The notes beneath the pieces were generated by a model. It had not been told where the DNA came from, did no database searches, and saw nothing but the letters and a program-made list of their open reading frames with translations. The translations under genes and the position numbers were made by a program. This document shows, in pieces, positions 1 to 64,000 of a DNA stretch of 64,000 bases (positions are counted from its first letter, which is position 1; the number at the start of each line of letters is the position of its first letter). The stretch is from NCBI RefSeq assembly GCF_003751265.1, contig NZ_RJKN01000005.1, positions 1-64,000 on the forward strand, in the 5' to 3' direction. The stretch comes from Pseudokineococcus lusitanus. GTDB taxonomy: Bacteria > Actinomycetota > Actinomycetes > Actinomycetales > Quadrisphaeraceae.

Positions 1-221
1 AAGCTAAGCCCGTTCGCGCCGATGGTACTGCCTGGGGGACTGGGTGGGAGAGTAGGTCGCCGCCGGACATCTTTTGTGGGTGAGGGGTCGTGGGTACGTG
101 TTCTGCCTTCGGGTGGGGCTCGTGCCTGCGGCCCCTTTCCTGCGTCCACGACCAGGTGCGCCCGGCCGACGGTCGGGCGGGCACGTCCGGGGGCCGACGC
201 CGTCGTCGGTAGCCTCGGCCG

Positions 222-1544
222 GTGCCCGACCGTGACACCGACGACCTGCCGACGCCCGACCACGACGCCGTGGAGGCCGAGGGGGTCGCCCGCTCCGCGC
301 GCGCCGGCCGGCAGGTCCTGGCGGGCGTCCTCGTCGCCACCTTCCTGGCCGCCCTCGACCTCGTCGCCGCTGCCGTCGCCGCCCCCGCCGCCGTGCTCGA
401 CCTCGAGCTGGAGCGGGCTCTCGCCGTGCCCGCCGCGGCGTCGGTCGTCGGGACGGTGGTCGCCGCCCCCCTCGCCGCGCGCGCGTCCGCCCGCGGACCC
501 CGACTCCTCGTGCTGGTCCTCGCCGCCGCGCTCCTCGTCGTCGGCGGTGCCGCCGTCGCCCTGACGCCGACGCCGGCCGGGGCCGCGGGGGACGACGTCG
601 GTGCGGTCCTCGCGCTCGGGCTCGGTCGGCTCCTCGCCGGGGCGGGCGCGGGCGCGCTCGTCGTCGCGGCCGGTGCGGCACTGGCCTCGGCCGTTCCCGT
701 CGCCCTGCAGGTGCGGGTCCAGGCGGCGCTGGTCCTCGTCACGGGGGTGGGCGCCGTGCTCGGCGCCCTCGTGGGCGGCCTCCTCGTCGACGTCACCGCG
801 GGCTGGCGCGTCGTCCCCCTCCTGGCCCCGGTGCTCGCCGTCGTGGCCCTCGTCCTCCTCCGCTCCGTGCGGGCCCGCCCGGAAGGCGGTCCGCTCCCGG
901 AGACGACCTCCGCGCCGGGCGTCCTCCGGTCCCGCGTGGTGCTGCTGGGCGCCGTGGCCGTCGGTGTCGTCGGTGGTGTGTCCGTGGCCGTGCTCGTCGA
1001 CGTGACGCTGCTGCTCGGCCTCGAGCAGCCGCTCCTGCGCGGCCTGCTCGTCGCGGTCGGCGTCCTGGCGGGGGTGGCCGGCGTCGTCCTGGCGTCCGCG
1101 GCCGTCGCCCGGCTGGGGTCCCGCCCGCAGATGGCCCAGGTCGGGACCCTCGGTGCCGTCCTCGGCGTCGTCGGCCTCGCGCTGCTGCTCCGGCTCGTCG
1201 GCCCGGGGGAGGGGACGTCGGCGCTGCCGCTCCTCCTGCTCGGGCTCGGTCTCGGCGCGGCCGTGCAGGGGACCGGGCTCGTCGTGTCCCTCGCCTGCCC
1301 CCCGGGCGACGAGCGGCGGGCCACGGGCGCCCTCGGCGCGGCCCGTCGCCTCGGCGCCCTCGTCGGTGCCGTCGTCGTCATGGTCGTCCCCCTCCTCGGC
1401 GACCTCGAGGGCACCAGGGCGGAGCCGCAGGCGCTCCTGGACCGCGTCGTCGTGGTCGGCGGCGCGCTCCTGCTGCTCGCCTGTGTGCCGCTGCTCGGCG
1501 TGCTGCCCCGCCAGGGCGAGGTGCGGCACCCGCCGTCGGCCTGA
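222..1544 (+). CDS. MFS-type membrane transporter
   Basis: A 440-residue protein that is almost entirely hydrophobic after a 30-residue polar N-terminus, with about 12-14 membrane spans separated by short Arg-rich loops, as in drug:H+ antiporters of the major facilitator superfamily. A second polar stretch near residues 215-230 could be the central loop. The start is GTG with no Shine-Dalgarno sequence; a TAGCCT hexamer ends 6 nt before it, so the mRNA is probably leaderless. No substrate can be named: there is no neighbouring regulator and no diagnostic motif that I recognise. It stands alone, 40 bp ahead of the next gene on the same strand. Family assignment is from overall pattern, so moderate. 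Confidence 0.6.
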   Translation: MPDRDTDDLPTPDHDAVEAEGVARSARAGRQVLAGVLVATFLAALDLVAAAVAAPAAVLDLELERALAVPAAASVVGTVVAAPLAARASARGPRLLVLVLAAALLVVGGAAVALTPTPAGAAGDDVGAVLALGLGRLLAGAGAGALVVAAGAALASAVPVALQVRVQAALVLVTGVGAVLGALVGGLLVDVTAGWRVVPLLAPVLAVVALVLLRSVRARPEGGPLPETTSAPGVLRSRVVLLGAVAVGVVGGVSVAVLVDVTLLLGLEQPLLRGLLVAVGVLAGVAGVVLASAAVARLGSRPQMAQVGTLGAVLGVVGLALLLRLVGPGEGTSALPLLLLGLGLGAAVQGTGLVVSLACPPGDERRATGALGAARRLGALVGAVVVMVVPLLGDLEGTRAEPQALLDRVVVVGGALLLLACVPLLGVLPRQGEVRHPPSA

Positions 1545-1584
1545 CGGCGGGCAGGGGGCGCCTCGGGGTGGCACGGTCTGCCCC

Positions 1585-2361
1585 ATGGACATCTCCGCGA
1601 AGGGCGCCGAGCTCCGGCGCCTGCACCACGACCCCGAGCTGCTCGTCCTCGTCAACGTGTGGGACGCCGTGAGCGCCACCGTCGTCGCGGGCGAGCCGCA
1701 GACGAAGGCCCTGGCCACGGCCGGCCACTCCATCGCCTCGACCTTCGGGTACGCCGACGGGGAGCAGATCCCGCTCGACCTGTCGCTCGCGCTCGTGGAG
1801 CGCATCGTGCTCGCGGCGGGCGACCTCCCCGTCAGCGCCGACCTCGACGGCGGCTTCGGCGACGCCCGCGAGACCGCGCGCCGCGCCATCGGCGTCGGTG
1901 TCGTCGGCGCCAACGTCGAGGACCGGCTCCGCCCGCTCGACGAGTCGGTGAGGGTCATGGCGGACGTCGTCGCCGCCGCCGAGGCGGAGGGCGTGCCCTT
2001 CGCGCTCAACGCGCGGACCGACGCCCTCGCGCGCGGGGGCGACCGTCCCCGCGACGTCGTCCTCGCCGACGCCGTCGAGCGCGGCAAGGCCTACCTCGAC
2101 GTCGGCGCCACCACCGTCTTCGTGCCCGGCCCGCTCGACGACGAGGCCGTCCAGCACCTCGTGGCCGCGTTCGGGCCCCAGCGCCTGTCGGTCATCGGCT
2201 TCCCGGGCGTGCCGGACCAGGGCCGCCTCGCCGAGCTCGGCGTCGCCCGGGTCACCTACGGCCCGCTGACCCAGCGGGTCGCCCTCACCGCCCTCCAGGA
2301 CGCCGCCCGCGGGATCTACGCCGGCGGTGGCATCCCCGAGGGGACCAGGCCCCTGAACTGA
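1585..2361 (+). CDS. isocitrate lyase/PEP mutase family enzyme
   Basis: A 258-residue TIM-barrel protein of the isocitrate lyase/phosphoenolpyruvate mutase superfamily. The segment DLDGGFG near residue 90 corresponds to the metal-binding DxDxG loop, and NVEDR near residue 112 is the conserved NxED element of the family; NARTDAL near 145 is also typical. Members cleave or rearrange C-C or C-P bonds of 2-oxo acids (oxaloacetate hydrolase, 2-methylisocitrate lyase, PEP mutase). The length fits the short 'PEP mutase-like' branch, not isocitrate lyase, and it lacks the KKCGH signature of true isocitrate lyases. The ATG start is preceded by no good ribosome site. The exact reaction cannot be deduced. 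A strong hairpin follows the gene. Confidence 0.8.
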   Translation: MDISAKGAELRRLHHDPELLVLVNVWDAVSATVVAGEPQTKALATAGHSIASTFGYADGEQIPLDLSLALVERIVLAAGDLPVSADLDGGFGDARETARRAIGVGVVGANVEDRLRPLDESVRVMADVVAAAEAEGVPFALNARTDALARGGDRPRDVVLADAVERGKAYLDVGATTVFVPGPLDDEAVQHLVAAFGPQRLSVIGFPGVPDQGRLAELGVARVTYGPLTQRVALTALQDAARGIYAGGGIPEGTRPLN

Positions 2362-2390
2362 GCACGCCCGGCGCGCCGCGCCGGACCGGC

Positions 2391-2424
2391 GGAGCCGGCG
2401 CCCCCACCCAGGGGCGCCGGCTCC
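2391..2424 (+). terminator. terminator-like hairpin
   Basis: A perfect 14-bp stem with a 6-nt loop lies 30 bp after the PEP-mutase-like gene: the arms run 2391-2404 and 2411-2424. There is no T tract, which is normal for very GC-rich actinomycete terminators. It separates the first two genes from the iron-regulated efe operon. Confidence 0.6.
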
Positions 2425-2484
2425 TCGCGTCCCCGGCTCCGGTCGGCGGCGCCGTCCGGTCGGCGGACCTGTCACGCAGCGGTC

Positions 2485-2503
2485 TCAGGTGAGGCTACCC
2501 TCA
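2485..2503. promoter_or_regulatory. IdeR/DtxR iron box upstream of efeUOB
   Basis: The 19-mer TCAGGTGAGGCTACCCTCA matches the actinobacterial DtxR/IdeR consensus TWAGGTTAGSCTAACCTWA at about 15 of 19 positions and keeps the AGG...GGCT...CCT core. It lies 40 bp before the GTG of the iron permease gene, where an iron-loaded repressor would block transcription. The downstream operon is an iron importer, so position and content agree. Binding is inferred. Confidence 0.7.
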
Positions 2504-2543
2504 GCGCCGCGCCCGGTCGGGCGCCCCGTCCGGAGGAGGGCGC

Positions 2544-3392
2544 GTGACCGCCAACCTGCTCATCGGCCTGCGCGAGGGCCTCGAGGCCTCGCTCGTCGTC
2601 GGCCTGCTCGTCGCGGCGCTCGTGCGCGCCGGCCGTCGCGACGCCCTGCCCGCCGTCGCGGGCGGCGTCGTGCTCGCCGTCCTCCTCAGCGCGGGCCTCG
2701 GCGCCGTGCTCGAGCTGACCTCCCGCGACATGACGTTCCGGCAGCAGGAGCTCTTCGGCGGCTCGCTGTCGATCCTGTCCGTGGGTCTCGTGACGTGGAT
2801 GGTCCTGTGGATGCGACGGGTCGCCCGCGACCTCCGCGCGGACCTCGGCGCCCGGGTGGGGTCGGCCCTCGCCGTCGGCCCGCTGGCGGTCGGCCTCGTC
2901 GCGCTGCTCGCCGTCGGGCGGGAGGGCCTCGAGACGGCCCTCTTCCTCTGGGCGGCGGCGCGGGCCACCGGCTCGGGCCCGGCGCCGCTGGCCGGGGCGG
3001 CCGTGGGCCTCGCCGTCGCCGCCGTCCTCGGGTACCTGGTCTACCGCGGCGCGCTCCGGATCGACCTGCGCCGCTTCTTCACGTGGTCCGGGGCAGCCCT
3101 CGTCGTCGTCGCCGGGGGCGTCCTCGCCTACGGCGTGCACGACCTCCAGGAGGCCGCGGTGCTGCCGGGCCTCACCACGCTCGCCTTCGACGTCAGCGGC
3201 GCCGTCCCGCCGAGCAGCTGGTACGGGGTCCTGCTCAAGGGGACCGTCGGCTTCACCCCCGCCACCACCTGGCTGCAGGCCGTGGCCTGGCTCCTCTACG
3301 TCGTCCCGATGCTCCTCGTCGTCCTGCGCCCGGGCGGTCCGCCGCGCCGGGCCCGTGCCGCCGGGCCCCGCGCCGTCGCGCCGGCCGCCTGA
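2544..3392 (+). CDS. efeU: FTR1-family iron permease EfeU
   Basis: A 282-residue membrane protein with about seven spans. Two REGLE motifs, LREGLEASL near residue 8 and GREGLETAL near residue 126, are the iron-binding signatures of the Ftr1/EfeU family. It is the membrane channel of the EfeUOB ferrous-iron uptake system and works with the periplasmic-type proteins encoded next. The GTG start follows a clear GGAGGAGGG ribosome site. An IdeR-like box 40 bp upstream suggests repression when iron is plentiful. The three-gene order U-O-B is the usual one. A 31-bp gap separates it from efeO. Confidence 0.92.
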   Translation: MTANLLIGLREGLEASLVVGLLVAALVRAGRRDALPAVAGGVVLAVLLSAGLGAVLELTSRDMTFRQQELFGGSLSILSVGLVTWMVLWMRRVARDLRADLGARVGSALAVGPLAVGLVALLAVGREGLETALFLWAAARATGSGPAPLAGAAVGLAVAAVLGYLVYRGALRIDLRRFFTWSGAALVVVAGGVLAYGVHDLQEAAVLPGLTTLAFDVSGAVPPSSWYGVLLKGTVGFTPATTWLQAVAWLLYVVPMLLVVLRPGGPPRRARAAGPRAVAPAA

Positions 3393-3423
3393 CGTCCTCT
3401 CGCCCGTCCTCCCGGAGGTCCCC

Positions 3424-4563
3424 GTGCACCGCACCCGCCCCGCCCTGCCCGCCGCCGCCGTCGTGGGGCTGCTCGTCGCCGCCGTCGCCGGCTGCGCCAC
3501 CGACCCCGTGCCCGCCGCGGGCGGGGGGACGGCCGACGGACCCGTCGTCGTCACCGCGGGGGACGACACCTGCGAGGTGTCGCGGACGGACCTGACCGCG
3601 GGCATCAGCACCTTCGCGATCACCAACACCGGCTCGGACGTCACGGAGGTCTACGTCTACGACGGCGACCGTGTCGTCACGGAGAAGGAGAACATCGGGC
3701 CCGGCACCGCCTACGACCTGACGGTCGACCTGGGCGAGGGCACCTACCAGGTGGCCTGCAAGCCGGGCATGGTCGGCGACGGCATCCGCTCCGACCTCGT
3801 CGTCGCCCCCGCCGCCGCGACGGCGGCCGACGACCCCGCCGCCGAGCGGGCGGTCGAGGAGTACCGGGCGTTCGTGCAGGAGCAGGCCGACGCCGCGGTG
3901 CCGCTCGTCACCGCGCTGGCCGACGCCGTCCGGGCGGGCGACGCGGAGACCGCGCGGGCCCTGTACGCGCCCTCCCGGCTGCCCTGGGAGCGCGTCGAGC
4001 CGGTGGCCGAGGCCTTCGGCGACCTCGACCCGCGGATGGACGCCCGCGAGGCCGACCTCGCGCCGGGCGACGACTTCACCGGGTGGCACCGTCTCGAGAA
4101 GGCGCTCTGGACGGGCGAGGACCTCGCGCCGCTGGCGCCGGTGGCCGACCAGCTCGTCGCCGACGTCACCGAGCTGGCCGGCCGCGTGCCCGAGGCCGTC
4201 ATCACGCCCACCTCCGTCGGCAACGGCGCCAAGGCGCTGCTCGACGAGGTGGCGACGGGGAAGATCACCGGCGAGGAGGAGGCGTTCTCGCACACCGACC
4301 TCGTCGACGTCGAGGGCAACGTCGACGGCGCCGAGCGCGCCCTCGACGTCCTGCGCCCGCTGGCCGCCGAGGAGGACCCCGACCTCGTCGCCGAGCTCGA
4401 CGCCCGGTTCGCGGACCTGCACGCCGCCCTCGAGCCCCATCGCCGCGGTGAGGGCTGGGTGTCCTACGACACCCTCGACGACGCCCAGCGGCGCGACCTC
4501 AGCCGGGCCGTCGACGCGGTGTCCGAGCCGCTCTCCGGGCTCGCGGCCGCGGCGTCCCGGTGA
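3424..4563 (+). CDS. efeO: iron uptake lipoprotein EfeO
   Basis: A 379-residue exported protein. The N-terminus is a lipoprotein signal ending at about AVAGC (Cys near residue 23). Next comes a cupredoxin-like domain (about residues 35-130) and then the M75/imelysin-type peptidase-like domain, where GWHRLEKALW near residue 222 is the family's HxxE metal motif. EfeO is thought to bind iron outside the membrane and pass it to EfeU. I chose the GTG at 3424 because GGAGG lies 5 nt upstream; a longer reading would place 23 non-signal residues in front of the lipobox. Its stop overlaps the efeB start (GTGA), so the two are translationally coupled. Confidence 0.92.
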   Translation: MHRTRPALPAAAVVGLLVAAVAGCATDPVPAAGGGTADGPVVVTAGDDTCEVSRTDLTAGISTFAITNTGSDVTEVYVYDGDRVVTEKENIGPGTAYDLTVDLGEGTYQVACKPGMVGDGIRSDLVVAPAAATAADDPAAERAVEEYRAFVQEQADAAVPLVTALADAVRAGDAETARALYAPSRLPWERVEPVAEAFGDLDPRMDAREADLAPGDDFTGWHRLEKALWTGEDLAPLAPVADQLVADVTELAGRVPEAVITPTSVGNGAKALLDEVATGKITGEEEAFSHTDLVDVEGNVDGAERALDVLRPLAAEEDPDLVAELDARFADLHAALEPHRRGEGWVSYDTLDDAQRRDLSRAVDAVSEPLSGLAAAASR

Positions 4564-5813
4564 CGACGGACGACGCGGCCGCCGGGCCCAGCCGCCGGCG
4601 GCTGCTCGTCGGGCTCGGCGTGGCCGCGGGCGTGGCCGTCGGTGCGGGGGCCGACCGGGCGGCGGTCGCGCTCGGCCGCGACCCGGCGGCGTCGGGGACC
4701 GGCGACGTCGTGCCCTTCGAGGGCGCCCACCAGGCGGGCGTCACGACCCCCGTGCAGGCGCATCTGCACCTGGCGGCCCTCGACGTGGTGACCGACCGGC
4801 GCGAGGAGGTCGCCGACCTCCTCGACCGCTGGACGGCCGCGGCGCGGGCGCTCGTCGCGGGGCGCGCCGTCGGCGAGCACGGCGCGGTCGACGGCGACCC
4901 CCTGGCCCCGCCGGAGGACACGGGCGAGGCGGTGGGCCTGCCGCCCGCGCGCCTCACCCTCACCGTGGGCGTGGGGCCGTCCCTCTTCGACGACCGCTTC
5001 GGCCTCGCCGCGCGGCGTCCCGCCGCGCTGGCCGAGCTCCCGCCCTTCGCCGGCGACGCCCTCGACCCGGCGCGCTGCGGCGGGGACCTCGTGGTGCAGG
5101 CGTGCGCGGACGACCCGCAGGTCGCCGTCCACGCCGTCCGCACCCTCGTCCGGCTGGCGGCGGGGACGGCCGCCGTGCGCTGGGCCCAGCTCGGCTTCGG
5201 CCGCGCGTCCAGCACGGACCCCAGCGTCCCGACGCCGCGCAACCTCTTCGGCTTCAAGGACGGCACCGCGAACCCGGACGGGCGTGACGCCGCGGCCATG
5301 GCGGAGCACGTGTGGGTGGGGGAGGACGACGACCCGGCGGGCGCCTGGCTGGCGGGCGGCAGCTACCTCGTGGCCCGGCGGGTCGAGATGCACGTCGAGA
5401 CGTGGGACCGCTCGCCGCTCGCCGAGCAGGAGCAGGTCGTCGGCCGGAGCAAGGGGGAGGGGGCGCCGCTGGGGCTCGCCCGCGAGCACGACGTCCTCGA
5501 CGCGACGGCGGTGGCCGGGCTCCCCGCGACGTCGCACGTCGCGCTGGCCCACCCGAGCCGGCACGGCGGTGCGCAGATGCTCCGGCGCGGCTACAGCTAC
5601 GTCGACGGGGCCGACGGGCTCGGCCACCTGCAGGCCGGCCTCGTCTTCCTGGCCTACCAGCGCGACCCGCGGCGGGCCTTCGTGCCGGTCCAGGAGGCGC
5701 TGTCGCGCGACGACGCCATGAACGAGTACGTGCGCCACACCGGCTCCGGGGTGTGGGCGGTCCTGCCGGGCGTCGGGCCCGGCGGTCGGTGGGGCAGCAC
5801 GCTCCTGGGCTGA
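4560..5813 (+). CDS. efeB: Tat-exported Dyp-type heme peroxidase EfeB
   Basis: A 417-residue deferrochelatase/dye-decolourising peroxidase, third gene of the iron operon. The N-terminus has a twin-arginine signal (SRRRLLVG at residues 11-18) followed by a hydrophobic segment, so it is exported folded with heme. GFKDGTAN near residue 231 holds the GxxDG motif of Dyp peroxidases, and the likely heme-ligand His sits in SHVALAH near residue 326, followed by RRGYSY. In other bacteria EfeB oxidises ferrous iron or extracts iron from heme for EfeO/EfeU. It starts inside the efeO stop codon (4-nt overlap), so all three products should be made together. Confidence 0.93.
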   Translation: MTTDDAAAGPSRRRLLVGLGVAAGVAVGAGADRAAVALGRDPAASGTGDVVPFEGAHQAGVTTPVQAHLHLAALDVVTDRREEVADLLDRWTAAARALVAGRAVGEHGAVDGDPLAPPEDTGEAVGLPPARLTLTVGVGPSLFDDRFGLAARRPAALAELPPFAGDALDPARCGGDLVVQACADDPQVAVHAVRTLVRLAAGTAAVRWAQLGFGRASSTDPSVPTPRNLFGFKDGTANPDGRDAAAMAEHVWVGEDDDPAGAWLAGGSYLVARRVEMHVETWDRSPLAEQEQVVGRSKGEGAPLGLAREHDVLDATAVAGLPATSHVALAHPSRHGGAQMLRRGYSYVDGADGLGHLQAGLVFLAYQRDPRRAFVPVQEALSRDDAMNEYVRHTGSGVWAVLPGVGPGGRWGSTLLG

Positions 5814-5862
5814 GCGGCGGGCGGGAGGCCGGGGTGGCGCGGTCCGCGTGCGAAGGTGAGCC

Positions 5863-8436
5863 GTGACGTCGCTCCCCCCGCCGACCGCCCCGCCGACGCC
5901 GCAGCAGCTGCGCCGCGCGCTCGCCCGGGCCCGGGACGGCAAGGCGCTCGACGCGGGCGAGGCCGAGGTGCTGCTGCACGCCCGCGGCGACGACCTCCTC
6001 GCGCTGCAGGAGGTGGCCTCCCGCGTCCGCGACGCCGCCATGGAGCGCGCGGGCCGGCCCGGCGTCGTCACGTACTCGCGCAAGGTCTTCGTGCCGCTGA
6101 CCCGGCTCTGCCGGGACCGGTGCCACTACTGCACCTTCGTCACCGTGCCGCACCGGCTGCCGGCGGCGTACCTCAGCCCCGACGAGGTCCTGGCGATCGC
6201 CCGCGAGGGGGCCGCCCAGGGGTGCCGCGAGGTGCTCCTCACCCTCGGCGACCGCCCCGAGGACCGCTGGCCCGCCGCCCGCGAGTGGCTCGACGCCCAC
6301 GGGTACGACGACACGCTCTCCTACGTGCGGGCCATGTCCGTGCGGATCCTCGAGGAGACGGGGCTCCTGCCCCACCTCAACCCCGGCGTCATGTCGTGGT
6401 CGGAGCTCCAGCGGCTCAAGCCCGTCGCGCCGTCCATGGGGATGATGCTCGAGACGACGGCGACCCGGCTCTGGAGCGAGCCCGGCGGCCCCCACTTCGG
6501 CAGCCCCGACAAGGAGCCGGCCGTCCGGCTGCGCGTGCTCGAGGACGCCGGTCGCGTGGGCGTCCCCTTCACCACCGGGATCCTCGTCGGCATCGGCGAG
6601 ACGCCCGCCGAGCGGGTCGACGCGCTGCTCGCGATCCGCCGCGTGGCCCGCGAGTACGGCGGCGTCCAGGAGGTCATCGTCCAGAACTTCCGGGCGAAGG
6701 AGGCCACCGCCATGCAGGCGGCGCCGGACCTCGACCGGGACACCTACCTCGCCACGCTCGCCGTCGCCCGCGTCCTCCTCGGCCCGACGGTGACGCTCCA
6801 GGCGCCGCCCAACCTCTCCGACCCCGGGGACGTCGCGGCGCTGCTGGCCTCGGGCGTCGACGACTGGGGCGGCGTCTCGCCGGTGACGCCCGACCACGTC
6901 AACCCCGAGCGGCCGTGGCCGCACCTCGACGACCTCGAGCGGTGGACGGCGGACGCGGGCCTCGGCCTGGCGCAGCGGCTCACCGTCCACCCGCGCTTCG
7001 TGCGGGGCGCGCTCGAGCGCGACGAGGCGTGGCTCGACCCGCGCCTGCACCCGCACGTGCGGGCGCTCGCCGACCCGGCCACGGGTCTCGCGGACCCGTC
7101 GACGCAGCCCGTCGGGCTGGCGTGGCAGGAGCCGGACGGCGGCCTCGCCGCCACGGGCGCCGGCTCGGGCCGTACCGGGCTGCACGTCGAGGTCGACACC
7201 ACGGGGCGCACCGACGACCGCCGCGGCGACTTCGACGAGGTGTACGGCGACTGGTCCGCCGTCGCCGAGCGCGTGCCGGCGCAGGACCGCCGCGGCGGGA
7301 CGTCGTCGACGCCGCCCCGTCTCGACGGCGAGGTGGCCGCCGCCCTCCGCGCCGCCGAGCGCGACCCCGCCGGGTGCTCCGACGACCAGTACCTCGCGCT
7401 CGTCACCGCCGACGGCGCGGCGCTCGACGCCCTCGCCGCGCTCGCCGACGGCCTGCGGCGCGACACCGTCGGCGACGACGTGACCTACGTCGTGAACCGG
7501 AACATCAACTTCACCAACGTCTGCTACGTCGGCTGCCGGTTCTGCGCCTTCGCGCAGCGCAAGACCGACGCGGACGCGTACACGCTCTCGCTCGAGCAGA
7601 TCTCCGAGCGCACCCGGGAGGCGCGGGACGTGTGGGGCGCCACGGAGGTGTGCCTGCAGGGCGGCATCTCGCCCGACCTCGGCCCGACGGCGTACGTGGA
7701 CATCGTCCGGGCCGTCAAGGACGCGGTGCCGGACATGCACGTCCACGCCTTCTCGCCGATGGAGGTCGCGACGGCCTCGGCCAAGCGCGGCATCTCCGTG
7801 CGGGCGTGGCTCGAGGAGGTGCAGGAGGCCGGGCTCGGCAGCATCCCGGGGACCGCGGCGGAGATCCTCGACGACGAGGTCCGCTGGGTCCTCACCAAGG
7901 GCAAGCTGCCGACGGCGGCGTGGCTCGACGTCGTCGCGACGGCGCACTCCCTCGGCATCCCCAGCTCGAGCACGATGATGTACGGCCACGTCGACGCGCC
8001 GCGGCACTGGGTGGCGCACCTGCGGACCCTCGCGGCGCTGCAGGACCGCACGGGCGGGCTCACCGAGTTCGTGCCCCTGCCCTTCGTCCACACGTCCTCG
8101 CCCGTCTACCTCGCCGGTCTCGCCCGGCCGGGACCGACGCTGCGCGACAACCGGGCCGTCCACGCGCTCGCGCGGGTGATGCTCCACGGCCGGGTCGACC
8201 ACGTGCAGACCTCCTGGGTGAAGCTCGGCGTCGAGGGGACGCGCGCCATGCTCACCGGCGGCGCGGACGACCTCGGGGGCACGCTCATGGAGGAGACGAT
8301 CAGCCGGATGGCGGGCTCCGAGCACGGGTCCGCCAAGTCCGTCGCCGAGATCACCGAGATCGCCGCCGGCGTCGGCCGTCCGGTGCGGGAGCGCACGACG
8401 ACGTACGGCGCGGTGCCCGTCCGGCGCCCCGTCTGA
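5863..8436 (+). CDS. fbiC: bifunctional FO synthase (CofG/CofH fusion)
   Basis: An 857-residue protein with two radical-SAM domains, as in actinobacterial FbiC. The N-terminal CofG-like half carries the CxxxCxxC cluster in CRDRCHYC near residue 83; the C-terminal CofH-like half carries CYVGCRFC near residue 553. CofH joins tyrosine to 5-amino-6-ribitylaminouracil and CofG closes the ring to give 7,8-didemethyl-8-hydroxy-5-deazariboflavin (FO), the chromophore of coenzyme F420. Length and domain order match the family. It follows efeB by 49 bp on the same strand but has no functional tie to it. Note that its substrate comes from the riboflavin pathway, to which the RibA-RibD fusion at 47.4 kb also belongs. 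Confidence 0.95.
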
Positions 8437-8493
8437 GCGGTCGGCGGGGCGCCCGGCCGCGCGGACCCCGCCGCGTCCCACGACGATGGGCGC

Positions 8494-9405
8494 GTGAGCA
8501 CCCCCGACGCCGCCGGGAGCGCGCAGGCACGGCCCTGCGCGCTCGTCACCAACGACGACGGCGTGGAGGGCCTCGGCCTCGCCCCGCTGGCCGCGGCGGC
8601 CGTGGCGGCGGGCTACGACGTCGTCGTGGCCGCGCCGTCGCGCGACCGCAGCGGCGCGAGCGCCGCCGTCGACGCGGAGCTCGACGGCGACCGGCTGCCC
8701 GTCGTCGAGGTGGCCCTGCCGTGGCCCGACGCCACCGGCCCGGGCCTCGACGCGGACGACCCCAAGGCGTGGGCCGCCGAGGCCCGGCAGCACGAGGGCA
8801 CCGACCGGCTGCGCGTGCTCGCCGTCGCGGCCAGCCCGGCGTTCTGCGTCCGCGCCGGCCTGCGCGGCGCCTTCGGCCGCGTCCCCGACCTCGTCCTGTC
8901 CGGCGTCAACCACGGCCTCAACACCGGGGCCGCGGTGCTGCACTCGGGCACCGTGGGCGCCGCGCTGACCGCCACCGTCTTCGGCGTCCGCGGGCTCGCC
9001 GTCTCCGCGGGGACCGTCCCCGGGCGTGGCCTCGACGTCGCCCCGGCCACGTGGGGCGCCGTCGTCCGCGTCGTCGCGGGCACGCTGCGGTGGGTCGAGG
9101 AGCACGAGCCCGTCGGCACGCTGAGCGTCAACGTGCCCCACGTCGGCCTCGGGGACGAGCTCCGCGGCCTGCGGGCCGCGACGCTGGCCTCGGCCGGCAC
9201 CGCCCAGGGCGTCGCCTTCGAGCGCGGCGAGGGCTGGGTGCGCCTGCAGGCGCCGACCCCGGAGGCCGACGGGCCGGAGGACGAGGGCAGCGACACCGTC
9301 CTGCTCGCGCAGGGGTGGGCGACGGCGACCCTCCTCGGGCCCGTCGAGCAGCGCGCCGGGGACGAGCTCGACCTCGGCGACCTCGCCGGGCCCGCCGCGG
9401 GCTGA
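8494..9405 (+). CDS. surE: 5'/3'-nucleotidase SurE
   Basis: A 303-residue SurE-type phosphatase that dephosphorylates nucleoside 5'- and 3'-monophosphates. The N-terminal TNDDG (DD near residues 16-17) is the metal-binding Asp pair, and SGVNHGLNTG followed by HSGTVGAA around residues 133-152 matches the conserved SGxNxGxN and SGTVxAA elements. The C-terminal part is variable. It is somewhat longer than bacterial SurE (about 250). The GTG start has no ribosome site; the hexamer GACGAT ends exactly 6 nt before it, consistent with a leaderless transcript. It lies 57 bp after fbiC and converges with the NUDIX gene. Confidence 0.9.
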   Translation: MSTPDAAGSAQARPCALVTNDDGVEGLGLAPLAAAAVAAGYDVVVAAPSRDRSGASAAVDAELDGDRLPVVEVALPWPDATGPGLDADDPKAWAAEARQHEGTDRLRVLAVAASPAFCVRAGLRGAFGRVPDLVLSGVNHGLNTGAAVLHSGTVGAALTATVFGVRGLAVSAGTVPGRGLDVAPATWGAVVRVVAGTLRWVEEHEPVGTLSVNVPHVGLGDELRGLRAATLASAGTAQGVAFERGEGWVRLQAPTPEADGPEDEGSDTVLLAQGWATATLLGPVEQRAGDELDLGDLAGPAAG

Positions 9406-9427
9406 GACGGGCGCCGCCGGCCGGGCG

Positions 9428-10120
9428 TCAGTCGAGCTCGGTCGGCAGCGAGGGGTCGCGCCGGTGCGCGCGGCACCGCTCGAGCTCCTCCGCCGTGACC
9501 CGGCCCTGGCTCAGCTCGGGCAGGTCGTCGAGGGAGAACCAGCCGATCTCGAGGGTCTCGAGCTCGTCCGGCGGGCGGACGTCGCCCGTCGCCCGGCACA
9601 GGAAGAAGAGCTTGACGACGCCCACGCTCATGGGCGGGCGGTGGCCGCGGGCGTCGCGGTCCCAGCAGCCGACGAGCTTCTCGACCTCGGCGGCGTACCC
9701 CGTCTCCTCGCGCACCTCGCGCAGCACCGCCGTGACGGGGGTGTCGCCCGGGTCGGCCCACCCGCCGGGCGCCGACCAGCGGCCGTCGCTGCGCTCGCGC
9801 ATGAGCAGGACGCGCTCGTCCTCGTCGAGCAGGACGCCGCGGACGTCGACCTTCGGGGTGGCGTACCCGGTGTCGCGGTGCTCCAGCTCGAGCGCGAGGG
9901 CACCGGCGCCCGCCGAGCCGTCGCCCTCCAGCACCGCCAGCAACTCGGCGGCCAGCGACCGGGCCGTGGCGAAGCGCTCCCGGTCGTAGTCGGTGGGCGT
10001 GAAGGCGAGACCGCTCTGCGCCAGGGCGGCCAGGCGGACGGCGACCCGGCGGACGCGCTCGGCGGCGTCGTCGCCACCGGCGGCGGGGGAGGGCGAGGAG
10101 GGCTGGGCGTCCGGGGGCAC
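9428..10120 (-). CDS. NUDIX hydrolase
   Basis: A 230-residue protein. An N-terminal helical region (about 1-85) precedes a NUDIX fold. The Nudix box runs from GGWADPGD to REVREETGY at about residues 117-140; the first Glu of the GX5E pattern is replaced by Asp, while the catalytic REVREE core is intact. Such enzymes cleave nucleoside diphosphates linked to another group; the N-terminal part resembles the leader domain of ADP-ribose-type hydrolases annotated as 'NUDIX hydrolase N-terminal'. The GTG start is preceded by TAGCGT with a 6-nt gap, suggesting leaderless transcription. It is divergent from the hydrolase/ABC fusion, sharing a 62-bp promoter region. Confidence 0.88.
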   Translation of the reverse strand: MPPDAQPSSPSPAAGGDDAAERVRRVAVRLAALAQSGLAFTPTDYDRERFATARSLAAELLAVLEGDGSAGAGALALELEHRDTGYATPKVDVRGVLLDEDERVLLMRERSDGRWSAPGGWADPGDTPVTAVLREVREETGYAAEVEKLVGCWDRDARGHRPPMSVGVVKLFFLCRATGDVRPPDELETLEIGWFSLDDLPELSQGRVTAEELERCRAHRRDPSLPTELD

Positions 10121-10182
10121 CCGTCGACGCTACGTCGAGGGCCGCGTCCCCGCCGCCGCGCGGCGGGTGTGACGATGAGCCC

Positions 10183-13100
10183 GTGGGACGACGCGCCGTC
10201 GGGGCGGCACTGGTGGCGCTGGTGGGCCTGGCCGTGGCGGGCCCGGTGCCGCTCGCGACCGCGGCCGCGACGCCCACGGCGACCCCCTCCACCTCCCCGT
10301 CGCCCTCGACGACGCCCACGCCGGACGGCGGTGCCCCCGTCGAGGTCGAGACGCTGCAGGTGCCCGTCGGGGCCGAGCCGAGCGCGCCCGACGACGCGGT
10401 GACGCTCGACGTCGCCGTCTACCGGGTCGACCCCGCCGAGGACGACGGCCCGGACCGCCGCCCCGCCGTCCTCCTCGCGCACGGCTTCGGCGGCACCCGT
10501 GAGGACGCCGACGCCCGGGCCCGCGAGCTCGCCGGCGAGGGCTTCGTCGCCCTGGCGTGGACGGCGCGGGGCTTCGGGGACTCGGGCGGTCTCGTGCACC
10601 TCGACGCCCCCGACTTCGAGGTCGCGGACGCGAGCGCCCTCGTCGACCTCCTCGCCGAGCGCGACGACGTCCTCCTCGACGGCACCGGCGACCCGCGCGT
10701 CGGCGTCGCCGGTGCCTCGTACGGCGGGGCCCTCGGGCTCCTGCTGGCGGGCACCGACGACCGCGTCGACGCCGTCGCCTCCGCCCTTGCCTGGAACGAC
10801 CTGCCCGCCGCGCTCGACCCGTCGTCCGTCCCCGTCGACGGGGCCACGACGCCGGCCGCCGTGCGGCCGTCCGACCCGCCCGCCGCCCCCGGCGTCCTCA
10901 AGCGCGCGTGGGTGACCCAGCTCGGCGCGCTCGCGGGGGCGGTCCCCGTCGCCGGCGCCCCGGGCGGGTGCGGACGCCTGGCGCCGGACGTCTGCGCGGG
11001 CTACACCGACGCCGTCACGACCGGCGAGGTCGGCGAGGACCTCGCCGCGCTGCTCGCCGCCTCGAGCCCCGCGACGGTCCTCGACGCCGTCGACGTCCCC
11101 GTCCTGCTCGTCCAGGGCCAGACCGACTCGCTCTTCCCGCTCGAGCAGGCCGACGCCACGGCGCGGACGCTGCTGGACCGCGGCGTCGACGTCCGGGTGC
11201 GCTGGACCGCCGGCGGCCACGACGGCGACCTGTCCGGCGGGGGCTTCGGCACCGCCCGGGCCGACCTCGTGCCCTTCCTCACCGCCGCGCTCTCGGGCGG
11301 GACGACGCCGCTCGACGGCCTCGAGCGCTTCACCGCCGTCGTCCCCGAGGGGTCGGGCGGGCTGGAGGCGGCGCTCGACGCGGCCGCCCAGCCGCCGGGC
11401 GCCCCGCCGGACGGCACCGAGGGCAGCGAGCCCGAGCGCGAGGAGCTCGTGCTCCCCGGCTACCCCGGCGCCGGGGAGGGCGCGGAGGCCGTGGAGCCGC
11501 TCGCCACGACCGCCGTCCCGCTCCTCGGCGACCCGCAGCAGGTCCTCTCCCCGGCGGGCGGCACCCCCGGCGCGCTGACGACGCTGCCCGGCGCCGGCGC
11601 CGCGCTCGGCTCCGCCGGGGCGCTCGCCTCGGCGCTCGCCGTGCTGCCCGGCCAGAGCGCGACCTTCGACTCCGCGGAGCTCGACGAGGACCTCCTCGTC
11701 GCCGGCACGCCGCGCGTGCGGCTCGTCATCACCTCGACGGCCGAGGACGCGACGCTCTTCGCCACGCTGCTCGACGTCTCCGCCGACGGCACCGCCGAGC
11801 TGCCCCGCGGCCTCGTCGCCCCGGTCCGGCTCACCGGCCTCACGCCCGGCGAGCCGACGCGCGTCGACGTCGCGCTCCCGGGCGTCGTCCACCGCTGGGC
11901 CGCCGGGCACACGGTGCGCCTCGCCGTCTCGAGCACCGACCAGGCGTACGCGGTGCCCGAGGACAGCCGCGTGTACGGCGTCGCGCTCGCCACCGAGGAC
12001 GCCGACCCCGCCGTCGTCCTGCCGGTCGCCCCGGGCGACGAGGTGGAGACGGTGGCCGCCGCGAGCAGCACGTCCGAGGGCACCGACGTCCCCTGGGGCC
12101 TCGTCGTCGCGCTCGCCGCCGTCTCGCTGCTGGCGCTCCTGCTCGGCCCGCTGACCCGGCGCCTCGGGGCCCGCCGCGCCAGTCCGGCCACCCGGCCGGC
12201 GCTCGGCGGCGGCGTCCTCGCCGGCGCCGCCTCGCTCGAGGGCGACGGACCGCCGCCGCCGCTCGTCGTCGACGGGCTGGCGCTCGTCTACGCCTCCGGG
12301 CTCCGCGCGGTGGACGGCGTGAGCTTCACGGTGGGCCGCGGCCAGGTCGTCGGCCTGCTCGGCCCCAACGGCGCCGGCAAGACGTCGACGCTGCGCATGG
12401 TGCTCGGGCTCGTCCACCCGACCGAGGGGCGCACCCTCGTCCTGGGGCACGAGGTCGAGCCGGGCTCGGCGGTGCTGTCCCAGGTCGGCGCCTTCGTCGA
12501 GGGGCCCGGCCTGCTGCCGCACGCGTCGGGCATCGCCAACCTCCGGCTCGCGTGGCAGGCCACCGGCCGCCCGCTGGAGGACGCGCGGATCGACGAGGTG
12601 CTCGAGATCGCCGCGCTCGGCGACGCCGTGCACCGCCCCGTCCGTGGCTACAGCCAGGGCATGCGGGCCCGCATCGCCATCGCCCAGTCGATGCTCGGGC
12701 TCCCGGACCTCCTCGTCCTCGACGAGCCGACCAACGGCCTCGACCCGCCCCAGATCCGCGCACTGCGCGACGTCCTGCGCTCCTACGCGGCCTCGGGCCG
12801 CGCCGTGCTCGTCTCGAGCCACCTGCTCGCCGAGGTCGAGATGACCTGCACGCACGCCGTCATCATGCGGCGGGGGCAGGTCGTCGCCGGGGGCTCCGTG
12901 GAGGAGCTGACGAGCGGCGGGGCCGACGGCGAGGGCGGCACGGCCGTCGTCGTCGACGACGTCGCCGCGGCCTCCCGGGCCCTCGGCGCGCTGCCCGGCG
13001 CGCGGGTCGACACGGGCGAGGGCGCCGGGCGCGAGCGGGCCGACGTCACCGACGGCGAGCTCGTCGTCACGGGCGTCGACGCCGCCGACGTCGCCCGCAC

Positions 13101-13185
13101 GCTCGTCGACGCCGGCGTGGAGGTGCACCGGCTGGTGCCGCGCCGCCGGCTGGAGGAGGTCTTCCTGGAGGTGACCGGCACGTGA
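10183..13185 (+). CDS. S15-type hydrolase fused to ABC transporter ATPase
   Basis: A 1000-residue fusion. Residues 1-30 form a signal peptide or anchor, followed by a Ser/Thr/Pro-rich linker. An X-Pro dipeptidyl-peptidase/CocE-like alpha/beta hydrolase occupies about 85-400: HGFGG near 99 and the nucleophile elbow GASYGG near 175. A PepX C-terminal beta domain follows (about 490-615). A single hydrophobic span lies at about 637-660. The rest is a complete ABC ATPase: Walker A GPNGAGKTS near 727, signature YSQGM near 822, Walker B LLVLDEPTNG near 842. The order implies an extracellular hydrolase tethered to a cytoplasmic ATPase. The permease gene overlaps its end by 4 nt (GTGA). The start is GTG with GACGAT 6 nt upstream. 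Substrate unknown; peptide or ester cleavage coupled to export is inferred. Confidence 0.85.
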   Translation: MGRRAVGAALVALVGLAVAGPVPLATAAATPTATPSTSPSPSTTPTPDGGAPVEVETLQVPVGAEPSAPDDAVTLDVAVYRVDPAEDDGPDRRPAVLLAHGFGGTREDADARARELAGEGFVALAWTARGFGDSGGLVHLDAPDFEVADASALVDLLAERDDVLLDGTGDPRVGVAGASYGGALGLLLAGTDDRVDAVASALAWNDLPAALDPSSVPVDGATTPAAVRPSDPPAAPGVLKRAWVTQLGALAGAVPVAGAPGGCGRLAPDVCAGYTDAVTTGEVGEDLAALLAASSPATVLDAVDVPVLLVQGQTDSLFPLEQADATARTLLDRGVDVRVRWTAGGHDGDLSGGGFGTARADLVPFLTAALSGGTTPLDGLERFTAVVPEGSGGLEAALDAAAQPPGAPPDGTEGSEPEREELVLPGYPGAGEGAEAVEPLATTAVPLLGDPQQVLSPAGGTPGALTTLPGAGAALGSAGALASALAVLPGQSATFDSAELDEDLLVAGTPRVRLVITSTAEDATLFATLLDVSADGTAELPRGLVAPVRLTGLTPGEPTRVDVALPGVVHRWAAGHTVRLAVSSTDQAYAVPEDSRVYGVALATEDADPAVVLPVAPGDEVETVAAASSTSEGTDVPWGLVVALAAVSLLALLLGPLTRRLGARRASPATRPALGGGVLAGAASLEGDGPPPPLVVDGLALVYASGLRAVDGVSFTVGRGQVVGLLGPNGAGKTSTLRMVLGLVHPTEGRTLVLGHEVEPGSAVLSQVGAFVEGPGLLPHASGIANLRLAWQATGRPLEDARIDEVLEIAALGDAVHRPVRGYSQGMRARIAIAQSMLGLPDLLVLDEPTNGLDPPQIRALRDVLRSYAASGRAVLVSSHLLAEVEMTCTHAVIMRRGQVVAGGSVEELTSGGADGEGGTAVVVDDVAAASRALGALPGARVDTGEGAGRERADVTDGELVVTGVDAADVARTLVDAGVEVHRLVPRRRLEEVFLEVTGT

Positions 13186-14084
13186 GCACCAGCACCGAGA
13201 GCCCGCGCAGCACCGACGGCCCGCGGCGCGGGCGCCGCGCCGACGCCGAGGGCGCGGCGGGCGGCTACGTGCCCCGGCGCACCCTGACGCTGCGCGCCGA
13301 GGCGGCCCGCCAGGTCACCCGGCGCCGCACCCTCGTCACCGCGGTGCTCCTGGCCGCGCTGCCGCTCGTCCTCGTCGGCGCCTTCGCGCTCGGCGACGAC
13401 GACCGCGGCGGCGCCCCGGGCTTCGTCGAGCTCGCCACGGAGAACGGGGCCAACCTCGCGCTCTTCACGCTCTTCGTCGGCACCGGCTTCCTCGTGCCCC
13501 TCGTCGTCGCCCTGCTGTGCGGCGACCCCATCGCGTCCGAGGCGAGCTGGTCGAGCCTGCGCTACCTCCTCGTCTCGCCCGTGCCGCGGCGGCGGCTGCT
13601 CCGCAGCAAGCTCGTCGTGGCGGCGGCGTCGTCGGTGCTCGCCGTCGTCGAGCTCATGGTCGTGGCGTACCTCGTGGGCACGCTCGCGTACGGGGCCGAC
13701 CCGCTCGTGGCGCCGTCGGGGGAGACCTTCACGACGCTCGGCGGGATCGGGCGGCTCGCCGCGGCGACGGCCTACCTGCTCCTCACGACGGCGACCTTCG
13801 GCGCCTTCGCCTTCCTCGTCGGGACCCGGACCGACGCGCCGCTGGCCGCCGTCGGCAGCGCCGTCCTCCTCGTCGTCATCTCGACGGTGCTGGACCAGAT
13901 CCCGGCCCTGGGCGACCTGCGCGAGGCCCTGCCGACCCACTTCCAGTACGCCTACGTGGACCTGCTGCGGGCCGAGCCGCGCTGGGACGACATGCTCTCG
14001 GGCGCGCTGTGGGCGCTCATCTGGGTCGTCGTCTTCGTGCGCCTGGGCTTCTGGTCCTTCGGCCGCAAGGACGTCCTCAGCTAG
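13182..14084 (+). CDS. ABC-2 type permease partner of the fusion ATPase
   Basis: A 300-residue membrane protein. After a 40-residue basic N-terminus there are about six spans, including LVTAVLLAALPLVLVGAF, a second near residue 100, and a C-terminal one ending in FGRKDVLS, as usual for ABC-2 permeases of the NatB/CcmB type. It begins with GTG inside the stop codon of the preceding ATPase, so the pair is translationally coupled and surely forms one transporter. The region around residues 105-135 (DPIASEASWSSLRYLL..PVPRRRLLRSK) is the conserved cytoplasmic coupling loop. The cargo cannot be inferred. Confidence 0.82.
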   Translation: MSTSTESPRSTDGPRRGRRADAEGAAGGYVPRRTLTLRAEAARQVTRRRTLVTAVLLAALPLVLVGAFALGDDDRGGAPGFVELATENGANLALFTLFVGTGFLVPLVVALLCGDPIASEASWSSLRYLLVSPVPRRRLLRSKLVVAAASSVLAVVELMVVAYLVGTLAYGADPLVAPSGETFTTLGGIGRLAAATAYLLLTTATFGAFAFLVGTRTDAPLAAVGSAVLLVVISTVLDQIPALGDLREALPTHFQYAYVDLLRAEPRWDDMLSGALWALIWVVVFVRLGFWSFGRKDVLS

Positions 14085-14093
14085 TCGTCCGGC

Positions 14094-15200
14094 TCAGGCC
14101 AGCCCCTCGCGCGCCTTGAGCGCGAGCACCCGGGCCGCCGAGGCCCGCACGTAGCGCTGGAAGGTGCTGCTCCGCCGGGCCAGGGACATCAGCGCGTCCG
14201 CCATGACGGGCACCTGGTCGGGGACGACCGTCAGGACGAGGTCGCCCCCCGCCTCGACGTGCTGCACGGCGCGGTCGGGCACGGGTACGTAGCGGACGGC
14301 GGCCGCCCTCCCGACGTCGTCGGTCATGACGACCCCGCGGAAGCCGAGGTCGCGGCGGAGGAAGCCGCCGACGACGACGGGCGACCGGAAGGCCTGCACC
14401 GTCGGGTCGATCAGGTCGTAGATCGCGCTGGAGACCATGACGGCGCCGGCCCCCGCCGCCAGCGGCGCCCGCCACGGCGTGAGGGTGCCCGAGGTGCGGG
14501 GCGTGCCGTCGTCGTGCACCCCGTAGGTCGTGTCGGTGTCGGCCGTCACCCGGCCCAGGCCGGGGAAGTGCTTGAGCACGGGCTCGACCCGGGAGGCGCG
14601 CGAGCCGCGCACCCACGCGGCGGTGGCGGCGGCCACGGCCTCGCCGGTGTACCCGAGCTCGCGGTCGTACCGTCCGATCGGGACGTTGGTGCGCCGCAGG
14701 GCGTACGGCACCACGTCGGTCACCGGGGCGAGGTTCATCGTGAAGCCGGCCTGCCGGAGCTGGCGGGACCACGTGGCCGCGCGCTGCTCGACCACCGCCG
14801 TCGCGGACCGCCCCTGCTCCAGCGCGCTGGGGATGTCGGAGACCCCCGGTCCGCGGAGCGACTGCACCTGGCCGCCCTCCTGGTCGAGGGCCGTGAAGGC
14901 CAGGACACCGCCCGTGGCGGCCGTGGTGCAGCGGCGCTGCACCGCGGCGTTGTCGGCCGCGAGGCCGCGCACGCCCGCGTCGCTGCGCCCCGCCCAGAAG
15001 ACCGTCCCCACGTGGTGGTCGGTGACGAGCGCCCCGGCCGTCGCGATGTCGCCGAAGGGGACGCCGGCGGCGAGCAGCTGCCCGACCTGCTGCTCGAGGG
15101 TGAGGGCGGCGGCGGTCCGCGCCGCCGCCGCCGGGACGGCGGCGAGCGCGAGCCCGCCGCCGACGAGACCTGCCAGTGCCGCCCGCCGCGTGACGTCCAT
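14094..15200 (-). CDS. GH3 beta-N-acetylhexosaminidase-like protein, exported
   Basis: A 368-residue glycoside hydrolase family 3 protein. Residues 1-32 look like a signal peptide with a twin-Arg start (DVTRRAALAGLVGGG). The catalytic TIM barrel carries KHFPGLG near residue 211 and the nucleophile Asp in VMTDD near 292. The KHFPG(H/L)G loop and the spacing resemble NagZ and the mycobacterial lipoprotein LpqI, which release N-acetylglucosamine from cell-wall fragments; here the usual DSH triad is replaced by DTDTT, as in the actinobacterial branch. I chose the ATG at 15200 because it gives the signal peptide and avoids overlapping the SDR gene. It converges with the ABC permease, 9 bp apart. 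Confidence 0.82.
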   Translation of the reverse strand: MDVTRRAALAGLVGGGLALAAVPAAAARTAAALTLEQQVGQLLAAGVPFGDIATAGALVTDHHVGTVFWAGRSDAGVRGLAADNAAVQRRCTTAATGGVLAFTALDQEGGQVQSLRGPGVSDIPSALEQGRSATAVVEQRAATWSRQLRQAGFTMNLAPVTDVVPYALRRTNVPIGRYDRELGYTGEAVAAATAAWVRGSRASRVEPVLKHFPGLGRVTADTDTTYGVHDDGTPRTSGTLTPWRAPLAAGAGAVMVSSAIYDLIDPTVQAFRSPVVVGGFLRRDLGFRGVVMTDDVGRAAAVRYVPVPDRAVQHVEAGGDLVLTVVPDQVPVMADALMSLARRSSTFQRYVRASAARVLALKAREGLA

Positions 15201-15274
15201 GTCGCGACGGTAGGCCTGCTCGGGGAGATCGGCCGTTGCCCCGAGCACCTTCACGGCGGGCTCACCGGCGGCTC

Positions 15275-16249
15275 TCAGGCGCTCGCGTCGAGCCACGGCC
15301 GGGGGGCGGCCACCGGACCCACGGGGAACGCCACGCCGGTGAGCTCCTGCGTGACGTCCCAGAGCCACGCCGCGTCCTCGGTGCTGCGCAGGGGGCGGTA
15401 CGGCGTCTCCTCGCCGGGGGCGCCGCCGAGGCCGCCGGGGCCGCGGGGCCCGTACTGCCGGCCGCCGGCGTCCGGTGCGGTGGCGGCCAGGAGCGCCGGC
15501 AGGGCGGCGCTCTCCACGGTGCCGACGAGACCGAGCCGCGAGGCCCGTCGGATGACGCGGACCGCCACCGTGTCGCCGCCCCGGCCGAGCTCGGGACGGG
15601 CGGCGAGCAGGCTCGTCGGCGCGATGCCGGGGTGCGACAGGGCGCTGCTCAGCCCCCAGCCCAGCGCCCGGCTGCGACGGTCGAGCTCGAGGCCGAAGAG
15701 GCCGAGGGCGATCTTGGACCGGGCGTACGCGCGGTCGACGTCGTCAGTACGGGCGGACTGCACGTCGTCGCGGTCGAGCCGTCCGCTGCGGGCCGCGACG
15801 CTGACCTGGTGGACGACCCGGGCCCGCCCCGCGGCGAGCAGCGGCAGCAGGTGCGCCACGAGGGCGGCGTGGCCGAGGTGGTTGGTGCCGAGCTGCAGCT
15901 CGTGGCCGTCCGCCGTCGTCGTGCGCGCCGGGGGACGCATGACGCCGGCGTTCCCGACGAGGAGGTGCACCGGGCGGCCCTCCGCGCGCAGGGCGGCGCC
16001 GAGGTCCGCCACGGAGGCGAGCGACGAGAGGTCGAGGTCCCGCAGCGAGACGTCGGCGTGGGGGACGGCCCGCCGGACGGCGTCCACCGCGGTGGCGCCC
16101 TTGGCGCGGTTGCGCACGGGCAGGACGACCTCCGCGCCGGCCGCGGCGAGGCGGCGGGCGAGGACGAGGCCGACGCCGTCGCTGCCGCCGGTGACGACGG
16201 CGCGGCGTCCGGACAGGTCCGGGAGGTCGAGGACGGGGGTGCGGGGCAT
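15275..16249 (-). CDS. SDR-family oxidoreductase
   Basis: A 324-residue short-chain dehydrogenase/reductase. The cofactor motif TGGSDGVG starts near residue 20, NAGV near 98, a catalytic Ser in SVAARSG near 148 and YARSK (YxxxK) near 170. Arg and Asp after the Gly motif ([15 protein letters not shown]) suggest NADP(H). It belongs to the retinol-dehydrogenase/WW-domain-like subgroup with a long C-terminal extension. Its promoter region is shared with a divergent XRE/MmyB-type regulator, an arrangement that often means the regulator controls the SDR in response to a small ligand. Substrate unknown. Confidence 0.85.
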
Positions 16250-16510
16250 GGCGTGGCTCCTCGGTGGGGACCCGGGGCGTCCCGGGGTCTCGGGACCGGC
16301 CCGCCGTGCGGCGCGGCCGGTGCTGCCCCTCGAGCGTCGCGGCGACGCCGGGGCGGAGCCAGGGCCCCTCGGTCCGTGGCTCGCCGGGCCCCCGCCCCGC
16401 CCCGCCCGGGCCCGGGTGCCACGGGGGGACCGTCAGGGCGTGGCTCCGCGCGGCGACGGCGGCGAGGATCGACCCGCGCGCCGGGACGGACCGGCGCCGG
16501 AGGGGGCGTG
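16250..16510. promoter_or_regulatory. divergent control region between SDR and XRE regulator
   Basis: A 261-bp non-coding stretch with start codons pointing outwards. It is rich in short inverted repeats such as the GGGACCC/GGGTC and CCCGGGCCCGGG-like clusters, the sort of place where the neighbouring HTH regulator would bind. No single operator can be assigned. The regulator's ribosome site (GGAGGGG, 16499-16505) lies at its right end. Confidence 0.4.
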
Positions 16511-17347
16511 GTGGACAGGGCAGGGCTGGCGGACTTCCTCCGCCGACGACGGGCGCAGCTCCAGCCGGAGGACGTGGGGATGCCGCGGGGGCAGCGCCGC
16601 CGCACGGACGGGCTCCGGCGGGAGGAGGTGGCGGTGCTGTGCCACATGTCGACCGACTACTACGCGCGGATCGAGCGGCAGCGGGGGCCGCAGCCCTCTC
16701 CGGACATGGTCGCGGCCATCGCGCAGGGGCTGCACCTGTCGCTCGACGAGCGCGACCACCTCTTCCGTCTGGCCGGGCACGCCCCGCCCCAGCGCGGCCC
16801 CGCGGGCCGGCACATCGGCCCCGGGCTGCTGCGCGTCCTCGACCGCCTCGCCGACACGCCGGCGGAGGTCGTCACCGAGACGGGGGAGACGTTGCGCCAG
16901 AGCACCCTCGGCCGTGCGGTCCTCGGCGACGTCTCCGGCTACGAGGGGCCCGCGCGCAGCCGGGGCTTCCGGTGGTTCACCGAGCCCGGCGCGCGGGCCC
17001 TCTACCGGCCGGAGGACCACGAGCACCTCTCCCGCATGTACGCCTCCGGCCTGCGCCGCGTGGTGACCCTGCGGGGGCCCGACTCGTGGGCCGCGCACCT
17101 CGGCACCCTGCTGCTCGGCCGCAGCGAGGAGTTCCGGACGCTGTGGGAGCGGCACGAGGTCGGCGTCCGCCCGCACGACACGAAGTACCTCGTGCACCCC
17201 GAGGTCGGCGAGCTCGAGCTGTCCTGCCAGCTGCTCCACGACCCGGACCAGTCGCACAGCCTCATGGTCTACACGGCCGCCCCGGGCAGCGAGAGCCACG
17301 AGAAGCTGCAGGTCCTCGGCGTCCTCGCCGCGTCGGCGGTGCGCTGA
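16511..17347 (+). CDS. XRE-family regulator with MmyB-like ligand domain
   Basis: A 278-residue transcription factor. Residues 5-80 form an XRE-type helix-turn-helix (GLRREEVAVLCHMSTDYYARIERQ covers the helices, written here across two family blocks), and residues 105-275 match the MmyB-like ligand-binding domain with the usual FRWFTEPGARALY and SHEKLQVLGVLA blocks. This family commonly sits divergent from short-chain dehydrogenases, as here. Two adjacent in-frame GTG codons exist; the second (16511) has better spacing from GGAGGGG. The ligand of the PAS-like domain in relatives is thought to be a fatty acid or similar molecule; nothing here identifies it. Confidence 0.85.
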   Translation: MDRAGLADFLRRRRAQLQPEDVGMPRGQRRRTDGLRREEVAVLCHMSTDYYARIERQRGPQPSPDMVAAIAQGLHLSLDERDHLFRLAGHAPPQRGPAGRHIGPGLLRVLDRLADTPAEVVTETGETLRQSTLGRAVLGDVSGYEGPARSRGFRWFTEPGARALYRPEDHEHLSRMYASGLRRVVTLRGPDSWAAHLGTLLLGRSEEFRTLWERHEVGVRPHDTKYLVHPEVGELELSCQLLHDPDQSHSLMVYTAAPGSESHEKLQVLGVLAASAVR

Positions 17348-17410
17348 CGACGGCGCCGAGGTGCGTGCGTCGACCCGACGGCCTGCAGCCGGACCGACGC
17401 GCCGACCTCG

Positions 17411-17815
17411 TCAGACGTCGGGCCCCGGGACGGAGGTCCCCTGGTGGTGCCGGAGCCGCCACCCGTCCGGCCCGCGCCGCCACAGCGAGCTGCGCCGGGC
17501 CGGTCGGTGCGCCGGGTCCGACAGGTAGGTGACGAGGACCGCGCCGGGGGCGACCGCCGCGGCCTCGACGTCCGCCACGGGGACGGCGGCCGTCGCCCCC
17601 TCGTCGAGGAGCAGCGCCACGACGGCCCCGCGGTCGTACGTCCGGCCCGACGCGCCCACCTCCGTGAAGCGCTCGTCGAGCAGCTGCTCCAGCCGTGCGC
17701 GGGACCGCCGCACCGCGGGGTCGAGGAGCGCCAGCTCCCGGGCGACGACGTCGTCCAGGTCCGCGGGGCCGACGTCGGGCGCCGCGGGGTCGAGGACGTG
17801 GCGGCAGGGGGTCAC
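17411..17815 (-). CDS. DUF4440/NTF2-like small protein
   Basis: A 134-residue protein of the SnoaL/NTF2-like fold. ELALLDPAVR at the start, GASGRTYDR near residue 62 and WRRGPDGWRLRHHQGT near the C-terminus are the landmarks of the DUF4440 family, whose members have diverse or unknown roles. I chose the GTG at 17815 because CACCAT ends 6 nt before it, the same leaderless spacing seen for other genes in the window, and because upstream residues look like translated promoter. It converges with the XRE gene and is divergent from a GNAT gene with 54 bp between starts. Confidence 0.7.
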   Translation of the reverse strand: MTPCRHVLDPAAPDVGPADLDDVVARELALLDPAVRRSRARLEQLLDERFTEVGASGRTYDRGAVVALLLDEGATAAVPVADVEAAAVAPGAVLVTYLSDPAHRPARRSSLWRRGPDGWRLRHHQGTSVPGPDV

Positions 17816-17869
17816 CGGCCGATGGTGGCACCGCGTCGTCCCCCGCCGCGGCGGGCGCAGGATGGTCCG

Positions 17870-18409
17870 GTGAGCGACGACCTCCGGACCCGCGTGGTCC
17901 GCCCCGCCGACGCCGACGACCCGCGGCTGCGGGCCGACCTCCTCCGGACGTGGGTCGACGTCTCGGAGGCGGGCGGCAGCGTCGGCTTCGTGCCGCCCGT
18001 CGACCCGGCCGCCGTGGCCGGGCGGCTCGACGGCCTGCTGGCGCGGGTGCGGGACGGCGTCGACACGCTCGTCGTGCTCGAGGAGGGCGGGGGCGCCGCG
18101 CCGCGGGCCGTGGGCCTGGCGGTCCTCCAGGCCGGCGGCGGTGGGCTGACGGCGCACTGGCGCACGGTCGTGCGCCTGATGGTCGCCCCCGCGCTCCAGG
18201 GTCGCGGCGCCGGGCGGCGGCTGCTCGACGCCACCCACGGGGCGGCGCGGGACCTCGGCCTGGAGCACCTCGCCCTCACCGTCCGCGGCGGCGAGGGTCT
18301 CGAGGACTTCTACGGCGCCGCGGGGTACGCGGTGGTCGGCCGCCAGCCGCGTGCCCTGCGCGTGCGCGGCGAGGACCGCGACGAGGTGCGGATGTGGCGC
18401 GCGCTGTGA
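17870..18409 (+). CDS. GNAT-family N-acetyltransferase
   Basis: A 179-residue acetyltransferase. RLMVAPALQGRGAGRRLLD near residue 100 is the acetyl-CoA-binding motif A (V.P..QGRGxGxxLL), and EDFYGAAGYAVVGR near 145 is motif B. Substrate unknown. The GTG start has CAGGAT ending 6 nt upstream and no ribosome site, so a leaderless mRNA is likely. It converges with the M15-like lipoprotein gene, 24 bp apart. Confidence 0.85.
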   Translation: MSDDLRTRVVRPADADDPRLRADLLRTWVDVSEAGGSVGFVPPVDPAAVAGRLDGLLARVRDGVDTLVVLEEGGGAAPRAVGLAVLQAGGGGLTAHWRTVVRLMVAPALQGRGAGRRLLDATHGAARDLGLEHLALTVRGGEGLEDFYGAAGYAVVGRQPRALRVRGEDRDEVRMWRAL

Positions 18410-18433
18410 CGCGGGCGCCGACGGGCCGGCCGG

Positions 18434-19534
18434 TCAGCCGCCGGCCGCCGCGGCCAGCTGCTCGGCGCCGATCGGCTCCTCGCCCGCGGTGACCCCCACG
18501 TGGAGGTGGTCGGCGTGCAGGTCGTCGCTGAACCAGCCGCCGCCCGGGCCGCCGTCGAGGTCGACGGGGCCGCCGACCTCCGTGGCCCCTGCTGCGGCCG
18601 CGGCCCGCAGGGCGGCCACGACGACGTCGCGGGACGCGGGGTCGACGACGAGCCGGCCGTCGACGCGCCACACGTCGACCGCGCGGCCGCGCGTGTGGTT
18701 CGACGTGCGGTCGGTGCCGAAGACCTCGTCGGGGTGGCCGGTCCGCAGGACGGAGACGTCCACCTCGTGGGCGGCGGCCAGGCGCTGCAGCACCGCCAGC
18801 ACCTCGTCGGTGACGAGGCCGGCGCGCACGTCGTCGACGGCCGCCGGCGGCAGGTGCACGCGCGGGTCGTCGAGCACCGCGCGGCCGAGGGCGCTGGGCT
18901 CCCCGGCCGGGCGGCGCGGCGGGGGCTCGACGCCGGTGACGCGCCAGGCGCCGTCGGGACCGGGGGCCAGGCGGACGTCGAGGGTGACGCCCCGCGTCGA
19001 GGTCGTGCCGTCGGCGGCGAGGACCTCCTGCTCGACGACGACCATGACCGACGCCGCGTCGGCCTCGAGCCCGCCGTACTGGGGGTAGACGACGCGCGCG
19101 GCCGCGGCCGGGGCGACGTCGTCCGCCAGCGGGGCCAGCGCGGCGGCGAGCCGCCCGGTGTCGGTGCCCGCGGCGACGAGGCCCGTCGCGACGGCCCGCT
19201 CGACGGCGCCCGCCGGTCCCGCCGCGGGCGTGGTGGGCGCCCAGGTGCCCGCGCCCTCGACGACGCGGACGGCGGCGGTCTTGACCTCGGGGCGGACCTC
19301 GCCGGGACCGGCCTCCCAGCGGACCGGGGTCGGCGCGACGGGCGAGGGCGTGCTGGGGGAGGGGGACGGCGTCGGGGACGGGGAGGGGGTGCTCGTCGGT
19401 GCGCCCGCGGTCGGCGCCGCGGACGCGGCCGGGGCGCTCGGGCCGTCGTCGGGGGCCGTGCACCCGGCGACGAGGAGCACGACGGCGGCCGCGGCGGGCA
19501 GGGCCGGGGCGAGGAGGCGGGCGGCCGTCCTCAC
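18434..19534 (-). CDS. lipoprotein with M15-type peptidase-like C-terminus
   Basis: A 366-residue lipoprotein. The signal peptide ends in LLVAGC (Cys near residue 25), then a Pro/Ser/Thr-rich linker (about 30-70) typical of cell-wall-spanning segments. The C-terminal third has SNHTRGRAVDVW near residue 283 and DDLHADHLHVGV near 340, i.e. the HxxxxxxD...HxH zinc ligands of M15 peptidases (D-alanyl-D-alanine carboxypeptidase or endolysin fold). The middle region (75-230) has no family I recognise. It starts with GTG inside the stop of the upstream GNAT gene (4-nt overlap), so the two are co-translated. A role in wall peptide trimming is inferred. Confidence 0.75.
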   Translation of the reverse strand: MRTAARLLAPALPAAAAVVLLVAGCTAPDDGPSAPAASAAPTAGAPTSTPSPSPTPSPSPSTPSPVAPTPVRWEAGPGEVRPEVKTAAVRVVEGAGTWAPTTPAAGPAGAVERAVATGLVAAGTDTGRLAAALAPLADDVAPAAAARVVYPQYGGLEADAASVMVVVEQEVLAADGTTSTRGVTLDVRLAPGPDGAWRVTGVEPPPRRPAGEPSALGRAVLDDPRVHLPPAAVDDVRAGLVTDEVLAVLQRLAAAHEVDVSVLRTGHPDEVFGTDRTSNHTRGRAVDVWRVDGRLVVDPASRDVVVAALRAAAAAGATEVGGPVDLDGGPGGGWFSDDLHADHLHVGVTAGEEPIGAEQLAAAAGG

Positions 19535-20322
19535 GCGGCGGCGGCGCGCGCCGGGCGTGCCACCGCGGGCCGGGGCAGCGGGGCGCCGGGGTCGGCCGCC
19601 GTGCCCCCGGCGTCCCCGAGGTCGAGGGCGTAGGTGAGGACGCGGGCGCCGTCGCGGTCCGTGCGGTCGGCCACCCGCCGCCAGCCGAGCTGCGCGTAGA
19701 AGGCGGCGGCGCCGCCGTCGGCCCGGGTGACGAGCTCGGCCGTCGGGGTGCCGGCGGCCCGGGCGGCGTCCGTGAAGGCGTCGAGGAGGGCGGCGCCCAC
19801 GCCGGCGCCCCGGGCGGCGGGGAGGACGACGACGGCCGCGACCACCGCGACCGGGGCCGCAGGGCCCGCGCCCGCGGCGGGGGACGGGGCCGAGCCGGCA
19901 CGGGCGCCGAGCAGCCGCCGTGCGTAGCGGCGCCCGCGGGTCCGGGCGAAGCGACCGGCGGTCCGCGGGTGGGCGAGCAGGCCCAGGACCCCGGCCCGCA
20001 CGAGCCCGGCGCGCAGGGGGCCGTCGACGACGGAGCGCACGTGCGCCACCTGGTCGACGCTGCCGACGAGGAAGCCGACGGGCACGGGGCCGCCGCCGAC
20101 GTCGACCTCGGCCACGAGCGAGACGCCGTGCGGCGCCGCGAGGAAGGAGGCGTGCCAGCGGGCGAGGAAGCCGCGGCCCAGGCCGGGGAAGAAGCCGTGG
20201 CCCAGGTGCTCGTGCTGCCAGCGGGCGGTCGTCCGGGCGTCGGCGGGCCGGGCCACGCGCACGTGCGGGCGCGGCGCGGCCGGGGCGTCGTCCGTGCGGC
20301 GGTGGAGCGTCGTGCTGGTCAC
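19531..20322 (-). CDS. GNAT-family N-acetyltransferase
   Basis: A 263-residue acetyltransferase. Residues 20-90 contain HLGHGFFPGLGRGFLARWHASFL, a block common in a subgroup of actinobacterial GNATs, and motif A is VVVLPAARGAGVGAALLDAF near residue 160, followed by AFYAQLGWRRV. I place the start at the GTG of 20322 because GGAGG lies 6 nt upstream; a start 37 codons further out would lack a ribosome site. The coding end overlaps the start of the M15-like lipoprotein gene (GTGA), so both form an operon. Substrate unknown. Confidence 0.8.
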   Translation of the reverse strand: MTSTTLHRRTDDAPAAPRPHVRVARPADARTTARWQHEHLGHGFFPGLGRGFLARWHASFLAAPHGVSLVAEVDVGGGPVPVGFLVGSVDQVAHVRSVVDGPLRAGLVRAGVLGLLAHPRTAGRFARTRGRRYARRLLGARAGSAPSPAAGAGPAAPVAVVAAVVVLPAARGAGVGAALLDAFTDAARAAGTPTAELVTRADGGAAAFYAQLGWRRVADRTDRDGARVLTYALDLGDAGGTAADPGAPLPRPAVARPARAAAA

Positions 20323-20467
20323 GGCACCTCCTCGTCGGTCCGTCCGCCCGGCCCGTGCCGGGCTAGTGACGGACGGGCACGCCCATCGAAGCGTGGCGCG
20401 ACGGTGGGTCGCCGGTGCGACACGCAGCGTCACGGGCGGGATCGGTCGCCCCGGGGGGCCGCGGACG

Positions 20468-20509
20468 CGACGACGCCCGCCGCCCCGGGAGGGGCGACGG
20501 GCGTCGTCG
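20468..20509 (-). terminator. strong hairpin after the HU gene
   Basis: A perfect 12-bp outer stem (20468-20479 with 20498-20509) with further pairing inside (GCCCC/GGGGC) lies 18 bp past the HU stop codon. This is the best terminator candidate for the abundant HU transcript, reading leftwards. Confidence 0.65.
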
Positions 20510-20526
20510 GTGCTGCGGGGAGGGGG

Positions 20527-20808
20527 TCAGCCCTTGGCGGCGGCCTTGAGCTTGCTGCCGGCCTTGATGCTCACGCCCGTGGTCGCGGCGATCTCGATGG
20601 ACTCGCCCGTGCGGGGGTTGCGGCCCTGGCGGGCGGCGCGCTCGACGGTCTCGACGGTGAGCAGGCCCTGGATCTGCACGCTGTCGCCCTTGGAGACGGC
20701 CTCGGTCACGACGTCGGCGAAGCCGGCGAGGACCTTGTCGACGTCGCCCTGCGAGAGCTCCGTCGACTCGGCGATCTTCTGCACGAGCTGGCTGCGGTTG
20801 ATGGACAC
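20527..20808 (-). CDS. hup: HU-family nucleoid protein
   Basis: A 93-residue histone-like DNA-binding protein. NRSQLVQKIAES at the start, the GFADVV helix and RQGRNPRTGESIEI (DNA-binding beta arm with the RNPxTG signature near residue 60) are diagnostic, and KAGSKLKAAAKG ends it. It lacks the long Lys/Ala tail found in mycobacterial HupB, so it is the short form. HU binds and bends DNA as a dimer and compacts the chromosome. The GTG start at 20808 follows GGAGGA; longer readings would add a non-conserved Arg-rich stretch. A strong terminator follows. Confidence 0.95.
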   Translation of the reverse strand: MSINRSQLVQKIAESTELSQGDVDKVLAGFADVVTEAVSKGDSVQIQGLLTVETVERAARQGRNPRTGESIEIAATTGVSIKAGSKLKAAAKG

Positions 20809-21034
20809 GCGCTTCCTCCGGGGTTCGGGTCCGGCTCGCCGGACCGTGAAGTCGGTCGACCCGGCGGCCTCGCGGCCGACGGGGGTCGTGCTCGGTGCCC
20901 GCCCTCGTGGCACAGGGCCGGAGAGGGCCGGTACGGGACGTGCTCGGCCGCGACCCTACGCGCTGCGCCACGGTGGGTGCGGGACGAGCACGCCCCGGCG
21001 TCGCGGCCGCCGGTGCGGCCGGGGGGCCGCAGGA

Positions 21035-22087
21035 TCAGGCGTCGAGGCCCGCCAGCGTGGCGACCATGACGGCCTCGATGGTCCAGCGGCGGTTCTCCGC
21101 CTGGTCCCAGACGACGGACGCGGGACCGCGGAAGACCTCGTCCGTGACCTCCATCTCGGTCAGGCCGTGGCGCTCGTGCACCGCCCGGCCGACCCCCGTC
21201 CCGAGGTCGTGGAAGGCGGGCAGGCAGTGCATGAACCGCACGTCGGGGTTGCCCGTGGCGGCGAGGACGCCGGCGTCGACGCGGTAGGGCGCGAGCAGCG
21301 GGATGCGCTCGTCCCACGTCTCCGGCGGCTCGCCCAGCGAGACCCAGACGTCCGTGTGGACGACGTCCGCCCCGCGCACGCCCTCGGCGACGTCGTCGGT
21401 GACGGACAGGGTGGCGCCCGTGCCGGCGGCCACCGCGCGCACCGCGTCGAGCACCGCCGGGGCGGGCTGGAGCCCGGCGGGCGCGACGACGCGGGCGTCC
21501 ATCCCCGTGAGCGCCGCCATCGCCAGCAGCGAGGCCGCCACGTTGCCGCGGCCGTCCCCGAGGTAGGCGAACGTCGTCTCGGAGAACGGCTTCCGCACGT
21601 GCTCGCGCGTGGTGAGGGCGTCGCAGAGCGACTGCGTGGGGTGCCAGTCGTCGGTCAGCCCGTTCCAGACGGGCACCCCGGACACCGCCGCGAGGAGCTC
21701 GACGGTCGCCTGGTCCGCGCCCCGGTACTCGATGCCGTCGTAGAGGCGCCCGAGCACACGGCCGGTGTCCTCCACCGACTCCTTGTGCCCGAGGTGCGAC
21801 CCGGCCGGGTCGAGGTACGTCGACGTGGCGCCCTGCCCCGCGGCGGCGAGCTCGAAGGCGGCGCGGGTGCGCGTCGAGGTCTTCTCGAAGAGCAGCGCGA
21901 CCGCGCGGCCCTCGAGGCGGCGGCGCGGACGGCCCGCGCGGTGCTCGGCCTTGAGGCGCGCCGCGAGGTCGAGCAGCGCCGCCCACTCCGCGGGGGAGTG
22001 GTCGAGCTCCTTGAGGAAGCTGCGGCCGCGCAGGTCCACGGCCTCCGTCGGCTGCGGGCTGCGGGCGGGGGGCTGCACGTCGCTCAC
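21035..22087 (-). CDS. argF: ornithine carbamoyltransferase
   Basis: A 350-residue enzyme that makes citrulline from ornithine and carbamoyl phosphate. FEKTSTRTR near residue 67 is the carbamoyl-phosphate loop, HPTQ near 148, and HCLPAFHD near 283 holds the ornithine-binding Cys. The gene is not in an arg cluster; it follows the osmoprotectant operon by 64 bp on the same strand. Length (350, about 15-20 above the usual biosynthetic form) and isolated position leave open a catabolic role (arcB), but no arginine deiminase or carbamate kinase gene is present nearby. The start is supported by CAGGAT ending 6 nt before the GTG, the leaderless pattern. Confidence 0.93.
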
Positions 22088-22151
22088 GCGCCGATCCTGC
22101 CGTCCCCGGGGCCGCCGGTGCCCGCGTGCCCGCGCCGACGACCCGGGCGTG

Positions 22152-23168
22152 TCACGACCGCACGTCCACCGGCGTGCACTCCTCGCAGGTGATGAACCCC
22201 TCGGCCGCGAGCCAGTCCCGCGCGACGAGCGCCGGGTCCTGGCCCTCGACGTCGACGAGGCGGTTGAGCTCGACGAGCGCCTCGTCGGACAGCGCCTCGC
22301 TGACCGGCTGCAGCACCTCGACGAGCTCGGGGTGCGCCTCGAGGGTGTCGGTGCGGACGACGAGCGCCGCGTTGTACGCGGGGAAGAAGCCGCGGTCGTC
22401 CTCGAGCACGGTGAGGTCGAGGGCCGAGATCCGGCCGTCGGTCGTGAAGACCTCGCCGAAGTTGCAGCTGCCCCGGGCGGTCTCGGAGTAGACGACCCCG
22501 ATGTCGTAGATCCCGACCTGGGACTCCTGCACGCCGTCGGGGTCCCCGAGCGGCATGTCGTAGGCCTCGAGCAGCGGCCCGAAGCCGTCGGAGCGGCTGC
22601 GGAACTCGGGCTCGAGGCAGAAGGTGCGCTCCTCGGGCGGCAGCCCGGCGATCTCCGACGTCGTCGTGATGCCGAGCCGCTCCGTCGCCTCCGGGCCCAT
22701 GGCGAAGGCGTACGTGTTCTCCATGGGGGACGGCGGCAGCCACGTGAGGCCGTTCGGCGCGTCGAGGTCGCGGACGGCCTCGTACTGCTCCTGCGGGTCG
22801 GGGATCGTCTCGGTCTGCCCGAGGTAGGTCAGCCAGGCCGTGCCCGTGTACTCGAACTGCACGTCGCTGTCGCCGGACTCGAGGGAGTCCCGCGCCGCGA
22901 CGCTGCCGGGGATGCCGGAGCGGTCGACGACGTCGGCGCCGGCGACGTCGAGCACGATCGCCAGCATCTTGGCGAGCACGAGCTGCTCGGTGAAGCTCTT
23001 GCCCGCGACGCCGATCTCGACGCCCTCGAGCGAGGCGACGGGCTCGACCGACCCGGGCTCGGCGGCCGGCACGAACTGGTTGGCGCCCTGCAGGCCGCAC
23101 GCGGCGAGCGGGGCGGTGAGGAGCGCGGCGGTGACGACCGCGGTGGCGGTGCGGCGGTGGGCGCGCAC
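22152..23168 (-). CDS. osmoprotectant ABC transporter substrate-binding lipoprotein
   Basis: A 338-residue lipoprotein of the OpuAC/ProX/OsmF family. The signal ends in LAACG (Cys near residue 24). [17 protein letters not shown] near residue 51 and [17 protein letters not shown] near 98 are landmarks of the quaternary-amine-binding fold, and [12 protein letters not shown] near 225 continues it. Likely ligands are glycine betaine, choline or a related compound. GGAGG lies 6 nt before the GTG. It is the last gene of a four-gene operon (permease, ATPase, permease, binding protein); a 68-bp gap containing a GCGGCC/GGCCGC hairpin separates it from the upstream permease gene. Confidence 0.88.
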
Positions 23169-23236
23169 AGGTCCTCCCGGGAGGTGGGTGGGGCGGCCGG
23201 CGGGCCGCGGGGGCTGCGTCGGGCGGGTCGCGGGCG

Positions 23237-24022
23237 TCACAGGCCGCGCGGGCGTGCGACCTCCTCGACGACCCGGGCGACCCAGTCGACGAGGAGCGCC
23301 AGCAGCGCGGCGAGGAGGGCGCCGGAGGCGAGCAGGAGGGTGTCGGCGAGGTTGATGCCCGTGACGACGAGCTCGCCGAGCCCGCCGCCGTTGACGAAGG
23401 CGGCCAGGGTGGCGGTCCCGACGAGGAGGACGAGCGCCGTCCGGATGCCGGAGAGCATGACCGGGACGGCCAGCGGCAGCTCCACGCGGCGCAGGACCGC
23501 CGCGCCGGACATGCCCATCCCGCGGCCGGCCTCGACGAGCCGCGGCTCGACGCCGCGCAGCCCGGTGATGGTGCCCGCGAGGACGGGCAGGACCCCGTAG
23601 AGGACGAGCGCGAGGACGGCCGTGCGGAAGTTCGCCCCCAGCCACACGGCGAGCAGCACGACGAGCCCAACGGCCGGTGCCGCCTGGCCGAAGTTGGCGA
23701 CGAGGACGACCGGCCCGGCGAGGCGGCGCAGCCGCGGCCGGGTGAGGAGGACGCCGAGCGGCACGCCGACGAGGAGGACGACGAGGCCGGCCACCGCGGT
23801 CAGCCGGAGGTGCTCGAGGGTGAGCGCAAGGACCGACGACGGCGTGAGGAGGGCCGCGGCCGTGCCGGGGACCTCGGTCGTCGCGAGCCAGAGGGCGTAG
23901 GCGCCGAGGACGGCGAGGACGGCGAGCGGCTGCACGACGAGCCGACGGTGCTCCCGCAGGAGCCCGCGGCCCCGGGTGGGCGCCGGCCCGCCCGTCGCCT
24001 CCACGGCGGTCGGGGCGCTCAC
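23237..24022 (-). CDS. osmoprotectant ABC transporter permease
   Basis: A 261-residue inner-membrane permease with about six spans. The EAA-type loop is at EAGRGMGMSGAAVLRRVELPLAVPVMLSGIR near residues 150-180 (named here by position: 148-178), a signature of OpuAB/ProW permeases. It pairs with the ATPase gene upstream, whose stop overlaps its GTG start by 4 nt, and with the second permease at 25.3-25.9 kb, giving the heterodimeric permease of the OpuC/OsmU type. Function: membrane channel for compatible solute uptake under osmotic stress. Confidence 0.88.
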   Translation of the reverse strand: MSAPTAVEATGGPAPTRGRGLLREHRRLVVQPLAVLAVLGAYALWLATTEVPGTAAALLTPSSVLALTLEHLRLTAVAGLVVLLVGVPLGVLLTRPRLRRLAGPVVLVANFGQAAPAVGLVVLLAVWLGANFRTAVLALVLYGVLPVLAGTITGLRGVEPRLVEAGRGMGMSGAAVLRRVELPLAVPVMLSGIRTALVLLVGTATLAAFVNGGGLGELVVTGINLADTLLLASGALLAALLALLVDWVARVVEEVARPRGL

Positions 24023-25293
24023 GAGGGGGCGTCCTGGCCGGCGAGCGCGCGCGCCGTCCCCTCGTCGTTGCCGCCGAGGGGCGCGTCGCCGGACGCGGGG
24101 CCCGCGCCGGAGCGCGTCTGCTGCACGGCCTCGATGGCGGTCTGGAGGAAGAGCACGCCCTCGTAGGCGTCGCGGCGCCCGGTGACGGGGACACCGCCGT
24201 AGCTGGAGCCGAGCATGGCGTCGAGGGCGTCGTTGAGGGTCGCGCGCCGGCTCACCGACGGCATGCCCTCGTCGCGGTCGAGGACCACGGGGCCCTCCGC
24301 CTCGAGCTGCCGCACCCACGGCCACCGCTGCGGCCGTCCGCGGCCGTCGAGGACGAGGGCGGCGGAGTCCCCGGCGGCGCGGGCGCGGGCCGCGACGTCC
24401 GCCACGGGCTCGCCGACGCGCGCCGTCGTCGTGGTCTGCAGGCCGTCGAGGTCGCCGACCCGGACGAGCGTCAGGGCCTTGAGGGCCGCACCACTGCCGA
24501 CGAAGTCGCTGACGAAGGTGTCCGCCGGGTTGGCGAGCACCTCCGCCGGGGTGTCGTACTGGACGACCCGGGCGCCCTCGCCGAGGACGACGATGCGGTC
24601 GCCGAGCTTGACGGCCTCGTCGAAGTCGTGGGTGACGCAGACGATCGTCTTGCGGAGCTCGTCCTGGATGCGCATGAGCTCGTCCTGCAGCCGCGCCCGC
24701 GTGATGGGGTCGACGGCGCCGAACGGCTCGTCCATGAGGAGCACGGGCGGGTCGGCCGCCAGCGCGCGGGCGACGCCGACGCGCTGCTGCTGGCCGCCGG
24801 AGAGCTCGCGCGGGTAGCGGTCGCGGTAGCGCGACGGGTCGAGCCCGACGAGCTCGAGGAGCTCGTCCGTCCGCTCGGCGGTGCGCTTCTTGTCCCACCC
24901 GAGCATCCCGGGCACGAGGCCGACGTTGGTCGCCACGCTCATGTGGGGGAAGAGGCCGCCGGCCTGGATGACGTAGCCGATCTGGCGGCGCAGCTCGTCG
25001 CCGTCGAGCTGCAGGACGTCGCGGCCGCCGATGCTGATGGAGCCGCTCGTCGGCTCGACGAGCCGGTTGATCATCTTGAGCGTCGTCGTCTTCCCGCAGC
25101 CCGAGGGGCCGACGAGCATGACGACCTCCCCGGCGGGGATCTGCAGGCTGATGCCGTCGACGGCGGGGCGGCCGTGGCCGGCGTAGGACTTCGTGACGCC
25201 GACGAGGTCGATGGCGGCGCCGCTGACGCCGTCGGCCGCGCCGTCGAGAGGGCCGCCGGGGGTCGTCGTCGTGGTGGTCGGGCGGTCAGGCAC
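24019..25293 (-). CDS. osmoprotectant ABC transporter ATPase with CBS domains
   Basis: A 424-residue ATPase of the ProV/OpuAA type. Walker A GPSGCGKTT near residue 62, signature LSGGQQQR near 165 and Walker B VLLMDEPFGA near 182 are intact. The C-terminal part (about 275-400) carries a tandem CBS pair, recognisable by MPSVSRRATLNDALDAML and GVPVTGRRD; in relatives this pair senses ionic strength or cyclic di-AMP and gates transport. The Thr-rich N-terminus (residues 1-20) is unusual. It overlaps the upstream permease stop by 8 nt and the downstream permease start by 4 nt, so the three are translationally coupled. Confidence 0.92.
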   Translation of the reverse strand: MPDRPTTTTTTPGGPLDGAADGVSGAAIDLVGVTKSYAGHGRPAVDGISLQIPAGEVVMLVGPSGCGKTTTLKMINRLVEPTSGSISIGGRDVLQLDGDELRRQIGYVIQAGGLFPHMSVATNVGLVPGMLGWDKKRTAERTDELLELVGLDPSRYRDRYPRELSGGQQQRVGVARALAADPPVLLMDEPFGAVDPITRARLQDELMRIQDELRKTIVCVTHDFDEAVKLGDRIVVLGEGARVVQYDTPAEVLANPADTFVSDFVGSGAALKALTLVRVGDLDGLQTTTTARVGEPVADVAARARAAGDSAALVLDGRGRPQRWPWVRQLEAEGPVVLDRDEGMPSVSRRATLNDALDAMLGSSYGGVPVTGRRDAYEGVLFLQTAIEAVQQTRSGAGPASGDAPLGGNDEGTARALAGQDAPS

Positions 25294-25933
25294 GGATCCC
25301 CCTGGGGGTCGTGGCCCGTCCGAGCAGGACGAGCAGCAGGTCGAGGACGAGGGCGAGGACGACCACGAGGACCGTCCCGACGAGCGCCGACTCGAGCGCG
25401 TTGGCGCCGCCGAGCCGGGCGAGCCCGGTGAAGATGAGGCCGCCGAGGCCGGGGCCGGTGACGAAGGCGGCGATCGCGGCGATGCCCATGGTCATCTGCG
25501 TCGCGACGCGGACGTTCGACAGCACCACGGGCCACGCGAGCGGCAGCTGGACGCGCAGCAGGCGCCGCGTCCGCCCCATGCCGATGCCCTGCGCCGCCTC
25601 GAGCAGCGAGCGGTCGACGCCGGCGAGGCCGACGACCGCTCCGCGCCAGATGACGAGGACGGCGTAGAAGGTCACGGAGGCGACGGCCGCCGCGATGCCG
25701 TCGCGGGTGAGGCCGTAGACGACGGCGATGACGGCGAGCGAGGGGAGCGTCAGCCCCACCGACGAGGTGCCGGCGGCGAGACCGCGGGCCCAGGCACGGC
25801 GGTGGCAGACCACCCCCAGGGCTACCCCGAGCACGGTCGCCAGGAGGACGCACTGCACCACCAGGCTGACGTGCTGGAAGCCCTGGAAGGCGATCTGCTC
25901 GCGGCGCTCGGCCACGAAGTCCAGGAGGTCCAT
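25286..25933 (-). CDS. osmoprotectant ABC transporter permease, first gene of operon
   Basis: A 215-residue permease with five to six spans and the EAA loop EAAQGIGMGRTRRLLRVQLP near residues 112-131. It is shorter than its partner at 23.2-24.0 kb, as is usual for the OpuCB/OpuCD-like pair. The ATG at 25933 starts the conserved N-terminus. TAGCGT lies 8 nt upstream. As first gene of the operon it marks the promoter region at 25934-26067, which also holds an unusually AT-rich patch (TTGTTTAC near 26025) that may contribute to promoter function. Confidence 0.87.
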   Translation of the reverse strand: MDLLDFVAERREQIAFQGFQHVSLVVQCVLLATVLGVALGVVCHRRAWARGLAAGTSSVGLTLPSLAVIAVVYGLTRDGIAAAVASVTFYAVLVIWRGAVVGLAGVDRSLLEAAQGIGMGRTRRLLRVQLPLAWPVVLSNVRVATQMTMGIAAIAAFVTGPGLGGLIFTGLARLGGANALESALVGTVLVVVLALVLDLLLVLLGRATTPRGIRA

Positions 25934-26067
25934 GGCCGTCGACGCTAGGCACGTCGGGGCGCCCAGGTCGAACGACGCCGAGGCGTCGGAGGCGGGAAGT
26001 CCCCGAGACCCGTTCCGGCAGAACTTGTTTACGGTGAGGTCACGATTGGGCCCGACCAGGTGGTCGG

Positions 26068-26895
26068 TCAGGCCGGGGTGGCCCTCCCGGCCTCGACGAC
26101 GGCCTCGAGGCCCCCGAGGGCGAGCACCTGCTCGGCGACGTCGGCGACGCGCCGGCGGGCCGACCGGGCGGTGCGCCGCAGCTCGCCGAAGGCGTCCGTG
26201 GCGTCCACCTGGCGCTGGGCCATGAGGTAGCCGACGGCGCGCTCGACGACGACCCGGTGGTCGAGGGCGTGCTGCAGCTGCTCGGCGAGCCGCGAGGTGC
26301 TCTCGGCCTCCGCCGCGGTGCGCAGCAGACCCGCGGCGAGCCGCGCGGAGGCCTCGATGACGTCGACCTCGGCCGCGCTCCACTCCTGCGCCTGGCCGCG
26401 GACGGCCACGAGGCAGCCGACGGGCCCGCCCGCGACGACGACGGGGACGGTCGCGACGGCCCGCGGGCGCTCGACCTCGGGCGCCGCCGGCGGCGTCGAC
26501 CCGTCGGGGTCGGCCGCGCGCGGGTCCCGGACGTCCTCGGTGGCGTCCCCGCCGACGACGGGGCCGAGCGACGGCCACCGCGGGTCCACGACGACGTCGG
26601 TGCTTGCGCGCGGGCGGCCGAGGACGGCCGCGTCGGTGGCGGGCCCGGAGACGGCCGTGTCCTCGGCCTCCTCGAGCGTCCGGCTGGCGCGCCCGGTCCA
26701 CGCGACGCAGGCGAGGCGTCCCTCGAGGTCGCGGAGCATGAGCCCGGCCGAGGCGACCGGCAGGGAGGCGGCCAGCGAGGTCAGCAGCTCGCCGAGGGCG
26801 GCGGCGGCCGAGCCGCCGTCCGTGCCCCGGGCCGGGGGCTCCTTGGACAGCTGCGCGAGGCCGGCGCGCAGGGCCTGGGGGTCGACGTCGGTCAC
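26068..26895 (-). CDS. GAF-ANTAR RNA-binding regulator
   Basis: A 275-residue signalling protein. Residues 25-215 form a GAF-like sensor domain, and residues 218-270 an ANTAR domain (QLQHALDHRVVVERAVGYLM, then AFGELRRTARSARRRVADVAEQVL in two blocks), the three-helix RNA-binding module that acts as an antiterminator at dual-hairpin leader RNAs. The conserved aromatic and Ala/Arg positions of the ANTAR are present. A long Pro/Asp-rich insertion near residues 120-150 interrupts the GAF. The GTG start is preceded by CAGCAT with a 6-nt gap. It is probably a stress regulator; its RNA targets cannot be named. Confidence 0.85.
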   Translation of the reverse strand: MTDVDPQALRAGLAQLSKEPPARGTDGGSAAAALGELLTSLAASLPVASAGLMLRDLEGRLACVAWTGRASRTLEEAEDTAVSGPATDAAVLGRPRASTDVVVDPRWPSLGPVVGGDATEDVRDPRAADPDGSTPPAAPEVERPRAVATVPVVVAGGPVGCLVAVRGQAQEWSAAEVDVIEASARLAAGLLRTAAEAESTSRLAEQLQHALDHRVVVERAVGYLMAQRQVDATDAFGELRRTARSARRRVADVAEQVLALGGLEAVVEAGRATPA

Positions 26896-26938
26896 CCGAC
26901 CATGCTGCCGGGCGGTCGCCCTCGCCGCATGGCGACGC

Positions 26939-26978
26939 GCCACCCCGTCCGGCGCCCGGGGGCGCCGGACGGGGTGGC
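26939..26978 (-). terminator. strong hairpin after the FG-GAP-like gene
   Basis: Arms at 26939-26955 and 26962-26978 pair perfectly over at least 17 bp with a GC loop. It sits 3 bp beyond the stop of the secreted protein gene and ahead of the ANTAR gene, so it isolates the two. Confidence 0.7.
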
Positions 26979-26981
26979 TCG

Positions 26982-27785
26982 TCAGGGGACGACCCGCAGG
27001 AGGCCCAGGGGCTGCGGCGCCGGCCCGACGCCGACGCCGACGGGCAGGTCGGCGGACCGGCCCCAGGGGAAGGAGGCCACCGTCCCCATCCGGCCCCCGA
27101 TGCGGTCGGCGCTGAAGTGGTACGTCGACCCCCGGCGCACCGCGAGGCTGTCGTGCGTCTGCCGCGGGTCGAGGGCGAAGTGCCCGGCCACCGCGACGTC
27201 ACCCGCCCGTCCGAAGGTCGAGGACACGAGGCCGCCCCCGCCGTCGACGTTCGACCGGGCGGCGAGGAAGGTGCTCCCCCGGTGGAGGGCGATCTCGTCG
27301 TCGCCGTCCCCGTCCCAGTCCCCCGCCAGCGGGGTGTCGGTGGCCCTGCCGAGGACGAAGGTCGTCACCTCCCCGCCGCCCCGGACCATGTCGCTGCCCA
27401 GGAAGAAGCGGTTCCCCCGCCGGACGCCCGGCTCGTCGAGGCCGTCCCCGTCCCAGTCGCCGCAGAGCGGGGTGTCGGTGGCACGCCCGAAGCTGACGTG
27501 GCGGGAGCCCTCGCCGTCCGGCACCTGCCAGGAGCCCCCCGACCACACGGTGGGGCGCGGCGGGACGGGGGAGCGGCGCGCCACCTGGCAGAAGAGCGGG
27601 ACGTCCCCGGCGACCAGCGTGCCGTCGTACGCGATGCGGCCGCCGGGGTCGTCCGTGTGGAGCGAGCGGAGGAAGAGCTGGTCCGGGCCCGCCGCGGCGG
27701 CCGGCGGGGCCGCCGTCGCGAGGCACGCGGCGGCGAGGGCGAGGGCGAGGGCGGGGCGGAGGGCGGTGCTCAGGACGGTGCTCAC
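26982..27785 (-). CDS. secreted protein with FG-GAP/VCBS-like Asp repeats
   Basis: A 267-residue exported protein. Residues 1-32 are a Sec signal peptide ending at AAAAG. The mature part has at least three repeats built on GRATDTPLxGDWDGDGxDE...RG (near residues 98, 146 and, degenerate, 190), a calcium-loop pattern (DxDGDxxDE) found in FG-GAP/VCBS beta-propeller proteins of actinomycetes. Such proteins are often C-terminal modules of larger wall enzymes; here the module stands alone with no catalytic domain. Location outside the cell is clear; function unknown. Confidence 0.78.
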   Translation of the reverse strand: MSTVLSTALRPALALALAAACLATAAPPAAAAGPDQLFLRSLHTDDPGGRIAYDGTLVAGDVPLFCQVARRSPVPPRPTVWSGGSWQVPDGEGSRHVSFGRATDTPLCGDWDGDGLDEPGVRRGNRFFLGSDMVRGGGEVTTFVLGRATDTPLAGDWDGDGDDEIALHRGSTFLAARSNVDGGGGLVSSTFGRAGDVAVAGHFALDPRQTHDSLAVRRGSTYHFSADRIGGRMGTVASFPWGRSADLPVGVGVGPAPQPLGLLRVVP

Positions 27786-27876
27786 GTCGGGGGTCCCCCT
27801 GGGGCGGGAAGGCGGGTGCGACCGCCTCCCGGTCGCGGGTGCGAGCCTTCTCGTCCGCGGCCACCGGCGCCGGGGA

Positions 27877-27908
27877 GTGGCCGGACCGTGACGTCACGGT
27901 CCGGCCAC
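27877..27908 (-). terminator. 32-bp perfect palindrome, terminator for the ligase gene
   Basis: Positions 27877-27892 and 27893-27908 are exact reverse complements (GTGGCCGGACCGTGAC and its complement), centred on ACGT. It begins 7 bp after the stop of the carboxylate-amine ligase gene and can fold as a 14-bp hairpin. A protein-binding role for such a perfect palindrome cannot be excluded. Confidence 0.6.
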
Positions 27909-27914
27909 CGCGCG

Positions 27915-29060
27915 TCAGGGCGCCAGCGGCCGCCCGGCGGCCATCTCCGCGACGAGGGCGTCGACGACCGCGACGAGGCTGCCGTCGGACCGCTCGGCCA
28001 CGGCGCGCTGCCGCTGGTAGCTCGCGCCCCGACGGGTGATGTCCCACACGGCGTCGAGCGCGTCGGTGCAGCCGAGGTCGCGGGCGACCGGCTGCAGGTC
28101 CTGCAGGAGGTCGGCGAGGTCGTCGGTGACGAGCCGCTCGGCGCCGGCGGCGTCGAGGATGATCTCGGCGTCCAGCCCGTAGCGGGCCGCCCGCCACTTG
28201 TTCTCCTGCACGTGCCACGGCGGCATCGACGGCAGCGTCTCGCCGGCGACGAGGCGCCGGTCGAGGTCGACGACGAGGCAGTGGACCAGCGCGGTGAGGG
28301 CGCGCAGCTCCTCCAGGGTCGGGACGCCGTCGCACACCCGGACCTCGAGGGTCCCGAGGTGCGGCGCCGGGCGGATGTCCCAGCGCACGTCGGACAGCGA
28401 GTCGATGACGCCGGTGCGCATCTGGTCGTCGACGAAGCCCTCGAACTCCGCCCAGCGCTCGAAGGCGAAGGGCAGGCCCGCGGTCGGCAGCTGCTGGAAC
28501 ATCATGGCGCGGTTGCTGGCGTAGCCCGTGTCGGTGCCCGCCCACAGCGGCGAGGACGCCGACAGCGCCTGCAGGTGCGGCGCGCGGTGCAGCAGCGCGC
28601 CGAGGACGGGGAAGACCTTGTCGGCGGAGTCGAGGCCGACGTGGACGTGCACGCCCCAGATGAGCATCTGCCGGCCCCACCACTGGGTGCGCTCGATGAG
28701 CTCGGCGTAGCGCTCGCCGTCGGTGACCTGCGCCGTCGACCACTGGGCGAAGGGGTGCGTGCCCGCGCAGGCGATGTCGACCTCGAGGGGGTCGGCGGCC
28801 GCCCGGACGGCGTCGAGCGCCGACCGCAGGTCCTCGGCCGCCTCGTCGGCGTTCTCGCAGATGCCGGTGACGAGCTCGACGGTGTTGCGCAGCAGCTCGC
28901 CGGTGACGCGGCCCCCGCGGGCGGGGCCCCCGGCGGCGTCGACGCGGTGGAGGACGTCCTCCGCCGCGTTCACGAGGTCGCGCGAGCGGCGGTCGACGAG
29001 GGCGACCTCCCACTCGACGCCCACGGTGGGGCGCGGGGAGGGCGTGAAGGCGACGACCAC
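27915..29060 (-). CDS. carboxylate-amine ligase (GCS2/YbdK family)
   Basis: A 381-residue glutamate-cysteine ligase type 2 homologue. TVGVEWEVALVD near the N-terminus is the ATP/Mg-binding GxExE segment, WGVHVHVGL near residue 148 and LGTLEVRVCDGVPT near 240 are further conserved blocks. In actinomycetes, which use mycothiol, these YbdK-like proteins are weak glutamate-cysteine ligases or act on other substrates (ergothioneine EgtA is a separate branch). I chose the GTG at 29060: GGAGG is 15 nt upstream, rather far, but the hexamer TTCGAT ends 6 nt upstream, like other genes here. Divergent from an SDR gene. Confidence 0.85.
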   Translation of the reverse strand: MVVAFTPSPRPTVGVEWEVALVDRRSRDLVNAAEDVLHRVDAAGGPARGGRVTGELLRNTVELVTGICENADEAAEDLRSALDAVRAAADPLEVDIACAGTHPFAQWSTAQVTDGERYAELIERTQWWGRQMLIWGVHVHVGLDSADKVFPVLGALLHRAPHLQALSASSPLWAGTDTGYASNRAMMFQQLPTAGLPFAFERWAEFEGFVDDQMRTGVIDSLSDVRWDIRPAPHLGTLEVRVCDGVPTLEELRALTALVHCLVVDLDRRLVAGETLPSMPPWHVQENKWRAARYGLDAEIILDAAGAERLVTDDLADLLQDLQPVARDLGCTDALDAVWDITRRGASYQRQRAVAERSDGSLVAVVDALVAEMAAGRPLAP

Positions 29061-29202
29061 GCGCCGATCGAAGCACCTCCGGGCGACCACCGGTGACACG
29101 GCGTCCCGGGTCGCCGCCGCGGCGGCCGTGGGGTTCCGTGGTGCCCCGCAGGGCAGGGGCCGCCGCCGGGGCCCGCCGCGTCGAGCGCACCGAGGAGCAG
29201 CC

Positions 29203-30198
29203 ATGGGCAGCAGGACCGCCGTCGTCACCGGGGGCACCGCCGGGGTGGGGCGCGCGACCGTCCGTGCCCTGGCCGGGAAGGGCTGGGACGTGGCCGTGCT
29301 GGCGCGCGGCCGGGCCGGGCTCGACGGCGCCGTCGCCGACGTGGAGGCCGCCGGGCGCCGGGGGCTCGCCGTGGAGTGCGACGTCGCCGACCGCGCCGCC
29401 GTGGAGGCCGCCGCCGAGCGCGTGGAGTCCGAGCTCGGCCCCGTGGGGCTCTGGGTCAACAACGCCTTCGTCGGGTCGCTCGCGCCCTTCTGGGACACCG
29501 ACCCCGACGAGTACGAGCGGATGACCGCCGTCACCTACCTCGGCCAGGTCAACGGGACGCGGGCGGCGCTGCGGCACATGCGCCCCCGCGACGCCGGCGT
29601 CGTCGTCAACGTGGGCTCGGCGCTGTCGCACCGCGCCATCCCGCTGCAGTCGGCGTACTGCGGGGCCAAGCACGCCGTGCGCGGCTTCTCGGAGTCGGTG
29701 CGGGTGGAGCTCAAGGCCGAGGGCAGCCGCGTGCAGCTGTGCCAGGTGATGCTGCCGGGCCTCGACACGCCCCAGTTCGACTGGAACGCCAACCAGATGG
29801 ACGGTCACCCGATGCCCGTCGCGCCGATCTTCGCGCCGGAGGTGGCGGCCCGCGGCATCGCCCACCTCGCCGACCACCCCCGGCGGACGCTGTGGGTCGG
29901 CGTCTCCACGGCGTACACGATCATCGGCCAGCGCGTCGCCCCGTCGTTCCTCGACTGGTACCTCGCCCGCACGGGCATCAGCGGGCAGCAGACCGACGAC
30001 GCCTCGCGGCGCCGGGGCAGCAACGTGTGGGAGCCCCGCGACGAGGGCACCGACGTCGGCGCGGGCGGCTCGTTCTCCGACCGCAGCGTGCGCAGCGACC
30101 CGTGGTCGGCGGCGTCGATGCACCGCGGCGTCGTCGGGGCGGCGCTCGCCGGCGCGGGCGCCGCGGCCGGGGCGCTCGCGGCGCTGCGGCGCCGCTGA
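29203..30198 (+). CDS. SDR-family oxidoreductase
   Basis: A 331-residue short-chain dehydrogenase. TGGTAGVG near residue 9, NNAF near 88 and YCGAK (YxxxK) near 156 with Ser in NVGSALSHRA near 138 form the cofactor and catalytic set. The C-terminus ends in a short hydrophobic stretch with Arg cap (GAALAGAGAAAGALAALRRR), which suggests membrane association. The ATG follows GAGGAG by 5 nt. It resembles actinobacterial 'SDR family oxidoreductase' proteins of unknown substrate. Three palindromic repeats lie directly downstream. Confidence 0.85.
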   Translation: MGSRTAVVTGGTAGVGRATVRALAGKGWDVAVLARGRAGLDGAVADVEAAGRRGLAVECDVADRAAVEAAAERVESELGPVGLWVNNAFVGSLAPFWDTDPDEYERMTAVTYLGQVNGTRAALRHMRPRDAGVVVNVGSALSHRAIPLQSAYCGAKHAVRGFSESVRVELKAEGSRVQLCQVMLPGLDTPQFDWNANQMDGHPMPVAPIFAPEVAARGIAHLADHPRRTLWVGVSTAYTIIGQRVAPSFLDWYLARTGISGQQTDDASRRRGSNVWEPRDEGTDVGAGGSFSDRSVRSDPWSAASMHRGVVGAALAGAGAAAGALAALRRR

Positions 30199-30215
30199 CG
30201 GGTCTCCTGGGCGAC

Positions 30216-30318
30216 CCACTTCGCTGCCGATGTCGGCGGGAAGGGCGCCCTGCGACCGACTTCGCTGCCGAAGTCGGCGGACGGGGCCTCCGTGGGCCGA
30301 CTTCGGCAGCGAAGTCGG
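30216..30318. repeat. three copies of a 22-bp palindromic repeat
   Basis: Copies at about 30216-30237, 30256-30277 and 30297-30318 share the arms CCGACTTCG and CGAAGTCGG around a CTGC/GCAG centre. The second and third are exact reverse complements of each other; the first has two changed bases. Each folds into a 9-bp hairpin. They fill the space between the SDR stop and the phoX promoter and could act as a terminator cluster, a protein-binding array or a REP-like mobile repeat. Confidence 0.85.
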
Positions 30319-30370
30319 GAAGGGTCGGCGTCGGCGGCGCCGTCGGTGGGGACGGGCGCCGGCGCTGTGC

Positions 30371-30389
30371 TCAGGGTGCCCTTACCTGA
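30371..30389. promoter_or_regulatory. weak IdeR-like box before phoX
   Basis: TCAGGGTGCCCTTACCTGA keeps the outer T-AGG and CCT-A parts of the iron box and CT in the core, matching about 13-14 of 19 consensus positions. PhoX enzymes use iron, so iron control is plausible, but the match is weak. Confidence 0.3.
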
Positions 30390-30432
30390 CGGGCGGGCGA
30401 TGCGCCCGGCGAGGGGCACGCCGACACGCGTT

Positions 30433-30474
30433 GTTCACCGACTCGTCCGCTCCTGTCCCCTCATGTCCCACCTG
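30433..30474 (+). promoter_or_regulatory. possible PHO box before phoX
   Basis: GTTCACC at 30433 is followed by GTCCGCT (30445), GTCCCCT (30455) and GTCCCAC (30465), spaced 12, 10 and 10 bp. Actinobacterial PhoP sites are 11-bp direct repeats with a GTTCACC core, so this is a plausible but degenerate site 21 bp before the start codon. Confidence 0.35.
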
Positions 30475-30494
30475 CGCCGCGCAGGGTGGACGCC

Positions 30495-32528
30495 ATGACG
30501 ACCTCCCCGTCCTCCGCCCTCGTCCGGGGGCTCCGCCAGGCCCTGCCCATGACGGGCCACACGCGCGGCACCCGCTCGGCGCAGACGTGCCACTTCCGCT
30601 GCGGCGACGCCTGCCTGTCCAGCAACGCCAGCACGTCGACGGCGCCGCCCTTCGAGGCGCTCGCCGAGCGCGCCGTCGCCCGCCGCTCGCTGCTCGCGGG
30701 CCTCGGCGTCGCCGCCGTCGCCGGCGTCGCGCTGACGCCGGGCACCGCCGAGGCGCGCGGCCGCGGCTCCCGTGCGGCGCAGGCCGTCTCGGCGCCGGGC
30801 GCCCTCGCGCCGTCGGGCGCCATGGCGGGCTTCGCCCCCGTCGGCCCGGTGCCGGCGGACGTCGACGACGTCGTCGTGCCCTCGGGCTGGGAGTGGACGT
30901 CGGTCATCGCCTGGGGCGACGCCGTCGAGCGGGGCGCGGAGCCCTTCGACCTCGACGCGCAGACGCCGGAGAAGCAGGCCAAGCAGTTCGGCTACAACTG
31001 CGACTACCTCGACGTCGTCCCGCTGGACTCCTCGGGGAGGCGGGGCCTGCTCGTGGCCAACCACGAGTACACGAACGAGAACATCATGTACCCGGGCTAC
31101 GTCGACGACGCCTCGCTCACGCCCGAGCAGAAGCGCATCTCGATGGCCGCCCACGGCATGTCCGTCGTCGAGGTCCGCCGCGGCGCGCCGGGCCAGGCGT
31201 GGAAGCCCGTCACCTCCCGCTACGGCCGCCGCATCACGGCGTCGACGACGGAGTTCGAGCTGACCGGCCCGGCCGCCGGCCACCCGCTGCTGCGCACGTC
31301 GGCCGACCCGGCCGGCCGTACGGCGGTCGGCACGCTCAACAACTGCGCCGGCGGCACGACGCCGTGGGGCACCGTGCTCTCCGGCGAGGAGAACTTCCAG
31401 GGGTACTTCAAGACCTCGACGACGATGGACCAGCGCAACCGTGCGTACGGCGTCACGGGCGCCGGCCGCGGCTGGGAGGCGGCGGACGAGCGCTTCGACA
31501 CGGCCGTCGAGCCGAACGAGGTGCACCGCTTCGGCTGGATCGTCGAGCTCAACCCCTACGACCCCACGTCGACGCCGCGCAAGCACACGGCCATGGGCCG
31601 CTTCAAGCACGAGGGCGCCACGGCGTCGATCGCCCCCGACGGCCGCGTCGTCGCCTACATGGGCGACGACGAGGGCGGCCAGCACATGTACAAGTTCGTC
31701 TCCCGCGACCGCGTGGGACGCAACCCCCGTCGCGGCCGCGACACCGACGTCCTCGAGCACGGCGACCTCTACGTCGCGCGCTTCGACGTCCCGGCCGCCG
31801 CCGACCCGGCGACGACCTACGACGGCACGGGGGAGTGGCTGCCGCTGACGCTGGGCGGCCGCTCCGCCGTCCCGGGCATGAGCCTCGAGGACGTCCTCGT
31901 CTTCACGCGCCAGGCGGCGGCCGCCGTGGGCGCCACGCCGATGGACCGCCCCGAGGACGTCGAGCGCAACCCGGTCACCGGCAAGGTCTACATGGCCTGC
32001 ACGAACAACAGCCGCCGCGGCGCCGTCGGGCCGGCCAACCCCCGTGTGGGCAACCGGTACGGCCACGTCGTCGAGGTGACGGAGGACGGCGACCAGACGG
32101 CGACGACCTTCACCTGGTCGCTGCCCGTCGTCTGCGGCGACCCGGAGGACCCCTCGACGTACTTCTCGGGGCTGCCCGCGTCCGAGGTCATGCCCATCGC
32201 GTGCCCGGACAACGTGGCGTTCGACGAGGACGGCGGCCTCTGGGTCTCCACGGACGGCCAGCCCGGCTCGCTGCAGCTGGCCGACGCCCTCCACCACGTG
32301 ACGACGGACGGCCCGCTGCGCGGCAAGGTCCAGACCTTCCTCACCGTGCCCGTCGGCGGCGAGACCTGCGGCCCCGTCGTCAGCACCCGCGAGGGCACCG
32401 TCATGGTCTGCGTCCAGCACCCGGGCGAGGTGGACGGCGCCTCCATCGACAACCAGGTGTCGAGGTTCCCGTACGACGGGCTCGTGCGGACGCCGCGTCC
32501 GGGCGTCGCCATGGCGACGCGCGTCTGA
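30495..32528 (+). CDS. phoX: PhoX-family (DUF839) phosphatase
   Basis: A 677-residue exported phosphatase. The N-terminus (ARRSLLAGLGVAAVAG near residues 58-75) is a late twin-arginine-type signal, as in actinobacterial PhoX. NNCAGGTTPWGTVLSGEENFQGYF around residues 280-303 (two blocks) is the most conserved part, with HEYTNEN near 190 and HEGATASIAPDGRVVAYMGDDE after it. PhoX hydrolyses phosphate monoesters with Fe and Ca cofactors and feeds phosphate to the cell under limitation. I prefer the ATG at 30495 over a GTG 3 codons upstream. A degenerate PHO box and a weak iron box precede it; a perfect hairpin follows. Confidence 0.9.
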   Translation: MTTSPSSALVRGLRQALPMTGHTRGTRSAQTCHFRCGDACLSSNASTSTAPPFEALAERAVARRSLLAGLGVAAVAGVALTPGTAEARGRGSRAAQAVSAPGALAPSGAMAGFAPVGPVPADVDDVVVPSGWEWTSVIAWGDAVERGAEPFDLDAQTPEKQAKQFGYNCDYLDVVPLDSSGRRGLLVANHEYTNENIMYPGYVDDASLTPEQKRISMAAHGMSVVEVRRGAPGQAWKPVTSRYGRRITASTTEFELTGPAAGHPLLRTSADPAGRTAVGTLNNCAGGTTPWGTVLSGEENFQGYFKTSTTMDQRNRAYGVTGAGRGWEAADERFDTAVEPNEVHRFGWIVELNPYDPTSTPRKHTAMGRFKHEGATASIAPDGRVVAYMGDDEGGQHMYKFVSRDRVGRNPRRGRDTDVLEHGDLYVARFDVPAAADPATTYDGTGEWLPLTLGGRSAVPGMSLEDVLVFTRQAAAAVGATPMDRPEDVERNPVTGKVYMACTNNSRRGAVGPANPRVGNRYGHVVEVTEDGDQTATTFTWSLPVVCGDPEDPSTYFSGLPASEVMPIACPDNVAFDEDGGLWVSTDGQPGSLQLADALHHVTTDGPLRGKVQTFLTVPVGGETCGPVVSTREGTVMVCVQHPGEVDGASIDNQVSRFPYDGLVRTPRPGVAMATRV

Positions 32529-32552
32529 CCCGACGGACGACGAGCAGGACCC

Positions 32553-32594
32553 GGGCGGCCCGGTGACGACGAGCGCGTCGTCACCGGGCCGCCC
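32553..32594 (+). terminator. perfect 19-bp terminator hairpin after phoX
   Basis: Arms 32553-32571 and 32576-32594 pair without a mismatch around the loop AGCG. It lies 24 bp past the phoX stop and overlaps the promoter of the ankyrin gene. Confidence 0.75.
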
Positions 32595-32607
32595 TACCGT
32601 CGGGGCC

Positions 32608-33129
32608 ATGACCGGCGACCAGCAGACCCCGCCCGGGCACACGCCCGGCGAGCAGCCCCCTCCCGAGCCGGGCTCCCACCCGGAGGGCCCCGAGGAGGCG
32701 GCCGGCGGCTCGGCCACCGCCGCCGACCTCACGCCGGACGAGCTCGCCTTCCTCCACGGTGTCTTCGACGCCGCCCGGGAGGGCCGGGCGGACCACCTCG
32801 CCGAGGTCGTCGACCGCGGCGTGCCCGTCGACCTCACCAACTCCTCGGGCGACACGCTGCTCGTGCTCGCGGCCTACCACCAGCAGCACGACGCCGTCCG
32901 GGTGCTGCTCGAGCGCGGGGCCGACGTGGCCCGCGCCAACGACCGGGGCCAGTCGGCGCTCGCGGCGGCGGTGTTCCGGCAGGACGCCGGCATCGTGCGG
33001 ACGCTGCTCGCCGCCGGGGCCGACCCCGACGACGGGCCGAAGGGCGCCGTCGCCACCGCGCGCGTCTTCGAGCTCCCCGAGATGCTGGGGCTGCTGCAGG
33101 ACCCGTCCCTGCGCGGCCCGCGCGGCTGA
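32608..33129 (+). CDS. ankyrin-repeat protein
   Basis: A 173-residue soluble protein. After a Pro/Glu-rich N-terminus (1-45) there are about three ankyrin repeats: near residues 85 (SSGDTLLVLAAYHQQHDAVR), 118 (DRGQSALAAAVFRQDAGIVR) and a final cap. Small ankyrin proteins like this are often next to catalase genes in actinobacteria and proteobacteria (AnkB-type, needed for full KatB activity in Pseudomonas); here katA starts 146 bp downstream, so an accessory role in heme-catalase function is a reasonable inference. TACCGT lies 7 nt before the ATG. Confidence 0.85.
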   Translation: MTGDQQTPPGHTPGEQPPPEPGSHPEGPEEAAGGSATAADLTPDELAFLHGVFDAAREGRADHLAEVVDRGVPVDLTNSSGDTLLVLAAYHQQHDAVRVLLERGADVARANDRGQSALAAAVFRQDAGIVRTLLAAGADPDDGPKGAVATARVFELPEMLGLLQDPSLRGPRG

Positions 33130-33178
33130 CGCAGGGCGGCCGACGCGACCCGGGAAGAGCCGGGGGCGTCGGCTAGGT

Positions 33179-33191
33179 TGGAACCAGTCCA
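33179..33191. promoter_or_regulatory. possible Fur/CatR-type operator before catalase
   Basis: TGGAACCAGTCCA is an inverted repeat (TGGA-N5-TCCA) that lines up with the PerR/Fur core TAGAATTATTCTA at 8 of 13 positions. It lies 85 bp before the catalase start, inside a short AT-richer patch with TAGGTT next to it. Peroxide- or iron-responsive control of the gene is inferred. Confidence 0.35.
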
Positions 33192-33275
33192 GACAACAGC
33201 CGGGGCGGCGACGCCGCCCGGGGCGCCCCCGAGGGCGGCGCCCGACGGCCACGGCACGAGGAGAGGACGCCCGCG

Positions 33276-34922
33276 ATGACGACCACCGGCGACCGCACGA
33301 GCGAGCAGCCCGTCCTGACGAACCGTCAGGGCCACCCCGTCTACGACAACCAGAACCAGCGCACCGTGGGCTCCCGCGGCCCGGCGACGCTCGAGAACTA
33401 CCAGTTCCTCGAGAAGATCAGCCACTTCGACCGCGAGCGGATCCCCGAGCGCGTGGTGCACGCCCGCGGCACGACGGCCTTCGGCCACTTCGAGGCCACC
33501 GGCACGTGGGGCGACGAGCCGATCGAGCGCTACACGCGGGCCAAGCTCTTCAGCGAGGCCGGGAAGAAGTCCGACCTCGCGATCCGCTTCTCCACCGTCG
33601 CCGGCGGCCGGGACTCCTCCGAGGTGGCGCGCGACCCGCGCGGCTTCGCGGTGAAGTTCTACACCGAGGACGGCAACTGGGACCTCGTCGGCAACAACCT
33701 CGCGGTCTTCTTCATCCGCGACGCCATCAAGTTCCCCGACTTCATCCACTCCCAGAAGCCGGACCCGGTCGACTTCGAGCGCCAGGTCGCCAACCGCGTC
33801 TTCGACTTCATCTCGCAGACCCCCGAGGCCATGCACATGGTCACGCTGGTCTTCGGCCCCCGCGGCATCCCGGCCTCGTACCGGGAGATGCAGGGCTTCG
33901 GCGTCAACACCTACAAGTGGGTGAACGCGCAGGGCGAGACCAAGCTCGTCAAGTACCACTGGATCCCGCAGCAGGGCGTGAAGTCGTACACCGCCGAGGA
34001 CGCCGCCGCGGTGCAGGCGACCGACCTGGGCTCGCACACGCGCGACCTCTACGACGCGATCAAGGCCGGCAACTACCCGAAGTGGGACCTGTTCGTCCAG
34101 ATGATGGACGACCACGACCACCCGGAGCTCGACTTCGACCCGCTGGACGACACCAAGGTGTGGGACGAGAACCGCTTCCCGCTCGGCAAGGTCGGCACGA
34201 TGACGCTGACCGGCGTCCCGCAGGACTTCTTCGCCGAGAGCGAGCAGATCGCCTTCGGCACCGGTGTCCTCGTCGACGGCCTCGACTTCTCCGACGACAA
34301 GATGCTCGTCGGCCGCACGTTCTCCTACAGCGACACCCAGCGCTACCGGGTGGGCCCGAACTACCTGCAGCTGCCGGTGAACTCGCCGAAGGGCGCGCGC
34401 GTCGCGACCAACCAGCGCGACGGCCAGATGACCTACGTCGTCGACCGCCCCGAGGGCGTCAACCCGACGGTGAACTACGAGCCGTCCACCATCGGCGGGC
34501 TCCGCGAGGACGTCTACCCGACGCACGACGTGCAGGGCCCGGAGATCTCCGGGCGCCTCACCCGCAAGCGCATCGAGCGCACCAACGACTACCTGCAGGC
34601 GGGCCAGCGCTACCAGCTGTCCGAGCAGTGGGAGAAGGACGAGCTCGTCGCCAACCTCACCGGCGCGCTCGGCACCTGCGACCGGCACATCGCCGAGCGC
34701 ATGGTGTGGCACCTGCTCATGTGCGACGACGAGCTGGGCAACCGGGTGGGCGAGGGCATCGGCATCACGGCCGACGACGTCCGCCACCTCGAGCCGCTGC
34801 GCACGCAGACGCTCACCGAGGACGAGCTCGACCGGGCCCGCAACCTCGGCAAGAACGGCCCCCGCGACGTCGAGGGCCTGAAGATGACGCACACCGTGCC
34901 GAACGAGCGCGTCCAGCGCTGA
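33276..34922 (+). CDS. katA: heme catalase (clade 3-like, KatA)
   Basis: A 548-residue monofunctional catalase that splits hydrogen peroxide. The distal His is in [12 protein letters not shown] near residue 61, the Asn in [11 protein letters not shown] near 140, and the proximal heme-ligand Tyr in [17 protein letters not shown] near 350. The conserved [25 protein letters not shown] region (residues 107-131) is complete. Length is that of small- to mid-subunit catalases. The ATG follows GAGGAGAGG. An ankyrin-repeat gene lies just upstream, and two hairpins follow the stop codon. Confidence 0.96.
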
Positions 34923-34929
34923 CCTCGCC

Positions 34930-34962
34930 GGCGCCGTCGGCCCCGAGCGGGACGACGGCGCC
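34930..34962 (+). terminator. first hairpin after catalase
   Basis: GGCGCCGTCG (34930-34939) pairs perfectly with CGACGGCGCC (34953-34962), starting 7 bp after the catalase stop. With the next hairpin it forms a tandem terminator. Confidence 0.55.
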
Positions 34963-34977
34963 GTCCGGCACGACCGC

Positions 34978-35020
34978 AGGCCGCACCGGCCCCCCGCGAG
35001 CGGGGGCGCGGGTGCGGCCT
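34978..35020 (+). terminator. second hairpin after catalase
   Basis: AGGCCGCACC (34978-34987) pairs with GGTGCGGCCT (35011-35020), and an inner CCCCCG/CGGGGG stem extends it. Long, GC-rich and without a T tract; it ends 16 bp before the next gene. Confidence 0.6.
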
Positions 35021-35036
35021 GCGGCATGCTCGGGCC

Positions 35037-35543
35037 GTGACGGACTCACGCGCCGCGGCAGGTCGGGTCGAGTGGCACCGGGCAGGGTGGGACGACCCCC
35101 GCGTCGTCGCCCTCCGGACGGCCATGGACGGCGAGATGGCCGACCGGTACCGCGACACCGAGGACACCTTCCGGGCGCTCGTCGAGCCCGCGGGCACGCA
35201 GTGGTGGGCTACCTGGGTGGCCGAGCTCGACGGCGAGCCCGTCGCCACGGCCACGCTCCGGCGCCTCGGCGACGAGCGCGACGGTCTGGCCGAGGTCAAG
35301 AAGGTGTACGTGGCCCCGGCCGGGCGACGTCGCGGCCTCGCCGCCGCCGCGCTGCGCCTGGTCGAGGACGAGTGCCGCGCGCGCGGGGTCGACGTCGTCC
35401 ACCTCCACACGGGCGACCGCCAGCCCGAGGCCCTGGCCCTCTACGCCCGCGAGGGCTGGGAGCGCGAGCCCGTCTTCGCGCCGTACGACGTCCTCGACGT
35501 CAGCGTGTGCTTCCGGAAGGCGCTCGTCCCCGCACCCCGGTGA
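35037..35543 (+). CDS. GNAT-family N-acetyltransferase
   Basis: A 168-residue acetyltransferase. KKVYVAPAGRRRGLAAAALRLVE near residues 82-104 is motif A and ALYAREGWERE near 138 motif B. The N-terminal part (WDDPRVVALRTAMDGEMADRY) marks the branch that acts on small molecules; substrate unknown. GTG start with CATGCT ending 6 nt upstream and no ribosome site, so probably leaderless. Confidence 0.87.
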   Translation: MTDSRAAAGRVEWHRAGWDDPRVVALRTAMDGEMADRYRDTEDTFRALVEPAGTQWWATWVAELDGEPVATATLRRLGDERDGLAEVKKVYVAPAGRRRGLAAAALRLVEDECRARGVDVVHLHTGDRQPEALALYAREGWEREPVFAPYDVLDVSVCFRKALVPAPR

Positions 35544-35582
35544 CCCCCGCACCCGCCCGTCATCTCTCCGAGGCCGAGCGGA

Positions 35583-35648
35583 CCGCGATGTGTGGACATG
35601 AGGCGTGCTCTCGACGTCCCGCGGGCCCCTCATGGCCACACGTCGCGG
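35583..35648. repeat. 66-bp palindromic element, copy A
   Basis: Arms of 21 nt (35583-35603 and 35628-35648) pair with two mismatches around a 24-nt centre. The same element, same arm and centre lengths, recurs at 36960-37025 on the other side of the CynX-type gene. Centres share the CGTCCCG and CCCGCGGGC tracts. Confidence 0.85.
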
Positions 35649-35669
35649 GGTGGGGTCGTGGGAGTCGGG

Positions 35670-36896
35670 TCAGGGGCTGGGCGCGGGCTCGCGGGCGGCG
35701 CGCTGCTGCTGGGTCGCCACGTGGGCGGGGGCCCCGACGGCGACGACCATGACGAGGAGCGCGCCGAGGACGAGGAGCAGGGGCTCGTCCCAGCCGTCCG
35801 TCGCGGCGTGGACGGCCCCGAGCACGGTGGGGCCGAGGGCGGCGAGGGTGTAGCCGAGGCCCTGGACGAGGGCGGAGGAGCGGCGGGCGTCGTCGTCGTC
35901 GTCCGCGAGCACCGTCAGCAGCACGACGACGAGCGTGAAGACGCCGCCCTGGGCGGCGCCGCCGAGCGACGTCCACACGGGCCACCCGGCGGGGGCGAGG
36001 AGCATGCCGACCGGGAGGACGAGCCAGCAGGCGGCGAGGAGCCCGGCGGTCGCCCGCGGCGTCCTCCGGTGGAGGACGAGCGGCACGAGGAGCGCGCCGA
36101 CGATGGCGGCGGCGTGGAAGACCGACGACGCCGCGCCGGCGCCCGTGGGGGACAGGCCGTTGCGGTCGGCCAGCAGTGTCGGCAGCCAGGCGGTGAGGCC
36201 GTAGAAGCAGCCGGCCTGGGCACCGAAGCCCACGCCCAGCGCCACCGAGACCCAGGGCCGGCGGCGGGCGGGCGCGGCGCCCGCGGTCGCGGTCGGCCGG
36301 GTGCCCGGCCCGGCGGGCAGCCCCGGGCGGCCGACGACGACGGCCGCCCACAGCAGGGCGCCGGCGAGGACGAGCACCAGCCAGACCGCCGTCGCGGGTC
36401 GCCACCCGAGCCAGGCGGCGAGCGGCTCGGTCCCCAGCGAGGTGATGACGGAGCCGGAGTTGAGGGCCGCGGTGTACGCCCCGGTCGCCGCCCCCCAGCG
36501 CGCGGGCGGGACGGCCCGCCGGACGACGACGGGCAGCGTGATGTTGCCGATGGTGATCGCCACGCCGATGACGACGGTGGCCACCAGCGCGACGGCCTGG
36601 TCGCCGACCGACCGCAGGACCGTGCCCGCGGCGACGCCCGCGAGGCAGCACCACACCGCGACGGCGGGCCCGAGCCGCGCGAGCAGCACGGACGCCAGCG
36701 GCGACGCCACGGCGAAGCAGACGACGGGGACGGTGGTCAGGAGACCCGCGGTCGTCGGCGTGAGGCCGAGGTCCGCGCGCACCTGCTCGAGGACGGGCGC
36801 CACGGCGACGAGCGGGCCGCGCAGGCTGAGGGCCACGACGACGACGGCGGCCACGACGAGCGCGGGCCCCGGCGCGGGACGGGAGGTGACGGGCAC
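35670..36896 (-). CDS. CynX/NimT-family MFS transporter
   Basis: A 408-residue transporter with about 12 spans. LSLRGPLVAVAPVLEQVRADLGL near the start and the conserved GLLTTVPVVCFAVASPL block around residue 50 are typical of the CynX/NimT (cyanate or 2-nitroimidazole transporter-like) branch of the major facilitator superfamily. Substrate in this organism unknown; no cyanase gene is nearby. The gene is bracketed by two copies of a 66-bp palindromic element, 22 bp past its stop and 64 bp before its start, which may include its terminator and part of its promoter. Confidence 0.82.
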   Translation of the reverse strand: MPVTSRPAPGPALVVAAVVVVALSLRGPLVAVAPVLEQVRADLGLTPTTAGLLTTVPVVCFAVASPLASVLLARLGPAVAVWCCLAGVAAGTVLRSVGDQAVALVATVVIGVAITIGNITLPVVVRRAVPPARWGAATGAYTAALNSGSVITSLGTEPLAAWLGWRPATAVWLVLVLAGALLWAAVVVGRPGLPAGPGTRPTATAGAAPARRRPWVSVALGVGFGAQAGCFYGLTAWLPTLLADRNGLSPTGAGAASSVFHAAAIVGALLVPLVLHRRTPRATAGLLAACWLVLPVGMLLAPAGWPVWTSLGGAAQGGVFTLVVVLLTVLADDDDDARRSSALVQGLGYTLAALGPTVLGAVHAATDGWDEPLLLVLGALLVMVVAVGAPAHVATQQQRAAREPAPSP

Positions 36897-36959
36897 GTCG
36901 TCATCCTGCTGCCCCCGCGCCGTCGTCCCGGCCCCGCTCCGGCCCGGCGCCGGGCAACC

Positions 36960-37025
36960 CGGCGACGTGCGGCCATGACGCGCCGTCCCGAGCCTCCCGC
37001 GGGCCCTCGTGGCCGCACGTCGCGG
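36960..37025. repeat. 66-bp palindromic element, copy B
   Basis: Arms 36960-36980 and 37005-37025 pair with few mismatches around a 24-nt centre. Compared with copy A the arm changes are partly compensatory (for example TGTGG...CCACA becomes TGCGG...CCGCA), which keeps the hairpin and argues that the folded RNA or the palindrome itself matters. It lies between the divergent CynX-type and thrC starts. Confidence 0.85.
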
Positions 37026-37057
37026 TCGCGAGGGACGGGGCGGGTGAGGATGGACCG

Positions 37058-38341
37058 GTGAGCACCCCCACCACCGCCGGGCCCGCCGACGTCGCCGGCC
37101 CGTGGAGCACGCTGTCCCACCTGGAGTGCCCGCGGTGCGGCGACCACCTCGACGCGTCCGTGCACCAGGGGCTGTGCCCGCGCGACGGCTCGCCGCTCCT
37201 GGCGCGCTACGACCTCGGCGCCGTCGCGGTGACGCCGGACGACGTCGCCCGCCGCGCGCCCGACCTGTGGAGGTACCACGAGCTCCTGCCGGTCCAGGGG
37301 CCCGAGGGCGTCGTCACGCTGGGGGAGGGCATGACGCCGCTCCTCGAGATGCGGCGTCTCGCCGAGGACCTCGACGTCGGCCGGCTGCTCGTCAAGGACG
37401 AGGGGCTGCTGCCCACCGGGTCGTTCAAGGCGCGCGGCGCCGCGGTCGGCGTCTCGCGGGCGAAGGAGCTCGGCGTCCGCGGCCTCGCGATGCCGACCAA
37501 CGGCAACGCCGGCGCGGCGTGGGCCGCCTACGCCGCGCGGGCCGGGCTGCCGCTGCTCGTCGCCATGCCGCTCGGCGCCCCCGCCATCACCCGGGCCGAG
37601 TGCGTCGCCGCCGGGGCGCAGCTGCACCTCGTCGACGGGCTCATCAGCGACGCCGGGAAGCTGACCGCGGCGGCCGTGGCGGCGGACCCCGACGCCTGGA
37701 CCGACGTCGCGACGCTCAAGGAGCCGTACCGCATCGAGGGCAAGAAGACGATGGGGTACGAGATCGCCGAGCAGCTCGGCTGGCGGATGCCCGACGTCGT
37801 CGTCTACCCGACCGGCGGCGGCGTGGGCCTCATCGGGATCTGGAAGGCGCTGCTCGAGCTCCGCGAGCTCGGCTGGGTGAGCGGGCCGCTGCCGCGGCTC
37901 GTCGCCGTCCAGGCCACCGGCTGCGCGCCGATCGTCCGCGCCTTCGAGGCCGGTGCGGACGTCAGCGAGCCGTGGGTCGACGCCTCGACGGTGGCCTTCG
38001 GCATCACGGTGCCGAAGGCGCTCGGCGACTTCCTCGTGCTGCGGGCGGTGCGCGAGACGGGCGGGACGGCGGTCGCCGTCGACGACGACGAGCTGCTGGC
38101 CGAGCTGCAGCACGTCGGCGCGCTCGAGGGGCTCGTGATGTGCCCCGAGGGGGCCGCCGTCGTGTCCGCGGTGCGCCGCCTGCGGGGCTCGGGCTGGATC
38201 GGCGCCGACGACGAGGTGGTCTGCCTGAACACCGGCGCCGGGATCATCTACCCCGAGGCGCTGCCCGTCCGGGTCGGCGACGGCGACGGCGAGGTGCCGG
38301 TCGTGGCGAAGGACGGCCGCCTGGACGTGCGCCGTGGCTGA
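37058..38341 (+). CDS. thrC: threonine synthase
   Basis: A 427-residue PLP enzyme that converts O-phosphohomoserine to threonine. The N-terminus has a zinc-ribbon-like element (CPRCG...CPRDG at about 24-43) found in the class with an N-terminal ribbon. The PLP Lys is in TGSFKARG near residue 125, and the phosphate loop GGGVGLIG lies near 252. Other thr genes (hom, thrB) are not adjacent. The GTG start has GAGGAT ending 6 nt upstream, consistent with a leaderless mRNA. Its end overlaps a hydrolase gene by 8 nt. A related PLP fold such as cysteate synthase is possible but less likely. Confidence 0.87.
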   Translation: MSTPTTAGPADVAGPWSTLSHLECPRCGDHLDASVHQGLCPRDGSPLLARYDLGAVAVTPDDVARRAPDLWRYHELLPVQGPEGVVTLGEGMTPLLEMRRLAEDLDVGRLLVKDEGLLPTGSFKARGAAVGVSRAKELGVRGLAMPTNGNAGAAWAAYAARAGLPLLVAMPLGAPAITRAECVAAGAQLHLVDGLISDAGKLTAAAVAADPDAWTDVATLKEPYRIEGKKTMGYEIAEQLGWRMPDVVVYPTGGGVGLIGIWKALLELRELGWVSGPLPRLVAVQATGCAPIVRAFEAGADVSEPWVDASTVAFGITVPKALGDFLVLRAVRETGGTAVAVDDDELLAELQHVGALEGLVMCPEGAAVVSAVRRLRGSGWIGADDEVVCLNTGAGIIYPEALPVRVGDGDGEVPVVAKDGRLDVRRG

Positions 38342-39197
38342 CGCCCTGCCCGCCCTCGAGGACACCGTCCTGGAGCTCCCCGTCGGGCCCGTGCCCGTCC
38401 TGCGCGCCCGGCCCGCGGGCGACGTCGTCGGCCGGCTCCTGCTCGTGCCGGGGTACACCGGCGGCCGGGTCGACCACCGCCTGCTCGTCCCCGAGCTGGC
38501 CGCCCGCGGCGTCGACGCCGTGGCGCTCACCCAGCGCGGCCAGCCGGGGGCCGTGCGGCCCGAGGGCGACGAGCGCGACGTCCGCGTCGCCGCCCGCTCG
38601 TACGCGCTCGCCGACCTCGCGCGGGACGTCCACGACGCCGCGGCGGCGCTCGCGGCGCTCGACGACGCGTGGGCCGCCCCGGTGCACCTGCTCGGCCACA
38701 GCTTCGGCGGCGTCGTGGCCGGCGAGGCCGCGCTGCTCGCCCCGTCGCGCTGGCGCGGGCTCGTCCTCCTGTGCTCCGGGCCGCACGGGTGGCCGGGGCG
38801 CACCGACGACCACGTGGAGGCTCTCGAGCGGGAGGGCACCGCGGCGGCGCTGTGGGCGCACCTCGCGGCGCCGGGCGAGCTCGAGCCCCCGCCCGACGAC
38901 GCGGCCGCCGCCTGGCGCGAGCGGGTCCTCGCGACCTCGCCGGGCCAGCTCCTCGCCGCCGCCCGGGTGCTCGGGACCCACGTCGACCGCTCGGACGCGC
39001 TGCGCGCCACCGGCCTCCCGGTGCTCGTCGCGCACGGCGAGGCCGACGACGCCTGGCCGCAGGCCGACCAGCGCGCGATGGCCGAGCGGGTCGGCGCGGC
39101 GTGCGCCGTCCTCCCGGGCGGCCACTCGCCGAACGAGGACGCGCCGGCGGCGACTGCGGCGCTGCTGGCCGAGCACGTCCGGGCGGCCGCGGCGTGA
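38334..39197 (+). CDS. alpha/beta-fold hydrolase
   Basis: A 287-residue hydrolase. The nucleophile elbow GHSFGG is near residue 120, the acid Asp probably in HGEADDAW near 230 and the His in GGHSPNED near 262, giving a full Ser-Asp-His triad. LLLVPGYTGG near residue 35 is the oxyanion strand. Substrate unknown. It starts with GTG 8 nt inside the end of thrC, so it is co-transcribed and translationally coupled with it; why a hydrolase should go with threonine synthesis is not clear. Confidence 0.85.
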   Translation: MADALPALEDTVLELPVGPVPVLRARPAGDVVGRLLLVPGYTGGRVDHRLLVPELAARGVDAVALTQRGQPGAVRPEGDERDVRVAARSYALADLARDVHDAAAALAALDDAWAAPVHLLGHSFGGVVAGEAALLAPSRWRGLVLLCSGPHGWPGRTDDHVEALEREGTAAALWAHLAAPGELEPPPDDAAAAWRERVLATSPGQLLAAARVLGTHVDRSDALRATGLPVLVAHGEADDAWPQADQRAMAERVGAACAVLPGGHSPNEDAPAATAALLAEHVRAAAA

Positions 39198-39201
39198 GCC
39201 C

Positions 39202-39241
39202 GTGTGCTGAAGACGCGGTGCACCGCGACCTGTGCGCACAC
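39202..39241. repeat. 40-bp palindromic repeat, copy A (left of toxin-antitoxin pair)
   Basis: GTGTG...CACAC arms enclose the perfect palindrome CGCGGTGCACCGCG. A 21-bp core (39212-39232) is identical to the copy at 40278-40298 and in the same orientation. It lies 4 bp after the hydrolase stop. Confidence 0.85.
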
Positions 39242-39286
39242 GTCACACGGCCGAGCCCGGCGCGGCCTCGGTCGTCCTCCCGGCGC

Positions 39287-39631
39287 CTACTCCGTGTCCC
39301 TCGGGTGTCCTGGGCTCGCCGAGACGATCCACACCTCGTGGGTCTCGTCGTCGACGAGGTAGCGCAGCCTTCCGGCGCCGGTCACCTCGTACTGCCACTG
39401 CTCCAGCGCCCTGCCGTCCAGCGTCCCGGTGGCGAGGCTCCCCTTGAGCTGGTGCTGACGCTGGTCGACGCGGCGGGGGTCGGCCGTCAGCTCGTCCCAC
39501 GCCCTCCTGAGGTTGCTCCTGGACTGCGCCTTGATGGCGCTCCAGCCCTTCACGGCCCGGAGGTCGGCGAAGCGCAGCACCCAGGGGTCGTCCGCCGGCC
39601 GAGGGACCCGGCTGCCCCGGGTGGGCCTCAC
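39287..39631 (-). CDS. RelE/ParE-like toxin
   Basis: A 114-residue basic protein. WDELTADPRRVDQRQHQLKGSLATG (residues 45-69), QWQYEVTGAGRLRYLVDD near 78 and WIVSASPGHP near the end follow the RelE fold: a helical N-terminus, LKGxL strand and a C-terminal His as in many ribosome-dependent mRNA interferases of this family. It starts with GTG inside the stop codon of the gene upstream (4-nt overlap), the usual coupling of a type II toxin to its antitoxin. Activity as a toxin is inferred. Its GC content is lower than that of its neighbours. Confidence 0.72.
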   Translation of the reverse strand: MRPTRGSRVPRPADDPWVLRFADLRAVKGWSAIKAQSRSNLRRAWDELTADPRRVDQRQHQLKGSLATGTLDGRALEQWQYEVTGAGRLRYLVDDETHEVWIVSASPGHPRDTE

Positions 39632-40095
39632 GGTCGCTCGACGAGCGACGCCTCGGCGGGCAGGTCCTCGCGGGCGTGCGGACGCCGTAGCTGTCCGAGC
39701 ACCCCCGGGTCGTTGTGGGCGACGGCCGTGCTCTCCCAGGCGGCGAGGTCGAGCGCGAAGCGCCGGAGGTCACCGGTCTGCGCTCCCGCTCGCAGGTCGT
39801 CCAGCAGCTCCTGCAGGCAGGCGACCTTGTCGTCGGAGGGCAACCAGGCCACCCAGGCCAACGTGCGGGTCAGGGCGTCGACGGCGAGGTCCGGCTGCTG
39901 CTGCGCGACCACGGCGAGCATCTCGGTCGTCACCACCGCCGCCCTCGACTCCTGCTCGTGCCGCTCACGGGTGGACAGGTAGAGGTCTTCCGCCGAACCC
40001 CGCCTGCTGAGGATGACGTCACCCCTCGCCGTCCGGGCGGCGACCTGGGTCATGCGTCGCGTCAGCTCGCTCAGGGGGACGGTCTCCGTGGCCAC
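39628..40095 (-). CDS. Phd/YefM-like antitoxin with long C-terminal extension
   Basis: A 155-residue protein. The first 45 residues (VPLSELTRRMTQVAARTARGDVILSRRGSAEDLYLSTR in two blocks) fit the Phd/YefM DNA-binding antitoxin domain. The remaining 110 residues are longer than the usual 30-40-residue toxin-binding tail and have no match I recognise. It precedes and overlaps the RelE-like gene. I chose the GTG at 40095 because TTGACT (-35), a 17-bp spacer and CACGCT (-10) end exactly 6 nt before it. Two 9-bp direct repeats lie inside that promoter, so autorepression is likely. Confidence 0.65.
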   Translation of the reverse strand: MATETVPLSELTRRMTQVAARTARGDVILSRRGSAEDLYLSTRERHEQESRAAVVTTEMLAVVAQQQPDLAVDALTRTLAWVAWLPSDDKVACLQELLDDLRAGAQTGDLRRFALDLAAWESTAVAHNDPGVLGQLRRPHAREDLPAEASLVERP

Positions 40096-40130
40096 GCCCA
40101 GAGCGTGCGCTGAAGTACCGCTGAAGTCAA
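40096..40130 (-). promoter_or_regulatory. promoter and operator of the toxin-antitoxin pair
   Basis: Read leftwards: TTGACT (40130-40125), 17 bp, CACGCT (40107-40102), 6 bp, then the GTG start. Direct repeats ACTTCAGCG at 40127-40119 and 40116-40108 are 11 bp apart, one helical turn, and lie between the -35 and -10 elements, where an antitoxin would repress. The rest of the 312-bp gap up to 40408 holds the second palindromic repeat and nothing else I can name. Confidence 0.6.
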
Positions 40131-40265
40131 CGCACGAGTGGCGGTAGTCGCTGACGTCGCTCGTGGCGGCAGTTGCGCGCCGTCGCCGTCGCCACGGCCC
40201 TGCACGCGGCGGTCCGGGCGGAGGGGGGCAGCGAGGCGTCGAGCCTCCCGCCGCCGAGGTGAGGT

Positions 40266-40305
40266 GTGTGTGCGCTCGACGCGGTGCACCGCGACCTGGG
40301 CACAC
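40266..40305. repeat. 40-bp palindromic repeat, copy B (right of toxin-antitoxin pair)
   Basis: Same 21-bp core as the copy at 39212-39232, at 40278-40298, again with GTGTG/CACAC ends. The two copies are direct repeats 1066 bp apart that bracket the whole toxin-antitoxin pair and its promoter. Confidence 0.85.
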
Positions 40306-40408
40306 CTGCTCCGCGGCGGGGACTACCGCGGCCCCGCCGGCGGTTGGGACCGGTGCCCGACGTCACCACCTGGCGCCGGGGAGCCGTCCGAGCACCGAGG
40401 TGACCCGC

Positions 40409-41392
40409 ATGCCCGTCCCCCTGTCCGTCCTCGACCTCGCGCCCGTCGACAAGGGCACCAGCGTCGGCGAGAGCATCGCCGGCAGCGTCGCCCTCGCCCG
40501 GGCCGCCGAGGAGGAGGGGTACCGGCGGGTCTGGTATGCCGAGCACCACAACATGCCGGCCATCGCGTCGTCGGCGACGTCGACGCTCATCGCCCACGTC
40601 GCGGCGCACACGAGCACCATCCGGCTCGGGGCGGGCGGCGTCATGCTGCCGAACCACGCGCCGCTGACGATCGCGGAGCAGTACGGGACGCTCGCCTCGA
40701 TCCACCCGGGGCGCATCGACCTCGGTCTCGGCCGGGCGCCCGGGTCGGACCAGAACACGATGTACGCGTTGCGCCGCGACCCGGCGTCGGCCGACTCCTT
40801 CCCCCGCGACGTGCAGGAGCTGCAGGGCTACCTCGCCGGCCGCTCGCTCGTCCCGGGCGTGCAGGCGTCGCCGGGCGCGGGCACCGAGGTGCCGCTCTAC
40901 ATCCTCGGCTCGTCGCTCTTCGGCGCCCAGCTCGCCGCGGCGCTCGGCCTGCCGTACGCCTTCGCGTCGCACTTCGCCCCGCAGGCGCTCCAGGCGGCCG
41001 TCGCGACGTACCGCCGCGACTTCCAGCCGTCCGAGCAGCTGGCCGAGCCGTACGTCGTCGCGGGGATCAACGTCCTCGCCGCCGACACCCGGGAGGAGGC
41101 GGAGGAGCACCGCGCCGTCGTCCGCCGCTCGCGCGCCACGCTGCTGTTCGGCCGCGGCCGGACGCTCACCGACGCCGAGGCGGACATGCTCCTCGAGGCG
41201 GGGGCCGGCGCCCAGGTCGACGCGATGATGACCCACACCGCCGCCGGCACCCCCGACGACGTGCGCGAGCAGCTCGACGCCTTCGCCGCGCTCGCGGACG
41301 CCGACGAGCTCATCACCGCGCACGCCGCCCCGACGGCGGAGGCCCGCGTCCGCTCCGTGCACCTCACCGCGCGGGTGCCCGCCGCCGCCTGA
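40409..41392 (+). CDS. LLM-class flavin-dependent oxidoreductase (MsnO8-like)
   Basis: A 327-residue luciferase-like monooxygenase homologue. [16 protein letters not shown] near residue 47, [16 protein letters not shown] near 72 and [26 protein letters not shown] (residues 166-191) identify the MsnO8 branch, which uses FMN rather than F420 in characterised relatives. Substrate unknown. The ATG follows GAGGTGA. It stands alone; a group of three related hairpin repeats separates it from the GH15 gene. Confidence 0.9.
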
Positions 41393-41407
41393 CCCCGCAC
41401 GCCGCCG

Positions 41408-41466
41408 CGAGCAGGCGCCCGTTCGTCGTCCCGGGCCGTCCCGGGACGCGCGCAGGCGCCTGCTCG
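41408..41466 (+). terminator. hairpin between LLM and GH15 genes
   Basis: CGAGCAGGCGCC (41408-41419) pairs perfectly with GGCGCCTGCTCG (41455-41466); the loop contains its own CCCGGG...CCCGGG pair. A third related unit, ACAGGCGCCTCGTCGTCG, begins at 41493, so the region holds three versions of a CAGGCGCC-TCGTCGTC repeat. It lies 15 bp after the LLM stop. Confidence 0.55.
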
Positions 41467-41529
41467 TCGTCGTCGCTGCGGCCGGGGCGCGAACAGGCGC
41501 CTCGTCGTCGGCCGGGGGAGGGTGGCCGG

Positions 41530-43395
41530 GTGCAGCAGGCGCGAGACGTCCAGGACGGCAACGGCTCCGGCACGGAGGACGGCGAGGGTCGGCGGCCCGT
41601 GCACCCGTGCCCCGTCGAGGACCACGGCGTCGTCGGCGACCTGCGGACGGTCATGCTCGTCACCCGCGAGGGCGAGGTGGACTTCGGCTGCGTCCCGGAC
41701 TTCGACGGGCCGGCCGTCTTCGCGCGGCTGCTCGACGACGACGCCGGCTCCTTCGCCGTCCGGCCAACCGCCTGGGACACGACCCACCAGTACTACCTGC
41801 CCAGCTCGGCCGTCCTGGCCACCCGCTTCTCCAGCGCCCGCGGCTGCCTCGAGGTCCTCGACCTCATGGTCCCCGTGGAGGCGCTGCCGGAGGGCGAGAA
41901 GCCCGGCCGCCCGCTCCTCGTCCGGCTCGTACGGGTGCTCGACGGCGAGCAGGACGTCGTCGTCGACTGCCGCCCGCGGCCGGACTGGGGACGCGTCGAG
42001 CCCGTCACGACGGCGGTCGACGGCGTCGGCGCGCGATTCGACGTCCCCGACGGCGCGCCGCTCGTCCTGCGCTCGTCGGTGCCGCTCGAGGTCGACGGCG
42101 CCGCCGCGACCGCCCGCGTCCACCTGCGCCGGGGCGAGCAGCTCGCCCTTCTGCTGCACCTCGGCGAGCCCGAGGACGACAACGCCGCGAGCGCCGTCGC
42201 CGACGCGCAGCGGCTGCTCGACCGCACGCACGAGTGGTGGCGGGCGTGGGTCCGGCGGTCGACCTACACGGGCCGCTGGCGCGAGGTCGTCCACCGCTCC
42301 GCCATCACGCTCAAGCTGCTGACGTACGCGCCGACGGGCGCCGTCGTGGCCGCCGGGACGACGAGCCTGCCCGAGGAGCCGGGCGGCGAGCGCAACTGGG
42401 ACTACCGGTACGCGTGGCTGCGCGACGCCGCCTGGACGACCTTCGCGCTCATGACGCTCGGCTTCACCGACGAGACCGACGCCTTCCTCGGCTGGCTCGA
42501 GGAGCGGATGACCGAGGCGGACCGCGACGAGGGGCTGCTGCCCGTCTACACGGTGCGCGGCGAGCGCCCGCCGGAGGAGGTGACGCTCGACCACCTCGCG
42601 GGCTTCGCCGGCTCGCGCCCCGTGCGCACGGGCAACGCGGCGGCGGCGCAGCGCCAGCTCGACTCCTACGGCGAGCTGCTGGACTCGATCTACCTCTACA
42701 ACAAGGTCCGGCCCATCAGCTGGGACATGTGGAGCCGCGTCGTGGAGGCCCTCGAGTGGCTCGTGGAGCACGGGGCGGACGCCGACGCGGGCCTGTGGGA
42801 GAGCCGCGGCGAGCCGCGCCGCAACACCTACTCGCAGGTCATGGTGTGGGTGGCCTTCGAGCGGGCGCTGCGGATCTCGCGCCAGCGCGGGCTGCCGGCG
42901 CCGCGCGGCCGCTGGGAGGCGTGCGCCGACGCCGCGTACCGGCGCGTGCAGGAGGAGGGCCTCGACGAGCGCACCGGCGGCTACCGCGTCAGCGCCGACA
43001 GCGACACCCTCGACGCGAGCCTGCTCATGCTGCCGCTCGTGAAGTTCGCCGGGCCGACGGACCCGCGGTACGCGGCGACGCTCGCGGCCCTCGAGGAGCA
43101 GCTCGTCGTCGACTGCCTCGTGCGGCGCTACCCGACCGACGGCGCCGACGGCCTCGACGGCGACGAGGGCTTCTTCGTCGCCTGCTCGTTCTGGTACGCG
43201 GAGGCGCTCGCGCGCGCCGGGCGGGTCGACGAGGCCGAGGAGGCCTTCGAGAAGACGCTGCGGTTCTCCAACCACCTCGGGCTCTTCGCCGAGGAGGTCA
43301 GCGCCACCGGGCACCAGGCCGGGAACGTGCCGCAGGCCCTCTCCCACCTCGCGCTCATCAGCGCCGCGGTGCACCTCGACCGCGTGCTCGGCTGA
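41530..43395 (+). CDS. GH15 glycoside hydrolase (glucoamylase/trehalase type)
   Basis: A 621-residue family 15 enzyme. The N-terminal beta-sandwich (about 15-215) precedes an (alpha/alpha)6 barrel. RNWDYRYAWLRDA near residue 288 is the hallmark, DSIYLYNKV near 395, the general acid Glu is probably in GLWESRGEPR near 420, and the base in DEGFFVACSFW near 545. Actinobacterial members of this form include trehalases as well as glucan hydrolases, so substrate is open: alpha-glucan or trehalose. No signal peptide, so it is cytoplasmic. The GTG start follows GGAGGG by 8 nt. Confidence 0.9.
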   Translation: MQQARDVQDGNGSGTEDGEGRRPVHPCPVEDHGVVGDLRTVMLVTREGEVDFGCVPDFDGPAVFARLLDDDAGSFAVRPTAWDTTHQYYLPSSAVLATRFSSARGCLEVLDLMVPVEALPEGEKPGRPLLVRLVRVLDGEQDVVVDCRPRPDWGRVEPVTTAVDGVGARFDVPDGAPLVLRSSVPLEVDGAAATARVHLRRGEQLALLLHLGEPEDDNAASAVADAQRLLDRTHEWWRAWVRRSTYTGRWREVVHRSAITLKLLTYAPTGAVVAAGTTSLPEEPGGERNWDYRYAWLRDAAWTTFALMTLGFTDETDAFLGWLEERMTEADRDEGLLPVYTVRGERPPEEVTLDHLAGFAGSRPVRTGNAAAAQRQLDSYGELLDSIYLYNKVRPISWDMWSRVVEALEWLVEHGADADAGLWESRGEPRRNTYSQVMVWVAFERALRISRQRGLPAPRGRWEACADAAYRRVQEEGLDERTGGYRVSADSDTLDASLLMLPLVKFAGPTDPRYAATLAALEEQLVVDCLVRRYPTDGADGLDGDEGFFVACSFWYAEALARAGRVDEAEEAFEKTLRFSNHLGLFAEEVSATGHQAGNVPQALSHLALISAAVHLDRVLG

Positions 43396-43556
43396 GGCGC
43401 CGCCCCGGCCGGCCGGTCCGGTGCGCCCCGGATGCCGGGGCTCACAGCCGACGGCGGGGCCGGTGAGGACAACGTCACCCGGCCGACGCCGAGCGTCACG
43501 CCGTCGTCATCCGCCCGCCGTCCACTGAGCACCCCGCCCCCACCGGAAGGACTCCC

Positions 43557-44738
43557 GTGGCCGACCTCTTCTCCCCCTTCACCCTCAAGGGCGTGACGCT
43601 GCGCAACCGCATCGTCATGTCGCCGATGACGATGTACCGCTCCCAGGACGGTCGCGCCGGCGACTTCCACCTCGCGCACATGGCCGCCCGTGCGGCCGGC
43701 GGCTTCGGGCTGCTCTTCCCGGAGCAGATCGCCATCACCGCCGACGGGCGGACGACGACCCGCTGCGGCGGCCTCTACGACGACAGCCAGGTCGAGGGGT
43801 GGGCGCGCGTCAACGCCCTCGTCAAGGAGATGGGCGGGGTCGCCGCCATCCAGCTCGGGCACACGGGGCGCAAGGGCAGCGAGGTCGCGCCGTGGGAGGG
43901 CGGCCACCAGCTGCCGGCCGACCACCCCCACGGCTGGGAGACGCGGGCGCCGTCGGCGCTGCCGTACGGCGGCGACCACGACCACCCGGTGCACGAGCTG
44001 GCCGTCGAGGAGATCCACGACCTCCACCAGGCGTACGCCGACGCGGCCGTCCGGGCCGTCGCCGCCGGCTTCGAGTGGGTGGAGATGCACTACGCGCACG
44101 GCTACCTCGGCGCCAGCTTCTTCTCGCCCCTCGCCAACCGGCGCACCGACCGGTACGGGGGGAGCCTCGAGAACCGCGTCCGCTTCCACACCGAGGCGCT
44201 CGACGCCGTCCGCGCCGTCCTGCCCGAGCGCATCCCGTTGACGATGCGGCTGGGCGCGGACGACTTCAACCCCGCGGGCGCGACGATGGACGACGCCGTC
44301 GCGGCGATCTCGATGATGAAGGACCACGGTCTGGACCTGGCCGACGTGTCCTTCGGCATGAACACCGACCAGATGGTCGACCCGGTCTTCGGGGAGGAGG
44401 CGGGCTTCGTCCCGCGGGCCATGCGCATCAAGGAGGAGGTGGGCATCCCCGTCGGCGTCAGCTGGAACCTGGGCCGCCCGCAGGTGGCCGACCGGGTGGT
44501 CCGCGCCGGCCTCGACCTGGTCCTGCTCGGCCGCCCGGCGCTCGCCAACCCGCACTGGCCGGTCTGGGCCGCCCGCGAGCTCGGGCACCCGGCGCCGTTC
44601 TCCCTCGTGCCCGAGGACTACGGGTGGTGGCTGGAGAACTTCCGCGGCCACGCCCCGAGCATCGGCTGGCCCGAGGTGGCGCCCCCCGCGCCCGTGACGG
44701 TGCCCGAGCAGGAGCGGCGGACGCCGGCGCCGGCCTGA
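43557..44738 (+). CDS. NADH:flavin oxidoreductase / old yellow enzyme
   Basis: A 393-residue FMN enzyme of the OYE family. AIQLGHTGRKG near residue 97 and EMHYAHGYLGASFFSPLANRRTDRYGGS near 176-203 carry the FMN-binding and substrate-activating His residues; LGRPALANPHW near 325 closes the barrel. The short N-terminus and Cys-free SPMTMYRS segment (residues 22-29) place it near the YqjM-type enzymes but without their usual Cys redox switch. Such enzymes reduce activated C=C bonds. GTG start after GGAAGG. Alone between GH15 and sortase genes. Confidence 0.9.
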   Translation: MADLFSPFTLKGVTLRNRIVMSPMTMYRSQDGRAGDFHLAHMAARAAGGFGLLFPEQIAITADGRTTTRCGGLYDDSQVEGWARVNALVKEMGGVAAIQLGHTGRKGSEVAPWEGGHQLPADHPHGWETRAPSALPYGGDHDHPVHELAVEEIHDLHQAYADAAVRAVAAGFEWVEMHYAHGYLGASFFSPLANRRTDRYGGSLENRVRFHTEALDAVRAVLPERIPLTMRLGADDFNPAGATMDDAVAAISMMKDHGLDLADVSFGMNTDQMVDPVFGEEAGFVPRAMRIKEEVGIPVGVSWNLGRPQVADRVVRAGLDLVLLGRPALANPHWPVWAARELGHPAPFSLVPEDYGWWLENFRGHAPSIGWPEVAPPAPVTVPEQERRTPAPA

Positions 44739-44768
44739 CCCGCGCCGCCCGGCGACCGAGGAGGGCCT

Positions 44769-44800
44769 CCCGCCCGGTGCCCGACGGGGCGCCGGGCGGG
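44769..44800. terminator. bidirectional terminator between OYE and sortase genes
   Basis: Arms 44769-44782 and 44787-44800 pair over 14 bp with one T/C difference that gives a G-U pair in RNA, around the loop GACG. It sits between two convergent genes and could serve both. Confidence 0.65.
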
Positions 44801-44804
44801 ACGG

Positions 44805-45614
44805 TCAGCCCTCGACGAGGTGCCCGTAGACGACGGTGTTGTCGCGGTAGTGGCCCGTGGACCGGTCGAACTCGCCGCCGCAGGTGATGAGGCGGATCTG
44901 CGCGTCGTCGACGCGGCCGTAGACCCGCGCCGTCGGGAAGTCGTCCTTGGCGTACCGCTCGAGGCCGTCGACGACGAAGGTCGCCGTCGTCCCGTCGGCA
45001 CGGTCGACGAGGACCTCGTCGCCTTCCTCCACCTCGGACAGCAGGTAGAAGACCGACGGCCCGGCCTTGGAGTCGATGTGCCCGGCGAAGATGGAGGGGC
45101 CCACCTCGCCGGGGGCGGGCGAGCCGTCGTACCAGGACGCCTTGAGGTTGTCCGGGCCGGTGCGCGGCGGGACGGCGAGCGCCCCCTCCTCGTCGAGGCC
45201 GAGGTGGAGCAGCTCGGTGTCGACGTCGATGGAGGGGACCCGCAGCCGCACCGGGTCCGCGACCTCGACGACCGGCTCCTCCGTCTCCACCGGCTCGGGC
45301 GGCGGGGGGAGCAGGCTCTCGCCCTCCTCGGCCGGCGGGAGCAGCTGCCCGGGGTCGGGCGTCGCGGCGGGCCGCGGGCCGGTGGGCTCCGGCGAGGGGG
45401 ACGGGGAGGGCGCGGGCGGGGCCGCCACGGCGTCCCCGGCGTCGGCGGCGCTCGTCAGCGGCGGCTCGACGGGCCGCTCGTCCCCGGCCGCGAGCCCGGC
45501 GCCGACGAGGCCCAGGCCGAGCACGACGACGGCGCCGCACGCCACCTGGGTGAGGCGGCGCGTGCGCCGTCGCCCGCGGTCGGCGCGCGTCGCGTCCTCC
45601 GGACCTGCCGTCAC
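44805..45614 (-). CDS. class F-type sortase
   Basis: A 269-residue sortase. One N-terminal membrane anchor (about 28-47) is followed by a Pro/Ser/Glu-rich wall-spanning linker (50-125) and the sortase barrel. The catalytic His is in FAGHID near residue 180, Cys in LITCGG near 243 and Arg in GHYRDNTVV near 253. Class F enzymes are the common actinobacterial type and often have no pilin neighbours; none is visible here. Its role would be anchoring or processing exported proteins. The GTG start follows GGAGG. Convergent with the OYE gene. Confidence 0.85.
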   Translation of the reverse strand: MTAGPEDATRADRGRRRTRRLTQVACGAVVVLGLGLVGAGLAAGDERPVEPPLTSAADAGDAVAAPPAPSPSPSPEPTGPRPAATPDPGQLLPPAEEGESLLPPPPEPVETEEPVVEVADPVRLRVPSIDVDTELLHLGLDEEGALAVPPRTGPDNLKASWYDGSPAPGEVGPSIFAGHIDSKAGPSVFYLLSEVEEGDEVLVDRADGTTATFVVDGLERYAKDDFPTARVYGRVDDAQIRLITCGGEFDRSTGHYRDNTVVYGHLVEG

Positions 45615-45770
45615 GGGGGCCTCCTCGTCGTCGGTGCCGTGTGCCCGTCGTTCGGAGCCCGGGGCGGGGCGGTCTGGTGCGGGACCTCCCGACGCTCTCA
45701 CGGCCGCCCCGGTCGCGGTGCTCGGCGCCCCCCGGGTGCCGCACCTGCGGGGCGAGGCGAGGGGACGGCG

Positions 45771-46664
45771 TCAGGGGCACTGCTCCGAGACGTGCCCGCG
45801 CTGCCCGCGGGGGAGGACGTCCCGGTCGCGCAGCAGCACGGGGACGACGTGGCCGCGGGCCGCGCAGGCGGCGCGAAACGCCTCGCGGCCGCCGTCGGCG
45901 TACTCGACCTCGAGGACGTGGCGGCCGTGCACCCAGGTGTACGCGCCGCACTCGTCGTAGGCCTCGCACTCCTCGGCGACCGCGAAGTCGAAGCCCGCGG
46001 TGCGGACCTGGGACCGCGTCAGCCCCGCCGCGTTCTTCTGCGCCACCGCTAGCCCGCGGGAGTGGGCGCGGCGGACGAGGAGCTGCGCGTAGGCGAGGTT
46101 GCCCGCCGTCGTGAGGCGGTCGCCGGAGCGCAGCCACGAGTCGAGGTTGTCGAGCTCGACGGCGCGGTAGCCCTTGTCCGCGCACCCGTCGAGCCACCGG
46201 CCCACGAGCGTCGCGAGCGCGCCGCGCGTCGCGGCGGTGCGGGTGTCGAGGAGGAGCTCGCCGGGCCAGCCGGCGTCCTCGACGGGACGGCCGCGGCCGT
46301 CGCGCAGGACGAGCGACGGGTAGCGGGCGGTCCACCAGCCCGCCTCCTGCGGCTGGGTCTGGAAGGCGTTGACGTAGCAGACCGAGTACCGGCCCGGCGC
46401 GGGCGGCGCCGTCCGGTCGCGGACGACGACGCCGACCCCCGCCGCGGGCGCGTAGGCGCCGCCCAGCTGGTAGTCGAAGCGGGCGCCGACCGGCGGCGGG
46501 GCCACGGCCTGCGCGGCGGCCGTCGTCGCGACGCCGTCGCCGCCGGACGTCGCACCCGCGGCCGGCGCCCCGGCCAGGACGAGGACGACCGCGGCGGCGA
46601 GGACGGCGAGCGGGCGGGGGCGGCGGGTCCGGGGCACCGCGGGACCGGGAGACGTGGGGGGCAC
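45771..46664 (-). CDS. GH114 endo-alpha-1,4-polygalactosaminidase-like protein
   Basis: A 297-residue exported protein. Residues 1-38 are a signal peptide; the rest is a TIM barrel of the TM1410/GH114 family. FDYQLGGAY near residue 62, CYVNAFQTQPQ near 96, ELLLDTRTAATR near 136, AVELDNLDSW near 168 and GFDFAVAEECEAYDECG near 225 are conserved landmarks, including the acidic residues thought to be catalytic. The family cleaves galactosaminogalactan-like polymers in fungi; the bacterial target is unknown. It lies upstream of the sortase gene on the same strand with a 156-bp gap; co-expression is not certain. Confidence 0.82.
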   Translation of the reverse strand: MPPTSPGPAVPRTRRPRPLAVLAAAVVLVLAGAPAAGATSGGDGVATTAAAQAVAPPPVGARFDYQLGGAYAPAAGVGVVVRDRTAPPAPGRYSVCYVNAFQTQPQEAGWWTARYPSLVLRDGRGRPVEDAGWPGELLLDTRTAATRGALATLVGRWLDGCADKGYRAVELDNLDSWLRSGDRLTTAGNLAYAQLLVRRAHSRGLAVAQKNAAGLTRSQVRTAGFDFAVAEECEAYDECGAYTWVHGRHVLEVEYADGGREAFRAACAARGHVVPVLLRDRDVLPRGQRGHVSEQCP

Positions 46665-46815
46665 GGACGCAGCATCGGCCGCCGGGACCGGCCGCCGGAG
46701 CCGTCACCCGGTCGACCACCCGCCCGCCCGTGGCGGTCGGGACCCGGGCCACCCCGCCGGGGGCCCCGGCCACCCGGTCGGGCGGTGGTGCCCTCCCCGA
46801 CGTGCGCGCTCCCGC

Positions 46816-46826
46816 TTACAGCGTAA
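46816..46826. promoter_or_regulatory. TTAC-N3-GTAA palindrome in divergent promoter
   Basis: TTACAGCGTAA is a small perfect dyad set in an AT-rich patch (GTAAAACT) that contrasts with the surrounding GC. CCCGC and GCGGG flank it symmetrically. It lies in the 235-bp gap between the divergent GH114 and membrane protein genes and is a reasonable operator or -10 region. Confidence 0.35.
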
Positions 46827-46899
46827 AACTGCGGGCGGCGCCCAGCCCCGGCGCCGGGACGGTCGAGGCCCCTCCCTCGACGTGGACAGGAGGACGGCC

Positions 46900-47343
46900 A
46901 TGGCCGGCACCACCTCTCGACGCTTCGCGCGGCGCTTCAAGGACGCCGTCGCGCGCCACCCCGCGCCGGACCTGCGCCGCGGTCCCTCGGGGCGGGTCGT
47001 CGCCGTCCTCGTCGGCGCGGTGCTGGTGCTGGGCAACGGGCTCCTCGTGCTCGGACCCGTCCTCGGGCTCGTGGGGGCGGCGGCCGCCGCCGGGCCGGTG
47101 CTCGACGTCCCCGCGGCGAGCGGCACCGTCGTCGTCGTGCTCGGGTACCTCGTCGCCGTCGCGCTGCTCGCCGGCGCGTGGGCCTCGCGCCGGACGTGGT
47201 CGGCGTGGACCCTCGCGGTGCTCGCCTGGCTCGTGTCGCTCGCCGTCTCGCTGTGGCCGCTCGTCGCCACGGCGAACGCGGCGGTGGACCGGGTCGGCGA
47301 CATCTGGCCGTGGATCACCGAGCTCGTGCGGAGCGTGTCCTGA
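46900..47343 (+). CDS. small membrane protein of unknown function
   Basis: A 147-residue protein with a basic 30-residue N-terminus and about four predicted spans (near 35-55, 62-80 with Ala-rich turn, 85-103 and 110-128), ending in a short amphipathic tail. No family recognised. The ATG at 46900 follows CAGGAGGA, a clear ribosome site; the upstream in-frame stretch has promoter-like composition. It is followed 61 bp later by the ribA-ribD fusion, which has its own leaderless promoter. Confidence 0.65.
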   Translation: MAGTTSRRFARRFKDAVARHPAPDLRRGPSGRVVAVLVGAVLVLGNGLLVLGPVLGLVGAAAAAGPVLDVPAASGTVVVVLGYLVAVALLAGAWASRRTWSAWTLAVLAWLVSLAVSLWPLVATANAAVDRVGDIWPWITELVRSVS

Positions 47344-47404
47344 CCCGCCGGCGCGGCGGGAGGCAGCAGGTCGGGCGGCCGGACCGCCTCGGTAGCGTGG
47401 CGCG

Positions 47405-48844
47405 ATGACAGCCCCGTCCGCGCGGGCCTCCCGCGCCGCGGTCCAGCAGGTGGCCGCGACCCTCCTCCCCACCGCCCACGGCACCTTCGCCCTCCACGGC
47501 TTCCGCGCCGGGGACGGCACCGAGCACGTCGCGCTGGTCCTCGGGGACCCGGCCGGCACCGAGGCCGGCCCGCCGCTCGTCCGGGTGCACTCCGAGTGCC
47601 TCACCGGCGACGCCCTCGGCTCCTGGCGCTGCGACTGCGGCGACCAGCTCGACGCCGCGCTGCGCGCCGTCGCCGCCGAGGGGCGCGGCGTCGTCGTGTA
47701 CCTCCGCGGGCAGGAGGGGCGGGGCATCGGGCTCCTCGCCAAGGTGGAGGCGTACGCCCTCCAGGACGCGGGCGCCGACACCGTCGACGCCAACACCGCG
47801 CTCGGGCTGCCCGTCGACGCCCGCGAGTACGACGCCGCGGCCGCGGTCCTCGCCGTCCTCGGCGTCTCCTGCGTGCGGCTCATGTCCTCCAACCCGGCGA
47901 AGGCGGCGGCCCTCGAGGCGGCCGGCGTCGAGGTGGCGGAGGTCGTCGGCCTCGTCGTCCCCGACCGGCCGACGAGCGCGGCGTACCGCCGGACGAAGGT
48001 GGAGCGGCTGGGCCACCTCCCCGTCGCGACCGCGGAGGACCCGTCCGCACCGGACCCGTGGGACGCCCTCGTCGCGGCCGCCCACGGCGGCGCCCCCCTG
48101 CCCCCCGCGGGGGAGGGGCCCGGGACCGCGGGGGGCGACCTCCTCGACCGCTACGCGCCGCTGGCGGCGGGCGGCGCCCCGCTCGTCGTCGCGCAGGTCG
48201 CCCAGAGCCTCGACGGCTTCACGGCCGCCCGCAGCGGGGACGCGCGCTACGTCAGCGGCCCGGCCGACCGCGAGCACCTGCACCGGCTGCGGGCGCTCGT
48301 CGACGTCGTCGTCGTCGGCGTGCGGACCGTGGCCGCCGACGACCCGCTGCTCACCGTCCGGGCCTGCCCCGGGCCGCACCCCGTGCGCGCCGTCCTCGAC
48401 CCGATGGGCCGGGCGCCGCTGGGCGCCACCCTCTTCGGCGACCCCACGGCACCGGTGCTCTGGCTGGTCGGGGCCTCGCGCGCCACCGCCGCGGCGGCGG
48501 CCGTGGCCGACCGGGCGCACGTGGAGGTGGTGCCGCTCCGGGGGTGCACCTCGGGGGAGGACGTCGTCGGTGCGGTCATCGCCGACCTCGCGGCGCGGGG
48601 GCTGCACCGGGTGCTCGTCGAGGGCGGCGCCACGACCGTCTCGCGCTTCCTCGCCGCCGGGGCGCTCGACCGCCTGTGGGTGACGACGGCGCCCGTGCTC
48701 GTCGGCGACGGCGTCCCCGGCCTGCGGTTCGAGGGCGCCGACCTCATGGCCGACGCGCTACGGGCGCCCTCGCGGCGCTTCGTCCTCGGGGAGGACGTCG
48801 CGGTCGAGCTCGACCTCGCGGCCGTCCGCGCCCCCGCGGCCTGA
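47405..48844 (+). CDS. GTP cyclohydrolase II fused to RibD-type reductase
   Basis: A 479-residue bifunctional enzyme. Residues 15-205 are GTP cyclohydrolase II: zinc Cys at about 65, 76 and 78 (SECLTGDALGSWRCDCG), GQEGRGIGL near 102 and the catalytic Tyr in EAYALQ near 117, equivalent to E. coli RibA Tyr105, so full ring opening to the pyrimidine product is expected. Residues 255-475 are the RibD C-terminal reductase (AQSLDGFTA, VGVRTVAADDPLLTVR, VEGGATT). No DHBP synthase or deaminase domain is present, so it makes only part of the riboflavin route. TAGCGT lies 6 nt before the ATG (leaderless). It faces the PTPS/GT4/flippase operon, overlapping its last gene by 87 bp tail to tail. Confidence 0.9.
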   Translation: MTAPSARASRAAVQQVAATLLPTAHGTFALHGFRAGDGTEHVALVLGDPAGTEAGPPLVRVHSECLTGDALGSWRCDCGDQLDAALRAVAAEGRGVVVYLRGQEGRGIGLLAKVEAYALQDAGADTVDANTALGLPVDAREYDAAAAVLAVLGVSCVRLMSSNPAKAAALEAAGVEVAEVVGLVVPDRPTSAAYRRTKVERLGHLPVATAEDPSAPDPWDALVAAAHGGAPLPPAGEGPGTAGGDLLDRYAPLAAGGAPLVVAQVAQSLDGFTAARSGDARYVSGPADREHLHRLRALVDVVVVGVRTVAADDPLLTVRACPGPHPVRAVLDPMGRAPLGATLFGDPTAPVLWLVGASRATAAAAAVADRAHVEVVPLRGCTSGEDVVGAVIADLAARGLHRVLVEGGATTVSRFLAAGALDRLWVTTAPVLVGDGVPGLRFEGADLMADALRAPSRRFVLGEDVAVELDLAAVRAPAA

Positions 48845-49735
48845 CCACCGGGCCAGGTCGATCAGGAGGAGCACCAGGCCGGGTGCGGCCGCCAGCGCCG
48901 CGAGGACGCCGTACCCGGCCGTGACGGCCACCGCCTGACCGGGGGTCGTCCCCGCGGTGCCGGCGGCGACGGCGGCGAGCGCCTCCCGCGGGCCGAAGCC
49001 GCCCACGCCGACGGGCAACGACATGCCCAGGAGCGCGAGCACGGCGAGCACGGCGGTGCCGCGCACGTCCGGCCGCGGGTCGCCGTCGGCGGCGGGCACG
49101 GCGACCGCCGCGACGGCGAAGAGGGCGACCAGCGCGCCCAGCGCCACCGCCGACCACCCCCACACGGCCGCGTGGACGCCGGCCGGCACGCGACCGACCG
49201 CGCGGACGACGACGACGGCGAGCACGAGCGCCGCCGCGGCGAGGCCGACGGCCCAGGCGGGCGAGGCGGCGGCGACGACGGCCGCGGCCACGCCGAGCAG
49301 GAGCGCGGAGCCGGCCAGCCGCTCGACGAGGACGGCGGCGGCGCTGCTCACCCACCCGCCGCGGCGCGGCTCCCGGGCGCGGTGCGCCCGCAGGAGGTCG
49401 CCCGCCAGGCCGCCCGGCAGGACGGCGTTGAGCAGCTGCGCGCGGTAGTACTCGCCGACGGAGCGGCCCCGGGTCAGCCGCGAGCCCGCCGCGGTGACGC
49501 CCGGCCCGGACGCCGCGGCGGGGGTGCGCTGCTGCCGGGCGAGGACGACCGCCCGCCACCGCAGGGCCTGGCCGACCGTCGCCAGCGCCCCGAGGCCCAG
49601 TGCGGCGACCGTCGTCCCCGGGGTGACGACGCCGAGGGCGCGGCGGAAGGGCTCGCCGCCGACGACGGCCACGACGGCGACGAGCAGCGCGACGGCGACG
49701 CCGACCTGCAGGGCGGCGCGGGTGCGGCGGCCCAC
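48758..49735 (-). CDS. UPF0104/LPG-synthase-type flippase
   Basis: A 325-residue membrane protein with about eight spans. YYRAQLLNAVLPGGLAGDLLRAHRA near residues 95-119 and LPVGVGGFGPREALA near 240 are signature blocks of the lysylphosphatidylglycerol synthase transmembrane (UPF0104) family, members of which flip lipids or lipid-linked sugars. It lacks the synthetase domain. Last gene of a five-gene operon, 8 bp after the methyltransferase. Its 3' end overlaps the end of the RibA-RibD fusion gene on the other strand by 87 bp. Proposed role: export of the lipid product of this cluster (inference). Confidence 0.8.
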   Translation of the reverse strand: MGRRTRAALQVGVAVALLVAVVAVVGGEPFRRALGVVTPGTTVAALGLGALATVGQALRWRAVVLARQQRTPAAASGPGVTAAGSRLTRGRSVGEYYRAQLLNAVLPGGLAGDLLRAHRAREPRRGGWVSSAAAVLVERLAGSALLLGVAAAVVAAASPAWAVGLAAAALVLAVVVVRAVGRVPAGVHAAVWGWSAVALGALVALFAVAAVAVPAADGDPRPDVRGTAVLAVLALLGMSLPVGVGGFGPREALAAVAAGTAGTTPGQAVAVTAGYGVLAALAAAPGLVLLLIDLARWSGRGGADGREVELDRDVLPEDEAPRGRP

Positions 49736-49743
49736 GGCCGACC

Positions 49744-50571
49744 TCAGCGGGGGGCGGCGGCCGGCGCCGCCGCGAGGTCGACGTGCTCGACGACCGCGCG
49801 CAGCCGCCCCGCGGCGAGCTGCTCACGGCGCTGCGCGAGCCAGGCGTCGGCGTCGCGCTCCAGCGCGGGGTCCTGGGCGACGGCGGCCCCGGCCCGCCCC
49901 TCGAGCCACGCGTCGGCGAGGTCCGGGGCGGCCGGGCCGAGGTGCCACGGCGTCGCGACGGCGAGCACGCGGGCGCCGGCGGCGGCCAGCGTCTGCGCGG
50001 CCACGCCCGCCGCGTCGGGCCCGAGGCGTCCGCCGCGGCGCTGGTGGGCGTCGAAGGCGGCGCGCAGGGCGTCGTCGTGCGCGTGCGGCGGGTCCAGCGC
50101 GACGCCGCCGGTGACGGTCAGCGCGAGCAGCGCCGGCACCCCGGCGTCCGCCAGCGCGGCGGCGAGGTCGGCCACCTGGTCGGGCCGGAGCAGGTCCAGC
50201 AGTGCCGCGCAGGTGACGAGGTCGGCACCGTCGCCCAGCGCGTCCGCCAGCCCGGCGAGGTCGCCGAGGCGGGGCCGCACGACGACGCCCGCGGGTGCCG
50301 GGGCGTCGGCGGTCCGCCGCAGGAGGTCGTCGTCGTGGTCGAGGAGGAGCCACTCCTGCGCGTACCCGCGGGCCGCGAGCGCGGGGGCCAGGTGGCGGAG
50401 GTTGGCCCCGGTCCCGGCCCCGAGGTCCACGACCCGCAGCGGGCGGTCGGCCGCGGGCAGGGCCAGGTGGTCCAGCAGCCCGTCGGTGACGGCGGCCCGG
50501 GCCCGCTCGTCCTCGGGCTCGCGCAGCGCGAGCCACGCGGCGGGGACGGGGGTGGTGTCGTCGTGGCTCAC
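49744..50571 (-). CDS. SAM-dependent methyltransferase
   Basis: A 275-residue class I methyltransferase. Motif I is LRVVDLGAGTGANLRHL near residue 48, motif II/post-I LLLDHDDDLL near 78 and CAALLDLLRPDQ near 122. The family match is to methyltransferases found next to PTPS and GT4 genes. The GTG start lies inside the stop codon of the glycosyltransferase gene (4-nt overlap), so the two are translationally coupled. Substrate unknown; the context suggests a glycosylated or pteridine-like intermediate. Confidence 0.82.
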   Translation of the reverse strand: MSHDDTTPVPAAWLALREPEDERARAAVTDGLLDHLALPAADRPLRVVDLGAGTGANLRHLAPALAARGYAQEWLLLDHDDDLLRRTADAPAPAGVVVRPRLGDLAGLADALGDGADLVTCAALLDLLRPDQVADLAAALADAGVPALLALTVTGGVALDPPHAHDDALRAAFDAHQRRGGRLGPDAAGVAAQTLAAAGARVLAVATPWHLGPAAPDLADAWLEGRAGAAVAQDPALERDADAWLAQRREQLAAGRLRAVVEHVDLAAAPAAAPR

Positions 50572-51680
50572 GGGATGTCCTCCGGCCGGGGCTCGCGGTG
50601 CTCGAGGTGGTGGAGCAGGGCGGCGGCGGTGGCGTCCCAGCCACCGCGCGCGAGGAGGGCCGCCCGGCGTCGGGCGGCCGCCCGTCGGGCCGGTGCGCCA
50701 CTGTCCCCCAGGAGGCGTCGGACCGCAGCCGCCAGCGCGTCCACGTCGCCGGGGGGCACGACGGCGCCGGGCACGTCGTCCCGCCCCGCCCGGGGCGGGA
50801 GGTCGCCGAGCAGGGCCTCGACGGCGCCCGTCCCCGCCCCGACGACGGCCGGGACGCCGCGGACGAGCGCCTCGGTGACGGCCATGCCCCACGTCTCCGC
50901 GCGCGAGGGGAGCAGGAGGAGGTCCGCGGCCGACCACAGGCGCGCGAGGTCGCGGCCCCGGACGGCTCCCGGGCGCGAGACCTGTCCCGCGAGACCGGCT
51001 CCCGCCACGGCGGCGTCCACCGCGGCGGCGTACCGGGCGTCGGCCACGGGACCCGCGAGGACAGCCGTCCAGGGCCGGTCGGCCAGCCGGGCGAGGGCCG
51101 CGACGACGCCGAGCTGGTCCTTGCGCGGCCCCACCGCCGCGAGCTGGAGCAGCAGCGGTGCCCCGGTCGCGGCCGAGCCGGGGGAGCGCGGGGCCGGGTC
51201 GACGCCGGGGACGGCCACGCCGACGTGGGCGAGGCCGTGCCGGGCGCGCAGGTCCGCGGCGGCCCACGCGCTCGTCGCGAGGACCGAGGTGGCGGCGGCG
51301 AGGGTGACGCGCTCGACGGCGTCGCGGGCGACGGCCGTGGCGGCGTCGAGACCGCCCTCGCGGGCGAGCGGCAGGTGGACGAGGACGTGCACGCGGACCC
51401 CCGCGGCCACCGCCCGCGCCACCGCCTCCGGCGCGGCGGCGAGGAGCCCGTCGAGGACGACCTCCCGCCCGTCGTCTGCCAGCGCCGCGGCGAGGGCGTC
51501 GCGGGCCGCGCCGTCCGGCGCCGGCCACGCGCCGTCGACGACGGCGACCTCGACGTCGGCCCTGCGGGCGCGCAGGGCGACGACGAGGGCACGGTCGTAC
51601 GCGCTGCCCCCCGAGACGGCGTCCCAGGGGGCGGGCACGACGAGGCGCAGCCGGCGGGGCGGCGGCGCCCCGGCGGTCAC
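50568..51680 (-). CDS. GT4-family glycosyltransferase
   Basis: A 370-residue GT-B fold enzyme. VVPAPWDAVSGGSAYDR near residue 14 is the acceptor-side glycine loop; LLQLAAVGPRKDQLG near 185 and LLLPSRAETWGMAVTEALVRG near 263-283 hold the nucleotide-sugar EX7E motif of family 4. It would transfer a sugar from a nucleotide donor to a small or lipid acceptor. Both ends overlap neighbours by 4 nt (GTGA): the PTPS-like gene upstream and the methyltransferase gene downstream, so the three are made together. Confidence 0.85.
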   Translation of the reverse strand: MTAGAPPPRRLRLVVPAPWDAVSGGSAYDRALVVALRARRADVEVAVVDGAWPAPDGAARDALAAALADDGREVVLDGLLAAAPEAVARAVAAGVRVHVLVHLPLAREGGLDAATAVARDAVERVTLAAATSVLATSAWAAADLRARHGLAHVGVAVPGVDPAPRSPGSAATGAPLLLQLAAVGPRKDQLGVVAALARLADRPWTAVLAGPVADARYAAAVDAAVAGAGLAGQVSRPGAVRGRDLARLWSAADLLLLPSRAETWGMAVTEALVRGVPAVVGAGTGAVEALLGDLPPRAGRDDVPGAVVPPGDVDALAAAVRRLLGDSGAPARRAAARRRAALLARGGWDATAAALLHHLEHREPRPEDIP

Positions 51681-52081
51681 GGCAGATCGGTGCGGTAGCT
51701 CGCCCACGCGTCGGGCGTCTCGCGCAGGACGACCTCCAGCGAGGCGAGGCCGCGCGTCAGGCCGGCCGCGCCGCCGCCCTCGCGGCCCGCCTCGACGACC
51801 CGGTCCGCCACCCAGCGGGCGAGGACCTCCGTCGTCGTCAGGCGGCCGACGAAGGCGGGGTGCTCGTCGAGGTCGCGGTACCGCAGCTCGTCGAGGACGG
51901 CGGCGAGGGCGGCGGAGGCGGCGCCGATGTCCGCGACGACGCCGTGCTCGTCGAGCTCCCGGGCCGCGAGGACGAGCTCGACGTCGTACGTGGCCCCGTG
52001 CTTGGCCTGCGCCGGGCCGAAGAAGGGGTGGGGCAGGGAGTGGGCGACCATGACGTGGTCGCGGACGCTCACGCGGTACAC
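51677..52081 (-). CDS. 6-pyruvoyl-tetrahydropterin synthase/QueD-family enzyme
   Basis: A 134-residue protein of the PTPS/QueD family. Zinc-binding His residues are in VMVAHSLPHPFFG (near 11-23) and KHGATYDV (near 28); LDEHGVVADIG near 43 and TTTEVLARWVADRV near 82 are conserved. The Cys that normally starts catalysis is not visible at its usual place between the two His motifs, so the reaction may differ from 6-carboxytetrahydropterin synthesis. In this operon it would act on a pterin or on the pyrimidine made by the RibA-RibD fusion. GTG start; GAGGAG lies 12 nt upstream. 33 bp after the dehydrogenase gene. Confidence 0.82.
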   Translation of the reverse strand: MYRVSVRDHVMVAHSLPHPFFGPAQAKHGATYDVELVLAARELDEHGVVADIGAASAALAAVLDELRYRDLDEHPAFVGRLTTTEVLARWVADRVVEAGREGGGAAGLTRGLASLEVVLRETPDAWASYRTDLP

Positions 52082-52114
52082 GGGGTCTCGGGGCTCCTCG
52101 GGTCGGGGCGGGTG

Positions 52115-53137
52115 TCAGCGGGCGGCGGGGTGGTCGACGACGAGGCACAGCGCCTCGCGCCGGCCGGCGGCGAGGTCCTCGACGGCCCGCGGCAGGTCGG
52201 CCAGCGCCACCGGCCGCGAGAGCAGGGCGTCGAACGCCGGGTCGCGCAGCAGGTCGAGGGCCGTCGCCAGACGCTCCGCGGTCGTCCGGCGGGCCCGCCG
52301 GGACGCGGCGACGGCGCCCACCTGCGAGGCGCGGACGACGAGGCGCCGGGCGTGGAAGGCGGCGCCGAGGTCCACGGTGACCGGGCGGTCGCCGTACCAG
52401 GAGACCTCGACGAGCTCGCCCTCGTCGCCGAGCAGCTCGAGCCCGCGGCCCAGACCGGCGCCGGAGGCGGACGCGTGGACGACGACGTCGCAGCCGCCCA
52501 GCGCGTCGTCCGGCAGGGCGAAGTCGACGCCGAGGGCCGCGGCCACCGCCGCGCGCGCGGGGTCGACGTCGACGAGCTGGAGCCGCTGGAGCGGGAAGCG
52601 GCGCGCGAGGGCCGCCACGCACGCGCCGACCATCCCGGCGCCGACGACGGCGACGCGGTCGCCCATCCGCGGGGCCGCGTCCCACAGCGCGTTGAGCGCC
52701 GTCTCGACGGTGCCCGCGAGCACGGCGCGCCGGGGCGGCACGCCGTCGGGCAAGGGGTGGACGGCGGCCGCCGGCACGACGTAGCGGTCCTGGTGGGGGA
52801 AGAGGCAGAAGACGGTGCGGCCCAGGAGGTCCGGCGGGGCGCCGGCGCCGAGCCCCTCGACGACGCCGACGGACAGGTAGCCGTACTTCACGGGGCCGGG
52901 GAGGTCGCCCTCCTGGAAGGGCGCGCGCATGGTGGCCGCCACGGCCGCCGGGACGCCGCCGCGGTGGACGAGCAGCTCGCTGCCGCGGCTGTAGCCCGAG
53001 TGCAGGGTGCGGACCAACACCTCGCCCGCGGCGGGCGGGGCCAGCGGGACCTCCCGCAGCTCACCGGCCCCGGGCGCGACGGTCCAGTACGCGGTCGCGG
53101 TGGTCGCGCCGGGCTCGGACCTCGCCTGGACGGGCAC
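52115..53137 (-). CDS. zinc-type alcohol dehydrogenase family protein
   Basis: A 340-residue medium-chain dehydrogenase. The Rossmann motif VAVVGAGMVGACVAAL lies near residue 162 and LVDVDPARAAVA near 187 marks NAD-type binding. GYSRGSELLVHRGG near 48 stands where zinc-enzymes have CGSD, so the catalytic zinc ligand Cys is replaced and the enzyme may be zinc-independent. First gene of the operon with PTPS, GT4, methyltransferase and flippase. TAGGGT lies 8 nt before the GTG, inside a 29-bp gap shared with the divergent phosphatidyltransferase gene. Substrate unknown. Confidence 0.8.
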   Translation of the reverse strand: MPVQARSEPGATTATAYWTVAPGAGELREVPLAPPAAGEVLVRTLHSGYSRGSELLVHRGGVPAAVAATMRAPFQEGDLPGPVKYGYLSVGVVEGLGAGAPPDLLGRTVFCLFPHQDRYVVPAAAVHPLPDGVPPRRAVLAGTVETALNALWDAAPRMGDRVAVVGAGMVGACVAALARRFPLQRLQLVDVDPARAAVAAALGVDFALPDDALGGCDVVVHASASGAGLGRGLELLGDEGELVEVSWYGDRPVTVDLGAAFHARRLVVRASQVGAVAASRRARRTTAERLATALDLLRDPAFDALLSRPVALADLPRAVEDLAAGRREALCLVVDHPAAR

Positions 53138-53166
53138 GACCGGGGACCCTAGGTGACCCTGTCCGC

Positions 53167-53922
53167 GTGAGCCACGCCAGCGGTGCCCCGGTCCTGGCCG
53201 GCGGCACGGCGCGCCGGGACGCGACGGTCACCGGCCTGGTGACCGTGGTGCTCTGCGGGGTGCTCGCCACGTGGGCGGTGGCACGGTCCGCCGTCGTCCC
53301 GGCCGTGCCCGGCCTCGACGCCGTCGCGGCGGCCGTCGTCGGCAGCGCCCTCGTGGGCGTCGCTGCGCTCGCGGTGGCGCGCCGTGCCGACGGCTGGAGC
53401 GGCCCCGCGGACCGGGTGACCCTGCTGCGGACCGTGCTCGGTGGCGGCGTGGCGACCCTCGTCGTCGTCGACCTCCTGCACGGCGACCTCGGGCCGTCGT
53501 GGGCGGTGGTCGCGCTCGCCGCCCCGGCGCTCGCCCTGGACGGCGTCGACGGCGCCGTCGCCCGTCGGACCCGGACGTCGACCCCCGCCGGGGCCCGGCT
53601 CGACATGGAGGTCGACGCGGGCCTCATCGCGGTGCTGTGCCTCCCGGCCGCGGCGGTCGTCGGGTGGTGGGTGCTCGCGGTCGGCCTGCTGCGCTACGCC
53701 TGGGTGGCCGCCGGGCAGGTGCGCCCCGCGCTGCGCGGCGACCTCGCGCCCCGGCTCTCCCGCAAGGTCGTCGCGGCCACGCAGGGCGTGGTCCTCGTCC
53801 TCGTCGCCGTCCCCGGGCTGCCGCCGGCGCTCGCCACCGCCGCGGCGGCCGGTGCGCTCGTCGCGCTGCTGTGGTCCTTCGGGCGGGACGCGGTGGCGCT
53901 GGAGCGCGCCGCCCGCCGCTGA
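53167..53922 (+). CDS. CDP-alcohol phosphatidyltransferase family protein
   Basis: A 251-residue membrane enzyme with about six spans. The motif DGVDGAVAR...GARLDMEVD near residues 124-150 matches D-x2-DG-x2-AR-x8-9-G-x3-D-x3-D with all metal-binding Asp residues. The family joins a CDP-linked lipid to an alcohol (glycerol phosphate, inositol phosphate, choline and others). Its start lies 29 bp from the divergent dehydrogenase gene, with GACCCT 6 nt upstream, so it probably belongs to the same regulatory unit. Its stop abuts the stop of the mprF-like gene (TGATCA) with no gap. Confidence 0.87.
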   Translation: MSHASGAPVLAGGTARRDATVTGLVTVVLCGVLATWAVARSAVVPAVPGLDAVAAAVVGSALVGVAALAVARRADGWSGPADRVTLLRTVLGGGVATLVVVDLLHGDLGPSWAVVALAAPALALDGVDGAVARRTRTSTPAGARLDMEVDAGLIAVLCLPAAAVVGWWVLAVGLLRYAWVAAGQVRPALRGDLAPRLSRKVVAATQGVVLVLVAVPGLPPALATAAAAGALVALLWSFGRDAVALERAARR

Positions 53923-56547
53923 TCAGCCCCGCACGAGCCCCCGCACGCCGCCGCCGACGAGCGTGGCGACGTCGACCATGGCGGTCGGCAGCGCCAGGCC
54001 CCGGGGGGCGGCGACGTAGCAGGTGCGCCAGCGCGGCAGGAAGCCCTGCTTGAAGCCGCGGAGGCCGCGGAAGTTGTAGAGCTGCTCGCCGTGGCTCCAC
54101 ACGAGGTGGCCGAGCCGCTCCCACGCGGAGGGGGCGTCGCCGCCGCCCAGCCCGGACAGGGGCGCCACGCCGAGGTTGAAGGCGGAGAAGCCGGCATCCT
54201 TGGCCCAGAGGATCGCCTCGACGAAGAGGTAGGTCATCACCGTGCTCGGCCCGTCGGGCAGCCGGCGCATGAGGTCGACCTGCACCTCCTCGCCGTCGCC
54301 GCCCACCCACAGCGTCGCGAAGGCGACGACGCGGTCGTCCTGCCGGACGACGACCACGGGGGAGCGCCGCACGTACTCCTCGTCGAAGGTGCCGAGCGAG
54401 AAGCCTTTCTCCTTGCCGTTGCGGGACGTGAGCCACGCGTCGGAGACCTCGCGGAGGGCGGGCACGAGCGGGCCGACGTCGGCCGCCGCGACGACCTCGA
54501 CCGACATGCCGAGGCGCTGGGACTTGTTGCGGCAGGTGCGCAGGTTGGTCCGCGCCTTGCCGGTGAGGGAGAAGTCCGCGAGCGGGACGACGGCCTCCTC
54601 GCCGAGCTTGGTCAGCGCGAGGCCGTGCGCGCGGTAGAGGTCGGCGTGGTCGTCGAGCACGGTGTAGAAGACGGGTCGCCCGCCGTGCCGGTCGACCTCC
54701 GCGAGGAAGCTCCCGAGCAGCCCGGGGAAGGCCGTGGCGTCGCCGACGGGGTCGCCCATGACGACCCAGCTGCGGCCCTCCACCTGGTACATGAGGAAGG
54801 CGGCGCCGCAGGGCGCGAAGTGGAAGCGCTTGTCGCCGGTGAAGGCCAGCTGGGACGAGCACCGGCCGGAGCGCGCGACGAGGTCGGCGACCCGCGCCAT
54901 CTCCGCGTCGTCGGCGGCCCGCTGCGCGGGGGTGCGGCGGCGCAGCACCCAGCGCCCGCCGAGGAGGACCCCGGCGACGCCGGCGAGCACCGCGAGGCGG
55001 TCGGCGAGGGCGGTGTCGCCGGAGCTCGAGGCGGCGAGCAGCGGCGCGTCGACGGCGCCGCCGCCGAGCTCGAGCCACCACACCGCCGCGCCGACGAGCA
55101 CGGCCGCGGCGACGGGACGGACGGGGGCCCGGCGGCCGGCGGGGCCGGCGCCGCGGTGGAAGACGCCGCGCGCGGGCAGGAGCAGGAGCGCGAGGCCGCT
55201 CGTCACCCCGGTGAGCACGAGGTCTCCGTGGGTGGCCGCGACCACGGCGAGACCGGCCAGCAGCGCCAGCGTCGCCACCCACGCCGCGCGCCAGCGCCGG
55301 TGGAGCCCGCGGGCGAGGACGAGGGCCGCCAGTCCGCCGAGGCCGGTCGTGACGCCCGACAGGTCGGGCAGGCGGGCGCCCGGGAGGTCGCCGCGGAGCA
55401 GGACGAGGAGCCCGGTGCCGGCGACGACGAGGGCGAGGACGGACGGCGTCAGGACCGTGGGCAGCCGGGCGGCGGACGCGGCCGCGGCGCGGGCGGGCGC
55501 GGGCGCCGGTGCCGGCGGGGCGGTCGTCTCGAGGGCGGACGGGCGGCGCATGGCGGGGACGGCGGCGGCAGCGGGCGCCGCGGGGGTGACCTCGGCGCGA
55601 CGGGCCGCGGCGGTACGGACCTCGTGCCGCACGAGGAGCGCGGCCGCGAGGAGCAGCGGGAGCACGAAGTAGACGAGCCGGTAGGCCACGAGCGCGACGG
55701 CGAGGTCCGGCGTCGCCACCTGCGCCCCGACGAGGACGACGAGCGCCGTCTCGAAGACGCCGAGGCCGCCGGGCACGTTGCTGACGAGCCCCGCGACGGT
55801 GGCGACGGCGAAGGCCGCGGCGAAGGGCAGGAAGGGCATCCGGCCGTCCGCGGGCAGGAGCACGTAGAGGGCGGCCGCCATCGTCAGCCACTCGACCGTG
55901 GACAGCGCCACCTGCGCGAGGGCCACGCGCGGGGTCGGCGGTGCGACGCGCCGGCTCCCGCGGCCGACGGCCCGACCGGTGCAGGCCCAGGCGAGGAAGC
56001 CGGCGACCGCGGCGAGCAGCACGACCCCGAGGGCGAGCGTCGCCGCCGGGGGGAGCCGCAGGGCCCGGCCGGCCGCTCCGGGGTCGTGCACCACGCCAGC
56101 GCCCGCGAGGACGGCCGCACCGAGCGCCACGGTGACGGTGCTGAAGCCGAGGACGCGCGCCACGGCGGGGCCGGGGACCTGCCAGCCGGAGTAGACGCGG
56201 GCGCGCAGGGCCGCGCCGACGAGCGCGGAGGCGCCGAGGTTGTTGCCGAAGGCGGTGGCGACGAAGGACGCCAGGCCGTACCGGCGGTAGGGCAGGGGGT
56301 GGCCCACGTAGCGCAGCGCGAGCGCGTCGTACCCCGTCATGGCGACGTACGACGTCGCCGTGGCGAGGAGCGCGGCGAGCACGACGCCGGGGCCGAGCGC
56401 GACGAGGTCGCCGCCGAGGTCCGACCAGTCGTAGGACCGGAAGGTGCGGTGCAGGAGCACGAGGGCGGCCGCGAGCACCCCGCCGACGAGCAGCGGGGCG
56501 AGCAGCCGGCGCACCGGGCCGGGCAGGCGGACGGTCGACGAGCGCAT
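53923..56547 (-). CDS. MprF-like lysylphosphatidylglycerol synthetase/flippase
   Basis: An 874-residue two-domain protein. The N-terminal half has about 14 spans including the UPF0104 flippase block VSNVPGGLGVFETALVVL near residue 265. A Pro/Ala-rich loop (about 330-365) leads to a second set of spans, then the DUF2156 acyl-transferase domain (about 560-865) with LAFTGDKRFHFAP near 580, WVVMGDPVGD near 605 and FNLGVAPLSG near 797. MprF adds lysine or alanine from tRNA to phosphatidylglycerol and flips it outward, which lowers sensitivity to cationic peptides. The C-terminal domain could use another aminoacyl-tRNA. Confidence 0.87.
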   Translation of the reverse strand: MRSSTVRLPGPVRRLLAPLLVGGVLAAALVLLHRTFRSYDWSDLGGDLVALGPGVVLAALLATATSYVAMTGYDALALRYVGHPLPYRRYGLASFVATAFGNNLGASALVGAALRARVYSGWQVPGPAVARVLGFSTVTVALGAAVLAGAGVVHDPGAAGRALRLPPAATLALGVVLLAAVAGFLAWACTGRAVGRGSRRVAPPTPRVALAQVALSTVEWLTMAAALYVLLPADGRMPFLPFAAAFAVATVAGLVSNVPGGLGVFETALVVLVGAQVATPDLAVALVAYRLVYFVLPLLLAAALLVRHEVRTAAARRAEVTPAAPAAAAVPAMRRPSALETTAPPAPAPAPARAAAASAARLPTVLTPSVLALVVAGTGLLVLLRGDLPGARLPDLSGVTTGLGGLAALVLARGLHRRWRAAWVATLALLAGLAVVAATHGDLVLTGVTSGLALLLLPARGVFHRGAGPAGRRAPVRPVAAAVLVGAAVWWLELGGGAVDAPLLAASSSGDTALADRLAVLAGVAGVLLGGRWVLRRRTPAQRAADDAEMARVADLVARSGRCSSQLAFTGDKRFHFAPCGAAFLMYQVEGRSWVVMGDPVGDATAFPGLLGSFLAEVDRHGGRPVFYTVLDDHADLYRAHGLALTKLGEEAVVPLADFSLTGKARTNLRTCRNKSQRLGMSVEVVAAADVGPLVPALREVSDAWLTSRNGKEKGFSLGTFDEEYVRRSPVVVVRQDDRVVAFATLWVGGDGEEVQVDLMRRLPDGPSTVMTYLFVEAILWAKDAGFSAFNLGVAPLSGLGGGDAPSAWERLGHLVWSHGEQLYNFRGLRGFKQGFLPRWRTCYVAAPRGLALPTAMVDVATLVGGGVRGLVRG

Positions 56548-56596
56548 GGGAGAGGAGTCGGCCGGTCGCGCCCGCGGCTTGACCCCCGGGCGGGGG

Positions 56597-58969
56597 TCAG
56601 CCGGTGCGGGCGCCGTCGACGGCGCGGGCGGCGGAGGACGCCTGCCGGGGGAGCGACGTCGTCGGCCGCCCCGGGCCGGCGGTGGCGGTGGCCGCCGACG
56701 CGGCCGGCCGGGGGTCCGTCCCCGGCCGCCCGAGGAGGTACCCCTGCACCTCGTCGCAGCCCGCCTGCCGCAGCTGCCGCAGCTGCTCCTCGTCCTCGAC
56801 CCCCTCGGCGACGACGGAGAGGCCGAAGGCGTGGGCGGCGTGGACGACGAGCCGGACGAGCTCGGCCGCGCCGGGCGAGGTGGACCAGACGAGGCTCTTG
56901 TCGATCTTCAGCGTGTCCGCGTGGAGGTCCTGCAGCTGGCTGATGGACGTGTAGCCCGTCCCGAAGTCGTCGATGCTCACCGCGACGCCCAGCGCGCGGA
57001 GCCGCTCGAGGTGCGTCGTCGCGAGGGGGTGGCTCACGAGGACGGTCTCGGTGAGCTCGAGGACGAGCGCGCCGGGACGCAGGTCGGCCGCCGCCAGGGC
57101 GTCCGCCACGTCGGCGACCAGCGCCGGGTCGACGAGGTGCCGGCCCGAGATGTTGACCGCCACGGTCGTCCTGGCGTCCGCCCGTCCCTCGGCGCGCCAG
57201 CGGGCCAGCTGCTGCGTCGCCGTCCGCAGGACCCAGCGGTCCAGGTCGCAGACGAGCGAGCTGCGCTCGGCCACGGGGATGAAGGCGTCGGGAGCCACCA
57301 GCCCGTGCCCCGGCCGGTCCCAGCGCAGCAGCGCCTCGTACCCGACGACGCGCCGGTCCGCCGCCCGCACGACGGGCTGGTAGTGCAGGAGCAGCTCGTC
57401 GTCCCGGAGCGCCCGCCGCAGGGCCGCCTCGGTGCGGGCGACCTCGTCGAGCTCGGCGCGCAGCGCGTCGTCGAAGACCTCCAGCCGGTTCCGGCCGGAC
57501 GCCTTGGCGCGGTAGGCCGCGGTGTCGGCGTCGTGGACGAGCCGTGAGGCGTCGGTCCCGCCGCCGCCCTCGACGACCACCCCGACGCTGGCGCCGATGA
57601 CGACCTCGCCCGCGGACGTGCGGAAGGGCGCGGCGAGGGCGTCCACGACCCGCTGGGCCAGCTCGACGAGCGCCTCCTCGGAGGCCAGCTGCTCGACGAG
57701 GACGACGATCTCGTCGCCGCCGAGGCGTCCGACGCCGTCACCGGCGCGGACCGTCGCCCGCAGCCGGACCGCCACCTCGCGGAGCACCTCGTCGCCCACC
57801 GCGTGGCCGTGCCGGTCGTTGACCGCCTTGAAGTGGTCGAGGTCGACGAAGAGCAGCCCGACCGGCGTCCCGGAGCGGACCGCCCGGTGCAGCGCCGCCG
57901 CGACGTCCTCGAGGATCTGGCCGCGGTTGGCCAGCTGCGTCAGCGGGTCGTGGGCGGCCGCGTGGGCCAGGTCGCCCCGGAGCGCGTCGCGCTGGGCGGA
58001 GTACCGCACCACCTGGCCGACGACCGTGGCGAGCCGCGCGACGACGAGGCCGAAGAGGCCGAGCGACGAGACGACGAGCGCCCACACGTCGAACGGCGCG
58101 CCGAGCAGGTGCTGGACCGCCATCGTCACGGGCGCCAGCGCCACCGCCCCGGCCAGGACGGTGAGGCGCCGGCGGCTGAGCGGGCTCGTCGCCGTCGGTG
58201 CCCCTGCGTCGGCCGGCCGGTCCGGGTGGTCGGGGTCGGAGAGCTCGCGCATCGACGGGTGCAGCGCCGCTGCCCCCAGCAGCGTGTAGGAGGCGATCCA
58301 CAGGCCGCTCGTCAACCCGCCGTCGTCCCAGTCGCCGGCTGCGGAGAGGGCGGCGTAGAGCGTGTCGGCGACCAGCAGCAGGGCCATGGAGGTGGCCAGG
58401 AGCCGGAAGGACGGCGTCCGGGCGCCGGGGGCCATGACGAGGAGGACCAGCAGCGCCAGCAGGAGGATGTCGGCCATCGGGTAGGCCGCGGAGACGACGC
58501 GGGCGACGAGGGGCTCGTCGGACACGAGCAGCGGGTGCGCCAGCGCGACCCACGAGACGAGGGTCAGCGCGAGGGTCAGGACGGCGCCGTCGAGCAGCGC
58601 CCCGCGCCCGACCTCGCCGGGGCGCGCCCGCACGAGGCGGTGCAGGCCGAGGGCGATGACGGGGTAGGCCGCCAGGTACACGACGTCGGCCGGGCTGGGG
58701 AACGGCGTGAGGTGCAGGACGTGGTCGTAGACCGCGAAGACGCCGTCGGCGACGGTGAACATCACCTGTCCCGCGGCCAGCAGCCACCAGGCCGCTCGCT
58801 CGCGGGGCCGGCTGCGCCGCAGCCCCCAGAGGACGGCGGCCACGCCGAGGAGGCCGCTGACGGCGTAGGCGGCGTCGCGGAGGAGGCCGTTGGGGACGGC
58901 GAAGTAGGCCACGGCCACGAGGGCCGCGGCGCCGAGGTACAGGCGCAGGTGGAGCACGAGGGACCTCAT
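56597..58969 (-). CDS. membrane GGDEF/EAL protein (cyclic di-GMP turnover)
   Basis: A 790-residue protein. Residues 1-330 contain about nine spans of a sensor-like membrane domain. The diguanylate cyclase domain (about 355-515) has GRLGGDEI near 416, with Ile in place of the final Phe of GGDEF, and an intact I-site RAGD five residues upstream. The EAL domain (about 525-775) has YEALLRW near 546, NISGRHL, DDFGTGYTS near 681 and KIDKSL, so the phosphodiesterase residues are complete. Direction of net activity is uncertain. The ATG is 118 bp left of a tRNA fragment that marks the island border. Downstream gene mprF-like is 49 bp away. Confidence 0.9.
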   Translation of the reverse strand: MRSLVLHLRLYLGAAALVAVAYFAVPNGLLRDAAYAVSGLLGVAAVLWGLRRSRPRERAAWWLLAAGQVMFTVADGVFAVYDHVLHLTPFPSPADVVYLAAYPVIALGLHRLVRARPGEVGRGALLDGAVLTLALTLVSWVALAHPLLVSDEPLVARVVSAAYPMADILLLALLVLLVMAPGARTPSFRLLATSMALLLVADTLYAALSAAGDWDDGGLTSGLWIASYTLLGAAALHPSMRELSDPDHPDRPADAGAPTATSPLSRRRLTVLAGAVALAPVTMAVQHLLGAPFDVWALVVSSLGLFGLVVARLATVVGQVVRYSAQRDALRGDLAHAAAHDPLTQLANRGQILEDVAAALHRAVRSGTPVGLLFVDLDHFKAVNDRHGHAVGDEVLREVAVRLRATVRAGDGVGRLGGDEIVVLVEQLASEEALVELAQRVVDALAAPFRTSAGEVVIGASVGVVVEGGGGTDASRLVHDADTAAYRAKASGRNRLEVFDDALRAELDEVARTEAALRRALRDDELLLHYQPVVRAADRRVVGYEALLRWDRPGHGLVAPDAFIPVAERSSLVCDLDRWVLRTATQQLARWRAEGRADARTTVAVNISGRHLVDPALVADVADALAAADLRPGALVLELTETVLVSHPLATTHLERLRALGVAVSIDDFGTGYTSISQLQDLHADTLKIDKSLVWSTSPGAAELVRLVVHAAHAFGLSVVAEGVEDEEQLRQLRQAGCDEVQGYLLGRPGTDPRPAASAATATAGPGRPTTSLPRQASSAARAVDGARTG

Positions 58970-59087
58970 CGACCGGCTGCCGGAGGGGCTGAGGGTCGAG
59001 GTGCGGCTGCTGCGGGTGCCTCTCACCTGATCGCCGCAGAGCCACCTGCCTCCCGCGGGGCGCCGCCGTCGCCGGCGTCGCCACGGG

Positions 59088-59122
59088 TGGGCCCCGTGGG
59101 GCTCGAACCCACAACCCGCGGA
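59088..59122 (-). tRNA. tRNA 3' fragment (Lys-like), attachment site of island
   Basis: Read on the minus strand, positions 59122-59088 give the 3' part of a tRNA: end of an anticodon stem, variable loop, a perfect T arm (GTGGG TTCGAGC CCCAC) and the acceptor strand GGGGCCC with discriminator A. The 5' half is missing; the sequence to its right is unrelated. Similarity of the variable loop and T arm suggests tRNA-Lys, which is not certain. A 3' fragment is what integrases leave at the far end of an element inserted in a tRNA gene; the intact tRNA should lie at the other end, beyond the window. Confidence 0.7.
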
Positions 59123-60026
59123 GTAGATGGTAGGAGCTTTCGAGGGCACCCGGGGACTAGCAGATCCGCAGACTGCTGCGGGTGACGTCACCGTTGACCT
59201 CACGGTTCCCCACGGCAGACCTCGGTCAAAACGGTGAGTAGGAGGTGGGCGACAGGCAGGGGACGGACCCCTGCCGCCACCCGTCCGGGTGCGTGACGGC
59301 GAGGAGGTGCGTAGGGATGCCGGCCTTGCTGACGTGTGACCCGCAACGGGCCGTTGACACCCGCTCGCGGGCCACTAGGCCCTCGTGACTCCCGCCGCCC
59401 CTTGCGGCTGAGGACAACAGCTGGCGACCCTTCCAGGAGCCTCGCAGAGCTACAGGGGCGGTGTGCCGGGACCGTATGACGCACCTCAACGGGCCGGGCT
59501 GACGTTCACAGGAGGACGACGAGAGCGCCTTCAGCGGTGTCTTACGACAGCGCGAGCCACGAAGTGCAAGGCACGTCATTCTGTGGGCCCTCGGTGTGCC
59601 CGCCCGGCGCCGCCTCAGACACGTCAGCTGGTTCGCGTGCCGCTGGACCGCGTGACGGTCGGCCGATGCCATCTCTAACGTCCATCGCCCAGTGACGTGG
59701 GCCCTCGACTGCAGTACGCGCGGCCTTGTGTCACCAGACCTGTCGACGAAGCAGCGGTGGCAACGCTTCGAGACCGCCGGCCGGGGGCTGAACCGTGCGG
59801 GACGGCAAAGCGACGCTACGCCAGCTTGGCGCGGAGCGGTGCGCGCACTCCAACGAGCTGTCGCCCGGGGTGGGCAGGGCGCCCTAACCCCCACCTCCTG
59901 AGTGGCGTCACGCGCCTCTGTTGGCCATGGAGTGACCCACGCGTTTCCCCCCAGGTTCTGTCAGCGCGTGCGAGCATCCAACCCTTGCCTCAACTGGGAG
60001 GCAATGAGACTCGGGGGGTCATTGCC
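59123..60026. other. 900-bp stretch without a recognisable gene
   Basis: Open frames exist on both strands, but none has a convincing start, codon bias or family match. The left end holds the perfect palindrome GGTGACGTCACC (59181-59192) followed by an imperfect CCGTTGACCTCACGG, which might be recombinase or excisionase sites. The right end should contain the helicase promoter. It may be gene debris. Confidence 0.5.
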
Positions 60027-62657
60027 TTGACACAGCCCACATCACAGGGACGCCCGCGCCCGCGCTTCCGTACTCGCGAGGACGCGCCGGCCGCGGCGAA
60101 GGACCCCGAGAGTCTCTTTGGGGAGCTGCCTCGAACTCCTAAGGGAGTTGGTGCGCTGTGGTCCCATCAGGCGGACCAGTTGCGTGTCTATTCCGAACAC
60201 CATAAGAGCACCCCAGACGTTGCCTTGGAGCTTCCTACGGGTTCGGGTAAGACGTTGGTCGGACTCCTCATCGCAGAGTGGCGACGACGGGCACTGGGCC
60301 ACCGTGTTGTCTATGCATGCCCCACTAAGCAGCTTGCTCGCCAAGTACTCGTTAAGGCGCAGGAGCAGGGCATCCCCGCCGTCCTCCTCGTCGGCCCTCA
60401 CCGTCAATGGGACAGGGCCGATCTAGGCCGCTACACGCGTGGCGAAGCAACGGCGATAACAGTTTATAGTGCCATCTTCAATATGAATTCCCAGCTTGCG
60501 GATTCCCAAACACTGCTCTTCGACGACGCGCATGCGGCCGAAGGCTTCGTCGCGGAAGCGTGGGCGCTAAACATCGAGCGCGGCAACGCCGTTTACACCC
60601 AGCTCTTCGACGCCCTAGCGGAGGACATCGATCAGCACTTCGTCACCCGGATGGTCTCGCCAGACAGCCTAGCCGTGGACCATGCGGAAGTTCGACTGCT
60701 TCCCGTGGCTACAGTGGCTCGACGTGTAGACGACCTAGATGCAGTGCTAGCCACTCTCCAGGGCAACGAGGGCTGGCGATACAGAATGCTACGCGCCAAT
60801 CTTGTGTCATGCCTGGTGTATGTCGCACGCGCAGGCTTCTATATTCGCCCCATGATCCCGCCCACTTTCGAGCACGAAGCATTTACGAATCCCGATCAAC
60901 GCATCTATCTGTCGGCAACTCTCGGCGATGCGGGGGAACTTGAGCGTGCTTTCGGCCGAGGTTCCATCAGCCGGGTGCCGGTTCCCCCCGCATGGGACCG
61001 AACCGGCAGTGGGCGGCGCTTCTTCGTCTTCCCTGACCTGGCTGCGTCTCCTAGTGACCAGGCTGACCTAGAGACCCCCGACGATTCTGCGCCTCCGGCA
61101 GGATCCCAACTGCTAGCGGAAATCTTCGATCTTGCGGACCGACGGCTTGTCCTAACGCCGGACGAAAGGCGAGCATCCGCTATGGCGAAGTCGCTCGAAG
61201 TTCCGGAGGGCGAACGCTACGACGCAAAGGACCCAGAGGCAGGTCTACAGCCGTTTGTAAGTGCCCACCGTGGGACACTTCTGGCTGCAAACCGCTACGA
61301 CGGAATGGACCTCGCGGCAGATGCGTGCCGCATGATGCTGATGGACGGGCTGCCCTCGGCGTCGCACCTCCAAGATCGCTTTCTGGAGTCGAAGCTTCGA
61401 GCAGGTGAGGTGCTGCGGGAGCGCATCCGGACGCGAGTCGTACAGGGTACGGGTCGTTGTACGCGGGGACCCAAAGACTGGGCCGTCGTGGTGATCACCG
61501 GAGAGGACCTTCTTCGATACTTGTCACGCGTGGAAGTCCGTTCGACGCTCCCAGTGGAGTTGCAGGCTGAGGTGGCCTTTGGCCTGCGCGCCAGTCAAGT
61601 GCCCAGCGATGAACTCGTGCTGCTTGCCGAAAGTGCGCTTCTCCAGGACGAGGTTTGGCAGGAGGATGCTGAGCCTGACTTGGCGAGGCGTCGCCGTGAA
61701 GCTGAGCGCAAGCCATCGCCCCACGTTGACCAGCTTGCTGCCAGCGCCACCCGAGAGGTCCGCGCTTGGACCTTCGCCTGGGAACGTGATTGGGAAGCAG
61801 CGGCCCGTACAGCTGTGGAGATCATGGAGAAGCTGACCGCTGCGCCGCTCCGGCCCTACCGGGCACTGTGGGCTTACCTCGGGAGTGCCTGGTCGAGCCT
61901 TGCAACAGTGGAGGGGGACAGTGCGGCGATCGAGAGAGCCGAGCATCTTCTGCGTCTGGCTCACAAGGCTGCGGTTGGCACGACCTGGTTGAAGGAGGTG
62001 CAGCCGCTGCCGTCTGCGGCTCCGGATTCAGAACCGGTCGACGAGGAGGCGGTGGGTCGCATTCAAGAGTTGCTTGATGGCCAGATGCGCTCTGTTGGCA
62101 AGTTCAATACAGAGGTGTCGACCATGCTTGCCGATCTCGCGCAGTCTGAGGCTAAGAGGTACGAAAGGGCGCTCGTTACCCTAGGGAGATTACTCGGTGC
62201 CGACGCTTTCAAACCGGATGGTCAAGGTAGGGCCGATGCTGTTTGGCTGTGGACGCCGCTATGGCTGACCGTAGAGGCTAAGAGCGAGCAGAGCAGTGAG
62301 GGACTCTTGAGCATGGGTTACGTGCGTCAAGCAAATACTCAGTTGGCATCCGTCGCCGGCGACCGCGGGGAGGATGCGCCGCCTGATGGCAGCATCAGCG
62401 TAATCGTCAGCCCCAGAGGAGTCGTGGACCCCGATGGTGTCGCTATCGCGTCTCCGCATGTTCACCTAGCTTCTCCGAGGCTATTGTTGGACGTGGCTCA
62501 CGATGTCGTCAGGGCTTGGAGAGAACTCCGTGGCCTGACGCCAGGTGTGTCCGGCGATGCTCGCCGTCAAGCAACGGCTTCGCTCCTGTGGCAGCACCGT
62601 GTGCTGCCTACGCAGGTCAAGGAGCGCCTTGGCCGCGATCCCATCCGTGGCGTCTGA
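60027..62657 (+). CDS. XPD/DinG-like helicase fused to PD-(D/E)XK-like nuclease motif
   Basis: An 876-residue protein. Walker A LELPTGSGKTLVG near residue 70, Walker B LLFDDAHAAEG near 163 (DDAH), YLSATLGD near 294 (motif III) and RYDGMDLAADACRMMLMDGLP near 420 plus QGTGRCTRG near 472 (motifs V-VI) show a superfamily 2 helicase of the XPD/DinG (Helicase_C_2) type. It lacks the four-Cys iron-sulfur cluster of XPD. The C-terminal part (about 690-820) has GRADAVWLWTPLWLTVEAKS near 735-755, matching a PD-(D/E)XK site (Asp ... Glu-x-Lys). A start at the TTG of 60027 fits the conserved N-terminus but is uncertain. Carriage on an island suggests defence against phage or plasmids. Confidence 0.75.
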   Translation: MTQPTSQGRPRPRFRTREDAPAAAKDPESLFGELPRTPKGVGALWSHQADQLRVYSEHHKSTPDVALELPTGSGKTLVGLLIAEWRRRALGHRVVYACPTKQLARQVLVKAQEQGIPAVLLVGPHRQWDRADLGRYTRGEATAITVYSAIFNMNSQLADSQTLLFDDAHAAEGFVAEAWALNIERGNAVYTQLFDALAEDIDQHFVTRMVSPDSLAVDHAEVRLLPVATVARRVDDLDAVLATLQGNEGWRYRMLRANLVSCLVYVARAGFYIRPMIPPTFEHEAFTNPDQRIYLSATLGDAGELERAFGRGSISRVPVPPAWDRTGSGRRFFVFPDLAASPSDQADLETPDDSAPPAGSQLLAEIFDLADRRLVLTPDERRASAMAKSLEVPEGERYDAKDPEAGLQPFVSAHRGTLLAANRYDGMDLAADACRMMLMDGLPSASHLQDRFLESKLRAGEVLRERIRTRVVQGTGRCTRGPKDWAVVVITGEDLLRYLSRVEVRSTLPVELQAEVAFGLRASQVPSDELVLLAESALLQDEVWQEDAEPDLARRRREAERKPSPHVDQLAASATREVRAWTFAWERDWEAAARTAVEIMEKLTAAPLRPYRALWAYLGSAWSSLATVEGDSAAIERAEHLLRLAHKAAVGTTWLKEVQPLPSAAPDSEPVDEEAVGRIQELLDGQMRSVGKFNTEVSTMLADLAQSEAKRYERALVTLGRLLGADAFKPDGQGRADAVWLWTPLWLTVEAKSEQSSEGLLSMGYVRQANTQLASVAGDRGEDAPPDGSISVIVSPRGVVDPDGVAIASPHVHLASPRLLLDVAHDVVRAWRELRGLTPGVSGDARRQATASLLWQHRVLPTQVKERLGRDPIRGV

Positions 62658-63108
62658 TCAGGTTAGTCTTCCACTGCCGCCATGACCTAGTGCCCGGCGT
62701 GCCAGTGCCACCGTGGGCTGCCACCTCTTCCGCACCATGCTGGTCGTTTGCTGTCGCGGTATGGGTAGTCGCCCGTACCGCGACAGCAGACGCTCCATAC
62801 CCCGAATACCGTCAGGCTGGCGAAGTTACCGTGGGGCGAGACGACTGGTTGAGGCGCTCTGGTCGGCTTCCGCTAGTAGAGACGCTGCGCAGTCATGGCG
62901 TCTCTGGCGAGTGTGTGGTGGATCGGTGACGACCGACCTGGGTCGTGGGTGCCCTCATGAACTCAACGTTTGTGATGGCGCCAATTGGGAACCGTCATCG
63001 TGGGCGGAGGTGGCGGTGGTTGTAGTAGAGGCCACGTGCAGCGACCGGCCGGCAAAGGGGGTGGCAGTGCGCCCCTTAGTGCGTGGCTTAGGTGGGCGGC
63101 GCGTCTCG
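62658..63108. other. 450-bp stretch without a recognisable gene
   Basis: Short open frames on the plus strand have no ribosome site and no family resemblance. The only clear structure is a hairpin at 62749-62788. The right end borders the remains of an insertion sequence. Confidence 0.5.
62749..62788 (+). terminator. hairpin downstream of the helicase gene
   Basis: TGCTGTCGCGGTA (62749-62761) pairs perfectly over 13 bp with 62776-62788, loop 14 nt, 91 bp after the helicase stop. Terminator or element end. Confidence 0.5.
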
Positions 63109-64000
63109 GTGCATTGCGCAGGCACGTTGATCAAGCGTGTGATGAGCGGGACCTTGCCGATGACCGAGCAGGTGTAGCGGATCTGTACTGGTGCAGAATG
63201 GCCGGTGAGGTGTGTATCTGCCCGCTTGTCGCTACAACTAGGGGTGAAGGTCCTTTAGTCGGCCAGGGCGCGGTGGTAGCGCTCGACCTTGCCGTTGGTC
63301 TACGGCCGGTAGGAGCGTATTCCCTTAACCATCATGCCCGACTTGGCGCACGCCATTGACTAAACGCGCGGCTTCGACACGGACCCGTTGTACGACAGGA
63401 TCCGAGCGATGCGCACGCCGCGGGCGGCGCAGCGCGAGGCCGCCTGAGCCAGAAGGCCGGTATTAGTCATGGCGGTCCCTTCGTCGTGGAACTCGGCGTA
63501 GGCGACTCTCGGGTGGTCGTCGGCCACGTGTGTGCACGAGCACGTGCGAGCTTGGGTTGGTGGCGGGCGTTGCGGTCTGCGCCGACGGTCGCGGCCCTGT
63601 TGCGGTCACCCCGAGCGCGGCCGACGTAGCGCCACCCACCGCTGCCGGGGAAGTGCCGAGCTTCTTCACGCTGTCTAATCCAGCGCGCCGGGACCTGTCG
63701 TGCTCGTAGCGGCGGATCGGCTCGCCGGTGCGGAGGTCGACACGGAAGCGCCAGTTGAGCCGGCACCGGACCGGCACCGCGTGCATCACCGCGGCCGGTG
63801 CGCCCGTGACCGAGATGGTCAGGGGGACAAGCGCTGCTTCCACCGCATGTGCAGCACCCGACGACCAAGGTGGCTGTGCGTGCGGGACGGGCTTCGGTGC
63901 GGCCGCGAGGAAGCGGTTGGTCATCCCTCCAGCGCCCATCGCGGCGTACCACACCGACCACCGCTTGGCCGTCGGCCACGTCGCTCGGAAGTACCTCGCT
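63109..64000 (-). pseudogene. IS481-family transposase remnant
   Basis: Read leftwards from the edge, the three frames together give a broken IS481-type transposase: ARYFRATWPTAKRWS, then VDLRTGEPIRRYEHDR, SVKKLG, GGWRYVGRA, VDDHSR-like, ARILSYNGS, SYRP*TNGKVERYHRALAD* and finally PLITRLINVPAQ. There are at least two frameshifts, in-frame stops after SYRP and LAD, an apparent C-terminal deletion, and Tyr in place of the second catalytic Asp (normally TDNG). It is therefore inactive. The N-terminal end lies beyond the window. No terminal inverted repeat was found. Confidence 0.75.

Follow-up and report, generated by a model that had tools for sequence, protein, structure and literature searches.

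The GTP cyclohydrolase II (GCH II) SCO6655 of Streptomyces coelicolor reportedly stops at the formylamino pyrimidine because a Met replaces a Tyr. The structure paper on the T-fold protein SCO6650 is said to describe a protein lacking both zinc and PTPS activity, its PDB entry (3d7j) is labelled "uncharacterized protein", and we know of no product for it or for its relative described below. In excerpts of PMC5041015, the COG0720 subfamilies PTPS-I, II and III are defined by the motifs CxxxHGH, CxxxxxHGH and ExxHGH, the first being the QueD motif. In excerpts of PMC9478397, BrbF of Sinorhizobium meliloti is presented as a creatininase-family formamidase of riboflavin synthesis, and a partner is called yet to be discovered.

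Here we analyse a window of 64,000 nucleotides from Pseudokineococcus lusitanus (contig NZ_RJKN01000005.1, positions 1 to 64,000), which holds GCH II and T-fold genes within a seven-gene block. This block is a widespread conserved unit and its product appears undescribed, literature searches having turned up neither a paper on the cluster nor a product.

Organization of the gene block

Seven open reading frames lie at 47405-53922 (ORF list and Pfam check; Table 1), all in place as the earlier note had claimed and all matching the corresponding Pfam families, except for ADH_zinc_N, which stays below its cut-off. The coupled operon also proposed there is borne out by the spacing of the minus-strand genes, with gaps of 33 bp between the dehydrogenase and PTPS-like genes and 8 bp between the methyltransferase and UPF0104 genes, and with 4-bp overlaps both of the PTPS-like with the glycosyltransferase gene and of the latter with the methyltransferase gene (ORF coordinates). 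The divergent spacing given for the CDP-alcohol phosphatidyltransferase gene was likewise measured as 29 bp, and the 3' ends of the fusion and UPF0104 genes overlap by 87 bp. The adjoining MprF gene (53923-56547) was rejected as a block member, tblastn at 1e-6 giving 0 matches in 93 other loci.

Table 1. Features of the block in the window, with profile scores.
Feature	Coordinates	Strand	Evidence
GTP cyclohydrolase II and RibD_C reductase fusion, without deaminase domain, 479 aa	47405..48844	+	Pfam GTP_cyclohydro2 208.7 bits, RibD_C 117.1 bits
UPF0104 / LPG_synthase_TM membrane protein, possible lipid flippase	48758..49735	-	PF03706 54.4 bits (cut-off 33.4)
SAM-dependent methyltransferase	49744..50571	-	PF13649 (Methyltransf_25) 28.3 bits, barely above cut-off 27
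GT4-type glycosyltransferase	50568..51680	-	PF00534 (Glycos_transf_1) 66.1 bits
PTPS-like T-fold protein, SCO6650 type	51677..52081	-	Pfam PTPS 78.1 bits; 3d7j best solved match
MDR-family dehydrogenase, probably zinc-free and NAD-type, distantly BchC-like	52115..53137	-	ADH_zinc_N 23.3 bits, under cut-off 31.8
Divergent gap between dehydrogenase and CDP-alcohol transferase, 29 bp	53138..53166	.	
CDP-alcohol phosphatidyltransferase	53167..53922	+	PF01066 42.0 bits

Conservation across genomes

At least 551 relatives of the PTPS-like protein were confirmed, 80 of which are listed. A first set of 94 loci included the window and counted one contig twice (L023/L060); family counts refer to 79 loci retrieved with the PTPS-like gene and flanked by 6 kb or more in both directions, and a second set added 38 further loci, out of sample. 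The dehydrogenase occurs in all 79 loci and the glycosyltransferase in 77, followed by the methyltransferase and RibD_C (45 each), the CDP-alcohol transferase (42), UPF0104 (35) and GCH II (33). In the second set, dehydrogenase, PTPS-like protein and glycosyltransferase are present in 38/38 loci, the methyltransferase in 36, UPF0104 in 27, the CDP-alcohol transferase and GCH II in 26 each, and RibD_C in 21. Dehydrogenase, PTPS-like protein and glycosyltransferase form a near-invariant core. Gene order is also preserved, the dehydrogenase gene lying 5' of the PTPS-like gene on the same strand in 94/94 first-set loci (profile-to-profile gap: median 43 bp, maximum 1166), and the glycosyltransferase gene 3' of it, again on the same strand, in all 91 first-set loci having one. 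The GCH II-RibD_C fusion is found in 13 of the 94 loci, the window counted.

Mantel correlations among the dehydrogenase, PTPS-like protein, glycosyltransferase, methyltransferase, UPF0104 and CDP-alcohol transferase range from 0.65 to 0.90, with 0/999 permutations as high, and those of GCH II and RibD_C with this core are lower (0.40 to 0.64), kinship being ignored in both cases. The core triad stands alone in 26/79 loci, 25 of them named Arthrobacter, Pseudarthrobacter, Paenarthrobacter, Sinomonas or Nesterenkonia. Genes resembling tadA and upp, as named from sequence starts, adjoin the Arthrobacter triad and look like local synteny.

The block is shared by Actinobacteria and also by records named Proteobacteria, Gemmatimonadota and others; the earlier note had mentioned similar gene sets in other actinomycetes. 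A core marker gene was detected in 42/296 sampled genomes of the window's class (~1/7, its own genome counted) and in 19/299 genomes of a second phylum (~1/16, the centre genome counted). The lack of a conserved neighbourhood, named beforehand as grounds for abandoning a common pathway, was not what the 79 and 38 loci displayed.

GTP cyclohydrolase II and the reductase domain

The window GCH II scores 212.7 bits with TIGR00505 (ribA; cut-off 205.85) and keeps the zinc Cys triad, Glu53, Tyr105, Asp126 and Arg128 (E. coli numbering), where we take the three cysteines, Asp126 and Arg128 to play their GCH II roles. With Tyr rather than Met at the Tyr105 position, it is not of the formyl-stopping SCO6655 kind and further differs from SCO6655 by its RibD_C fusion; Met is found in three named Streptomyces members (L085, L102, L104) and in 13 second-set loci.

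In all 30 GCH IIs having a creatininase-family gene in their locus, Tyr105 or Glu53 is altered (12/12 in the first set, 18/18 in the second), while those with both residues intact, the window's included, have such a gene in 0/26 fetched stretches. A strict rule equating a changed Glu53 with a creatininase gene was discarded, holding in only 9/16 cases; seven GCH IIs with changed Glu53 have no creatininase gene in their locus, and four loci (L098, L108, L110, L213) have a creatininase gene and no GCH II. This coupling suggests that the cluster needs a deformylated diaminopyrimidine made from GTP, which the window enzyme, its Tyr being kept, should release by itself. The likeness to BrbF, as far as excerpts of PMC9478397 describe it, lies in the cluster GCH IIs, of which every one accompanied by a creatininase-family gene is altered and no intact one is so accompanied. 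On the contrary, the window has no creatininase gene, the cluster proteins are only putative deformylases, and the one tested (L050) scored better with the MftE model (115 bits, cut-off 172) than with ArfB (27.4 bits, cut-off 180). A second GCH II in two Arthrobacter-type genomes was discarded as a missing supply gene, since it has an acyl-CoA-dehydrogenase-like domain as its fusion partner and its surroundings revealed no dehydrogenase, PTPS, glycosyltransferase, methyltransferase, UPF0104 or CDP-alcohol transferase family.

The fusion is not a bifunctional RibD, lacking a deaminase domain (Pfam) and scoring 100.9 bits with TIGR00326 (cut-off 156.35). Against solved structures, the cluster reductase profile matches the diaminopyrimidine reductases 6p8c (173 bits) and 2azn (149) above the best bacterial RibD (127), and it shares with them the absence of a deaminase domain; unlike them, the window reductase is fused to GCH II and belongs to a bacterium that also has a RibD. 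Taken alone, it also matches 6p8c best, yet some bacterial RibD structures outscore 2azn, and the RibD C-terminal and archaeal reductase models give 110.1 and 89.7 bits, both under cut-off. Structure matches point to a putative reductase acting before deamination, curated models being undecided. The creatininase coupling lends further weight to the GCH II and reductase reading of the earlier note, as does, with less clarity, the profile's best match. No dedicated reductase was seen in the triad-only genomes G017 and G035, and among eight more genomes of the class, five combine GCH II and creatininase with reductases that, in the 150 of the candidates scored per genome, all look like ordinary RibD.

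T-fold protein and tailoring enzymes

The PTPS-like protein is of the SCO6650 type, with 3d7j as best solved match over its full length (E 8.1e-32), an FGPAQxxHGAT motif and the anchor Glu. In the window protein HGH is replaced by HGA, as in SCO6650, and the catalytic Cys and one zinc His are gone, while anchor Glu121 is kept; its block differs in having a GCH II fusion with intact Tyr. The anchor Glu is kept in 94/94 first-set members, whose motif reads HGAT in 93 (92 by script, L048 by eye) and HGVT in one, in place of CxxxHGH, CxxxxxHGH or ExxHGH. Because the catalytic residues are gone, "PTPS" denotes homology only: the family assignment of the earlier note stands, and PTPS catalysis does not. 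With the COG0720 subfamilies PTPS-I, II and III, as defined in excerpts of PMC5041015, the window protein shares family and anchor Glu, but carries AQxxHGA instead of any of their motifs.

The dehydrogenase scores 49.8 bits with TIGR01202 (BchC), well under the cut-off of 291.25, and its predicted model has the MDR fold (pLDDT 92.4). Ser50, Tyr87 and Asp190 are invariant, the first two occupying what we presume, from the motif of zinc alcohol dehydrogenases, to be Cys/His zinc-ligand positions; the protein would fall outside the zinc-dependent alcohol dehydrogenases and apparently does not depend on zinc. The methyltransferase model (pLDDT 94.8) matches methyltransferase folds. For both models the fold search returned generic families only, without revealing substrates. 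Family membership is the basis on which glycosylation, methylation and lipid linkage are proposed.

Proposed pathway

Gene content, conservation and catalytic-site states are read from the sequences, and from them we infer all substrates and products. We regard it as evenly balanced whether the block is, in full, a dedicated biosynthetic pathway drawing on GTP, lipid-linked where the CDP-alcohol transferase and UPF0104 are present. The GCH II domain would open GTP to 2,5-diamino-6-ribosylamino-4(3H)-pyrimidinone 5'-phosphate (DARoPP), as a single enzyme in the window; in relatives with altered GCH II, a formyl intermediate would probably form and be deformylated by the creatininase-family amidohydrolase. 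In many but not all clusters, RibD_C would then turn the ribosyl into a ribityl chain by reduction, with no deamination beforehand, the window fusion being a putative DARoPP reductase. The NAD-type, probably zinc-free dehydrogenase and the T-fold protein, which has lost PTPS chemistry and kept the ring-anchoring Glu, would yield a modified aminopyrimidine or pterin, to which the GT4 enzyme would add a sugar and the methyltransferase a methyl group. Where present, the CDP-alcohol transferase would link the product to lipid, and UPF0104 would carry it across the membrane. The product is probably a sugar-bearing, perhaps membrane-linked molecule derived from the compound that also starts vitamin B2 synthesis. 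The earlier note's scheme, in which the block makes, glycosylates, methylates, lipid-links and exports a heterocycle, is supported in part: it gains from the conserved neighbourhood, its exact chemistry being a prediction.

Alternative explanations

Lipid linkage is suggested by the CDP-alcohol transferase and UPF0104 families alone, and the product may instead be a soluble glycosylated pterin or aminopyrimidine, comparable to the pterin glycosides that occur in cyanobacteria and green sulfur bacteria, these two proteins serving another or an optional step. Consistent with this, the near-invariant core comprises just dehydrogenase, T-fold protein and glycosyltransferase, and near it the CDP-alcohol transferase is missing in 37/79 loci and UPF0104 in 44/79. 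Moreover, a cluster-type CDP-alcohol transferase gene stands elsewhere in three of six triad-only genomes (G017, G035, G059; not G060, G061, G451) and in two others, no other cluster family being found within ~9 kb on either side. On the contrary, CDP-alcohol transferase (0.65 to 0.83) and UPF0104 (0.82 to 0.90) co-diversify with the core (Mantel, kinship ignored), and the former's gene lies no more than 1.5 kb from the dehydrogenase gene, in divergent orientation, in 34/49 loci having both. Its catalytic motif, D-x2-DG-x2-AR-x8-G-x3-D-x3-D in this family, is intact and invariant in 28/28 aligned members, window included. UPF0104 belongs to UPF0104/LPG_synthase_TM by PF03706, with no NCBIfam match at 0.001, and its flippase role is a prediction. 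Overall, a soluble product seems unlikely, while keeping an appreciable chance.

A smaller chance is left to a new GTP-to-pterin route, in which C1' reduction by RibD_C, C2' oxidation by the dehydrogenase and ring closure by the T-fold protein would amount to the Amadori step that GCH I performs, giving dihydroneopterin monophosphate. It fits the gene set, which has a single reductase, NAD-type dehydrogenase and T-fold protein. Polyol/ketose dehydrogenases (4oh1, 3qe3, 1e3j, 1pl6, 7y9p) make up 5/16 solved sequence matches of the dehydrogenase, and GCH I is likewise a T-fold ring-closing enzyme. This route is weakened by the presence of GCH I in 23/23 cluster genomes tested, so that it is not needed for pterin supply, and by dehydrogenases being kept where a dedicated reductase is absent.

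The possibility that the fusion boosts riboflavin synthesis, its neighbours being unrelated or flavin-modifying, is improbable, even though the GCH II and RibD_C families both belong to the riboflavin pathway. Among the window's block proteins, Pfam detected no deaminase, RibB, RibE or RibH family, and the core triad also occurs without GCH II nearby. Since the genome encodes RibBA and a RibD with a deaminase domain elsewhere, the block is neither its sole source of GCH II and RibD nor its only riboflavin route, and the fusion is unlikely to be simply the riboflavin gene; together with the conserved neighbours, this led us to reject a chance duplicate of that gene. A 7-deazapurine pathway with QueD-like chemistry is scarcely credible and was discarded on motif, since, despite the PTPS/QueD family relation (TIGR03367 38.4 bits, cut-off 89.25), CxxxHGH is absent in 94/94 members and no QueE or QueC family was found among the window's block proteins.

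Significance

The proposed GTP-drawing pathway would give a role to SCO6650 and to the reportedly formyl-stopping SCO6655. From the coupling of altered GCH II with creatininase, one would predict that in bacteria two enzymes can stand in for GCH II, which bears on the partner described as undiscovered in excerpts of PMC9478397. More tentatively, and with more doubt than belief, the cluster may define a new class of glycosylated pterins or ribityl-aminopyrimidines, anchored in the membrane and derived from GTP across phyla, whose heterocycle would be built outside the riboflavin and folate pathways by a zinc-free T-fold protein together with a redox-neutral pairing of reductase and dehydrogenase. 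MAIT cells sense ribityl-pyrimidine chemistry, and a lipid-linked pterin or ribityl-pyrimidine, if this is the product, would be a new kind of membrane molecule.

Layout of the Gene Block

All seven genes that the earlier note had claimed at 47405-53922 are present, and the spacing it had read between the dehydrogenase and CDP-alcohol phosphatidyltransferase genes was likewise borne out. The five minus-strand genes are separated by +33, -4, -4, and +8 bp (gaps positive, overlaps negative, from ORF coordinates). Tail to tail with the CDP-alcohol transferase gene abuts a full MprF gene (NCBIfam score of 706 bits, cut-off 600), to which no match was found in the 93 other loci. Elsewhere in the window, the helicase scores 341 bits against PDC-S28, a candidate defence family of PADLOC, and lies in a stretch of ~60-64% GC versus 74-82% over most of the window.

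Positions of features in the window and in loci of other genomes (L numbers)
Feature	Sequence	Position	Strand
GTP cyclohydrolase II (GCH II)/RibD_C reductase fusion	window	within 47405-53922	+
Dehydrogenase, PTPS-like T-fold protein, GT4 glycosyltransferase, methyltransferase, UPF0104 candidate flippase, in that order	window	from 53137 downwards	-
CDP-alcohol phosphatidyltransferase	window	29 bp from dehydrogenase	+
MprF	window	53923-56547	-
Sortase-domain protein adjoining GH114 family glycoside hydrolase	window	44805-46637	-
DEAD-type helicase, 986 aa	window	59697-62657	+
5S rRNA gene within which contig and window start	window	1-68	+
Sulfatase/AlkP-like protein	L054	15875-17527	
Sulfatase/AlkP-like protein	L063	6378-8084	
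Proteobacterial-type cluster GCH II	L219	13480-14646	
Proteobacterial-type cluster GCH II	L050	13646-14785	
GCH II in frame with acyl-CoA-dehydrogenase-like domain	L151	9310-11187	
GCH II in frame with acyl-CoA-dehydrogenase-like domain	L152	8369-10285	

Distribution and Conservation of the Gene Set

The PTPS-like protein was detected in 13 of 58 relatives (the window's own genome not counted) and, with an E-value limit of 1e-30, in 42 of 296 sampled genomes from the window's class (own included) and 19 of 299 from the phylum of L094, a locus of a genome named Prosthecomicrobium that is itself included. One genome of the class, G761, holds two strong copies (contigs C134 and C111). A phylum-wide draw at the looser 1e-10 gave matches in 73 of 396, nine reaching at least 190 bits, one being a partial match of 110 bits, and the others, below 91 bits, perhaps being ordinary QueD relatives. 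Among 84,980 species genomes scanned, at least 551 candidates were confirmed.

The first set comprised 94 loci, namely the window, the 13 relatives and the best 80 of the at least 551 scan candidates (L023 and L060 share one contig). Since they lie closest to the query, these 80 lean to Actinobacteria, but among them are Micrococcales, Micromonospora, Streptomyces and Nocardiopsis, along with several genera of Proteobacteria, Gemmatimonadota and other metagenome bins. A threshold of 100 bits was used to call families, the profiles having been made from the first set itself; because these profiles came from the loci they scored, they were also applied to a second set, formed by 18 of the 19 loci of the L094-phylum sample (the one left out belongs to a genome already in the first set) together with 20 of the 42 class-sample genomes. 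At the PTPS gene, no second-set locus has 150 consecutive bases identical to those of a first-set locus.

In the 79 first-set loci with at least 6 kb on either side, the PTPS-like bait (79) is accompanied by the dehydrogenase in 79, the glycosyltransferase in 77, the methyltransferase and RibD_C in 45 each, the CDP-alcohol transferase in 42, UPF0104 in 35 and GCH II in 33; all eight families occur in 18, only dehydrogenase, PTPS and glycosyltransferase in 26 (triad loci), and only dehydrogenase and PTPS in 2. The conserved neighbourhood for which the earlier note had proposed a search was recovered in the second set, where dehydrogenase and glycosyltransferase join the PTPS bait in 38/38 loci and the counts of the other families are methyltransferase 36, UPF0104 27, CDP-alcohol transferase and GCH II 26 each, RibD_C 21, creatininase family 19 and AlkP-like membrane protein 7. 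With L060 dropped and hits of at least 120 bits used, distance matrices give correlations of 0.65 to 0.90 among dehydrogenase, PTPS, glycosyltransferase, methyltransferase, UPF0104 and CDP-alcohol transferase, and of 0.73 between GCH II and RibD_C, each of which correlates with the other families at 0.40 to 0.64; the observed value was reached by 0/999 permutations in each of the 28 pairs.

Many clusters of Proteobacteria, Gemmatimonadota and Micromonospora are accompanied by a protein of ~500-600 aa that weakly resembles the sulfatase/AlkP family, found in 22 of the 93 first-set loci besides the window; the match of the one member examined is below cut-off (19.7 bits), and one of the 22, in L040, is very weak (28 bits).

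GTP Cyclohydrolase II and the Creatininase Family

The block is not the only riboflavin locus of the window's genome, which also encodes a second GCH II as part of a RibBA protein (G000:C3) and a RibD with deaminase domain (G000:C2); the fusion lacks a deaminase domain, and its score falls under the RibD model cut-off.

GCH II acts on GTP by opening its imidazole ring and splitting off the formyl group. Among 37 first-set GCH IIs (profile score of at least 150; a 70-bit fragment in L078 dropped), all 12 with a creatininase-family gene in the locus are altered (E. coli numbering): four have Tyr105 replaced by Met or His, each along with an Asp66-to-Glu change, and eight have Glu53 replaced by Ala or Ser. 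Both residues are kept in 24 of the 25, window included, with no creatininase-family gene in the fetched stretch, L084 (Glu53 to Gly) being the exception. This association (Fisher 7.0e-9) is not corrected for kinship. Of 26 second-set GCH IIs, the 18 with creatininase are again all altered, 17 at Tyr105 (now Met in 13, His in 2, Gln in 1 and Leu in 1, every one of them also carrying Asp66 to Glu) and one at Glu53, while of the eight without it two keep both residues and six have Glu53 to Ala. Over both sets, creatininase accompanies 21/21 Tyr105 changes, 9/16 Glu53 changes and 0/26 intact enzymes; it occurs with no GCH II in reach in L098, L108 and L110 (first set) and without GCH II in L213 (second set). 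Since the carriers are kin, these counts reflect few independent events.

SCO6655 of S. coelicolor reportedly halts at the formyl compound owing to Met at the Tyr105 position. In a 2022 study (PMC9478397), a creatininase-family protein of S. meliloti is shown to deformylate the GCH II formyl intermediate, and its GCH III-like partner is called yet to be discovered. We infer that the cluster requires the deformylated diamine 2,5-diamino-6-ribosylamino-4(3H)-pyrimidinone 5'-phosphate (DARoPP) and obtains it in one of two ways: an intact GCH II makes it alone, which is the window's case, or an altered one does so with a formamidase. Against curated models, one cluster creatininase scored best with MftE (115 bits; ArfB 27 bits), both below cut-off, so its formamidase role is a putative one.

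Proteobacterial-type cluster GCH IIs carry an extra N-terminal ~180-190 aa with no Pfam match, those of L219 and L050 falling just below the PRK08815 cut-off (418 and 393 versus 464 bits); the acyl-CoA-dehydrogenase-like fusions, a different combination, belong to two Arthrobacter-type genomes.

The Reductase

With the cluster reductase profile, the solved DARoPP reductase 6p8c scores above bacterial RibD. For the window reductase by itself, 6p8c is the best structure match, but the RibD C-terminal model scores above the archaeal reductase model. Twenty-five aligned reductases form two subtypes, with identities to the window of 30-31% (6 members) and 40-66% (18 members). The same reduction step seems, from these alignments, to have been filled by different paralogues, which may explain the lower correlation noted above. 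Where a reductase is present, the ribityl diamine is the likely next compound. No dedicated reductase was seen in two triad-type genomes. Among eight further class genomes (150 candidates scored in each), it lies in the cluster in G899 (295 bits) and G965 (276 bits) and outside it in G994 (184 bits); G083, G186, G389, G250 and G882 gave only ordinary-RibD-like matches (155 to 165 bits) or weaker, although each of these five loci carries both a GCH II and a creatininase gene.

T-Fold Protein, Dehydrogenase and CDP-Alcohol Transferase

The closest solved structure to the PTPS-like protein is SCO6650 of S. coelicolor. At the position of the HGH zinc motif, 93 of the 94 first-set members have HGA and one HGV, and where PTPS-I and PTPS-III have their Cys/Glu (motifs from PMC5041015) all have Ala-Gln except one with Ala-Arg. 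The T-fold Glu is retained in 94/94; a narrower pattern left 21 members outside, with the Glu visible in their sequences. We take this Glu to be the residue holding the 2-amino-pyrimidinone edge in T-fold proteins. With the zinc and catalytic motifs lost and the Glu kept, the protein should therefore bind a pterin-like or guanine-like ring without PTPS or QueD chemistry.

The dehydrogenase has a predicted MDR fold, with Ser50 and Tyr87 at what are presumably, by motif, the positions of the zinc Cys and His. In every aligned member the second Rossmann strand ends with Asp190; as an Asp at this place is the rule for NAD and oxidation, it points to an enzyme that would use NAD and work in oxidation. 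Polyol or ketose dehydrogenases are five of its 16 PDB sequence matches, which is suggestive only. The CDP-alcohol transferase shows a complete catalytic motif in 28/28 aligned members.

Extent of the Pathway

GCH II and RibD_C are absent near the core in triad loci. A cluster-type CDP-alcohol transferase lies elsewhere in three of six triad-only genomes (G017, G035, G059) and was not found in G060, G061 and G451; of six other genomes searched, it was found in G454, G456 and G000, where it is the gene of the window itself, and not in G452, G453 and G455. The reductase, lipid transferase and flippase thus occur often without being obligatory. GCH I is present in 23/23 cluster genomes examined.

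No publication on the cluster or on a pterin-linked lipid was found in the open full-text literature, subscription journals being mostly outside its scope; PMC2853524 and PMC3610822 each name individual locus tags from this S. coelicolor region. The pathway is real and widespread, and apparently still uncharacterised. For clusters with a GCH II, the supply of a GTP-derived aminopyrimidine, which may or may not be closed to a pterin ring, has good support; glycosylation and methylation are likely parts of the pathway judging from the conserved families, and linkage to a lipid is plausible in its full-length form, as carried by the window.
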